DNA from: Mesaphorura yosii | Lineage: Eukaryota > Arthropoda > Collembola > Poduromorpha > Tullbergiidae | Assembly: GCA_009869945.1 (NCBI GenBank) | Contig: WIXG01000374.1 | Coordinates: 1 to 64,000, forward strand | Length of the DNA: 64,000 bases | Direction: 5' to 3' | Shown: one piece after another, positions 1 to 64,000 of the stretch | Layout: every line of letters begins with the position of its first letter | Position numbering within the stretch: position 1 is the first letter of the stretch | Program-made: the position numbers and the translations under genes | The notes under the pieces: generated by a model | Told to the model about the DNA's origin: nothing | Databases searched by the model: none | The model's input: only the letters and a program-made list of their open reading frames with translations

Positions 1-2489
1 GGCCATTTTGCCACTTCCGGTTCTATGATGACCCATGTCAAGTGAGGTGTCGTTGGAAAGCTAAGGACATGGGCTTTCATATGCAGCAAAAACCACCTTT
101 CCATGTCCATCTGGAAGGCAGTTATTGGCTTCCAAAGTTGGAACTTTTTCATATGCTAAAATGCACAGCGCACCAAATTCTCGTGAATACCCCACTGTGT
201 GTGGTGGTGAACCATCTACAACGCAACGTGAACAATGTTCCATTTCTCAAGAAAACGATAAACAACTTCATATTTCTGTTCAAATCGAAATTCATGAGAT
301 CATACTCATGAGACATTTTGCAACCCACAAACGCATTTTTCCAGCGCCGACTTGTCTTGCGATCCAGAAAGAGTTTGTCGATTTGCATTTTGAAATGTGA
401 ATGTATGCAAGGTTGGATACTTCATTCTGCTGGTTCTCAAGGACAAGTGCGTGAAATTGTAAATAAACTTCATCGACTCCATACAAGTATATGGAATGCG
501 ATTTCCACAGATCGACCCTGAAGATTTGAGTCGATAGTGTCCATAATCTCAATTTATAATTATCCTCTCACGTATCAGTTCATTAGTTGTGCGCACTCCC
601 GAAATACTGTACCATCTCCATTAAGACTTTTAATCGTAACAATCCGTGCACACAGTGAGTTACAATCATTGTTTGACTTGAATTTTTACTGAGCGATGCA
701 TTTTACATCTTTCAGAGCAACGGATTATAGATAATCTCATCTCATCTCCTCGTCTCTCCTGAATTAGTGAATGAAACTCGTCTCGTCTTGTTCCGGCTGC
801 AGTTCTGTGCACTCGCATTTTATGCACTGTAGGTGTTTTATTTTTATGTGTTTGAACTTTAACTTATAAAACTTAATCTGGGCGACTTACATAATGAGGA
901 TGATGCGAGTACACACAGACACGGTGGTCTGGAGGTTGTTGATGTGTTGACGATGAGATTTTCAGTTCGATATCTGCGTCTGAAAAGCCACACAAGCGTA
1001 GGAGATGAGACTTTTTACAGATTACATTTATTTACATTAGATTTCATGTCAAAGCCGAAGGATATGATGAACAGAGATTAAAGCGAAGGCGGAAGGCATC
1101 GCTTTCCTACGCAGTCTTTTCAGATCGACTGCAGTGCTCGAGAGTTAGTCACAAATCACAAGGGTGCCAGTGTTGTGGGATATTTTTAATCGTTGTATAA
1201 ACTTCACGGTTCGTCATCAACGTCTTAATTTTGCAGATAAACTTTCAGAGTTCAAGCTTCTATTCGAATCTATTTCCATTCAATGAGCTATACGAAAGAG
1301 TAAATAACACCATCATTGACAGCAGCAGGGTGTGGTAATAATGATAGTGGTTTGTACTGCGTTCGTGTCGATACGTGCGCTTGGCTTGCATTTCTTACAT
1401 TGGAGTTGCAAATTCCCCAAGTGGGAATGATTATGTAATTCCACATCGCAAAACTACAATAATTCCAAGAAGGTGTTCCATTAATAATTATCACGGTCGG
1501 CTCCCCAAAATTGCAGTAATAAAACCAAACCAGCGAGTCGAATTATCCAAGCTAAACCAAAAGCGAAACGCATTGTCAGTCGTAATATTTGTGGCCTGGC
1601 CTGGCCTGGCCGGGTAGAGTAAATGGTAAAATTTCTGTTTTGGGTAGCTCTGCACGCTTTGATTATTTGGCTAGAATCTAATTCTGCTTCGTGTTCAGCC
1701 GTACACGCAATCACAGGCAGTGCAGTGAATGATGGAGTGGAAAGTACACTTTGTCAGCGCACCAGTTCGTAGTTGGGCATTAAAAGTAAATGGTATGTTT
1801 TTAACAAGCATATCGCAGAGTGTAGGCTTTGCAGTCACGGACCAGTCCTGTATTGGTGAGCAGTTGTCGTGTAACAAGCAGAACCTTTTTATTATTCAAC
1901 TTTGAGCAGTAGCAGCCCATCTCAACACACGTAGACTTGTTGTGGTAGGAATCAAACCCTTCTCTATTTGTATTTAGTCCAGTAGTTTCGATGTGAACTG
2001 TTCTCCAATAATAATTAATTTATAGTTTCTTCTTATCATTTGAGAAATACGAAGAGTCATTTCATAGTTGACATTTGTGTTTGTGATTTTTGCAGCATTG
2101 TGTTACAAGCGTGATTTGTAAATTGGATTCCGCTAAGAGCCAAACAGGAACCAGAAGGAAAGAGAAGGGGGAGTCGAAGTTTATTACTCGAGTTAGACAC
2201 GGTACAATAATATATCAAATTTTGAGAAAAGATAACGAAAATCATCTATGACTGTATATATTGGATTTTAATTGTATCTGAAAACGTTCATCACAGTTCA
2301 CGACTCAAGGTTGCATTCCATCCGAAGGAGGTTCATTGAAGTGGTGCTTATCAGCACATCCCAAGCTGAGGCGCAGTGAACAATTCCAGTAAGTCATTCC
2401 TGACGACCATCTGACCATCGTGGCTTGAATAGGACTGACCATCCGAAAGAACCCCTTCTTATTAATGAGAAGCAATAAAACTACTGGAA
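1..2489. other. Noncoding region upstream of the Gab-like gene
   Basis: I find no gene here that I can support. Several frames stay open for 60-90 codons in the first 550 bases on both strands, but none resembles a known family or has convincing splice sites. The rest is AT-rich with frequent stops. It ends directly at the first coding exon of the + strand Gab-like gene, so it probably holds that gene's promoter and 5'UTR exons. A short GGCCT tandem lies at 1593-1611. Confidence 0.5.
1593..1611. repeat. Short GGCCT tandem repeat
   Basis: The pentamer GGCCT occurs almost four times in tandem, a GC-rich island in AT-rich DNA. Each unit junction contains the self-complementary GGCC. No function is implied. 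Confidence 0.7.
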
Positions 2490-5400
2490 ATGTCCAACAC
2501 ATCATCAAACGATGGTGGTGGTTACAGCTCAACTGAAATTGTCCATCAAGGATGGCTGACAAAATCACCTCCGCCCAAGGCCATCTTCAAACCCGTAAGT
2601 CATTGTCCATATCCCTCATAATGTTATCAACCGTGAAATTTGCGTGATACCAAATAATCGGTGAAGGCAGTAAGAACGATTTGCTTTCCCATAAAATTGT
2701 CCCGTCAGACAGTAATTGCAGAAGCTACGCAGTTATCGACAGTTAGCCCTTGTTAATTATGATTCAAGAAAGTGTTAGCGAGACAGTGAGCAACCGCAAT
2801 TCCACAATCATATTTGCATAAGAATTGTGCACCTGATCATGAAACGGCCGTGAGACACTTCATCAAATAGGCGCATGTTGTTGGAGCGTATGACATGAAA
2901 GGTTTGTTAGAGTTTTTATTTATGAGAGGTTTAGCCTCTAAAAATCTACTCAGAAATGTCACAAAACGTAGCGCATCCTTAATGCACTGCACATTAAACG
3001 AGGCCTGAAGTGCAAAGTTCACGGTTTGGTTTCTAATATTTATGTACGAGCGTAAGCAATTTGCGTAATCGCGATGTAGTAACGGTGCAATGTAGTGCAG
3101 TACCTTGATTAGAATCATAACCAGTCTTGTAAGATACTGCTAGTGAGTGTCAAGTAGTTCACGCTGGAAGTGAGGCTGGACAATGTGTCAGAGAGTGGAG
3201 GAGCTCATTAAGCATTTACGAAGTCTGAGCTTTGTTCTAAGCGTTTTCGTCATGATTTTCCATTTATTGATACGCTCGTCACACAACTTGTTGATTTGCC
3301 TCGTCTGCTCTTTTTCGCTACATTGGGTTGAACGTAATTTTATACCTTCAGAACATGTCGCAGATTTTATGAGTTTGGTTTCGAGCAATATGACATGCTG
3401 CGATGAGCGAATGTTCCCGTCGTGCCCGTGACATCCTTAACACTACATTTCGTCGGCTAGTATCGATTTTTCTTGACTTGCGTAATTGCAACTCGCGACC
3501 CATAAATAACTTGAAATTAAGTTGTTAAAGGAGAAGGTTTCCTGAAAGTTAATTTGGTTTTACAACAAGAACAGTAACGTCATTCCATAGAAACATTGCA
3601 CGGCAGCTACTGCCTTCTCATAATAGATACGCGATTCTGACGTTTATTCGTAACTGATTTACGACAAACGTCACAATAAAAGATCAGCAGGCAAAAGAGG
3701 CGTTGCACTTTTGTTTTTACAAGTTCCTAATGCCGTTTTCACGCATAGTTATGTGCTCGCAAAAAGCGAAGCCCCACAGCCACGGAGCCATGCAGAACGG
3801 AATTACTGCGTTTATTTGCAAAGGTTCTCAAAATAACTCTTTATGTGGGGTGTTGTACCATAAAAGAGAAGAGAATACCCATTCTCGGTAATTACGTAAG
3901 AGCGGCACGGGGAATTTGGATATTAAAAAACTACCTGCTGGCTGGCAAAAAAAAATACCCGAACGCGGCCTGCAGTGATAGGCTCGTAAACAGCACGACC
4001 TTCTGGAAGTGGAAACCTTTCGCATTTGTATTGAAAGTATGGCTAGTGCGGAACAATGCGATTTCTTTCCCTTTTTCTCGAAGTTAGAACTCATACTGGA
4101 GTGTTTTTCGGAGAAATCCAACACGCTCGAAATTGAAGCCATCATTTTCTTTGAGGTCGTTCTTTTCCACGCGCAAACTTTTCATGGTGAAAGAGTTCTG
4201 ACATGAGTTCTTTTGTGGTGGATGAAATTTTATCATTTTAGTGTTTAAACAGCATGTTAACAAGTGAACAATATAGACTTTTCGACCGCTCCTCAATTGT
4301 GCACAATGTGCACTCGGCACGACGGAAGTTAGGGATTGAAATCGGCATAGCAGCATCTTCTAATTTGGTACCTCCATCAATCTCGATGCCATGTGGCGCG
4401 ATTGCAAATTCATTTTGCATGGTCGATTGAACAGTTATTTTATGGCTTTCCTGCTGAACTGAATTCACATGTGTACAAACTTATGCTATTTGCATATTTG
4501 CATGTGGACAGAAAGCGACAAAGGAAAGGCTCGAAGTTCTCTTGTTTCCACACGTTGTACCAGAAATAAGGTGCCAGAAAATGCTTAAACTCATACTATG
4601 AAATATGAGAAATGAGAACCTGTTTTGCAATGCGCCGAAGGATTCTGCACGGCTTCATGGACATAAATAGTATAAAAAATTATATGATTTTGATCATACG
4701 ACCTGGAAGCACTCCTTGGAAAGATGAAAAGCTGGGGTTAACTTATCGTAATTTCTAATTTTATTGTAGAAGGGACTTTCGCGTGTCATTTTGTTGATGC
4801 AATCAAATTTTCTCCAAATATCATCACGAAAGAATCCAAACCAATCTTATATCAGATATGCCCTTTAATTGATATTCTTCCTAATTTTTTTATCAGCGTT
4901 GGCGAAGGCGTTGGTTTGTTCTTCGATCTGGCCCATTCCCCAGCCAATATCTGCTGGAATACTTTACGGACGAGTCATGCAAACGGCTAAAGGGGACGAT
5001 TAACCTGGATGAATGCGAACAGGTTCGAATGCTTTATAGCTCACGCTTTGGTTGCCATTAAGAAGACGGGAATCAATTATCTGGACTAGACTACACATTA
5101 CATGTGCATGATATGTTGTTGCAGTTGGGTTTCTCAACGAGCCTGCCGCCACCTACTCCTTTCGCGCTTCTGGAGAGACACAAATACACTTTCAGCCTGC
5201 GGATACCACATCGGGTGTACTTTTTAGCAGCGGATACGGAAGCCGAAATGTCGAAATGGATATCTTGCCTCTGCCAAATTTGCGGTCTCAAGACTACGGA
5301 CGATGAATCTGATGGTAGCCTTCCGCATCTTTTTAGTCTCCATTTTGTAAGGCCTCGGGTAGAATTCACACCCAATTTCCTTGTTTAGGTTGCAACAAGC

Positions 5401-6674
5401 CACCTGACGAAAACAATCGGCCTTTGGAATCAGAAGAGAACCAAAACAATTTAGACAGCGACGAAAGCAGCCCAACCTTGTCGACCGTATCTGGTCCTTA
5501 TATTCCCATTTCCGAATGCTTCACGGGGAAACCAATCAAATTCAATGACAAAGGCTTGGATAGATCAGAATACTACAATTCCAGCGTGTTCGCGTTTCCT
5601 CCGAAAGTGAACTGGTCTACATATCCCAGGAAGGTTTCTATTAATGCAAAAATTGTAACTTCTTCCGTTCCACCGGTTGCACCGCCACGACCTCCGAAAA
5701 CTATTCCAGGGATATCGGTCACGGCTTCACCTACTCTGGAAAAAGATTCTCTAACACCGATTGAAAACAGGACCGTATTCACGTACGACAACCTTGATGA
5801 ACAAGATTCTTCGTCTACCTCATCCTCATTGCAGTCCCCAGCTGGCCCCTTGTATACTAACCTCCCGGACTTAAGCACGCCAAGTCTAACTCCGGCTAGC
5901 CTAAATAGTTCCAGTTCCATCTCGTCATCCACAGGTGCAAACGGAAGTACACCGCCTAAGGTCAACAGGAACCTCAAGCCAGACTTGAATAAATCGTTCG
6001 ATGGAACGTCTCCGACGAGGTCTCCCTTTGAAACCACTGGGAAAAGCCAGCGATCGTTGGACTCGCCAGCTAGCATTGACCATCGGAGACGAAATGGCTC
6101 AATGGACGCCACTTTTCCGAGTTACCGTAAGGACGGCTCAATGACCCTACCTTCTAGATACAACAGTCGTACATCTTCAAGTACGGGGCCTGCCATTGAT
6201 CGATCCAGAAAACCGCCCGACGGTCCCATCACTCTCGGCCCAACTCCCGCTCAACTTAAAAATCAGAACGACCAGATTCTACGCACAACGAGACACAATA
6301 ACTCGAACTTTGCTTCAAATGGTTCCATGAAGAATATTCCCTCGCATTCCTCAGGCCGAAGACTAATGGGACCGGTGATTTCGCCCTCTGAGAAGAAGCC
6401 AGTGTTCCATGAGTACGAGCAACCAGCGGAACTCATCGGGGCGTATCTGCAAATCGACACAAAGAGTTTGTCAAGTGGTGGATCTGAAGGGAAAATTAAC
6501 ACCTTCAAGGCCTCACACAAAAAACCGAATGGGTTACATTCCGTTGAAGACTCTTCTGTGGAATATAAGCTCATCGATCCAGTCAAAACCAAAGCCCTGA
6601 ATCAAATGATTCAAGAACGCGAACAACAACTTGGGAAACGAACTCCGGTGAACAAGAATCTGAATGTGTCATGA
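2490..6674 (+). CDS. dos: Gab/Daughter-of-sevenless-like PH-domain docking adaptor
   Basis: This is a membrane-recruited scaffold that, in its family, is phosphorylated downstream of receptor tyrosine kinases and recruits the phosphatase SHP2/Corkscrew. Coding exons are 2490-2594, 4897-5022, 5125-5314 and 5389-6674; phases agree and the product is 568 residues. A PH domain spans about residues 17-135 (HQGWLTKSPPP, then RWRRRWFVLRSG, CEQ, and DTEAEMSKWISCLCQICG, all close to Gab proteins). After it comes a long Ser/Thr/Pro-rich region with an SH3-type PPRPPK (about 239-244) and tyrosines in YIPI, YDNL and YTNL contexts. Near the C-terminus YLQID (Tyr about 493) and VEYKLI (Tyr about 533, followed by DPVKTKAL) match the paired SHP2-binding tyrosines of Gab1. 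ATG 2490 begins an open exon that leads straight into the PH domain. The second intron has a weak donor (GTTCGA). The family assignment is firm; orthology to fly dos is inferred. Confidence 0.88.
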
Positions 6675-6691
6675 AATTAGACGGAACTATG

Positions 6692-6711
6692 AAGCAGCTT
6701 CTGAGCTGCTT
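6692..6711. repeat. Small perfect hairpin just after the dos stop codon
   Basis: AAGCAGCT and AGCTGCTT form 8-bp perfect inverted arms around a 4-base loop, 18 bases past the stop. It would lie in the 3'UTR. An 8-bp stem can arise by chance. Confidence 0.5.
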
Positions 6712-7970
6712 GTCTGGCGAACACTTTTTTCTCGGCCTTGTACTGATGGTTGCGCCTGGCATAGTCAGATCAATTTCACGAGGCAAGACAGTCGTGGTAC
6801 CTTCGTTATTCAGTGTCTTACTTCTGATCGAGACAAATCAAAACACGCATACCAATGATTAGCACATATTCAAATTAAATTGTGCATTTTTCTATCAATA
6901 AGCTTATCAAAAAGTCACACGCTAAAATTACTAGTTCAGACTTCAAGTGTAGTTGGGCTATAAATATTTTTATCGTAGGAAAGAATAATAATGTAACAAC
7001 CGTTCAATAGTATGCTCTGCCGTTTAACTAATGTATTTCCCGAGTTTTTATGATCTCCACAAAGTGGCTAATCCTTCTCTAATCTCAGGATACCTTACGT
7101 ATTATTTCCTCAAAGGACAATGCGGGCTCTAGCTAAGTTTTTTTTACACCGGCTAGTCTAACACGTAGCAGGAAGGTCTCAGACCGACTTTGTTTTTCAC
7201 AAACTTTGAGTACTTTGGACTGATTTCAATTTGCTGTTTTTATAAAGCTCTTCCAGCTGTTATCGGACTGCTCATTTACATGTTGTAACTGGCGTCTAGC
7301 ACAGGAAACCAAATTTCACTAGTTCAAATACGCTGGTGATGTGCTGTATCATAGAATAGTGTGAATGGAATTTATACCCTAATCACGATCACGGTGCATG
7401 AACTAGCCTCAATGATTTATGATTAATTAGACGATTAAGAAAGTGCCATTAAAATTTCAGACAGAAATGAATGCTCCTTTGTGCCTATAAGAAATGAAGA
7501 TATAGATCGATGACACTAGTTTGTTAATGCTGTTAGGCCCAATCAAGTACCCTAGAGTGATTGCACTCTTTGCACTAGTATTATAGATCCAGTGATACTA
7601 ACGAGGGCAATGATTTTTTACACAGCTTGCCTTTTGTACATGATTTGCAATGTTTAGTTTGACTACCAAAGTCTTAGACTCCGGAAATTACAGCTGCTAA
7701 CTACAATCACCTCTGCTCTATTTATTATTGAGTTGTCGTATTTTCATATGAGTATTTATGCATAATTTGTTACGTTCCGACATTGCTTTGCAACAGTTTG
7801 ATTACTAACTTATCTTGTCTGTTTACTATCAATCGAAATGACTTGGTTTCTTGAATACCTTTCTTCTTTCGCTTTGCGTTTTCTTTACTATGTTGGTTGA
7901 TTTACGAGTACGAATCATGGTAGAAGTAGTAGCTTAGGGTAGAGACAAAGATTGTTTAATCAGAGAACTG

Positions 7971-7976
7971 AATAAA
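7971..7976 (+). terminator. Candidate poly(A) signal (AATAAA)
   Basis: A canonical AATAAA about 1.3 kb after the stop of the Gab-like gene. The ATTAAA at 6874-6879 is a closer alternative. Only transcript ends could decide between them. Confidence 0.3.
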
Positions 7977-8002
7977 ACGTAAAATTAACTAATTTCAGAT
8001 GT

Positions 8003-8998
8003 ATGCCCTGTGAGCTGTCACTTTTGCTCATCGAACCAGCCACATAAGATCCGAATGAAATACCTTTCGGCGTTTCTCAAAACAAAGCGTGAATTCAACA
8101 ATGCCGCTTTTTCATCGATACCATCATTTCTTTATCAGTTGTGCCAATTCCATATTCCGTTGTCACGAGAACAAAAGGACCTCGTGGACCTCAATTGAAT
8201 GGTTTCTCAAACGGTGAAACAAAGACGACATGCTTTGCTAAAACTCCAGCAACATTGCAAACAGCAACGCAAGATTTCCTTGCTTGTAAAATTTTACGCT
8301 GGTGTTGAATCGCCATGTTAGTTTGAACACGAGGTTCTGATAAACCTACAACAATTTCCAAACTTAAATCTAATCGTATGAAGGAACTACTTTGCTTTAT
8401 AATCTTTTCCCTGGCCTGGTGAAAATGAAGTCTTCAAAGTCTCAATTACAATAACTGCTGATATTTTCAGTGCAATCGTCAGCGGGCTTTATACATCAAG
8501 ATTTAAAAGTGAGCTCACGTGAATTACAATGTGCCGAACTAAGTCATCGTTTCAATTTTGTAATTCTTGTACTCGGTTATTTCCAGTTATACGTTCTCAA
8601 TTAGATCTCGTGGTCAAAAGCGATGGAAGTTGGACAGGGACACTTCTCACTGCATCAGAACTAGTACTTAAGGTAACCGGTAATGCTTATTTGCTTAGCA
8701 AAACAAAGAGCGCAGTAGTGTTTGCTTTTTGCCATTTGCTTGTAAATATACTCGTGTATTTACTTGTAGTAATTGTGTCTAATTCATTCATCTACTTCTA
8801 GTCACTTTGTTCTTCATTAATATTCTGGAAAGGACAACCGATCTTCATTTTCTGTCCAATCCACGTTTCCGCGATTCTTTTGTATCATCATTCACAACTT
8901 CAGAACCTGATCTTCATTTAGTTTTACAAAAACTATCAAAAGGAAGGCTCCAAGTGTCAATTGTCAAGCTGGATTTCCTATCATATTTGCACGATCAA
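8003..8998 (+). other. Possible unassigned coding exons upstream of NAA15
   Basis: Three stretches look partly coding. At 8003-8198 a frame follows a TTTCAG acceptor and contains SIPSFLYQL. At 8529-8675 a frame ends near an AAG|GTAACC donor. From 8807 a frame runs without a stop into NAA15 exon 1, and the last two can be joined in phase. None contains a convincing start codon, and I recognise no family with confidence. They could be an eroded gene fragment, 5'UTR exons of NAA15 that happen to be open, or a separate small gene. NAA15 itself is best started at 8999. Confidence 0.25.
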
Positions 8999-11900
8999 AT
9001 GTCAGGGAAAACGAAGGCATTACCTCCAAAGGAGAACGCGCTGTTTAAAAGAATCCTGGTGAGTGTCGATCGAAGTACAACACTAGTTGTACATTGCGAT
9101 TTTACTCTTGTTGATTATCACTTTTTCCGGTATGGTCTTGAACAGAAATGTTACGAACAGAAGCTGTACAAAAACGGGCTCAAATTTGCCAAGCAAATCT
9201 TGAGCAATCCTCTCTACGCCGAACATGCGGGTCAGTCCAATGCTTTTCAGTTAATCTAGAAGTTATGCTAACATTTTTCTCTGTTAACGTTAGAAACATT
9301 GGCGATGAAAGGGCTGATTCTGAATGCCCTGAGTAAAAGAGAGGAAGCATACGAGTATGTTCGAAGAGGATTAAAGAACGACTTAAAATCGCACACTTGT
9401 TGGCATGTCTATGGCTTGATTCAGGTAAGAACATATTCGGACAAACTTCCTTTCCTTGCTGATATGCTAATGATTCATTAACCTTTTACTACAGAGATCC
9501 GAACGCAAATACGATGAAGCAATAAAATGTTACCGGAATGCCTTGAAGTGGGATCCAAATAATGTTCAGATTCTGCGAGAACTGTCAATTGTTCAAATTC
9601 ACATTCGAGATCTCAAGGGCTATCGGGTATGGTCCTACCTCTTAATAAGACTACTTTTAGTACATCCGTAACAGAACAATTCAAAATGGAATTAGAAATG
9701 ATGCCGTAATCCAATAGATCCTACTGAACTCAGTTTAGCTGAATGACGAACTCTCTCTGATTTAACAAACGACGATTTCTATAATTCCGAAGCTTGTGAA
9801 ATTACATTGCGTTCCGATAAAGATGACTATGGCAGGCTCGATTTTGTTCACAGGACACGAGGCACCAATTGTTCAGCCTGAAGCCGGGTCAAAGGGCCTC
9901 TTGGATAGGATTTGCCATGGCGTATCATCTTCTCAAAGATTATGATATGGCATACAAAATATTGGATGCCTTTCGCAAAACACAAACTGTAAGTCTCATC
10001 GAAATTCTTAAAGTGAACAATTAAACCAGAACACTAACTTTCGTTCCACAGAAGGACACGACTAAAGATTACGACTACGAAAATAGTGAATTACTTTTGT
10101 ATCAGAATACATTGTTACAAGAGAAGGGCGATCTGCAAGAAGCATTAAACCACCTAAAAGCTAACAGCAATGAGATCTACGACAAGATATCGCTAAATGA
10201 AAATTACGGTATGGTTTTGAGATCCAATTGGAATTTTGAATCGAAACTTGCTAATCACTACTTTTCTTGCTTACAGGAATGATGCACTTTAAGTTAAATA
10301 AGTGTGAAGATGCTGCAGCGTACTATAAATTTCTCATTAAAGCTTGTCCTGATGACGCTAAATTTCATGAAATGTACATCATGAGCCTTGGAATTGACCA
10401 AAAGCCAAAGGAAATTATAAAACTTTATGAGTCCTTGGAAGAAATGAAAGGGTCCACCTTCTCAAGACGCCAAATCCTAAAATACGCCGAAGGAGAAGAC
10501 TTTCTACGCTACCTGCGGCCGTTTGTTCAAGAAATGCTTTCAAAAGGAGCCCCACCACTTTTTACTGAATTATGCAATATCTATACCACTGAGAAAACCA
10601 AGATGATAGAAAAACTAGTCCTAGGAATAGCAGACCAATTAGAAAAGAACTGTCGGTATCAAGAAGGTAAGCGCACGGTTCTACCGTATTAAAAATCATT
10701 TCGACATTTCATTTGCACACTTATAACGGCTTAACATCTTAATTTCGACTTCGACTAGGCGACACTGAAGAAGCACCTGCATCGGCGCTGCTTTGGACGT
10801 ACTACTACCTAGCTCAGCATTACGATTATCTTGAAAACACTGACACGGCACTGGAATTTTTGGACAAAGCAATTGATCACACTCCTACTTTAATCGAACT
10901 GTTCATCTGCAAAGCAAAAATTTACAAGCACGCTGGAGAATTTGAGAAGGCTGCAGAGTGCATGGATGAAGCAAGAGAACTGGATACGGCGGACCGGTAC
11001 ATTAACTCAAAAAGTGCCAAGTATCATCTGAAGGCAAACCACATTTCAACTGCAACCAGCGTTTGTGGAAAATTTACTCGTGTAAGTTTTTATCGCAAAA
11101 TGATATTGAACCACGCACCAAGGGAAGAGACCTGAAATTCTGATCCATTTTTTAGGAGGGAACAAACCCGATGGATAACCTCAACGAGATGCAGTGTATG
11201 TGGTTCCAAACGGAGTGCGCACTTGCCTATCAACGAACGGGACAATGGGGAGAAGCTCTAAAGAAATGCCATGAAATTGACAGGGTAATTAGCTAACAAT
11301 CAGCTACCATTGTCAAGCAGAAGTAATTTTGCGCTTTTTATTCAGCATTTTATGGAGATCATAGACGATCAGTACGATTTTCACACTTACTGTCTGAGAA
11401 AAATGACGCTGAGATCTTACATTCAATTACTCCGACTCGAAGATAATCTCCGCTCGCATCCGTTTTACTTCAAGGCCGCGAAGTAAGTTTGCAGTTTACG
11501 CGCACTAAATGACTCAATGACAAGACTGTGTATTGCATAAAATTTGATAATTGGCATGCATAATTAGACAGCAATTAGAGATCTTGAGTTTGGAAGGACT
11601 TTCTGTCCTTCCAAACTTGTAGTATTGTAGTAGTTATGGCAGCAGCATTTCAAACTTCATTTTTTAATCACAGGTGTGCGATAGAAGTATACCTTCATCT
11701 CTATGATAATCCCTTACAAAACGAGTCCGATGAAGCTCAGCTCAATACGGGTAAGCCCTTAAATCTTTTCTTCGCTTCGCTTTTTCCGTTCCGCCAAGTC
11801 AGGGCTATGATTCAAGCATTCAAGGAGATGAGTCGCAATATCACTTATAATGACGGTATCTTGGAGTGGCATGAATCTCAGAGTTTCCTCAATAAAACCC

Positions 11901-14900
11901 AAGACCAAAATCGTAAACGGGCGCTTCAAGGAAATACATTATCCATTAAATAGTCCTCAAACGCACCTGCGGCCTGCGACAGTTAAATTGTTGAAATGTT
12001 CAATTTACAAAACAGACACGTTACTATCATGCCGTGTGTCGTATATCCAAAATAGGACTTTGCGTGTTTCCTCTACACATCAGTAAGTTTGCCAACGAGC
12101 AGGCATACTGCAAACATCCTGCATACACGCATTACCGTTCTATTCTTAAATCACGGAAAATTGCCTAATTACATGCTTAAAAGGGAACCTTGACTTTAGC
12201 GTGCGAAGAGGAAACAACTTTGACTGTTTGAGCATTGTTAAATGAAATAGGCTTTAAGTGTGGCTGAAATTTGAGAGAGTTGAAATTTGAGTTGTAATTT
12301 GAGAGAATAATATTTACGGTATTTAGTGAGAATGGTTCGTCGCTTGCCATTTGCTTCATTGGCACGAGCGTATTGAGATAATCTTGTATGACATTTGGGG
12401 GTTCTTTCTGTTCTTCCACCGCATTAACATCCTTGCCGAATTTCACTTTCGTTTCCGTGCAATTGCTTCAGAGTCCAAGCCTACGCGAGTGGTTGTTGAC
12501 ATTTCTCTGAACTCGTCCATGTGCCTCTCACCCGCTTAACGTTTGTCCGTATCAATGTTCTAATTTAAATTTAATAAGGATTTGAAGCAGCCTATCTGTG
12601 GTCACGCATCATCTCTCATCGCATTATTGCGTCGATTTCCGTTATACTTTGGATGAAGTGACGTGTAGCCGATGGTTCTCAAACTTCGTTTCATGCGACT
12701 TTAATTTCGCGTTGAGGGGAAGTTTGAATCGAAAAAACTCGAAGATTGGAATCTTGGCCACAATACCACAATGACAATCATTTTTTTCAAACTCGAAGTC
12801 ATTATTTATTCAGGCAGTCGCCTCCGTGTTGTGCGATTGTGTACAAAATCAGGGTAAATTGTGCACCCTGGCACGAACTAATTAGCAGTAGACAAGTCGT
12901 CCAATATTGCTGGCACTGCAGTGGAGTCAGTGGGTGGTTAGATGCATTTTGAAACATAACTGTGCCATTAATACGAATGCCCTGACATAATTGAGGTTGG
13001 ACGATTTCTTGTAAATCCAAATTGCGCCGAGTTCATTAGCAACAAGAACAAACAAACGCAACGCATGGCTTTCTGTAATGTCATGCCAGAGCAGTCTTGC
13101 TATTGACAAATGAATCTGCGTTTCGAATCCAATGTAATGGCAAGATCATTTCGAGCTTGGTGTGGAAGAAATCGTAAGTGAGCGTGTGGAAAATAAGTGT
13201 GGAATTCTGCTAATGATTCAATTGAATGAAGTGCAAAAAATCCACTTCCGCTGTAATCTGTGTAAGGAATTGCTATTGTGATTGTCTTTACAATTTTAGA
13301 CGCACAGCGTCCAAAACAAAAGTGCAAGGTAGGCATTATCTGTGCTGTCATTGTTGTTTGAGATTGAATTCATCTTTCGCCATCGCCATCATTAAGTGCA
13401 TAATTACAATTGCGCTAACTGTCTAATTTCATGTGCGCGTATGTGGCACTGCGTGCGAAGCACCTTGTTGATAACGGGAAAGCGCAAACTCAGGATGATT
13501 ATGGCCCTGCATCGTAACAATGAAGTTTGGACGAAAATTTTCAAAACTATAAATTATTAAATCATAAACTGTGCGCCTTGCACCAAGACGTAATCTTTCC
13601 TCGTGAAATCTGAACTAATTCAAGTGCCGAGCGAGTCTCTCGTTGGGATGGGTGGATGATGCACCACGCCTTGCTTTGGACCATAACTAAATTGCAATGA
13701 ACAAAAATGGAATGGAAGATTAAGAAAACTACTGTATATTTTAATGTGTGATTTTTTGTGTGGCTGCTGTTGGTGCCGTGTTGAATTTTAAACGAAGAGA
13801 ATTATACAATACAAGCTTAACATTTGGTTTTTATTGTTGTTGGCAAAGCCAACAATGCGTGCGCACTCACACTCTACCCTGTTGCGTGCAGTGAGGAGCA
13901 GGAACATAGTTTATGACGTCTGACTATAATTTAAGCATATTCGTAACACTGCCATGCGAGATATTTTAAGAGTATGAAATGATAATAATAATTTTTGACC
14001 CAATTTCATGGGTTAGCAATCTCTCAAGATTACTTAACAAGACGCACTGCAAGAATGTGTGGCAGGACCTTATCCTGACTCCAAATCGAGTAATAACTTG
14101 CGCTTTTATTTTAGTCATGTCTTTATTTCGTCCACTCTGACTCCTGCTGTACCCTACACATGTACCGACACAGTAGCAGGGACAACAATAAAATAGTTGC
14201 ACTACGGTTTCCCACAAATTAAATTTAATTATGTGTGAGATTAATGAAAAAGAGAGCCAGTCTCTGCAATCTTAATAATCTTAATGTCATATCTCCAAAA
14301 CTATATTATTAAGTTCTTGTCATTCATGAGATAACATAACCTGCAATCAAACGCAAGTGCATATGCATTTGATCGTCACGACTTCTGATTTGTTATAACA
14401 AGATTACAACAACGCTGCACGGATCGAGACAAGTGAATGCCGCATGGCCATGCATCACGCATAATGTTTTGATGCTGATGGTGGTCTTAACTTGGGCTCA
14501 GGACAAGGCAAGACGAATCCAAAGTGCAAATCTTCGAACCCTGAACTGAAGTGTGGAACTAAATTGAGTGTGCGTTGTGCGGTACGTTCGTACGTTGAAA
14601 TATTTGCAAGATTTTCATAATTAAATTGGGCAAGTTCGGCAAGTTGAAGATTTCAAAAGAAAAACCAATGTACGAATTGGACTCCGTATAGGCTCTTTTA
14701 TTCACTTGTTCTGTCAACTTTTGAGATTTTAAATTAATTATTTAAACTTAAATCAGCGGCTTATACGGATTGTTTCCCGAATCTACATTCCATACGCGAA
14801 ATACTACTCCAGTAACGTCCAATAACACATTCTATGCAACAAATGCCAATGCGGTAGGCAATTACACACATTTAATTAGTCAATTTAAGCTGCTACATTA

Positions 14901-17900
14901 AGTCATAGCGAGAGAGTCAAGTCTGGCAACCAGTAAGGGCAATGCGTAACAGAAATGCTGAATAGGTACTTAACTTAAGTAAACGAAACCCCTCGAGAGA
15001 CATGAAATGCGTGTTTTGCTAGTTTTCAATTTCATTATTTGGAACACGTACAGAATTAACAATATTAAGAACAATTCTTACAATATGCAAACTGATTTTT
15101 AACGCAGGAAACGTAAAGTACGTACTAAGCAACCCAAGTCGGAGGTTTAAAATAAGTTTGACAGCAACCGACGTCGCGCCGTGTCGATGGTGTAACAATT
15201 TTAATAACAAGCACCAATCCACAACAGCAACCAGCCATTGTTTTCGTATGCCAATTGTTCTTACAATTTGAGCAGAGTAAATGCAGCGCAGAAGTGTATT
15301 ATTAAAAGTGTGGAAATTTTATCATAAAGGGAGGTCATACTCAAACAGTGAGCAAGTTATCTCGTTAAAGAGCCGGCCAACTGGCTGACACATCTGTCTG
15401 TAATTCGCACTGCCGCCACTTGTATCGAATGACGAAGGCCTGTCAAGTGTCGGAAGCCCGGACTTGGCGTTTGCACTTAATTACTGGTTCTCGCGCCTGG
15501 GGGGTGTGATAGAGTTGCAAACTAAAGCAATCGAATCTCAAATGCTTTAATGACACAATTAACGATAATTAATTTCTTACCTTTACGACTCTGTTTCATG
15601 AGGTTATTAGTTGGATATTGGGAAACGATAATTACCAGTTTTTTATTGATCGAAATGGGCATTTAGTCCTGCGTAATGAATCATAATAGTTTAGCGAATT
15701 GTTAAGAAAGCCGTTTTATCGAAGGATGAAGTGATGTCTCGTTTTGCATGTGTTTGGCTTGACATAAATGAAATTGATGATGTATGAATCATTTAGTTAC
15801 TTGCAGTTTTGCTCACTATAATTTATGCATCAATCCAAAGTGTGCGCGTTACACATTTTTACGATTTGATATTCCTCAGAAGCTGCGGACTCACTGTGCG
15901 CTAATGATATATTACGGATATTGTACGGAGCACTCAAATGACGAACTAGTCTCACGTGGTCGACTGCTTGAGAATTTGACATCAGTTTCTGTTGTCAGAA
16001 CGGGCCCAGCCCTGCCCTGCGGCCGATTGTAATTTCAATATTGTCTGTACTCACTTGTCAAACACTTGAATTTCATTCAAAGCCTCATGGCGAGTCAAGT
16101 CAAGTGGTCTCAATCTTACAGCGTTGAGTTTATGGTGCTCTACTTGTTCTTTCAAAGTGAAGGATACGCTCCGACCAGACGCATTAAAATTCATGATTGG
16201 ATCACTTCCATCTCGATCCATTTATTTAAGCTGTAGCAACTTATTGATTTTATTTAAGTCAAACTTGAATTTCCTTTCACTAATATCACAGACAAAACGA
16301 TTATTACAGTTTTGCAATGATAATCTTGTTCGTCAAGAATTATGGGAGGTCTTTTTTGTACTGCGCAAGCTAAAATTATTAAAAAGTTCACAACTTCGAA
16401 GCTTATTAAAAGAATCCTAAATTGGTTTGGCTTGACTTCAACTCCTGCATAAGATTGATCAAATGACCGTAATTAAATTATCATAACAGTACACATAGTA
16501 TAGCACATGTTTTGTGGCCCAATCAATCTCTTCACTCTCAACAACAGTCTTCTAATTTATTTATCAACTCTAGCGAGGATTGGCCCCGCCGTTGTCGTCG
16601 GCTTATGGCTTCGTAGGTCGCTCACAAGCGGATCTTGTAACTGAACCCACCAGGACCTCCGCGTTGGAACGAGTAGAAGCTTCCAGACGATTGCTGCACG
16701 GCTGCTGTGTTAGATCCGGCACCTGTGTGGTCGGGGCCGTACTGCAGCTGCAGAGTTGATGAAGCAGGTCCGGCTTTGGGAACGGAGCGTGTTGTGATGG
16801 ACTCAGACTCGGTGTTGTATTGAGGAAGTGGTTCCCTGCGAAGGATGCAAGAAACGGATATCGTTAGCATTTTTACGTGGTTCAGAATGGGTCAAGGCCC
16901 AGCGAGCGAAGTACGAAAAGCCAATAAAAGTACAAGTGCCATTTTAAGTGCTGAAATTGGTAAAGACAATGCGTTGCATTTAAATCCACTCAAGACCAAG
17001 TGAGATATAACTGCCTACATTTACTACGAAAAGCAATCAACGAAGCAGAAGCGAAAGAGTACGGAGCTGTAAAATGGCTTGTTTGTGGCACAACAATTGC
17101 AATTTGTTGTTTTTGGCTGAATTCTCTTGTCAACCTCGATGGAGAGATAGAATCCTTCATGTGCGAGTTGATACTGCCTGACGACATCGTGTTTACATTC
17201 AATCGCAGGCTGAAGATTGATCCATGATTATGCACTGCACATTGAGAATCGACTCGTAAATATTTTCATGCTTATAATTCCAAGATCATAAGTCCGTGAA
17301 TGCGTTTGCGTGCAGTGCGAGGCACGACGAGCTCTGATGCATCGTAATACTTCATGAATAGGAAAAATATAATTTGTAAGTCATACAAGCTTACACGATT
17401 CGTAGTTTCGACTGCAAAACGTGCAATTTAGCCGCTGTCATTGTGCTGCAGATTTAAATGACTCATAAAATATTTCTTCTCAGTTGCAAATTGATTTGAC
17501 CTATAAGTTGTCTTATCACTGTAGAGGATTTACGTGTAATTAATTACAGCGTGGAGTCTATTGGTTCCTACGAGTGCAGTGGTGTGGATAAACTACGAGT
17601 CAGTGATGTGTGAAAATAAGAATCGCGAGTCGCGAACTGCTTGTACCTTGTCTCGCTAACGCGAATCAAAACTGTTTATGATTGATAGCTTTTTGCTTCT
17701 GTTACAACCGGCCATATTCCACTGTGAGGCGAGGAGGCTCTATGAATGGAAAGAAGGCCGAAAAGAGTTGAATGAAATGTTTCAGATTGTCATCTCTTAA
17801 TGTTTGTACACAGAGACTCGCTGTATTTATATTTTTGCCAAAATTGTGCAATTATACACGCTCATTGCTCGCAGTCTTTGAAGGCCATCTTATGCGCATA

Positions 17901-20900
17901 TTAATTCTGCGCTGCTTGTCTGCTTGGAATTAGAGCAAACATTAAACGCAACGGCGCAGTACAATTCCATTCTATGGCAAGATTAATTTTAAAGAAAGGA
18001 ACAAAAAAACTCGGCACAACGCGGCCACGAGCAAACAATGAATCGAGAGGAACTGAATCTGAATATTGGGCTGACTGACTGAGCATTGGGCTTGGTGGGT
18101 GTTAGTCTGAATCGATTGTTTGATTTTTAAATATTTGGGCTGACGCGCAAGCCAGAGAAGGGAGAGCCAAAGAGCCATGTTGAGACGACCATGATGCTTA
18201 ACTGTATGAAATGCGTTTAGCTTGTAATCTCGAAAGTTTCTTGCAAACCCAAGACTTTACTTTATATTATGTAATATTTTTATGTGTTTTCCGATTGTTT
18301 CTTCTCTGCCTGAATGAGCCTCCGCCGTCATCTTTATTATTTGCGTTCTCTGTATCGCTCTTGCTACACATTTCGTCGAACGCAATATCGAGAAGGAGAA
18401 ATGAAGAAAGTGATTGTGTCGCTTCCGGCCATTCCACTGTTGTGACAATAATTAACTCCATTCGCAAGAATTCGCATAAAAGTAGAAAGAGAAGGATAAG
18501 GTAAATATAAAGCCGAGAGTTAGCTTTTTCGTAAAATAATATGAGAATTTGTTGTTGTATAACGAGCTCGTAATTTCCTTTTTAAATACTCACCTGTAAT
18601 TGACAAGAATATCTTGATGAAGTGGCACGGCAGCAGGCTGTTGCTGCTGCTGCTGTGACTGCGGTCGCGACTGCTGAATGTAATTAGCATGGGCAGGATT
18701 GTAGCTCGGCTGAATTTGTTGCTGATACTGTGGTGGGAAGAACTGCTGCGGTTGAAAGAATTGCGGCAGGCCATTGTTGAAATGGTTATTATTGAGGTTG
18801 TAGTTGGAACCAGGCGGAACTCCGGACTGAGACGAGTAGAACGGGTTCTGCTGCACATTCAGGCTCTGGTCCAGCGGCTGCCTATACTGCGTAATTGGGG
18901 AGTAGTAGCCCTGGTTTTGTGGGAGTTGGAAAAGCGGATTAAAGGGGAATTGGGACTGGTTTGTGGGCCCGGGGAATAAAATCTGAGCTCGAGCTCTCTG
19001 TAGTTGTTGGTTTTGTGGCGGAGGGAATGCAGGCCTGAAGCCTGAGTTTGGTCTCTGAAACAGCGGCAGGTCTTCGTTATTCTCATTCTGGTTCTGCTGA
19101 TTCTGCTGTTGCAAATTTTGGCGGTTCACATTGTTTTGCTGATAGCGTAATTGATTTGGTTGAAAGTTGTTTAGTTGTGGTTGTGCCTGCAGTGGCCCGT
19201 GTCTTACCGGGTTTAAGCCTCCGTTGAAGTAGGATGGACGCAGGATTCCAGCCTTTTGTCTTGTGTAATTGTCCGGATAGTAAACGCCACCGTTACCATT
19301 GTGGCTTTGCTTCGGATCATCGGGGAACACGATGGAGCTGATAGGAGTTGGGCTCGGTTGTATCAGGTTTTGCTCTCCATGACTGTACGGGCGTGTCAGT
19401 GTTGTTGGGTACACGGCTGGGTATTTCTCCTTCTTCTTTGCGTATATGTTTGGATTGTAGTTGGTCGTGTACTTTGACGTGTTCTCAATGTAAGGCTTTG
19501 TGGTCACTTTCGGTGCAGTTGTTCGCGGGAAGTCAAACAGAATCGGCTGATTGTGCGAGTTGTCGTCAATATTCCTTGATGGATAGCCGAGTTCATCGAA
19601 AGGGGGAGGAGGTGTCGATACTTGTGGATGCTGAGGCACTCCTGTATCTTCAATTGCTTGTTCCGCTGCAATTTCTGCCAGTGTCTTCAATTTACCCCGC
19701 ACATACACGTAATTTGGCGGCTTCGGCGTCGTTGTTGTTGGGAGAGTCGTCAAAAGCGGTCGTGCCACAAGAATCACGGGCTTGTAGTCATCGACGTTGT
19801 CTTCCGGGAGTTCAGCTGAAATTTCTTCGCTTGAGCTGTCTCCTTTTGTATATTTTGTGAGGAGAGGATTTACGTACACTTTGCTTGTCTTCCCTGGTCT
19901 TTGCTTCCTTTTCTTCCCAAATGTTGTCGTTACTGGAGAGGGACTTGTCACTGGATACGCCGCTTCAAGACTGTCGTCTGGTGGATTGGTGATCGGGAAC
20001 TTGGGCTTCTTTGCATTTGGACGTTGTGACCTCGCATCCTGAATCACGAATGGTGTCGCATGTGTTGGCCGGATTAAACTTTGAGCAGGACTTGTTCTAT
20101 TATACACTGTGTAGAAATCTTTTGGAGGCGGTACGACGAGTCCCGGCGCAAATGGCCCTGGTGGTACGATGGTGCTGTTGTCCTCGTAGTAATCAAAATC
20201 GTATGGCGGAGGCAGAAAGATGGACGGGTCATCTGTCTCGTTGTCATTTGGGTTCAAAACAAGTGGTGGCAAAAACGGATATTGCGGTCCGTTGCCTGGA
20301 GGTTGACCTGAATTTCGGTCGCCCGGTGGTGGAAAGGGAAACGGAAATGGGGGCGGTCTCGAATTGTTTTGTAGACCGGCCTGAGGGAAGAAGAGCGGCG
20401 GCGGTAAACCGGAAGTGTTGAAGTTGGTTGGTGGTACGTTCCCACCCCCGAAGCCATATCCAGGACCTGGCGGACCTCCTCCTCCGTAGAGGCCTCCAGG
20501 TGGTGGTCTGTTGCCATAAACTCCTCCTTCTTGTGGTGGTGGACCTGGTCGTTGGAAATTGAACGGTGGAAGAGGAAGCGTGTTGTTACCTGTATTGAAC
20601 CCGGGCGGTGGAGGTCGGAAGAATTCTGGAATAGTTCCATTTGGGTACAACGGAATCATTCCTGGGGGCGGGAGTCTGCTGGGGTCGAAGGTTTCATTGC
20701 TTCCATAGTCAGGGATGAAGGGACCAAACGGTGGTGGTGGTCCAAGAAAGATTGGAGGACCTGAATCGTTCACAAAAACTGGAAATGGTGGTGGGTTGTT
20801 CGTGTCCAGTGGAATTTTGAGTGATGGTTTGCGCCTTTCGTAAGAATCGATTGGCTTCCATCTATCCTTCGAGTTGAGGTCAAAGTCTCCGCCTTTCAAT

Positions 20901-22988
20901 ATCAAAAGATGGCCATCGGACAGCCAAATATCATTTTGTTGCACATTCCCCAACGTGCGCTCATTGTCTTTTGCGAAGTCGTCGCTTGGTTCGTAGGAAA
21001 TTATTCCAGGCGCTACCGTGTCGTTTGAATGATCGAAGAATACGTTGATGAGGGCGTACTTTCCGTCGTCTGATCCGATCTCTAAAGCCAAATTCTTCTC
21101 ACCGGTTGAACTGGTCTTGTCCGAGTTCTCAGGAATGCCGAGGTCGTCCTCCGCTGCTTTTGGTGTCGTGGACTTCTTGACTGGCCGCTTGACTTTCCTC
21201 CTTCGTTTTGACTTCTTTGTGGGCTTCTGCTGTACTTCTACTTCTGAGTCTTGTACATTATCAGTCAAGCGTGCAAAGTGCCTCCTCAGCGCAGGCGGAA
21301 TGGATGGAATTGGCCTGGTTGCTGATTCCAGGTAGTGTTCTGTGACGCCAGACTCGTCGGAGTCAACATACTCGTAAGATCGAGAATCAGTCTTTTCGTC
21401 CTCCTTCTGACGTGGAAGCAGTTCGCCACTGCCCCGTTGTCTGATGGAGAAGGGCGAGTACGGGTTCTGCAGCTGAGAGGACGCAAGATAGGACGGACCA
21501 GTCTCCACTCGGATGCTGATTGTCCCTGCTGGATGCAGGAGACATGGCACAATGAATAATGTGACGACGACCCACTGCGTGTGGGGGAATATTAGCTTCA
21601 TCTTTGCTTTTTGACGCCTGCAATTCATAAAAGAATGTGGTACAGAAAATGATCGCATCGTAAGCAATTTAAAGTCAAATTAGCGATACCGGAACCGATA
21701 TTATTCTTGTTACTTATCTTGGCGGAAGTAAAGTCGAAAAATATACGAGTTGCTGGAGGATATGTTTTCTACACCTTGTCGCTCTACACTTAAGCTTTCC
21801 CTACATACAACTTCTCAGCATGAAATTTTAAAAAGTGATATTCACGATGCATTGATCACGACTGTTAAATTCACGAAAACCTAGAAATATGCACCTTGAA
21901 CTAAATAAATCCTTTTCTATTTCAGAAAATCTGTCGCCTGCGGAACTGAAGAAACTGAAGAACAAGATGAGGAAAGCCAAGAAGAAAGCCGAGGTTGAGT
22001 TACAGGTGAATTTATTATCATGTTAAAACCGACGACTGAAAACTGCAGTATCAGTCTGACTTTTTTTATTCAAAATACAAAAACTGCTTTTCGCTAGGCT
22101 GCCGCCGTGGCCGCAGAAAAGAAGGAACAGCACGCAAAGTCGAAGCAGAGCACAACAGAAGACGGCGAGTACCATCCGCCGCCCTCCGAAGAACTGTCTC
22201 CAGAAAAGCTGGCACGAACTCCGGATCCCTTGAAGGAGGCCACCAGATTTTTGGAACCACTGCAGTGGTTTGCTCGTTCACGAATTGAAACTCATCTTCT
22301 CGCATACGAGATTTATAGACGAAGGGGTATGTGTCAATGTGTAAAAAAGGATGTGACTCATATAGCTTACGGTGGACTGAACTATTTTCGCTGTGCACAG
22401 GTAAAGCCTTACTCATGCTCAGAAGTATCAAAAGAGCGCTGAAATGTAGCTCCGGCAAAGGGAATCCAACGTTGGTTGAAAACTTGTCTGACTTCAAAGA
22501 GAACGTAGTGCCTGGGTAAGAGCTCTACCTGACAAGGTGATGTTCTCGTACCAGGAATCTAACGCTGAATTCAACCTTACAGTCTAGTTGGTCTCCCAGA
22601 AGTTCTGGAAGAATTCTTTAGAGTTGAAATGGAGCTCATTAACAAAGAGGAGTACACAGCTAAGAACTGGAAATCGTCTACATCGTCTGCTGCTAAAACT
22701 CATCCTGGACCATCTGAAGCACAAGGTTGTCCTTAAATGCGTCTTCTGGTCCTTGTCTTTTCATGAATTTGAAATAAACTTCGTACAATTAAATCTCTAA
22801 ATCCGAAGGCCTGCATTTATTTCAACTGAACTAACAACTTTGCCTACTAAAAGTGGCTCACCACTTGTGCAAATTGGGATTCATGGGTACTAATTACAAA
22901 ATTATTTATTTATTTTCAGGCTCCATTAGCAGAGTCTGAAAAGGCGCTTGGACTAAAATTTGCTTGCTTTAATAAAAAATCAAGCTAA
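8999..22988 (+). CDS. NAA15: N-alpha-acetyltransferase 15, NatA auxiliary (ribosome-anchoring) subunit
   Basis: NAA15 is the TPR-repeat scaffold that holds the catalytic NAA10 on the ribosome to acetylate nascent N-termini. I place 16 exons: 8999-9058, 9146-9230, 9294-9424, 9495-9626, 9854-9988, 10052-10208, 10277-10666, 10759-11081, 11156-11284, 11346-11482, 11674-11750, 21926-22005, 22098-22326, 22401-22515, 22583-22725 and 22930-22988. All junctions keep phase and give 793 residues. Diagnostic stretches are [30 protein letters not shown], the TPR segments [20 protein letters not shown] and [17 protein letters not shown], and the basic [20 protein letters not shown], followed by PEKLAR and [15 protein letters not shown] 8999 fits the family N-terminus, although the frame is open upstream. 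The last two exons diverge from the family, and the protein is about 70 residues shorter than the usual 860 or so. Intron 11 is 10.2 kb and contains an antisense gene. Confidence 0.9.
11587..11617. repeat. Perfect 13-bp hairpin inside an NAA15 intron
   Basis: AGTTTGGAAGGAC (11587-11599) and its exact reverse complement (11605-11617) flank a 5-base loop, TTTCT. One further G-T wobble pair is possible outside the arms. It lies in the short intron 11483-11673. In the pre-mRNA it would form a strong stem between donor and acceptor. Confidence 0.8.
11751..16555. other. NAA15 intron 11, left part, no supported gene
   Basis: This is the first half of the 10.2 kb NAA15 intron. It is AT-rich with scattered short frames. 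One minus-strand frame (12473-12177, about 98 codons) has a plausible amino acid mix but no ATG with context, no strong acceptor and no recognised family. Confidence 0.55.
16556..16561 (-). terminator. Poly(A) signal of the nested secreted-protein gene
   Basis: AATAAA on the minus strand, about 60 bases past the stop codon at 16622-16624. The position is right for 3'-end cleavage of the nested gene. Confidence 0.6.
16622..21601 (-). CDS. Secreted Pro/Gln/Asn-rich matrix-like protein, nested in NAA15
   Basis: Two coding exons (21601-18594 and 16835-16622) join in phase (AG|G, Arg) to give about 1073 residues. A signal peptide is visible (MKLIFPHTQ, then [13 protein letters not shown]). A charged N-terminal part follows, with a Lys/Arg cluster ([12 protein letters not shown]) and a more ordered block containing YALINVFF and [16 protein letters not shown]. 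Next is a long proline-rich region with PPPF/PPPG runs and many N-glycosylation sites, then Thr/Pro-rich stretches, then a Gln/Asn-rich tail ending in [12 protein letters not shown]. The ATG at 21601 sits just after a TTGCAG acceptor, so a 5'UTR exon lies upstream. The composition resembles cuticle or extracellular-matrix proteins. I do not recognise a named family, so the function is unassigned. The whole gene lies antisense in NAA15 intron 11. Confidence 0.82.
18638..18655. repeat. CTG/CAG trinucleotide run encoding polyglutamine
   Basis: Six near-perfect CTG units, read as CAG/CAA on the minus strand, encode the Gln run near the end of the long exon of the nested gene. Such runs often vary in length between individuals. 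Confidence 0.7.
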
Positions 22989-22990
22989 GA

Positions 22991-22996
22991 AATAAA
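22991..22996 (+). terminator. Poly(A) signal of NAA15
   Basis: AATAAA begins three bases after the proposed NAA15 stop codon TAA (22986-22988). This supports a transcript end close to 23010. Confidence 0.55.
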
Positions 22997-23010
22997 TCGT
23001 GTAGCGCTTT

Positions 23011-26000
23011 AATATTCTAGTCTCAATGTCTCAAGTTGCGAAAATGTGTAATTCCTTCATAAAATTCGAAATATTTTAAACTCCAAGATGTTGAAGCGAA
23101 TAAAACGGTATTTCTTGTGATAAACGTCACCTGGAGCCTGGAAATTTCATCAAAACGCAGAAGATTTGAAAATAGTCCTCTCCTCCACAGTACACATGCA
23201 TCTTTTGCACTGTATTTCATCTATTCAGTGCCCGACAAGGTGAAGGAGATGTTGTGGGGAACGAGATTGTGGATCGTAGAATCAGATTGATGTGAAACAT
23301 AAAAATCAAAGTCTGAAGGATTTGTTGCGGAAATCTGACAGGTGACGACAATTGGAATTTGGGATAATATTTATTGCTTTCTGAGTGCACCCATGTCGCA
23401 ACACACAAAAGTTTGTACGCTGTCAATCCTAAGGTTAATGTTTATACAAAACACAAAGAGAGAAAAGAGATGTAAATCGTTTAAGGAAAAGAGATCAAGT
23501 CTGAAATGATTGACGGCATGTACAAATGCACTTCGCCTCACTAATGTCGACCCCAAATTGGTTCAATTTTTCTTGTGCGCAATCTGTTTGAGATTGAATC
23601 TATCTTGTGGAATGGTTTCGTGATGCAGCGAGCTGATTTAATTAATCAAGGAAGGAAGGTGCATTGAAATGGAATACTCGCTGTAACCGACGCGGTTGGT
23701 GGTAACACGTCACAACAATATAAAAATGAAATCTCGCGTCTTTGCATACCAGCCGTCACTCAAGGTTTACGCTGATATTCTGCTAATCCTCGTGCCTTGC
23801 ATTTCTGCTCTGCAACTTGTTTCTTTTGAGGCTCGACATTTCCGTTTCTGGTTGATTTGATTTGATATAAATTGTGCTTACACGCGTACGATCTGTCTAA
23901 CCGCCCCGCTGTCTGCGCAGGATAATACGTAACACGGTCACATAATTGGAGTTATTAAGACGGAATCCTGCGGAAGGGAAAATGTGATGAATGAATCATG
24001 AAACGACGGAGATCAGATTAACTCAGCATTGTAAATGAGTCTCGTCGTGAGAATTCTGGTAAAGAATGGAAGAGAAAAGTCAATGTCGTCTCGCCCGTGT
24101 GTACTGTGAATATGAATATGCAACAGACTGATATCGTTGAGTCATTACCGCGTGTGAACCCATTGTTAAAGTAATTCTCTCAACCTTTCCATTAGAAATT
24201 ATTTAATTATTTCCATATTATTTTAATCGTCCGCTCTTCCTTCCTAATGAGAAATAGAAACACGGATCACAAGGCGAGGGTTTTTCACTTTATTATGCAC
24301 AAAATTAAAATGCAAGGCAAAAACTGGTTTTTACTATGATTGGCCGTAGCCACGACAAACATTGGACTCGTATCAGCTCGCAGGCTAAACCTGAGTAGAT
24401 TATTCTGATTAGGTCATTCAACTAATAAAGATTTACGGATTTTTACAATGTTTATTACGTGTTGTGTGTCTGTTACACAACAATCTGCGAGGAAAGTAAG
24501 AATTCCTGAGGATAGAACAATGGCTTGTTATACAAGCGGACAATTATGTAAAGAAACGTATGTCTCCTCGCTTTAATTGCAGGAATTACATTCTGATAAA
24601 TTCGCAGCTGGCTCGTTTGGTCTTTTACTGTGTGAATAATTCGTCGTGTTAATTAGTTTGATACGAGTTAACTCGACTCTTATCTCCCGAACTAGAAATC
24701 CAATTAATTTTTAAGACGTAGTTTTTATTGGCGAAAATTCCTCACCTGAGCTCGAGTCGCGTGGCTATTCTGGGAGGTAGACAGCCCAACCACCGACACG
24801 ATTGATGTTGAGACGGATGTGACAGCTGAAAAGTGAAATGAAATGCCAGAAGACACGGAAACTCATGTATGTGTTACACATTCAAGGGCCACAGTCATGT
24901 CTCAACTTTATCTCGTTTTCAGTTCGCGAGTAACTGTAAAGAGATTCTTCACGATGCTCCCTTCGGAGTCGAAACACTTATCGCAGCAATCACGTAGTTA
25001 TTCACTCACACACACTCGCAACAATGTTCTGCCAAAAATACCCCAAATCCTTTAGCTCAGTCTTGGGCTGGATGACAATGACATTTTTGGTGCACATCCG
25101 TGCAAGATTATTAAGAATGAGTTACGCGAGCCGACCCAAAGTCACCAAACTACGACTGTTCCCAATTTTGTTCGTACTGGTCACCACCATGCAATCACAA
25201 AACGCCGCACTTTGTTCTCGAGTTTATTTCCATATCTCGCATTCTGAGACTTTGCAAATTCAATACTCACCAGTCACAGGTACGAGTGCTTGAGATTTAC
25301 TCTCGGCAAGATCATTTCTCAGCAGCGCGTTCCAACTATAAACAATGCCTCGTAATCATGTGTCTTCGGGCTCTTTGCCTCAAAATCAAACAGCTTTCAA
25401 GATCTTCGACTTTGCACTAATCATTCTTCATTAACTCCGCAACTTTGAGAAATCTCAATCAACTCAATAACAAGTCAAGAGTCAAGATGAACGGATAACA
25501 ACAGAAACTTGATGAGTTCCAAGGCACAAGACTTTGAGACCGCCGCTGGTTAAGTCACTGATGCAAAGTTTGTTTGCGTAAAGATCAACTGTCTCTGGCG
25601 TGCGTCACTCGTTCGAATAATTTCGACGTTTTCCACCTGACAGCTTGAGACTAACTGAGTTTGTGCGTTGTACAAGATCTTGGTTTTTTCATTCTTTTCG
25701 TTCGGCGAGCTCCAAGTTTTAACTTGGATAGAGTAATTTAGACGAGGCGACCACAGGTAGTCAGTCTCACGGGGACAACATGTTTGTAAAATAATGAAAA
25801 GATATGCGTGTAAGGCGGCTGGGCAAGGTGCGCACAGGTAGACTGACAAGCAAACACGAGAAGACAGTTAGCGTTAGCAGCAAAAATTGTAAGTTGAAGT
25901 TAAAAAGTATCTAAACATTCTTCCCCACCGTCGACGTAGTTGATACAGCCACTTCGTACATTCGTTTCATTTTACAACTCGCCCTTATCTCAACGTCTTT

Positions 26001-29000
26001 TACTCTCATTATGTGTATTTGGAGTTGGACTCCCATTTGGAGTTGCCTTCCTTCCTCCATTCCTGGCGTCATGCTCTCAACCTCTGCTCCTTTGCAGCCC
26101 AACAACGCATACAATCTCAAGTCCACGCATATTTTGCATTTGCACTTCCAAAGGCCAGTTCCTCTGCATAATTGTGAGTTTTGTAAGTGAACCTGCTAAT
26201 TGTGAAGTTGCATTCGTCTCTCCTTGCCCCTCTTGTCGACCAGACCGACTCATTTTTCATTTATTTCCCAACAATCGCAAGCTATTGAGACTGAGATTTG
26301 AAAACGTTTAAGCCCATTGTACGCAGGCACAATCACGATTGGGCCAGTCATTGCCATGAAGTACAAAATGTGAGTTAATCAGATCATTCATTCTTTTGGT
26401 CTTATTATTGTTACTCACAGGCTCACGGGCTGAGCAGAGAACAGAGTTGTTGGCGTAAAAATGTGTAAAATGCCACTTGTGTGCAATTGCAGAAATAAAT
26501 GATTGTTACGACTTCTGATTTATGATCCCTTATAAGATGGTGAGGTGGAGGTCAGTGCGATAGTCGTCTCCTACTCCATTCCACTTGCGCCCTGAATCAC
26601 TTTTGTTATCACATGTTTTGCCTGTACAAGGAACACGAGCCTACGACACCAAACACGAACCTCACCATTAAATATGCACAAAACCTATTAAACTAGTCTA
26701 CTCCACATTGTTATTTATTTTATTGTTTAATTTCGAATATTTTAATGCATAATCTATTTTTGCGAAAAGTGAATGCTCAGACGAACCAAACTGGCCCCGA
26801 TGGCATGCATATACCATGGACGGACTGCATCCCTTGCATTGGACGCAGGTTGAATTTCGTGTTTTGAAACCACAATTCAATTCTTTGCATTTTAATCTTT
26901 TGTGTAATATATGACCATGAAATCTTATTAGTAACTCAATTCATTTAAAAACTAATTTATGATCTGGTACGCCAACGAAATTAATAGAAATTCCTACATG
27001 AGTCCTAACAATCCTCAAGACATAAAATGAAATTTATGAATCGTGCAAAATAAAACACGGTCGTAATCTTAATCCGCGATTAAACCCTTTCGCTAAATGA
27101 CTTGAGCTGATTTCAGAGCAATTTGCGCCTTAGAATTGTGCAATGCCAAATGATGATTGGATTCTATTTATAACAGTGAGTTTACGACTTGGTCGTAACC
27201 ATGATCCGACTTCAAATTACGCTATGCGATAGCAATATTTTGCATCCGCTACCTGTTAAGCATGCTAATTACGACCAGCCAGAATCAGTAAACAAGATGT
27301 TTAGCACTAAATTCAGTGGAAAAAATCTCAGTGCCCATACACGGATGCAGCCAGTGCAAGCCAACGCATATGGAAGTGGCAATAAGCCTCAATTTCTTCT
27401 GAAAGGCGATTCCGGATTGAATGAATGGTCAGCGTAAGAATTCAAGAATACTATTGTGTGAGAAGGTCTTTTCCTTGCGTGTCATGCCTGACTTGCGTGG
27501 GCACATAAATTCCTATTAATGTCTGGTGGTGGGTAATTCCAGGACTGACTGAAAAACCTGCACCTCTTCAAGCAATTTAAGTTGTTCAAAATGACAAGAC
27601 ATTTTCTGCTAGAAGTGTGCGACATCCCTAACAATTCATTCTGATAAATGATTGGCATGACGTAAGAATCTGGTTTATTTTTCCAACGCACCGGCCATGC
27701 ATTGATTTATAGCCGTAATCAATTAAAGTAAACCGATCCAAGCAAGGTGGGTTCTAATGACATAGCGTTATATAATTGCACACGAGTGCTAATTAAACGA
27801 GCACGTTGGGCACGATCTGGCTCGATTGTTATCGTGTGTTTACTTTAGCAAAGGCAAAAGTCAGGTGTGGCGATACGATACGGTGGTGTACGTTTGTACG
27901 ATTCTTTTCATTCTTGTCCTTGACAATGCTATTGCTGTTATGTTGCATTGTAGCGGCATTGTTGACGCGAGCCAAGTGACAGTGATATCTGACAGGACAG
28001 CGCATCCTCATTCATTTCATCTTGCATCTCAACCAGGGCACGTTGAAGGTGTACGCTCAACTTCAGCTGCCAACAAGAAGAATCACGAATTGCATATCAT
28101 CTCATAATTACTCAGACGTGTGAAATGCGAAAATGTTGTACGGCGAAAATATGAATGCATAATGTATTTTGACAATTGGCACGTTCTGAGGCAGCAATTT
28201 GTACAAATGCACGCACGTTGGCTAAAACGATTGACCGCGCGAGCATTCATCTTGTGCTCAATTGTTCTGACAGAATTTACTAATTGGGCAGCACGGCAGC
28301 AAGATTGACGACAAAGTTCACGAGGTCTCTTTAATCGCCCAATTCAATGGCTGGGCTTGTGTACCGTTATGCGCCTGCTCAGAAGCTATTGAAGTAAAAG
28401 TAGTCCCAATTAGTCATTTTGTGACAACAATAGCGGCTCATCACAAACAGCTGTCAATACGCGAACAATATCCAATTTGTCTCACTATTCTTACTCTGAA
28501 TTGAACTGTGGACTCCAACTCCTAATGTGGCATTGATTCTAATTAGGTTAACTTATGTCTCAAAGGTGGTCGCTTAATTATTAGCTCCAATCAATGACTC
28601 ACTACGCAAATATCCGCAACAATTAATAACGCATTAAATAGAAATCTAAACCTGGAGATTTACAATGAGCAGTGGACGTTGAAGACAATTACCAAACACA
28701 TGCTTTTTCGTTTTAAATCGAAAGACTATATTTGTCTTGCTTGTGTACTTTAATCTAAAGCATTGTTCTCTTTAATTACTTTCAGGAACTCCTGTTGAGA
28801 GATTTAACGATGCTTACAATCATAATTTTATTACGGACATTCCTGGGACGCCGTTTGTCGTAGAGTTTAAAATAAATAGATGCTCAGCAAAGATTTGTGC
28901 AAAGGTGCAATGTAATGACAAGTATAAAATCCCAGCCCAGCTGCAACTGCGTGCGTTTTGCCTTGTAATAGTTTCGAGTGCCAAAAGCAGTGCAACAGCG

Positions 29001-31634
29001 CCACGAACCGCAGAAGTCTCCAATTGATAACTCAAACCTGGGTGAAACAGAAGTCAGACGATTTAGCAACGAGCATTGGTTTGGCGCGTGTATTTTAGTG
29101 GGTGAAGGGATTTAGGATTTACTAAGCGCAAGATGCAGTTCGATAATGGATTTTGAATTCAGATGACTCAACTTATTTTCACGCGAGTGCACGAGATAAG
29201 TATTGAAATAACAAAAGGGAAGAAACGAGCAATAATAACAGCAGAATATGGCAGCTAAATTATCTTGTTCTTTGTGATGATGAAGTGCGCGTATGTGTTT
29301 TCTGTTTCTGTGATTATTAAGAGCACTTTTTAACTGGCGATTGTTGCACACTACAATGCTTAATGCTAATGATGTGATGAAAACGAGCGCGCGTTTTACA
29401 TGTTACAAAATATGGCTACAATAATGAGTATGTTACCGCCGATCCTTCATGCTCTCCTTTCTTGCAATTTTAATGCATGTACGATTAACAGAATCTGATC
29501 GAATTCATTCATGAAGAAAATGACGCGTTTGCATTTTCGCGTTGCTTGGATGTGGATGTGCGGCCCGCCGTCAAGAATTGACTGCATCCTAACAAGAATT
29601 ATGCAGTACGTGCATGCATGAGGAAGTTTCACGAAAGCCAGATATGACAACGAGCAAATCAGGAGATGATTTAAGCCTCGTTTGATTTCATCCGAGTTTT
29701 ACGTTGACGTGTTTGCGAAGTTTTATGACCTGAAGTCGAAGGGAGTTGTACCTTTGTAATGCACGCAGGCTTGTAGCAGTGCGCCGATGTTGATAGGTTG
29801 TGTGCGCAATAACGATATTATAAATTCAGAGCAATTATTTTTGTCACTTTACGACTTGACTGAATTTCTTAATAGAAAAGTGTGCGCCTCCAAGTCTGCA
29901 GCTGCGAAAGACTGTAATTTATGCGCAAGCATTAATTTAGCACGGGTGTGTTCCAAAATGAACAAGATTTCACTTTCGTTTCGTGTTGTCACACTCGAGC
30001 ATCGTATCACCAACCGCCGCTAAACAATGCCTGCGTAATCAAATTGATACTCATTTCATTAGCTATAATTACGTATAATGATCACAGCAACTGCCGTTCA
30101 TGCCTCGCCATTCTATTTCGTTGGATCACTTTATTAACTCTGTCGAATCAAACCGTCTCAGACAGGACATAAATACTGGCGAGAGAGAATTGATTGTGGC
30201 ATCGGCATCCTCTTGATGTGCCTCCTCGAGGAAAGGACATTTGTCTTCGTTTAACCATTCCAAGCTATTATAATTTCAGCCACTTGAGAACACGCTCTGA
30301 TGCTGATCATCAACTGTTCCCTCAAGATCATGCGTATCGTTGAAATAAATCACAGCACCAGTCGAGTCTTATGCCCTTCTGAGTTTTGGTCCCAGAGAAG
30401 ACGAATTTTTGCAAACGAAAGGCAGCAACTGGTGGATGTTTCGTTGTGTTAGTACTTCGCTGCTTTTCACGCCTGATCGACATGACTGATCAGTCTTTAC
30501 TCAGACCACACCCTCTCATATTCTGTCAATATCTGGTTGACATTAACATGTATTTCATCGAGTAAATTAGCATGATGAACCCACAAACTGAGGAGATGAA
30601 CTGCTGGTATGATCTGACTTTATATGACCGGATTTCCAACAGATGCTAACGCAATGAGCTTGGACTCAATATACGACCAAAAGTTAAGCTTCAGCTGGGT
30701 AAACATAAGCACCGTGCATTTGTATCTCATCAAATAAGTTAAAATTGCTTTATTTATGACCTTTTTACTTGATAACATATTTAGAGAGGAAACATCCCTG
30801 ATTTAATTCTTGCATAGTAATACGAAGCAAATCAATCAACTCGGGTTTTGTCTCACTCAATACCATTTCAAGAAATATAGTTATGCATTTTTATGTTTAT
30901 CATCGCGTTTTGTGATATTACAATCAATTAAGAAAATTCGTACACGTAAATTGTAAAATTACTTTTCGTACGGTTAGTCAGTCTATAATAAGAAAGGTTA
31001 AGATAATTACAAAGTCCAAAATAATAAAAGGAATGCGAAGTTGAAAATTATTTTAGTTTAAAACACCGCATTTCACAATTCATTTCCAGCATGGAGAAGG
31101 CTTGCAACTAAAAGTACAAAACAGTATTATGGCACATTTATACGGTGATGTAGTTCAAAATTTTAACTGGAAAAAGAAGGAATGAAAATCAGTGGTCGGT
31201 GGTTGAAACTTTGGTCAACATTGAAACAGAAGGACAGGAGCTCGGCATGAGCTCAAGAGTACATTGGGCATTGACATCTAATCATGCCATGCACGCATTA
31301 ACATACGTCTCAATGTTTTGTAATCGATGTATTTGTAAACTTATTGTCGTAGTATAAAACATCCTGGTCGTTGGACTAAAAATAGTTCAAATGCTAGCAA
31401 AATAGAATATTGCTGAGTAGGTTTGTTCCCTAGCGTTACAACAGTGAGATGCATTCCTGCAAAATATTTCCCAAGCCCAACTTTCGCAGTGGACCTTTCA
31501 CACCAAAAAGTTCCGTCGTGAAAGTATGAACATGCAAACTTGAGAAATTCACAAACACTTTTATCGTTAAAAAGTACTGAATTTATAATTTAGTTAAATA
31601 ACTGAAGATGTCTTTAGAAAATCTTTAACTGGTC
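23011..31634. other. Long intergenic region between NAA15 and the CD36-type gene
   Basis: About 8.6 kb without a supported gene. All open frames are short, they overlap on both strands, and they lack family resemblance and paired splice sites. I see no intact transposase, reverse transcriptase or long terminal repeat. Regulatory elements may be present but cannot be recognised by eye. Confidence 0.55.
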
Positions 31635-34600
31635 CTATGTGCTGGTTTCTATCACTGCTCCGTTGCCCTTCCCTACTTTCTCATTACTGTTGCCGTTCTT
31701 TGTGTGCTTAACATTGTCGTCCAGTTCAACATTTCCGTTAGAGTGATGATTGTTGGCTCCATTCTTCATACTGTTGTTGGCAGGTCCCTTTTCCACTTCG
31801 CCATTCTGTGAGAGAATATGTTTTGGGATTAATATAGAATCAATTCATCGCTCGAACAGTTCCCAAACATTGATCCAACAAAAATGCACATCATTATTGC
31901 GAACTTATAACAGTATCAATGAACTTGTGAACACGCTACGTGTGAACAAGAAAAGAAAGCTAATGTGGAAAGTACTTGTGTTGGTGAAACAAAGTAAAGC
32001 GAAAGTACGTTATACTATGATAGTAAGGAAACTACGGAAAGCAGTCATGGACCATAGAATGAAGCACGTCAACTACAGACAAAAGCACCGAGAACATGCA
32101 GTTAATGGCTTAGTTACCGTTCATGCGAGGTCAGCCGCTAAGGTTACTATTTAGACTAAGTACAGCTATTTGTCGAATTGAGGAGATGCAGTGGCTAAAG
32201 TATTGTTGTGATATAAAGGGTACAAAACGGCAGAAGAGAGCAATGGAAGCGTGGGCAGTTTAGTCATTGTGTATAAATTTCCACGTTTCGTGATTCATAA
32301 TCTTTTCTTGCTCATCCTAAGGGAAGTAAGTGAAATCATGCAATATTAATAATAAAGAGTGCTGAAAACAAACTAAAAGTCAGCTCAAATTGTACAACTA
32401 AGAATCTGTACACGGCTTTTGACATACCTTTGTAGTTGTCTGGAACTTTTTCTCTCCGTTCCTGCTTCGGCAGAGATAAACCAAAACGCAGATCAGGATG
32501 ATGGACCCAAGTCCAAAAAATACGTAGGACATTGCCTGCTCTGCGATTGCTGGCATAAACACCGCAACGCGAAGCAAACTGGTGATCGAATCAGGAAGAG
32601 AGTCGATTCCCTAAGATCGCAAGAATTTTTAGTACAAAAAATCTTTGCAAAATGCTGTTTTGCAAAGAAGCAATTCTCACATCTTCAAACCAAATAACTG
32701 GGATTAGAATATCAGTCAGATTTGCTGCTTGCTTAATGTCTTCTATTTTACTGGCGAAAATGTTAATCTGGATACGAGCCTTTGCTTGCATTGGAATTCC
32801 AAGTTTCTGTTCAAACCATAAACGATCATTAGTCTCATTAGAAAATGATTAATACTTGAAATTTTTTATGTAGACTTGTTGTCGAGCTCACCGGTTGAAT
32901 GTCGATATAAAACTGATGCCGAATTGGGTCAGGATGAAGGCCATCAACATCAGTCAGCAAGGTCGGGTCTCCGTGCAAGAAATGAGGCCATGAGAGGAAG
33001 ACTGGAGATCCTGTAATTTTAATTAGGATTATAAATATAATTCGTCAACAAAGCAGAGATTTCTTACTAAGATTAATAATAATAATAATAATATTGAGTA
33101 CACGTTTCAGGGGCTTCATTAGGATTTCAAGAGTAAAAGAGTTAATTACTTTACCACACACGGTCTTCTTTTATTCAGGCTTAGCATTGTGAAATGCAAG
33201 TCAATTCAATAATTGACGATTGAATTTAAGTGCACGATAAGGAAGTGTCATTCTGTCATGCAAATCACATCCAAGCAGGAATGTCTTACCAAACTGGCAC
33301 GCGGAGATATTGAAAACACCTCGTTTGGAGCACGGAGGACCGCCAAGGCAAAAACATTCGTTTTCAGGGTACGTTTCAACATCACCAAATGTCCTCCCTG
33401 CAGGGTAGTATCTGCGGAAAAACAAAACATTTTCTCATTAGCTGGGCATTCCTTGAGAATTTCATTTTTTAAAATCTTTTTAGTGTCGCTGCTGGAGTGT
33501 GAATATTTCACTACAGAACGATCACTAACCTGAAGGCCGGAAGGTCTTCATGGGTTACTTTCTGATTATAAACCAGTTCTACAGACTGACATAATTCTGG
33601 ATTGAAGATGAAAAGAGTAGAATTTTCGTCCAGCATTGAAGGGAACCCCGTGGCATCAGTGCCTCGAATGGCATTGCAATTTTCACCGTCCCAGAACTGC
33701 ATCTTGTCTTTTCCATCCCAGCGATTGATGCGCGCATAGTCTTTCAGGTTTTCTTGCCCGGTAAAAACGGTGAGAGTGTGCCCAGGTGTGTTGTTTCGGT
33801 TGTAGAAGAAACCAAACTTCTCAAATGGTGCTCTTTTTCCTTCTGGAGCAACTTGCTTTCCTAACTTCAGCAGCGGGTCATCGTAACCCCAAATCATTTC
33901 TCCGACAGATCTTTCAATAAATGGCTGAAGATTGAGAATCTCCAAAATGGTGGCGACAGTCTTCTTGGCGACCCTGCTCGAGTGCTTCAACGAGCCAATG
34001 GCGGCCTAGGACGAGTCGTAATACATGATTAGAATAATTTCGACGTATGAGAACAGATTTGCTGAAAATCTTAGATGCATTCCTCGAAATATCAGCTGTA
34101 CTGAATATAACGTTGAAATAAACAAACTATAAACAGCAATTGCGTGTCGGCGATTTGTTTGATAGCGATTTTTTTTGCTGGGAAGCGCAGTTAAATACGA
34201 TTATCAAAAGCCGTTAATGAATATCATTCATATAGAGTACATTTTGCTTGGCTCGCGTTGAACTTCTAACTTTAACCTTTCCGTAGGAGGGTGTCGACAT
34301 CTGAATAAGATTGCGCTTTATACTCAAGGAGTTCAAAATGACAGCTTCCAGAACTTACCAACATAGGAACATTCGGGAGGACGTATTTGTCGTCTTCTGA
34401 CCCAAGAGACATTTCTGGTTCAAATTTGTACACTTTATTCTGTCGGTAGGAAAGAGTTCCATTTGGATGCCAAACTGGCTCAACTTTTTCCCATTTTTCA
34501 CTGTTTGTAGAAATGATTACAAGTTAGTAGTCGGCATTGAATTCAATTGTTTCATAACTTGCATACATTTAGCTGCTCCTCACCTGTACGTGTATGGACC

Positions 34601-37600
34601 AAACTCTTTGAGAATCAATTTGGTGTTATTGGAATCACCTAAATACGCTTCTGGATTGGTGACATTAAAGAAGTACACCTTCAAATACGGAGTTGCAGGT
34701 GGCTTCCTCCATAACTCGAAGGTTTCGGTATCTTTTTTCAATGGCAGTCGCTGAAAATTTTCAAATGCACGCAATTAATCCAAGAACATCGAACTAATAC
34801 TCGTATTTTTCATTATGGTCAGTCAGTTGCACAAGAAATCATTTGGTACACAGATTAAGCAAAAAAAACAGCCGGTATGCAATTCTTGGTCGATATTTTG
34901 CAAGATCCGCAAGAGTTCATCGGAATTAATTGCAGCTACGAATGCTGCATTGTAGTAAACGAGCAAGCAGCAGGCCATAAAATGTCCACACGGTGCTTAC
35001 TTCAAAAGGGTCGGGACACTCACTCTAATTGGGGCAAGCATGAAATTATGTAAACACAAACTGCATCAATTTGAGGTACCATAACCTGTTCTAGCTTTAT
35101 AGGAAATAAGTGCGGTGCAAATGTCATCGGGCGATTTCGCGTGCATTTTAGACACAGCCAACCTGTTTTTAATAATTGGAAAGGCACGGCATGACACAAT
35201 TGCCAGGCACAAACAACGCAATCCAAGAAATTCATCAGTTTTGAAACACCATTTGTATGTGAGGCCTTTGTAAATGGCACAATGGCAATAATTACAGGGC
35301 AGGAGTTGCACTACGGGAATTGGTTTTGCATTCATCATTTGTGACCAACCTCAAGTGGAAGAAGTCTTCTTCAGGGCAACAACGCAAAGCAAGACGAGAC
35401 AGCTGAAGTCGAACTCTTTTAATTTTGTATTGAAGTTTAAATTTTCTTTGAGGAAATTAGCATTATAATTTTGCAGATATAAAAATAATTTAGAAATGGT
35501 TTTTTATGAGAGAAATTTGAATTCACTGTAAGAAAAGAAGATGACTCTCTTCTGGGTAGACGTAGCCCACCATGGTGCAGTTGATTAATTTTAGAATAAG
35601 CTTTCAATGGGAGGTAATTTCAACCCCCTTCATTCCATACGTCAATGAATTATGTTCGCTCGATGTACTCCGTGTGTCTGGCGGCGTTCTTCATGGCTAA
35701 TCAGTATATTAACGACACACTCCGGTGGTGAGATGCGCACGCTGTCGCAAAAGTGAAACCAGAGGCGGAAACGCAGTACTACTTTTGACTTCTTTCGTCT
35801 TTTAGAAGTAACTTAATTACTGCAAATATAAGTGGCAGTATGTGCAAGGAAAACGAATCAAATAACAATAATTTTAGTCAAGCGCAATCACTGCATAATA
35901 ACTGCCCCTCAGATGACTTTCTGTTCGTCATTAGTTCATTAGAATGGAAAGTCTTAAGATACCTCCTCGTCAGTTTGGTCATTTCAGCTTCGTCCTGATC
36001 CAGAATCGGTAAAACTGAAAGTTAATGAGGTACACGAGTTAAACTTACCCCTGCAATAATTGAGTCGACCAGGGCACTGAAGAAAAGTACTGTGAGGATT
36101 CCAAAGATAAGAAATAAAATTCCAGCCACCGTGGCGAGTGCTGTAAATATCAAAGAAAATATTCGTTATCGGTCAGTCAGTATTTCAGCATAATTGCAAG
36201 TTTTTAGCTTTCCAAAAAGTTCCTCTTTGGCACATCACTTGCGCGCGCTTGTCATGATTTTCTGTAAAAGCAGATGAATTGCAAGTATTGCAGACAAGAG
36301 GTTCAACACATCTGGCCGGATGGGTCATGGTTCATCTTATTGTGTCAATTAAATTTGAAATTCATGGTATTCAATTTTCTGTGTTGCAGGTCGCAGCAAT
36401 CTCGAGCGTATGAGGTTAAATGTCATGGTGGGGAAGATGGCAAGACGCAAGCTCTGCTTTAGTCCACATGCACTTAAAATACTGATAACCTCATACAAAA
36501 GTGTAAAAGCCAAAAGTGCAATTTCTAAGTTTAGTATCTTATTATTCAACTTGATAAATTATGAGTTATCAGTTGATGAGTTCTAGGGCGCCCTTAATTA
36601 CTTCTTCACGCGCCAACACTACAAGGGACGGCATTAAAATACACTACTTTAGTGGGAGTACATCGTTTGCTCAGGATTGTTTATTTTTTTTGAGTGTGAA
36701 ACATTTTCATAAAACCTATATCGCTTCTTCTATTCTGCCGCACTGTTGCCCATTTGATTTATCCGACTCTGCGTGAACGAAGTCATGCACCATCGACGGG
36801 ATAAGCCAGCAGATTAGGGAGTAATGTGAAGATCGTGAACGTACGCTTATTACGCCAAGGGAAAATGACTTGAAATAATAATCTTCCCGATGGCTTCTGC
36901 CTTGGTCGGTCTAATAACAACAATTCATGACGATGTCGTGGAATAGGATTTAAGACGATATTTAGGTAGGCGTTCGACTCTCTGACTATTTCAAGCCCAA
37001 GTGGTGAAGTTTCAAAGGATTACGAATATGATGATCGAGAAGTTTTTATCCGCGCCATATTAGTTGCGGTTACTATCCTTAGAGCAATAAGTCAGTCTAT
37101 AATTTCAGGACACATTTTTAAAACGGACTCGTTCCCAGCCCCAACTCAGCAGGCCTTAAGTTTCCAGGGCAGGAACAGATACATGACTTTGTTTATAAAT
37201 CACACGAGAAAAAACGTCGCCTTAAGCTTCGGTAAATAAACCATTTCAGATGGGAACTTCACGTTCCGAATGAAGGGCGAGTGCGAGATTGAGATTAAAG
37301 TCGAGATTGAGATGCATCCCATCTATTCCCAAACTGTTTTTCATTTCTCTTATCGCCACGTGTTACACAACGTTCGTTGTCTTTTGATGACAACTCAGCG
37401 TCATGAACTTTGGTACGACATTGAAATTGTTGGATCTCCTAATCAGTCAACACATGGCACAGCCTCGATGAGACGCTAAATATTGAGTCAAGATGAGGAG
37501 AAAAGAGAAACAACCTTTCTTCTCAGAACAACTCATGTCCTTCATTCGCTCTTCTTGATCTTGACGTTATTGCAACCTTGTGTGAGAGGTTCACCCTTCT

Positions 37601-40600
37601 ACGCAGGCTGCAGGGCCAAAAGTGTAAAATTATGTAAAGGAACTTACAAAATGCGTGCATTATGTACGGGTTCACTGCGGTTAACTTGCGTTCAGACAAA
37701 TATGACATGACAGCTCGGCTGAAGGGCAAGGGAACATTGCAAGCAGACAGGTGCAACTGAATCTTTTCAGATTATGAAGAATGGAATGGAAAATGGTCGA
37801 CAGTGAACTTTTCCTTTGCGAGTTACAACTTCCATCAAGTGTGAGTGCTATGTAAAGGGCGGTTCCAAGGTTACGCTACCCTCAAGGAACCAGAAACAGT
37901 GCTGCTCGGTTTTCGGTTGCACGTACCCTTGCCGAATAATGTAACTCACAAATGCAGGAACGCGCACACGGCCTGTACGTGCTTTCGCTTGCAGTACTGG
38001 AATTTTCCTCCATGCGTGATCTAGACATCTGAAACTTTAACGGACAAAAAGCTGATGGAAGAAAACTCGAGCCTCAACAACACGAACAACACTGCGTAGA
38101 TTGGACTTGAGGCCTGTCATCACGAGCTCAATTCTGTTAATTATGGTCAATCTCGCTCTCATGTCTGACCACCGCTGCATGGCAGACTCGCTCTTGAAAT
38201 AATTTGTCACGACGATGAACGCTTTGTGCCTAGCCCAGATTCGCACGGCACATCCTGCGCCGGTTGCGTCGCCGCATGAATGTGTCAATGAAAACGAAAT
38301 TAGTTCGTGCAAATTATTGAAAACTGAAAAAAAAACTTTCATTAATTCATCACATATTTGCTTTGAAACTGCCCAATCTCAATTCTGTGACAAGGTTCCC
38401 TTCAGCTTGAACCATCACTTGCACTGATGAATGGGAATTTTCCACCTCAACAGACCTCACTTTGAGGAGTTTGGTTTTCTTAAAGAGAAACTCTTTCCTA
38501 CTAAGAAAGGCGTTTAAAAATAGGAACTTGCAAAACCAAAATTGATTAGTTAGAAAGTAAGTTGTAAAAAATGTAAACGGTATCTGTTAGTTTTGGTTTC
38601 AGTCATTTTATGACACTCTTTTTAGGCAAGGCTTCGTGTCAGAAACGTCAGCGTGAGCACTTTTTGGATTCTGTGGTCAGTATCTTTACCAGTTGAAAGG
38701 AGCTTGATTGATTCAAATTGGTCCCAAGTGATTGTCACACCGCTGCAAATAATGATGGCGCAATTGGGGGCTAATGAGAACGAGGATACTATATTTCTCA
38801 TAAAAATGTGAACCATTCTTAAGCCCTCTGAGGTTGAGATTTGGGATCAGAATGGCAAGTGAATGTTGAACAGGTAAGAAAACCCAGTAGAAAATTGACA
38901 CAAAGCGCAACATCTTTCAAGTTGTGGTGGGATAATTTGCTGCTTGATCCGTTAGAATAATTAGATAGAAGATAGATATAAAAATTTGTATTTCTACATG
39001 AATCCAGCTCGAGACCAGCCACCATCCAGTCTGCATTGCGTTGGACGTAACAATGGTTTACGCAAATCACGTTCCCCATCTCCATCTCTAAGCGTGTGAC
39101 AAGGCTTCCTTCAGAATGAAGCTATTTACGTAATCAAAATATTGAAGAGAACGCGAATGAGATTGGCACAATCGGCCAAGATGTAATCGGGTGCTAATTT
39201 TCCATCGAGTCAGATGTAGTAAAAAATTCTTAGCTCAACTCGGAGGGAAAAAAATGGTGGCCAAGTTGAAGCGTGAAAGTTTTGCTGTTTACAGATCGTA
39301 TAAAAGAACGTCCTTGAATGAATTTTAACAAATTGCGGGCGCTACTTGTGAGCAATTAGACTGATTTAGACGTCATTATTGACTGAATAGGTATGTGCAT
39401 AATCTCCACTCATATACAAAGCGTCTCAAGTATTATGCTCACTTGATGCGCATAATTGCTTAAGATGAAGTGCAAGTGACGGATTTGCACAAGACTCGGC
39501 CTATACAAATGACCAAGAGAGTTCGCGCATGCGTGTCGCTTCATAAGATGCAAAATTCGTCTCATGATCGGCTTGCATGTTTAAAAAAATCCATAACTAA
39601 GCCACCAATTTCACCAATTTGGTAGTGACTAATGAGACTCAAAGGTCTTTCATTTATTCACACGGATGTATACTTAATTAAAATAGCAAGTACAAAAGTC
39701 CACCTTCGACCAGCATCCAACCTGTCATTGTTCGTACAGATCATCGGTTCGTGCGATCTCAAGAATTGCATGCAAGCATTCGGCACACTTTCTTGATCAT
39801 GTTGTATCCCAATGCTCATGCTCAAATTATAGCTCTTGGCTCGCATTGCTGAGTGACTCATTTCTGTTTAAGTGTGGTCTTGCTCGAAGTACTTTGTTTT
39901 TGTTTTTAATTATCGAATCAAGCTAAGCAAATACTATAATGAGACGACTGGCTCCACTTCCAATCATAAATCTGCACGAATATATGAGTCGCAAAAATAT
40001 TGACTCATGCTTCTTGATTAAACCGCAATGACTCGAAAGTTTACAAAGGACAAAGAAGAGGGAAGCCCTTGGCAACATTTGTGCTTCGTGCTAAAAGTTT
40101 CTGGAAATACGAGTACCCATGATATTTCTGTTTACATAAAAGCTACCGACTTTACCGAGTCAAAGATTTCCAGGCCATTTAAATCGAAGTACAAAAGATA
40201 GTGCATAACCGATTCAAAGTGGAATACAAGCGAGGATCCAGCAATCTGCACACCATTCTACGCAGTGCGTGGCTTCTTCAAAACAATTGAAAGCAACTCA
40301 GAATGTACTCGAATCGATTCTACGGCGGTTGTCACATTCATTTCGCCATTGTTGCATAAATTTTCCTTCCCAAGGTTAACTTTACTCGCCTTGTAAACCA
40401 AACAATACCACGACAAATTAATGGCTTAAATATAAATCTTAATCAGCTTAGTAAATGTACCTGTTGCACTTGAATGAAGGAGCAATTATCAAATCGCACA
40501 CTCAAGACATTCGCAAGGAATGATGTCCACAAGACTGCAGCCCACATGTTACAACGAAGATTTGCTCGTGCGACAGAAAGCATAAACTCATTACATGGTT

Positions 40601-43600
40601 GAATTTGCGTCGACTTATCGCCACGTTTATTACATCGACATGTCATCTTAATTTAAGTGGCAATGAACGTCGTGCGTAGTTTCCATCCCGTACCTTGTAC
40701 AAGACTAGTCTCGCGACCTCGAACAATAAAAAACCTAGTACTATTGCCTCACTTGTGCGTATCAAAGGCTTTGATAGCAAATCTCCTTCTTCATAGCTTT
40801 CCAGCGCTGTTCGTTAAGAGAATATCCACGAAAGAAATTTGACTTTCTTCATAAAGGCATTGACTTAACACAAAGAGTTAAACGAGAAACGATAATAGCC
40901 GAAGGGATGAGTTAAGGCCACTCCATTAGTCGCTCATGACTGGGAAGTTTGCAATGTTGAATTCCTGATTTCAGTTTGCATACAAAGATCGCAGATCAAT
41001 GGCTTTTGAGCGAATCATCAGCTCTCAGCTGGCGTGGACATTCTGTTTATACTGCCAAACTCAAATTGACCATTGAGAACTGTGCATTAAGCACAGTTTA
41101 GTGTTGATCATCATAGTACTATTCAATGTACAGCAATTCAAATACATTCGACCAACAAAGTGCACACATCGTTGTTATCTGTTGTGAATTTCATCGTATT
41201 GCCTACTTTAATGCATCTGACACGATCAAAACCAAAATGTATGTCTAGTCAGCGTGGCAGGCCTGCATCAAGTTCAAAGTATAAAATGTGCAAATATTTT
41301 CGCACACAAGACTCGTGGTAAAGAACTTTACAAAGTAATTTTATTTTTGATGGCAATAATCTCTCTCAAATATCCTGCGGTCATTCTCTTTTTTGAATAT
41401 GACCATAATAAAACCCTTTCTTACACTTTCGAAGGTAAACGAGCCTCTCACACAGCACAGCTTTCGTGTGTTTTGCATTAATTTATTTTGAAACTTTAGA
41501 CGACATCAGCCTGTGATGTTTATGCTTGGACTGCTCGTAGTCGACGTGTGAATATGCAATGAGGAAAACTGTACTTTGTATGAATGTAAGAATGAAATGA
41601 CAAGGTTATGACTTGTCATTTCAAAGTCATAATCATGCAGTCGACATCATAACAATGTGACTTGCATGACAGACTAGTCTGCTTCCATGCGGCTGAGGTT
41701 CAGTCTTCGAGAACTCGATCGCGGGACTTAAATGACAAGAATCATTTGATCGTCACAACATCGACCAAGTGAGTCATTAAAACTGCGCGTGCACACCAAA
41801 ACAAATTGAACATTGTACATTACATCCAATAAATTAGTCATTCTTCCTCGAATAACAAAAAATAATTTTCATCAAAACTGATCCGCAGCTCTCTGGCGTG
41901 AAATCTTGAATACACATGCACTGATCAGAGCCCTGCACTAAGCACTAGAGCAAATGTAGATGGGCCGAGCCGAGCAGAGTGCAGAGAGATTAAGTGCGTA
42001 GTATTTTGTTTGTTCACAAAATATGGAATGCTGCAGATAAAAGAACTCAATGAATCACATATAAAATTAAATGGAATGAGCCTCACAGGCGAGGAGCGGT
42101 GAGAAATATTTTTCCAGGCAACTGACTAAATGAATACTCGTAGGATTGGGATGAATCTGTTCAAACAAGGAAGTTCAGTTCAGAGTCTCATTGCTCATGT
42201 TTCATCATCTCTGTTCTCTGCTTTCCTGTTCGACTCGGTCAAGAAATTTAGGGCGGCGGGCTTCGCTTCATAATGATGACAATACAATAGAGATTCGCTT
42301 TTTGTGCTGTTTGGGATGAAATTCGTGATAATTTTTTGAAATCATAATCAAGACGCTTGTGCCCAGATTTGGGTGATGAGTCTATTTTTGATTTAAGTTA
42401 TTCTGCACCCCACACCACAAAATACTTGTAGTTAGTGGCTATGCCAAGCTGTACAATGCACGCATGACGAGTGCAATTGGGTTATCTCAAAGTAGCATAA
42501 CCATTTTTTCGTAAGTGTGTAAGTGGCATGAACACAAAACGTGTATGACCTGCACAGATTCTTCAGGCGAGTGCGCATATCAACAAAGCAAACCAGTTCC
42601 TCTTCTTGAACAAAGCCCAACTTTCATTTTTCTTCAGTTTCTGAATGTACAAATTAAAGAATCTGGTCTCAAACAAAGGTTGAGGTTTAAAATTATGAAT
42701 GCTTTGCGATTTGCAAACTGCACACTGAGATTCCTCCTTTTGTATGGCGAATTTCAATTAGTGCAACATACTTTTCTTCTCTGAATAGCATTGGGAACAT
42801 GATAGCTGATAATTAATAACTTCGTTGAAATTTGCCCAAATTAATCAATTCGCTCGGAATGCCACATATCATCAGAGTGCATTTCCTGATGAATGGGAAT
42901 AAGCGTATCTCATGTGTTCAAGTGCTTAAAATTCGTGCAGCTTTTTGTTCCACAAAACCTGACGAAAATGACAAGTTCCCAAGCTCTAAGCGAATTAACT
43001 CCAGGATTGACTGCGAAGCCACAGCTTCCCCACTTAGCCAATATGAAACAAAAACACCATTCGTGCCAAGACACTTGAATTGGTTCAACAAATTGAGGGA
43101 GTTTGAAGGCGAAACGGCATTTTTTTGATAGTCGTTGCACGATGAACTTGCTACTGCTCACTGAATTTGATAATGACTGTGTATGTGTCTACACGTTAGG
43201 TACTATTATGTAATTAGTGAGAAAAAAGACGCACAAACTTTTCACAGAAATGCAGAATACACGAATTGAGCAGAAATGAGAAAAAAGTGTGTGAAACGTA
43301 GCAATTCATTCATTGTTGGATTGTCAAGGTTGTTTTGATGATGATGATTGGCAAATCCATGTTGCAATTTTTACATCATTAAACAACGTCACAGACAGAC
43401 GGACACTGGCACACAGTGACAGCATTATGTGAGTGCGGGCTACTCGCATCCACCACACGAAAACGCGTGCTTTGTTGTAATGCGTGTACTACTTGTTGGC
43501 CTACAGTAAATCTTGTACATGGCATTTCTAATTACTCGTACACACACGAGGCATACATTGGTGGAAAATAAAAGTATCTCGCTTAACAAGACATGCGCCT

Positions 43601-44325
43601 AATTAATAAGCATGTGCCAGGCCTCCTGTCCCCTGAAAGGCCACTGCTAAGCGAATGCAGCGCAATGGATTTTAATGCGAATTCAGAAGGAGAGAAGGGA
43701 ATTGCAGTACACTCTAAACACAGAATTTATTTGCATGCGTTAAATCGTGAAACCCATACAAGTGAAATAAATTAACATAAATCTCTCACCCCATAAGAAT
43801 TATAAACGGTCAGCTTAAACTCAAAAACGCAAAGGGCACGACACAATTACAAAAAATGAATGTTAATGTTGAGGTAATTTATACTTGTCTGTGCTTCAAG
43901 TTCCAATTACACAATCAAAGGCCTTGACTTGGCCTCATTGTTACGACATTTGCTTCACACTGGCCCTACAATGCCGGAATCGCATGACTGCACACGCATC
44001 CAGCACTCTGACGCTGTGGTGAGATTCCATTTCAAGCTTTAATTTGTTTCACTCGCAACGTTCTACTCACACAAAAACTCTTGATCGCAATATGAACAAA
44101 GAATGCATCTCTCATCGCAAAAATGAATTAAATTTGTGTGTGGTTTCTTGAGGTTAGCCAAGATCGCATGAGGAAGTATGGGTGCCAATGTCACGTTCAG
44201 CAAGAGTAACGCCAGGAATTAAAAATGGGTTGAGTTGAACATTGTGACCAAAAAATCTGAAAAGACTCACCGCAGCCGGCAACAGCAACGAAAGAATTGC
44301 CTACCATCGTCTTCTGGCTTTTCAT
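31635..44325 (-). CDS. Class B scavenger receptor (CD36 family)
   Basis: CD36-family proteins are two-pass membrane receptors with a large extracellular loop that bind or move lipids and other ligands. Exons on the minus strand are 44325-44271, 36140-36049, 34750-34584, 34500-34359, 34005-33530, 33411-33290, 33010-32892, 32806-32681, 32610-32428 and 31805-31635; all phases agree (550 residues). The N-terminal membrane helix is about residues 11-42 (VAGILFLIFGILTVLFF). The ectodomain shows family signatures: TETFELWRKPP, NVTNPEAYL, LKEFGPYTY, INRWDGK, CNAIRGTDATGFPSM, FRYYPAGRTF, NECFC, GVFNISAC and SPVFLSWPHFLHGDP. The C-terminal helix is about 460-480. The cytosolic tail is about 70 residues and rich in Asn, Gly and Lys, longer than usual. 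The frame is open upstream of ATG 44325, so a longer N-terminus is possible. The family is certain; the subtype (croquemort-, SCARB1- or SNMP-like) is not. Confidence 0.9.
33074..33092. repeat. AAT trinucleotide microsatellite
   Basis: Six tandem TAA/AAT units in the CD36-family intron between the exons at 32892-33010 and 33290-33411. It is a simple repeat. Confidence 0.85.
36141..44270. other. 8.1 kb first coding intron of the CD36-type gene
   Basis: This lies between the exon encoding the first 18 residues and the exon encoding most of the first membrane helix. I see no nested gene comparable to the one in NAA15. It contains a perfect 12-bp hairpin at 41593-41623. Confidence 0.6.
41593..41623. 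repeat. Perfect 12-bp hairpin in noncoding DNA
   Basis: TGAAATGACAAG (41593-41604) and its exact reverse complement (41612-41623) flank a 7-base loop. It lies in the long CD36-family intron. The stem is too short for a typical microRNA precursor. It may be a protein-binding dyad, a remnant of a mobile element, or chance. Confidence 0.75.
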
Positions 44326-44697
44326 GTACTGTACCTTTGTACTTGTGTAATCGTGAATCAAGTCATTAAGCAGTTCCTCCAAATAAAAAATTAATGCCTT
44401 CTTGAATTGCGTCGTACGCTCTGAGCTTACGTACGCTTTTCTTGGAACAATAGTCGCTGACAAGTCTGAAGGTCCTGTTTCTTGGTCAAAGTCCAAACAG
44501 AGATTAGTCCAAGATTTTAAGTCAAATATTTGAGAATTGCGTTAACATCATAATTTCAATGTGAATTGTTTTCCTTCGACCATACGGATAATGCGGAAGC
44601 GAAGTGAGCACTGATGGCAGAAATCAGTAGAGATTAGAGATAGAGAAGATTCCTAACCTTGTATGTTAGCTTTAGTCTCCTTGGCCTTCTCTGGCTG
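44271..44697 (-). other. Possible 5' coding extension or 5'UTR exons of the CD36-type gene
   Basis: The first CD36 exon stays open upstream of its ATG back to an AAACAG acceptor at 44475. About 40 bases at 44697-44658 form a possible extra exon with a CAAG|GTTAGG donor in matching phase and a peptide starting QPEKAKETKANIQ. Together these would lengthen the cytosolic N-terminus by more than 60 residues. CD36 proteins normally have a very short N-terminal tail, so this may be untranslated. Confidence 0.3.
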
Positions 44698-46015
44698 CTG
44701 CCAGAATGGTATACACATAATTTATTGCTGTGAAGCTGAACCTGGCTGTGCGACCAACTCAGCAATCGTTCGTTAGACAAGAAGCATGTATGCGACGCAG
44801 TGAATGCAAATGAGCTCTGAATTGGGTGTTCAATAGAGTTATTGATGAATTAAAAGTGTGTCATGTCTCATTTAAAGCTGATGGCTTGATGTGCATTTTA
44901 ATTAGTTCGTGCACAATTCGATGCAGCAAATGTTTGAACATGATGCAGACACACAAATATTCTCAGTCATTCTAGCATCTGTTTTGTTCTATTGCAGCGT
45001 TCCAAACATCCCTCTGCGTCTTCCTACTAATCTTCATGAAAGACATCCCCAATATACTGGCCATGCGTCGAAGATTTATTTAGCGCGTATGTGATTGTAT
45101 CGTCGCCAAATAATTACAAGGGGCATTTTGTATAGCCTTCAAAGAAAACCGAGCATTGGACTGGACTTTAAGATATGACGATCAGAATGAGTGAATAAAC
45201 GGCTGCTCTCGAAGTTGCAGAAGTTCAATTGGGGCACTTGTGCTAATAATCCGAGTTGGTAGTGTCCGGTGAGTGATTGGAAACTTGTAAACCGAATATA
45301 GCAGAAGCAAACCAGAGTTTGGCATAAAAATCATAAAATGGATGTAACATTTTACGTGTAATTAATCCAGAAGAGTACGCGTGCTCGATGTCTAGCATTA
45401 TACTGTAGTGCGGCTTGTAAATAGTTGCGTGCTGCACTTTTTAACTGATAAGCGCGATCACGGGACAATGAAGCAGGAATAATGTGTATCACAGACTCAG
45501 AGCATGACAGTGATTGGCCCTGGCTGGCGTCCTCATGATAAATTCTCGTTGCCAGCAACATGCGCAATCATAGCCATGCATTGATTTCACAGAAATTCTG
45601 ATATTTTGACACGGCATGTCAATAGCAAAGTGGTTGAACTCGAACTTTGGATCGTCGTCAATCGATATTCACAGACATGCAACATTCGAATTTTTAAATC
45701 ACGTCGTGTATGTCAATGAAACTTCGATGACTTGCGGACAGGAGCAAATTGGTAATTAGCAACGGGACAAAAAATTGACTTACAGAGACAACAGGTTCGC
45801 TTCACAACTGCCATCGTTAGTCTTCAGATGATGAACTTGACGAAATCGAAGTGGATGCACTGATTAGGTCGACGTCTTAAAATATTAAACTTGCTATTAA
45901 GGCACTAAAATCACACACGTTAAGTATAAAAGGCGAGGAATTAAAAGACTAAAATGCCAGAATCTCAATTGACGAAATGTCTGCTCATTGTTAAAATAAA
46001 ACTTTAATGCTTCTA

Positions 46016-46258
46016 AAACTGGAACATGGGAAGACGCCGCAGTTCAGATCGAGCTAAGAATTCAGAGCAAAGCCGACGCGGTCGGATGAGACTGCACTTG
46101 TGCTTGAGGCTCCGTGTGCTGTATGTTCCCTTCTGTCGCTCAAACTCGATTGAACTTTGTTGCAGTTGAGAAATTTGTGAGTCGATGAAAAATGGTAAAT
46201 GACTGCCGTTGTTGTTCTTGTCTGACTCAAATGGCTTCTTTTCTGGAGATAAAGCTGA
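46016..46258 (-). other. Candidate terminal exon of an unidentified minus-strand gene
   Basis: After a pyrimidine-rich TTTCAG acceptor, one frame reads LSPEKKPFESDKNNNGSHLP and continues for 80 codons to TAG. A second frame is also open for most of the length, which weakens the case. No upstream partner exon was found, and I recognise no family. Confidence 0.22.
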
Positions 46259-49200
46259 AACAAAAAAGGGTAACTTTTAATAATTCTTCTTAAAGGCACT
46301 TACTCAGACTTTAGGCCGGTGCATGCAGTAATGCAGTGCTGCGTGTGGTGTGGATGGATATGGAAAATGTCACATGCTAGAATGGCACTTGTGGGAAGAA
46401 CGTATGAGCCATTCGAATGTGATACAAAGTATGTTCTCAGAAATTATAAATAGACGGGCAAACCTCATGTTTGGTTGTTTGAAAGGCCCGTCTCCAGCAA
46501 CAAAGTTATGGAGTGCATGGACCCGGCAGGCCCAACAAGGGGCTTCAACAAGAGGCTGTATATACTTCAACAAGAAAAACAAATTTCAATGCGCAGTCTG
46601 TCAAGAAACTGAAACGTATTTCCAGAAAAGACGCGGGCCGATGAAGGAAAAATGACATGAGTCGGGCTGAAATACTTCACATTGGGCGATGCACCACGAA
46701 AACATTAGATGTCCATAAACTTGCCGTATCTGTGCATAAACCTGCACCTAAACAACTTTGACAGTGAACCTCCCCGAACTCATTATACTCCTTTTGCCTG
46801 GTACTTACTAGCGCTCCCATTGTTGAGTGTCTTTTGCATTGACGACATGTGCGTAATTGGATTACACGGTCGCACTATAAATGCGCAGAGTCCGAAATCC
46901 CATAAAATGCAAGCAAATTGACAAGAATTACTCCCAAGCCTTGCTACCCTGCATTCTAACTGAATAATGCAGCATGCAGTATAAATTTTCAACCTTAGAA
47001 TTGAAAGGCGTCAGGAAAATTAGTTTTTGTCATTCCTGAATTGTCAGAGGGCGTGTGAGAAGTGAAGCCCAAGCCAACAATATGCAACGGAAGAAGGCAA
47101 CAGCAGAAAAGGTCTCCCTTTCTGTTTGAAATTTGACCAGTTTCTAAGAATATATTTTCACCGAACAAAATTCTATGCGAAGGGCGAAAACGTTTAACGT
47201 TTAAAACAATTCCCATGTGAATAATAACAATAACAATATTTCAAACACGGCGTGGCTACGAAAAGATTTCAAAGATGAGAAAAATTTACTCATTGCTTTA
47301 AAGTTTAAAGACTTTACGACAAAATGCTTAAACTTAAAGAGAATTCGGACTTTATGAGTTCTGGCTAACCGAATGCAAATATAGGCTTGGATCAGACATC
47401 AGAGTAAAGTATGCAAGCAAGGCAGTGCAGACATGAACGTGACTTTGCCGCTTCCTAGTAATCGCGTTCATTGCAAGCGAGTTGCAAGAATCCAGTCTGT
47501 CATGGGCCAATTACAAAATAAATTGCAACGTCTGTCTTGTCGTCGTGCTTGTGCTGTTGTGTATGATCGGGCAAGAAACTCGTTTCATTGAACCGTTTTG
47601 CAATAATATGGCCGTGCCAGAGACTAACAACTGACGCAGCAAGGAAGAAAATTACGTACAGGAACAGTTACACGACTTTACGCTGCAATTGCACAGATTC
47701 ACGATTCGCGAAGAATGTAGTACAGTTTCGAGTTTCTTTTTATAACTTCACAGCTTCTCACAAAACACAACAATCAGTCGCAAGTCGCAAGTCTCTCTGT
47801 TTGAGGAATGAAAGATCAATTTAACACCGAATTACATAAGACGTGCTCTCACCAATACTCCAAAAGAGAAACAGTAATACGTAAAACTTGGCAGTAAAAA
47901 GAAGTAGGAACTGCGAACTTGAGACAAATGCTAGTGAGGGTTAGCGAAATATTCTGCCAACAGGACTCGACTCCGGCTGAACGCTCTGAAATTACCTGTC
48001 ACTTGCGAAGAAGCATGGACGATGAACTGAAGAGTCGATAGAGACACAACTGCACAATGACACGGCGTTATCAGTTGGTTGATGTGATTACTCGAATTTT
48101 TGCGTGCAACAGGTGACCGAGAAGAACAACGCACTGTCCGCAGAAACAGTGTCGCTCAATCTGCGCATGTACGGTTTGTCCAGCCCAAGCCCTTTAATGC
48201 GCAAGGCGAACAAAGCGAGTCGTAAACACAGCACACGCAAAACTTGAGACGGTTTTGTTTTGGTCGTTGCTCCTGTTCGCTGCTCTCCAATTGAGACAAA
48301 TACTGGATGAATGACTGGATGCTATTCTTAGCTCTGGGAGGAGGTCAATCCAAGGCACAGAATTCGAGCCAATTAATTGAAGCGAGAATTACTCGAACGA
48401 ATGCGTGGTCGCAATAAATGATGCTAATGTTAAATGCTAAGCTATAAACTGGTCTCGGTCCCACAGAGTTACAGACGACTACAGACAGATTTCTTCTGTG
48501 TCCATTTCACTACTGACTCTCGACAGTCTAATCTTCAACTCTTTGAGTAGATCTCAAATAAACACAGCAGGACACACTACCGTAGCTTGAATCACGACAT
48601 TAAAGAACCCACAAAAGAGAACAACAGCACTGAAAAGAAAAGGTGAGCGAGCGATTGCTATGGCTGTTGCAGGCAGAGTACAAAAAATACTTCACTCTCA
48701 TCATCTTCTACAACAACTCTCGTCTTCTTTCATGCCCTTCTAACAACCACTTTGTGCAGTGATCATTCACACTCCAATGCAGTCGTATGCAACGCAATGC
48801 TAATCTTGAACTGTACGCTCGAGAGTTCGCGTACTGACAACTGGCATCTTTGCCAAATACGTGCGAGATAATACGTTCGTGGGAGAACTTGTTGTACGTG
48901 CTCGGCTCGCTCGTTTGCAAACTCATTGCGGTTTCTTTACCACTTACCCTACGTAGAGACCCAATAACCAAATTCAGACGCTTCAGAGGCTGCACATTGC
49001 GATCTCAGTACTTGAACGGCCCTTATCTTATCCCACATTTCGAATCTCGGTGCAAGTGCGTCTGACTGCGTTCAGCATTCTGTACCTCCGCTGAGTTTGA
49101 TAAGTTTGATTGCAAGAAGCTATCACAGAGGTAAAAGATCACAGATGCGTTTCTTGTCGCTTTCAGTGACCAACATCGCCCTAGCATTGTTGCTTTGCCA

Positions 49201-49462
49201 TTCAGAATGAGCTCAGGGGGAAACGGTATAGACTGAGGACGCAGGCTTCAGCTTCTTGTCTGGTTTTTACCTACCACAACGCAGGCAGGTATAAATGTCA
49301 ATTTATTGTGTCGTGTGACCTGAGGCTTTTAAGAATGAACACAGCTAACAATGCGTCCACCGAAAATAAAGAAATTCTTTTCAAGACCAGCATGGTTGGA
49401 AACAAATTTCACAGGGTTGAGTTAGATACATTTTTATCTAGAAATTACAATTTAGAGAAATA

Positions 49463-49660
49463 TTAGCTTTCGATTATTTCTTCCAAGTACAGATCGTCGT
49501 TGTGATGCATTCGTAGCAATGGACCCGGGTGGTTGCTGCTTCTTCGGAATCTATAATCACTGTGAAATCGAAGACTAACTGAATCTGTTTCTTTTTGAAT
49601 TGCGTGTTCGTGAGTTCTGTTCGTCATCACCGTCACCGTCGGTACCTGTACGGTCTTCAT
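49463..49660 (-). other. Unassigned short ORF, open in two frames
   Basis: An ATG-started frame of 65 codons (MKTVQVPTVTVM... ending LYLEEIIES) overlaps a second minus-strand frame that carries an acidic segment (ATEDEDRTGTDGDGDDEQ). Only one, if either, can be coding. No family is recognised. Confidence 0.2.
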
Positions 49661-51546
49661 CTTCAGTCGCGTAAGGTTTCTGAGACCGAAGCCTCCAGAC
49701 CACTTTTCCCTTCAGGCTCTCTTTCCCTTGTTCTTAACACGCTACCAATTGTGGAAACAGAATCCTGACTTGACCACAAAAGAAAGCATTAAAAGGGCGG
49801 GAGACGGAAGAGCGTAAGCGAACGAACCGCAGTTATCACCTCTCTTTTAACATGTACTGAATCCTGCCTGGTTTGAATAAAAACTCCTGCAATGAAGCTG
49901 TAATTTAACAGATGCGCTATGCGTAAATTTTCCGGAAACCTCAAATTGTTAATTCAAAAACAATCGAGCTGTATTGGCTTAGGGCTTAAATCATTTTGTC
50001 AATACTCACAATTCAAGGCAGACGCTCCGCTCGCACTACGCGCCGGAATTGGAAAAGTGCTAAGAGGCTGTGAAACCTTTACGATCATTTTGTTTGTTGG
50101 TTTGTTCCACATGAGAAATCACTTAAATTATGTAAATCACCTGTCAGAATGATACTCGTCCCAGATGCCATTGAGGAAGAATTCTATTTTCATCTGGCGT
50201 AAAATATTAACGTGAATATTGCATTCAACAGACACGAGATAAATGCTGTTTTAATAGCGCATTGTTCAGGACATACATATGAGAAATATTAAGGGCTGGT
50301 TTCTTTTTTCAAAAGATGTATTTTGTTATGCAACAAAAAGATCAAAACTTTTCCTTAAATGGGACTGAGTATAAAAATAGAGGCATGTGTAACATAAATT
50401 ATGCTGCAGCAAATAAATGCATTCTTCTATTCTACTACTTCTGAAAAATTTTCGGACGAAAATGAAAGGCACAGCACACAACCGTGGGACTGAACTTGAC
50501 TGAGGTCTGCTCGCTATGAAAAAATCTTCACACAGCGAGGACAAAGCGAATGTGTAAAATTTCTTACCCGAATATGCTCAACTGTCAAGCGTTATTGGAC
50601 ACTGTCCTGACTCCTGACCCTGGAAGAAAGGTTCATCTGTGAAGAAGTGGGCTGTACAAGTATGGCTTGTACATGACTAAACCCGAAACGGCAGCTTACA
50701 AAGAAGCCAAGGACAATTCTGCATTTACTGCAATAAAATCTTCAGCCATTAATGTTATTGCGCTCTGTTGCAGTTCAAAGTGGTCGGGATACGAGATTAA
50801 TCTGAAATAGTACTTTCCTACTTCATGCAGCTGATTTGGTATTATACTGTCATTATTTTTAAAACTGTATTGTTCCAGCTTAGTTTGTTCAGTCCGGCTA
50901 GTCCGGCATTAAATTATTGAATACTGTCAACCATCACAATTCCAGTGTGGCTGCTGGTTTATGGATATTTCAACGGTTTCTTGAAAAACCTACATCCAAT
51001 GAAGGCTTATTTTGCTTCAATCCAAAAGTTGAAAACGGCAATCTGTGCATGGGATTTTGGTGTGGAGTCTGAACTCGCAAGAGGCTAACTTGAAACGTAG
51101 TCGGCGCGTATCTCGCGAGTACATTTCGCCATCTGTGTTGTGTCGGTCTATCTACATTGCGATTCAAAAGAAAGGAAACGTAGAACCACTGCTGGTAAGA
51201 AAGGATGAGTTTGACACAAACAAAAATTGAATTACACGTTGCACTGTTCTACCACTTTGCCTAGTTAATGAAACCGCACTATCTATTTAATTGAAGTCAA
51301 GAATAGATGGTGCATAGAAGATAAGAACAAAATTTGTAAATCTTTAATTGAAAAGAACCCAGCCACGAAGTACCTGCGTCCTTCAAGCTTAAGATAGCCA
51401 TCCGATTTGGACAATTGAACCGGGCCAGCTTCGAATAGTTAAATATTACATGGTCTTAAAATCCTTCATGATTTGGTGATTTGCTGCATTAAACGATTAT
51501 TCCGAACTGACCAAACCTTGGCAACGTTTGTGCAACTATTATTAAG

Positions 51547-52716
51547 ATGTTCCAAACAACAGACACTCAGAGTACGTTTATATTCGTTTTCTACACTTTA
51601 GAAGAGATTTTCAGATATTGATCATTAATAAGCGAGGAGCGACTTAATGAGCTGGCGAACTACTTCAGCGATTCTCACTTCTTAAGTTTTAATTACGCTT
51701 TCTTTGATAGAAATTGGCATCGGCCTGGTGGCTTTCGGAGTTTCCTTCCTCATCCTTGGTATAATACTCCTCTTTGATAAAGGATTGTTAGCCATTGGCA
51801 ATGTACGTTGACTGACTACAGCTGAACACTATTAGATAGCAAAATCGAAGTAATAATTTTGATTTGCTTTCAGATTCTCTTCCTGTGTGGGTTGGCGTTT
51901 GTGATTGGCTTAGAACGCACCTTCAGATTCTTTTTTCAACGACATAAACTCAAAGGCTCTGGAGCCTTCTTTGGAGGCATCCTAATTGTACTGCTTGGGT
52001 GGCCATTGATTGGCATGATTGTAGAGTTCTATGGATTTGTGGTCCTCTTCTCGGGGTTCTTCCCTTTCGCAATTAATTTCATTCGTCGTCTACCCATCAT
52101 TGGATCATTGCTAAATTTACCTGGTATTAGTACGGTAAGCTTTAAATTAACCCATTAGCTATATCGTTTTATGCAAAATCTCATCTCATTGCTTGTTCTT
52201 TCTCTGAATCACTGAAGGAACAATCAGATGAGAAATTTTTTGATGTAAACCAGTGAATTATGACCTCTTCCAGCGTGGAGAAAAGAAACACCAATTCAAT
52301 TTACTCCAATATGCCATATAAAACCATTCCAATAATCCCTTGTCAACATTTTTACGTAAAGAAATATCCTCTCTTGTAAATTGGTCGCCCTATCAGCAAA
52401 TAAAGTCCCTTTATTGAATCCGTCAGCTAGGCCGATAATGAGCTTCGAAATTATTGCATGCTCCAATATCTCAATTCAAATTAACTCAGTTAACTGTCAG
52501 ATAGCGGACTACCATATGCTTACTCTTTCATTCATAATCAGAACGGTGAAAAATCATAATGCAGAAGGTTTTAAAACTCGATTTTTCGAAAATCCACTGG
52601 TTCATGGTTCATGCACTTCATGTCGTGGTCAATATTTTCTAATCGAGTTGTGTATCTCTTTGTTTTTGCAGATCGTGGATAAATACGCCGGCGAAACGGG
52701 TCGATCCAACGTATGA
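51547..52716 (+). CDS. GOLT1B: Vesicle transport protein GOT1 (GOLT1B family)
   Basis: GOT1 is a small four-helix Golgi/ER membrane protein involved in COPII/COPI vesicle traffic and fusion with the Golgi. Four exons (51547-51571, 51711-51802, 51874-52134 and 52672-52716) join in phase to give 140 residues, against 138 in human GOLT1B. The first exon is only 25 bases (MFQTTDTQ) and splices to give TDTQKIGIGLVAFGV, matching the family start. Further signatures are LLFDKGLLAIGN, CGLAFVIGLERTFRFFFQ, GWPLIGMIVEFYGF, SGFFPFAINFIRRLP, GSLLNLPGI and the C-terminal VDKYAGE. The strong resemblance over the full length makes this one of the safest models in the window. Confidence 0.95.
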
Positions 52717-52894
52717 TAACACCCATATTAAAACAAAATTTAATGCGCCTAGATTTTATTTTAATTTATATGAAGTCGAGAGATGTGCAACTCCTCTCGT
52801 CGCAACTAATCAAATTTTATACACCGAAATGTAATTTATGAACAATACATAGCCTCCATGTATAAGAACTATTTATTGTACGATTGAACAATTA

Positions 52895-52900
52895 AATAAA
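52895..52900 (+). terminator. Poly(A) signal of the GOT1 gene
   Basis: AATAAA lies 179 bases after the GOT1 stop codon in AT-rich 3' sequence, a normal distance for polyadenylation. Confidence 0.65.
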
Positions 52901-53613
52901 ATCTGATTTTGTAACGAGTACTCCAATTTTACCTCATCATTCTCACATGCGCCCGATTGAATTCGAATAGGTCGAATCATTGAATATTCTGTAGAACAGT
53001 AGTCGCGGAATTGTCTAATGACGCTTAGCTTTTCCTAAATTGCAGTAATCTGCAATTGGTTAAATTTAATTAAACCCTTGATTAAATCAAGTCAGTATAA
53101 GGAGCCACGATGCAATCGCAGTGAGAGTCAAGAATCATCTCCGCCTCTGTGCATCATCGTTGCAAGCACGTAACAAACGAAAATGCGTAACGCATTTTGC
53201 TTGTATGGGAGGTGCGTGTTGTACTTTATCATACAACACTGCATTATGTTACCAAATTCTCAACATATTCTGGACGCTAAACTCAGTTTTTCAGAATTTA
53301 TTCCTCCTGATGAGTCTCACTTTACCTTTGCTGGTCTAAGCGTTATCATGAACAAAAACGTACAAGATTTGTGATCGTCACTGTTTCATTGCCCCGGCTG
53401 ACTTTTATCACAATTAATAGGCATTTTAAGTCACAATAGAGTTAAATGAAGTGTAAAGATTGGAAATGGCAGTATCAGTGAAAGTATTGGATCGATCAAC
53501 GAAAAAGTGAGATTTTGTTTTTGAAAATCTGTCTTCGTGATCTCGATAAAGCAGACGACAGAAATTTCAAAACTGATCAGCAAGCGAAGCGCCTTGTATT
53601 AGCGATCACGAAA
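52901..53613. other. Intergenic region and likely promoter of the sushi-domain gene
   Basis: About 700 bases between the GOT1 poly(A) signal and the next start codon. The small frames at 53121-53374 overlap in two registers and look incidental. Confidence 0.5.
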
Positions 53614-56600
53614 ATGAAACTATTACACTTCAAATTACTGCGAAATCACAAAATGGCTCAATTGTTAATTAGCAGTGTTTTTCTGATTTTATGTGTCACG
53701 ATCAAATGTGTGAATTGCGATGAATTCGATATACCAGAAACGACGCCATCTCTTCCTTCGACTGCTTACGCAGGTAAGAGAAATCAGACTCAAGGTACGT
53801 GCGAGATGTGAACGCGTTCATTTTGTCGGGGCACTCTGCGAATCTCACAAGCCGAAAACAACTGGGACGAGAACAGACGAACATGCAAAATAAAGAGCAA
53901 TTCCTGTCTGCAAGCAATCACATTCAACCAACACACAGGCGGTGTGGTGGTTGTTTGATTAAGCTTTAAATCATGGCTAATTGTGCGTCATATTTATATT
54001 TTCAACATAGTCTGGTCAGAATTCAAGCTCTGTTAATATACGGAATGTGGGATGAGTAATTGGAGACTCACCTACTGTGTTGAGGAGAATCCTGGCACGG
54101 AACTATCTTGTTTGTTCACTGGCCAGTGTCCAGTCTCTTCCTCTTGGAGTGAGACAGTCCGTGTGGTGGTAGTTGGTTGGATAAGGCCGATCGGCTGGAC
54201 ACTTTTTGAGTTTCAGAGGAGGTCCAGCAACATTTCCTCCGGTGCATCGTTGACCGTCATCATTGTCCATTGTGCATATAATTTGTACGAAATAGATAAC
54301 AATCAGCTGCAACAATGCGACTCTTTCTTGAGTCCGAAAGTCACAAGTGTAAGTACACGATGTTTCGAGTATTATATTATAAATTGTATTATGCAAATGA
54401 ATCGCCGTGGCGTAGTCTTCGACCTCATGCTCCATGCGTTGAGGGAGCGCATTCATTCGGAGTGTCTTGACAGGATCATTCTAATTAACGATGGCCATTC
54501 ATAACAGGACTGCAGTCGAGGAAAGTCCTACTGTGTCTTGAACAGGTAGTCGAGTAAGAATGCGGTGTTGAGAGAACTCTGCTTCCAGTCTCCATGCATC
54601 CGAAACTGCGCGTTCGGACAGCACGAGACCATGCATGTGTCATTAGTAAATTAGTATGAAAAACTGCAAGCATCCGAGTGTCTGATCATCTGACAAACTG
54701 AAATCACTAACTGAGAAAGCTAATATTGTACACTTTATACACTTCCCAGTGGACCTTATCAATTTAGCATGACAGCAAGTTGCAATTTCCTGAGTTTCGT
54801 TCTTGCAATTATTGGAGATTAGGATAAACCGACGGGACTAACGACTGATATACTATGCATCAATAACCACAATCACCTATGAAGCAGGACAGATTTTCTT
54901 GAATACCATTTGATACAGAATGAGAATGTGTCAAATTGTACGAATAATTTGATATTCCATCGGCTTAATTGTGAAACATCATAAATGCCCAAATAAGTAG
55001 CACTAATGTGATATTCCAATTTGGAGCTGAACACATTTATGAGCAGAGGGCTTAAAGTCAGAAGCACATTAATTGGCGGAGTCTCACACTCCTCGTTAGA
55101 CTAAAATGGAATGTATGAGAGTTTGGTCCTGGCGAATTATTAATTTGAGCTCCAAATGGTTATTACCGTTCGTTAAGTTGCTTCTTCGTATGAACTTGTC
55201 GTACCGTGTCATATAATCGAAGTCCAGATCGCAGTATCGAGATGGGAAGAATGCTCGCTCTGTGGGTGCACATGTAATTCGTTTGAGTGGGGTCTCAACA
55301 AATTTTTTATGACTACGACTATTATTTTATTTCTGCCTTAAAAGGAAATGTGTTGTCATGTCGGGTCAGGCAGACTCCAATTCAATATGCGTGCTGCTGT
55401 TATTATTATGATGAAAATGACCTTATATGAGACTCATTTCTTCCAACAATCAACAAGAGCAACGTGAAATCTGCACTTCTCTGCTCTGTACATCTGTTTT
55501 ATTCAATATTTACCTCATAATACGATAATTGAATAGGAAGTCTGGCCTCACTGCAACCAGCCGTGAAAAGCAGGGGAAATTCCTCTGCTGCTTTTGCTCA
55601 TTTTAAATGGTGCAGTATGAAATGAATAAAAACGAGCCAAAGCTCGTGTCCTCGTGTGTGATGTGTGATCAAATGACGAATGAATCAAAAACTGCAGTCC
55701 AGGGCAAGTTGAACGAAAATATTGCCCAATCCAGTGGAAGGTTATTATTCTCATTCTGCTGCTTCATTATTACAAATGAAATAAACATTTTCTCCTTGAA
55801 ACCGTATTTGAACTCGTTTCACTCACTCGTACATCAGAGTTTTCAGCAACGATAACTTGTACGTGCCTTGTATCATGCCGATGAAAGTTCGAATCTTGTC
55901 TGATTCGCAAAGAATAAGATGAAAACAGACATCTCAAACGGGATTATGGTCTGAAATTTATTTACATATTGCCTTTTTCTTCGTTGCAATTCCACACGCA
56001 GCGGTTCACGCTTCGACATTGTTTGGTCCTAATTCTTCCTAAAATGTGTTAAAATGCATTTCTTTTTGCTCCTCTTTTTACCAAGCATATATTGACACGT
56101 GCTTTGCACCAGCCTCTTTTTGCATTTGTAAATAAATGCCACAGATCGTGAATCCTGATTCAGAAATGTAGCATTTTGCTCAGACTCAGGAATCAGCCTT
56201 CCGAAGAAAATATTTTGCTGTGCGGCATAAGAACCATTGACCATAGAGCATACAAGGCGAGCATTAATCAACGAATTTTTTTAATGGAAGTCCGTTCGGT
56301 TGCGCGAATTTCCGTTTCATGTGACAAATGTCTATTTAGTATTAAAATATTATAAAAATTGAACAAAGAATGCACACCTGAGCGATCTGTGCAACATCGT
56401 TAACTCGGCTCCGCTTGGCAATTTGATTATGGTAAAAGGTGCTTCTCTGCTGGCACTTTTTGAGTGACAAGTCCAACAAGGGTGGGAGAGATCAACTGCC
56501 TCGCTTTAGAAACACACGTCTCCTGACTTGTCTTTCCTGTACATTACACACTGCTGTTGACTGCGATTGTAATCTGAGCTATTATGCGACTGTTGATAAT

Positions 56601-59600
56601 AGCAGTTTAATATTAAATGGTACATTCCTCACATTATTACGCAAAGGGAAGTCCAGGAGAAGAATTAAACGAAGACTCAAAGCCTCACGACATGCACCGT
56701 CCAGTTTTAGAACCCAAATAAGCTTCAAGTTCAATGTGCAAGGTCCTGAATTGTTCCTGGTCCGTGTTCTACAGGAGGAAGATCGATTTCTCTGCTTGTA
56801 GCACGTTCATTTTGCCACACACCTCCATAAAATCACTTTATTGTCCGTCGTGCCTCAGTAATTGAAATACGACATCGCCCTAAATGTGCACATGGCACAG
56901 TGCCGCAATTATATGTGTCACCCAACATGGGCGAAATTTTTTATCCATTTGCATGCACAGCAACGATTGCGCTCGCATACTCCAACAATAGAATACTATA
57001 TGGTTGTCCGTACGAAGGTATTTATGAACCAACGTTGGTGGTGCTGGAATTCCGAAACGCATGCGTGTTGCTCCAACATTCTTTCCTACAATATAACCAT
57101 TTATTTCTAAGCTGACATAAAGGCTTTGGCAATTCTTTGCTCAATCACAAGCAAATGAGTACGAGTCGCCCAAGTTACAAAGTTCTATCACTGAAGATTT
57201 CCTAGAAATCAGAATTTTCAGTAAGAATTTGAGATGTTTCGTGTTTGGCCTTGTTTTTATAACATGTGTTGTCTGTAAACCGTAACTAGTTCTTTTCTTT
57301 TCGCTTTTATTTAATTTATACCTTGTTCACTCTGCTCTGGTATGGTCATAACTCATATATGTTGATAGCTGATTGGTTCAATGTGGTAAGCCTTACTTTT
57401 CCCCAGATCAACAGTGAGTAGCAGATCTTATTTGCTCTTTTTTAATTACAAGCTTGCTTCAGAATGTCAAAGCTTGTACTTGTAGTTAACAGGCGTCTGA
57501 TGAATGAAAATATGTGGAACTGAACTTACGGGCCATTCGTGGCGTAAAATGGTACCTTGAGGGAGTTCCGAAATCGTCTCCTTTCTCCTTTCTGTCAGGA
57601 CATTTTTAATTTTTATTGTTTACACTTTGACAATATCTTTCTCCTATATTTTATATGTGCAGGTGTCCAAGTAAGTACAGACAGAAGTAAGTCTGTAAGC
57701 ATGCCGCAGCTTGATATTTCTCGTCTGAGAAATCTTAAAATACAAGCGACTATTCTTTAGTACTGAAGTTAAATTATATACAACAGCATGAGCAGTGTTG
57801 AAAGTCAGCCAATCTTTGGACAGGCAATCCACAAACGTAGGAAACGCTGAACAGCCCTCCAGCCCTTGATTCATTCAGCGGAAGCAGAACTCTGGGCACA
57901 GACACATGGTGCAAGATTTCCAACAAATTAATTAAAATAAAGACCATATTTCGAGATCAGCACGGAATATTTGCTGGGACACCTCGCTAATTAAATTCCA
58001 ACCTTACTCAAGGCTATTTATACCATCCATAATCCAAAATTATGTCCAAAAATAAGCGAAGGCATGCATAGAAGGCGTACACATACGGGGAAGAAACCTG
58101 TGGTTCATATTTATGGTTCCGTCATTCTGAAGAGGACTAACTTTTATGAAAGGTAGTTTTACGATCCAATTAACCCGGTTTCATCATTCTGGTACGGGCC
58201 ACCCGGTCAGCATCTTCTTCATTACATTTACAGCGTTCAGTGCGATGACTAGACCTAAATTAATGCAAAGAACATGTAACTGCTCAGCCATAGGCCAGTT
58301 GGACTTTTGAAAAATATTAATCTTGAAGTCATGACAAAAGTGGAGGATCGTACAATTATTGCACGCTTTTCAACCTTCCATCGCGGGACCAACATTCCGC
58401 TACAAAGATTCTATTCTGTTCTTCCAACAGGTAATTTCACTCACCTCAATCACGCATCTTGTTTGGGATATTGAAATTATGAGGCAAGGAACACAAGCAA
58501 ACTTTTACTTCTTCGTTCTCGTTTATTGTAATTGACTGCTAAAAGTGTGAATCGGTTCTGGCCTCTGGCTCACAAAAAGCTCACGAAGTTTCGCCCTGGA
58601 AGCATCGTAATGGTAAATTGTTACTGATTGGGTGGCGATGAAATTAATATCTACTCGTTTGCATTACTTCTTGCATTTAATGGCGACAATAATCGTATCG
58701 ACAATCACGTGTGCCCAATTGAAAGCAATCCTGCAGGATCACTAGTCTCGGGTGAGATCAGGGCAAGCGAGTTCGGGTTACAAGTGACACATGACCAAGC
58801 TGCAGACCGTGGCAGTGCATGTCCAAATTTGGCCATAAATATTTTGAAGGGCTTGTGACTCGTTGCTCATCCCTTTTCGCTTGAGGAGTCACGGTCGAGA
58901 GGGACATGAATGAGGATGAGACCCGCCATAAACATGATACATAAAAATCGCATCAGCCGACTGTCATAGCCGTATTCCCGTGTGGTGAAGATGAAACTGG
59001 TTCCACGACCAAGTCCAAAAATATGAATTACGACTGTGTATTTGTGGCGAATGCCAAACAAGTCAAAATTTGCGCTATTGTTTCTGATTCATTTAGCATA
59101 TTTAATGAGTTGAAAAATTGTGGAAAAGTGTGAACTCAATGAATTATAAATGTGTAGAAAAAGGTGAACTTTAAAATGCACAATAGTATCACATTATTAT
59201 CATAAAAACTTGTTACGTATCTGCGTCTTACAGAAAAGGAGATGAAGTCTCGAGCAGCGGAGTGGCGAAGGGGAATTTATATTTAGAAATTTATGAGCTG
59301 CTCTTTTATTCGCTTTTAAAATGTTTAGGACTCACAAAAAAGTGTGTGAATGAGCAGACCGAGATTGGGAATGAGGTGAAAGGAAAATGATAACCCTGAA
59401 CGCGTTGGTCTTGGAAAGCGTACGGACAGCAGCACGGTAGTTGTTCGAGCTGTGAAATGAATCATTTTTATCTTGATACAAGGAAAATCAAAAGTAATTT
59501 AATAATTAGGAGGTGGATCGACATATTTCAAGAATTCAGGGCTCGCACTCGCGCATGTGTTCCGCGCCATGCCAGCTTCTGTTTAAGGGCATGTGTCGAA

Positions 59601-62600
59601 TCAAGAATCGAGTTGAGAACGTGAGCATTAGCTCTCCATGTCGAGGGCCAGCCTTTAACCCTTGTGCAATGGGACATAAAAAAATAAACCTTTATTCGTG
59701 TGGAATCTTCTTCGAGGCCAGTGAGAATGAGATTTTGCTCAGATTGCTTTTCAAGACATTATTTGCCACGTTGTGAACACTTCTGGCAGTAGTCACCAGT
59801 ATTTTAGAGTAGTTTCGGTTCGATGCGGACGGGAGAAAGAATGGAACGATGGCTATGAAGTCGGGTAGTAGTTGGGGATGGTACGGAGCCTCAGAATCGA
59901 TTGCTTGTTTTCGTTAAATTCTCATAAATATGTCAGTACGTAAATGGGAAAGAAACCCCAATCGACAAGTTAGGATTGTTGCGGCAAATTCTGATTTCTC
60001 TGCGATGCATTTTACGAGGCACACTCCACAAGGCGTGCTTAATTTAATCTGCATCTCCGGACGATGATTCTTTCGTTGCTTCGTGCTCACCCAAATCAAA
60101 TAGTTTCTTGCCGGCAACGTCACTGATAATAAAGATAGCAGGCGTTGCTGAAATGTTGCATCATTTACGAAGACGTCCAGCTTATGGCAAAGCTTTTGCT
60201 TGGGAAATAAAATCCTGCATGTTCAAAGCCAAACATGAAAACATGTTTCAGTTTAGCAGCTGGACACGGTGCAGATCTTCGCGACGAAGTAGGATAATTC
60301 TCATTGTGCAGGTGGAATTTGTATCATGAATGAGGAAGGCAACTTTCGATAACATTTTAAAGGAATTTTGAGATCATCGAATTAGAAATCGGCTTGAGAG
60401 TAAATCATTGAATGACAGTAGAATTCATAGCACCACCATCCCTTGCATGCTTAAACTGGCTGCCACTTTTTTCACATTCACCAAACTGCTGAAAAGCGTT
60501 CCTGGTGACAATCTGTAAGATTGACAAATGAGTGAGGCTGTTCCGTTATGACAATCAAAAATTCGGTTCAGCGAGTTGACTTCAGCTCTTGAAATGGACG
60601 GATCGGAATATCTAATTCTTCTCTTCATTCTCACTCATTTACAAGTTGCCCAGCGTTTTTTGAATTCGGATTTCCCCGAAGTATTAGCTTTATTTTGAAA
60701 TGGAAGAGCGAATGCCGTTTCAGAATCCTATTATCGTACACATCCGCGAGTAATGGATTCGGAGCGAGGAATATTATTGTCCTTCCTGCATTCTGCAGGA
60801 AAAGCAGTCTCATGCCTCTTGACTGCTCTTCTGCTCCCGTTGCATCTGGTTCAATCAATCAACTGTCAGCTTCCACGTGTGTGACAAATCTCTTACAAAT
60901 ACAAAAGATTAGATCCGTATTGTTCGTGCTCAGCAACATTGAAAGCTGTCTATACTTCTTTAGCGCTAATACGCATCTTCCCCTGTTGGAAGCCCCAAGT
61001 TGGAGCTGGAGTCAGTATAAGTGAGCCCAACGAAAGTAGGGTCGGAATCCTGACAAAGTCATTTGCAAATGAATGATGTAATTAATGGCAGCCTTTGGCA
61101 ATCAAAACAAAACCATGCCCGCCCACCAGCAAGAACCCTGACGCGTTCTCGACTGCCCAAATTAATCATGACCTTCCTCATGCTACGCGTCATCCATTTT
61201 GACAGTTGACATTTCCGAGTTAAGGAATCAATGTCAACAAGCTCTCGTGACTGTACTTGAAGGGTCGTGGCAGTCTGTTCTGTGCCGTGTCGAAAATTTT
61301 ACGATATCCCCAGCGAATGTGCTTCATTTGAAAAGGTACACTGGAAGTTATAAAGTCGGACCTTCTGAGATGTTGTTTACATTTCATTAAAATGACGGCT
61401 GAGATTCTCAACTCCGATAATAGATTACAGAATGATAATAGGGAAAGTTCTCGGTGCTAGTTGATACTAAAGACCCAATAATGCACCCTATTATTTCCCA
61501 CTTGAATGTTTTCTTCATTCTGCGCTATGGCCTTCTGTCCTTAATCAATGTTGTTTTATTGTACAAATACTCACTGCTGCCATCAGCGTGAATAGAAATG
61601 ATGAAAAACACAGCGGGAAGGTTGCGGTCTAAGTTCATACCTCAATATCAAGAGTATGTTGCGTGAATCAGGAAAGATGATACCCTGACCTACGGGAATC
61701 TGATACAAACGAAGGGTCTTTATGGATGTCTTTCCAGGCCATTACCTTTCCTATTCGGTTCCTGATTCCGCTTTCGTGATTTAATAGCAACATCAATAAT
61801 CCAAGAGTGGGACGCAATGAAATTAAATGATTAGATAAATAAGTCTCCTTTGAATACAACCGTCAGATCATAAAAGAGTCGAGTCAATGTAATTCCCATT
61901 ACAGGTCATTATTCCCAGATAAAGCTGTACCGCAGAAGATGGAAATGAAAGGGAAATGCAAGATGAGAAGGAATGCAGGTCATTTCATTATTCAACTCTT
62001 TGTGCTGAGGTCACGAAATGGTTTCAGAAGTCAAACTCATTTCAATAAACAACGGTACAATAACGCAAACCACAGGAATTTCGTGCCCAGATTATCTCGC
62101 GGATAACCTTTGCTAACTTCCACATGAGCCACTGCAGCATTAAATAAAGGCACTTCAACCGCACGGCAACATCTGAAGCACAAATAATTCATTCTGTGGT
62201 TTGAAATTATGTTCCGGAACATCATATTTCAATCTGCAGTCAACCAGACCGACATCGTTCTCTGGTTCGATCAAAAGTGCCCTGAACATTGTTATCAGTC
62301 GTTTGAACTTGAGACATTATTGTCTGCACTTGTATATATTATTTCCAGAGAACGTCATGTGTCAGCATTCGCTGAGTGTGGGAGTTTGCTGCTTTGTTGA
62401 GGAATCAAGAACTGAGAATGCACGAAGCACTCGAACTTGAGCTAGGCCTCAGTTTCTCAAAAAACCCTCGAATGGTTGTTATATGTATAAGTAAAGAGAA
62501 CGACAACCTCAGTTTCTTGTAATGAGAGTTCTCAATTAGCTTTCTTTTCTTTTTGGGTACAGTCTATTTTTCTTCTTGAAAATACCCTGCCTTAACGTAA

Positions 62601-63717
62601 AGCGTGGTGAGGGTGAGACAGCTCTGAAGGCGTCTAGCGTTTAGATTAATTTACATAACACATCTTGTCGTGTAATTGAGGAGTACAGGGTACAGTGACA
62701 AATTATTCTTGCAGTTTATCTTGTTTTTAAAAACGAAAATAATTGGGAAACAAATTAAACTAAACGCGTCTCAATTTGTAAGCGACCTATCTCTTCATCT
62801 TCATCTTCAGCCCACTTCGCTTTGTTTCTTTAGCATTGCTGGCTTTGTGGCTGGTGTCAAAGGGTGGAGTCAAATTAGTCGATTCTATCCTGGTCTGCAA
62901 TTCGAAGCGAGAGGTCTTAAAGGCGATTACTTTAAGCTACAAACCCAAAGACGACAGTCGAGGAGCGTGGTGAAAGTATTAAGCGGGCATGTCGTGTTGG
63001 CATAACTCAAACACGGACTCACACCTCGCATGTTCAGCATTTTATCCGAATCCTTCAACGCCTCGAATTATAAATCATTCTGTCATTGTCATTCGCATTT
63101 TAATTTGTATATTCTTTGCAGAAGGTTCAGACGAGAGCTCAACTGTAGACACTGCAGAGAATGAAATTCCTGTGTTTCTATTGTCTACCACACACGAGAC
63201 AACAACCACGAGCACGGAGCAGCCCAAAGTATTTTTTGATAAGTCGGATCAACAGCCAACGTTCATCAACCTGAGTTACGAGAACCAGCCCGAGTACATT
63301 ACCCACCACGAGCACAAACAGGAGCCGAAACTCATACTTCATGATCCCAGATTGAACTCCAAAAATATCAGACTCATAAAATTCCTCCGATATTTCCGCC
63401 TGGATTTCTCCAAGTTCGATACTACGTGTCTGAAGCGGTTTGGTCGTGGCACTCCGGCACCACATTTGTCTCACGCTCACGTGTCCAGATACACAAGGTG
63501 AGCCTTGCAATTACTGCCAAACATGCTACTTAAAATTCGAGCCATGAAATATTTGGTGTAAAATGTAGACGGCGGAATCGGAATGGGCCGCGTAATCGTT
63601 ACGCTATGGCTTTGTACGACTGCGACGAGGACTACGAATTTCCAGCAGAGTCAGCCGATCGTATGTTTTGCTCGCGTAATAAGTGGGTTGGGCCAACACC
63701 TGTGTGTCTGCCGAAGC
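53614..63717 (+). CDS. Secreted sushi/CCP-domain protein, N-terminal part (runs off the window)
   Basis: Exons 53614-53773, 63122-63497 and 63569-63717 join in phase (G|AA Glu, then AG|A Arg) and give the first 228 residues. The first exon encodes a signal peptide (core LLISSVFLILCVTI, likely cleavage after KCVNC). ATG 53614 is the first, and ATG 53653 (MAQLL) is equally possible. A Ser/Thr-rich acidic stretch follows (HETTTTSTEQP), then a sushi/CCP module with four cysteines at about 156, 197, 213 and 225 and the motifs YDCDEDYEFP, MFCSRNKWVG and TPVC. A basic run RRRNRNGPRNR splits the module between its first and second cysteines. The exon at 63717 ends in a good GTAAGT donor, so the protein continues. 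Family is CCP; a relation to insect synaptic or epithelial CCP proteins is possible but unproven. Confidence 0.75.
53774..63121. other. 9.3 kb first intron of the sushi-domain gene
   Basis: The intron separates the signal-peptide exon from the rest of the protein. Open frames of up to 150 codons (54052-54504 on + and 54456-54103 on -) overlap each other and match no family. I see no nested gene with signal peptide, splice sites or domain. An extra small coding exon cannot be excluded, although the direct join is in phase. Confidence 0.55.
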
Positions 63718-64000
63718 GTAAGTTAATTAGCTTTTCCTTTCTCGTAATGGGGTAAGAGGCGTAGGAGAGTGCTCTAATTCTTCCAGCAATAGACACCTCA
63801 ATGCTTTCCTCGTTGACTCTTCGCCTTGAATCCAGTTAATTTATTGTAACGCCTGAATTCCCCTTCCTTTACCTAATTAATCGAAAGAAGAAACATGTGT
63901 GAAGTTATCGACCCAATTCTCAACCGCAAAAAATGTCGGAGTTCTTGACAAAGTAAATGATGATTAATCTGAAGGAAATTGCTATGCTTACTGCGTCGTG
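63718..64000. other. Intron of the sushi-domain gene at the window edge
   Basis: It follows the GTAAGT donor at 63718. No further coding sequence is seen before the window ends. Confidence 0.6.

Follow-up and report, generated by a model that had tools for sequence, protein, structure and literature searches.

Intron 11 of a NAA15 gene of Mesaphorura yosii very probably houses an independent gene on the opposite strand. The two would form an ordinary nested pair, consisting of a rightward NAA15 and a leftward two-exon gene for a secreted protein of 1073 amino acids (Table 1). The window analysed, 64,000 nucleotides long, comprises bases 1-64000 of contig C374 (71,356 bases) in an assembly of 93 Mb and 1127 contigs. 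The structure and coding character of the genes, the host intron and the position of the nested gene were read from this DNA. NAA15 would be transcribed to the right and its 10.2-kb intron spliced out; the independent two-exon gene within that intron would be transcribed to the left, presumably from a promoter of its own. Its product would be a secreted, disordered-looking, Pro/Gln/Asn-rich protein of the matrix or cuticle type. The opposite orientation would spare the pair most read-through trouble, and we infer that the two genes have little if any functional connection.

Table 1. Coordinates of NAA15, the nested gene and the channel-domain frames on contig C130 (window positions unless L006 is given).
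Feature	Position	Strand	Remarks
NAA15 exons 1-11	8999..11750	+	introns 61-227 bp; one-line alignment of the spliced translation with solved NAA15 chains; PF12569 on single exons
NAA15 intron 11 (host intron)	11751..21925	+	10,175 bp, phase 1; absent from the intron-poor C130 paralogue
NAA15 exons 12-16	21926..22939	+	match to NAA15 chains to residue 707 (exon 14), match to 5nnp_A to residue 743 (exon 15)
Nested CDS	21601-18594 + 16835-16622	-	1073 codons plus stop
Nested coding exon 1	18594..21601	-	signal-peptide-like start; Pro-rich, then Gln/Asn-rich; no Cys past the leader
Nested-gene intron	16836..18593	-	donor CAG/GTGAGT (consensus), acceptor CGCAG/G (weak score)
Nested coding exon 2	16622..16835	-	stop codon 16622-16624
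AATAAA poly(A) signal	16556..16561	-	about 60 nt past the stop codon
Putative 5'UTR part of exon 1	21602..21617	-	possible acceptor TTGCAG/G, score 5.3
Potassium-channel-domain frame (PF07885)	L006 2397-2609	+	donor at about 2609, read by eye
Potassium-channel-domain frame (PF07885)	L006 7745-8197	+	acceptor at 7798, by eye; best PDB match potassium channel subfamily K member 3, E 6e-39

The model of NAA15, the auxiliary subunit of NatA, was spliced by eye from the sequence and then checked by script. It has 16 exons on the plus strand (8999-22939; 780 amino acids) and every intron is GT-AG. A search of PDB chains aligned residues 7-707 with residues 5-704 of 9fpz_B in a single alignment (E 3.9e-253, 846 bits). 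The solved NAA15 chains 9f1b_DB and 6c95_A were also matched, and 6c95 we take to be the human NAA15 structure. The host therefore carries both the PF12569 domain and a long colinear NAA15 match, which ends at 704 in the 9fpz/6c95 numbering. As the solved NAA15 chains extend to at least 840 residues, the C-terminus of the host has either diverged or is missing. Beyond this point the evidence is the match to 5nnp_A, a related chain, which extends into exon 15; exon 15 alone has no match in PDB. The last intron and exon 16 (22920-22939) are uncertain.

Intron 11 has regular borders (CGG/GTAAGC ... TTTCAG/AAA) and is roughly 45 times as long as the longest of the 14 other NAA15 introns (61-227 bp). 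That disproportion is what would favor two adjacent genes, with NAA15 stopping near 11750 and 21926-22939 belonging elsewhere. However, the join of exons 11 and 12 falls at residues 585-586, deep within the alignment to the NAA15 chains, and exons 12-14 carry that alignment on in the correct phase. A paralogue on contig C130 has both halves in one reading frame. This copy is cDNA-like and reads through the junction without an intron, and exons 11 and 12 are for that reason assigned to the same gene and intron 11 taken as real. Homology and the paralogue together speak strongly against an end of NAA15 before intron 11, and we give the reading as two adjacent genes practically no weight. The intron is probably so large because it accommodates the nested gene along with that gene's regulatory sequence.

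On the minus strand of this intron lies a stop-free frame of 1029 codons, which makes up most of the nested gene. The preliminary description had reported a complete antisense gene of 1073 codons within one NAA15 intron, and its coordinates are correct; the gene has an intron of its own and an AATAAA at 16561. The entire coding sequence lies within the one host intron. It has its own frame, its own splice sites and its own poly(A) signal, although the acceptor scores weakly. Splice-site scores were derived from 14 NAA15 introns and ranked on the minus strand over 12000-60000, with each site itself counted. By this measure only 4 of 2639 GT sites equal or beat the nested donor, itself included, whereas the acceptor at 16835 scores a low 0.2, a value reached by 752 of 2709 AG sites (itself included). 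If exon 1 were left unspliced, it would stop within the donor to give 1003 amino acids, with an AATAAA at 18338.

The choice of exon 2 is supported by coding potential. Among 182 in-phase candidates for the terminal exon, each 15 codons or longer, the exon at 16835 ranks first: a model of other genes gives it 11.0 bits and the runner-up 6.3, and a model trained on exon 1 gives 19.1 and 8.2. Log-odds per codon were computed with three training sets, the nested gene being left out of each, and gave 0.182, 0.255 and 0.205 bits for exon 1 and 0.160, 0.232 and 0.146 for exon 2. As a background for short candidate frames we used 107 ORFs of at least 50 codons in 36000-50000, which are assumed to be non-coding (median -0.17, maximum 0.16). 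The best of these, of 52 codons, matches the per-codon score of exon 2 (0.16); the totals are 11.2 bits for exon 2 and 8.3 for the background frame.

The codon scores depend on the training genes. NAA15 belongs to one training set, where its own score (0.183) is flattered. When only the two other genes are used for training (609 codons, one gene being Ser/Pro-rich), NAA15 scores -0.04 and nested exon 1 0.255, and replacing NAA15 with the C130 copy gives 0.132 and 0.205, respectively. A score based on synonymous choices only does not separate the frames (the coding frame scores 0.027, one antisense frame 0.075), so the codon signal rests on amino-acid choice. The length of the open reading frame is the stronger argument.

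Length and codon scores also bear on another origin of the 1029-codon frame, either as a chance opening in C-rich DNA of low complexity or as the remnant of a mobile element. The protein is of biased composition (15.4% Pro, 7.8% Gln, 7.5% Asn), and GC and skew go up over 18-22 kb, as such an origin would have it. Yet in 300 Markov sequences of the intron's length and the composition of exon 1 the longest stop-free run was 376 amino acids, and in 300 more with the composition of the intron it was 278, against the 1029 observed. Exon 1 outscores all five of its other frames (-0.205 to 0.032) with each of the three training sets. Neither the DNA at 21000-21600 nor either end of the protein has a repeat copy. 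A chance frame is rejected on the run-length simulations and the codon scores, and the explanation as a whole, mobile-element remnant included, is exceedingly improbable.

The nested gene is thus best read as a genuine coding gene, and the character of its product can be described from the translation. It begins with a hydrophobic leader that, read by eye, resembles a signal peptide and contains the only cysteine of the protein; 13 N-glycosylation motifs are present. This composition suggests a secreted protein with a role of the matrix or cuticle type. Neither nested exon matches any Pfam family at E up to 1, including Chitin_bind_4 (PF00379), and the protein does not qualify as an RR cuticle protein; the same genome yields 66 Chitin_bind_4 matches, all above the family cut-off, a number that fits an arthropod. 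NCBIfam holds no match to the nested protein, and exon 1 found nothing in PDB better than a single match at E 0.78. A comparison of 280 amino acids with viral contigs gave two pattern matches and no relative. Within its own genome no second copy was found for the first 269 amino acids (other hit E 0.5) or for the last 71.

The remainder of the host intron is plain. Repeats of 25 bases or longer, tandem arrays and Rfam matches are all absent from intron 11, and Rfam and tRNA scans of the whole window led nowhere. A second nested gene in 11751-16500 was considered but gained no clear support. Its candidate frames, 16054-16221 and 12180-12467 on the minus strand, score near zero (-0.05 and -0.01) and have no Pfam match above cut-off. 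The former has an ATG start and a donor-like CAA/GTGAGT, but PDB offers it nothing below E 1.8 and its own genome no other copy. One protein-coding gene is supported within intron 11.

Where the nested transcript starts determines whether it meets the exons of its host. The putative 5'UTR acceptor at 21617 has a score inside the range of the NAA15 acceptors (4.1-15.3), and the best minus-strand donor between it and the end of the host intron (21618-21925) reaches 4.5, under all the NAA15 donors used (6.8-12.0). Farther out, in a scan to 24500, minus-strand donors occur at 22581 (6.4), 23750 (7.5) and 23882 (9.3). An upstream 5'UTR exon past 21926 could therefore be joined to the gene, and the nested transcript may overlap exons of NAA15. 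From this an antisense regulator can be proposed, the primary transcript overlapping NAA15 exons 12-16 and lowering NAA15 in secreting cells. Acceptors of this strength are not rare, however, as 123 of 2709 AG sites reach the score (itself included), and the nested frame is open upstream of its ATG to 21679 with no splicing required. A start within the intron, needing no splice, is as good a candidate as the upstream exon. One simple motif scan up to 25000 found three TATA-like sites, none paired with an initiator. On interference the published results (PMC8467205) are at odds: early array work found host and nested genes positively correlated, while later Drosophila RNA-seq showed a divergence of expression that was read as avoiding interference; mammalian nested pairs show no extra divergence. 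On balance we think regulation of this kind unlikely, and prefer the ordinary nested pair.

The preliminary description called the host a housekeeping gene and suggested that the nested gene may be tissue-specific. The identity of the host as NAA15 stands on the colinear homology, but it is not single. A PF12569 profile search of the genome matched eight stretches, of which six belong to the window copy; the other two lie on C130 and are both stronger. The C130 copy (L006 6247-3713, minus strand, 784 amino acids) has an intact frame and keeps two introns, whose sites are homologous to those of NAA15 introns 2 and 8; the other 13 are absent, intron 11 among them. It may derive from a partly spliced RNA copy. 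The two copies share 69.7% identity over 712 aligned codons (window residues 1-720), with a dN of 0.19 and a saturated dS (no value by NG86; 2.3 and 2.0 by YN00 on two of three parts). Saturation precludes a date for the duplication and an exact omega. Low dN with saturated dS makes both copies look constrained and the duplication appear old. The genome has at least two NAA15-like genes, of which the host is the more conserved: by bit score the window copy (846) is nearer to the solved NAA15 chains than the C130 copy (697). The match to the NAA15 chains stops at 704 in the window copy and 703 in the C130 copy, so the C-terminal change is probably older than the divergence of the two.

The C130 copy itself, on the minus strand, sits between two plus-strand potassium-channel-domain frames. 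From their order, pore 1 then pore 2, as in the K2P topology, we take the two frames to be exons of one TASK-type K2P gene. If they are one gene, the NAA15 copy is likewise an antisense nested gene, inside a K2P-gene intron. The C130 copy would serve as a natural control, since of the two NAA15 genes interference would hit the window copy alone. It might even be an escape copy, supplying the NatA auxiliary subunit to cells in which the nested gene is transcribed leftward so strongly that the intron-rich NAA15 would be choked. We regard this as a long shot; if true, nesting at one locus would account for the retention of a duplicate at another.

The arrangement has known counterparts, and a literature search on Naa15 and nested genes found no paper. 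The Gart gene of Drosophila is a housekeeping host, one intron of which houses an intron-containing gene for a secreted pupal cuticle protein on the opposite strand. That pair shares with the NAA15 pair a housekeeping host and an antisense intronic gene for a secreted protein. The hosts are unrelated, however, and the NAA15-nested protein has no match to Chitin_bind_4 or any other Pfam family.

The preliminary description had termed the arrangement notable, which overstates it, as opposite-strand intronic nesting is common. Some 6% of the genes of D. melanogaster are given as nested (PMC3786989), most nested pairs lie on opposite strands (PMC8467205), and nesting has also been termed neutral (PMC3786989). 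The TipE cluster nested in CG18675, whose expression is described as correlating poorly with the host (PMC3240667), resembles the NAA15 pair in nesting within one intron of a conserved host, but there several related genes share the intron, whereas one protein-coding gene is supported here. The closest parallel found is 2mit of D. melanogaster, a gene of two exons and 1141 amino acids that lies antisense in an intron of timeless2 (PMC3786989). Both cases involve a two-exon gene whose product is of similar size, on the opposite strand and entirely within one host intron. The host and protein differ, and for 2mit the same paper reports nesting conserved in drosophilids and the honey bee and a known expression. 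The NAA15 pair is a good new example and not a new kind. It is a clean antisense nested case from an arthropod with a small genome, and the intron-poor paralogue of its host does not carry the nested gene.

A second NAA15-like gene lies on contig C130 of the same genome, in antisense orientation within an intron of a probable K2P channel gene, with one channel exon on either side. It contains only two introns and is apparently a partly processed copy of considerable age that has stayed under constraint. The NAA15 in the window matches the NAA15 chains of solved structures (9fpz_B, 9f1b_DB and 6c95_A) only up to their residue ~704 (9fpz/6c95 numbering); the C-terminal part is diverged or missing, as it is in the C130 copy.

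Features of the window and of L006, a stretch of contig C130
Feature	Location	Strand
Second NAA15-like gene	L006 (G000:C130:101500-111400) 3713-6247	-
PH-domain frame (PF00169), then long Ser/Pro-rich frame	window 5062-6674	+
96-codon open frame	window 12177-12467	-
56-codon ATG frame, downstream of nested gene	window 16051-16221	-
NAA15 3' region with end of match to NAA15 chains	window 22583-22939	+
Exon of CD36-family protein (PF01130)	window 33514-34005	-
Got1/Sft2-family frame (PF04178)	window 51826-52155	+

Two small frames accompany the nested antisense gene in NAA15 intron 11. The 56-codon frame, with a weak acceptor-like site 5' and a CAA|GTGAGT donor 3', is possibly an exon of another transcript. 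The 96-codon frame has no Pfam match and a codon score exceeding that of most background frames. Left of NAA15, the PH-domain and Ser/Pro-rich frames may represent a Gab/Dos-type adaptor.
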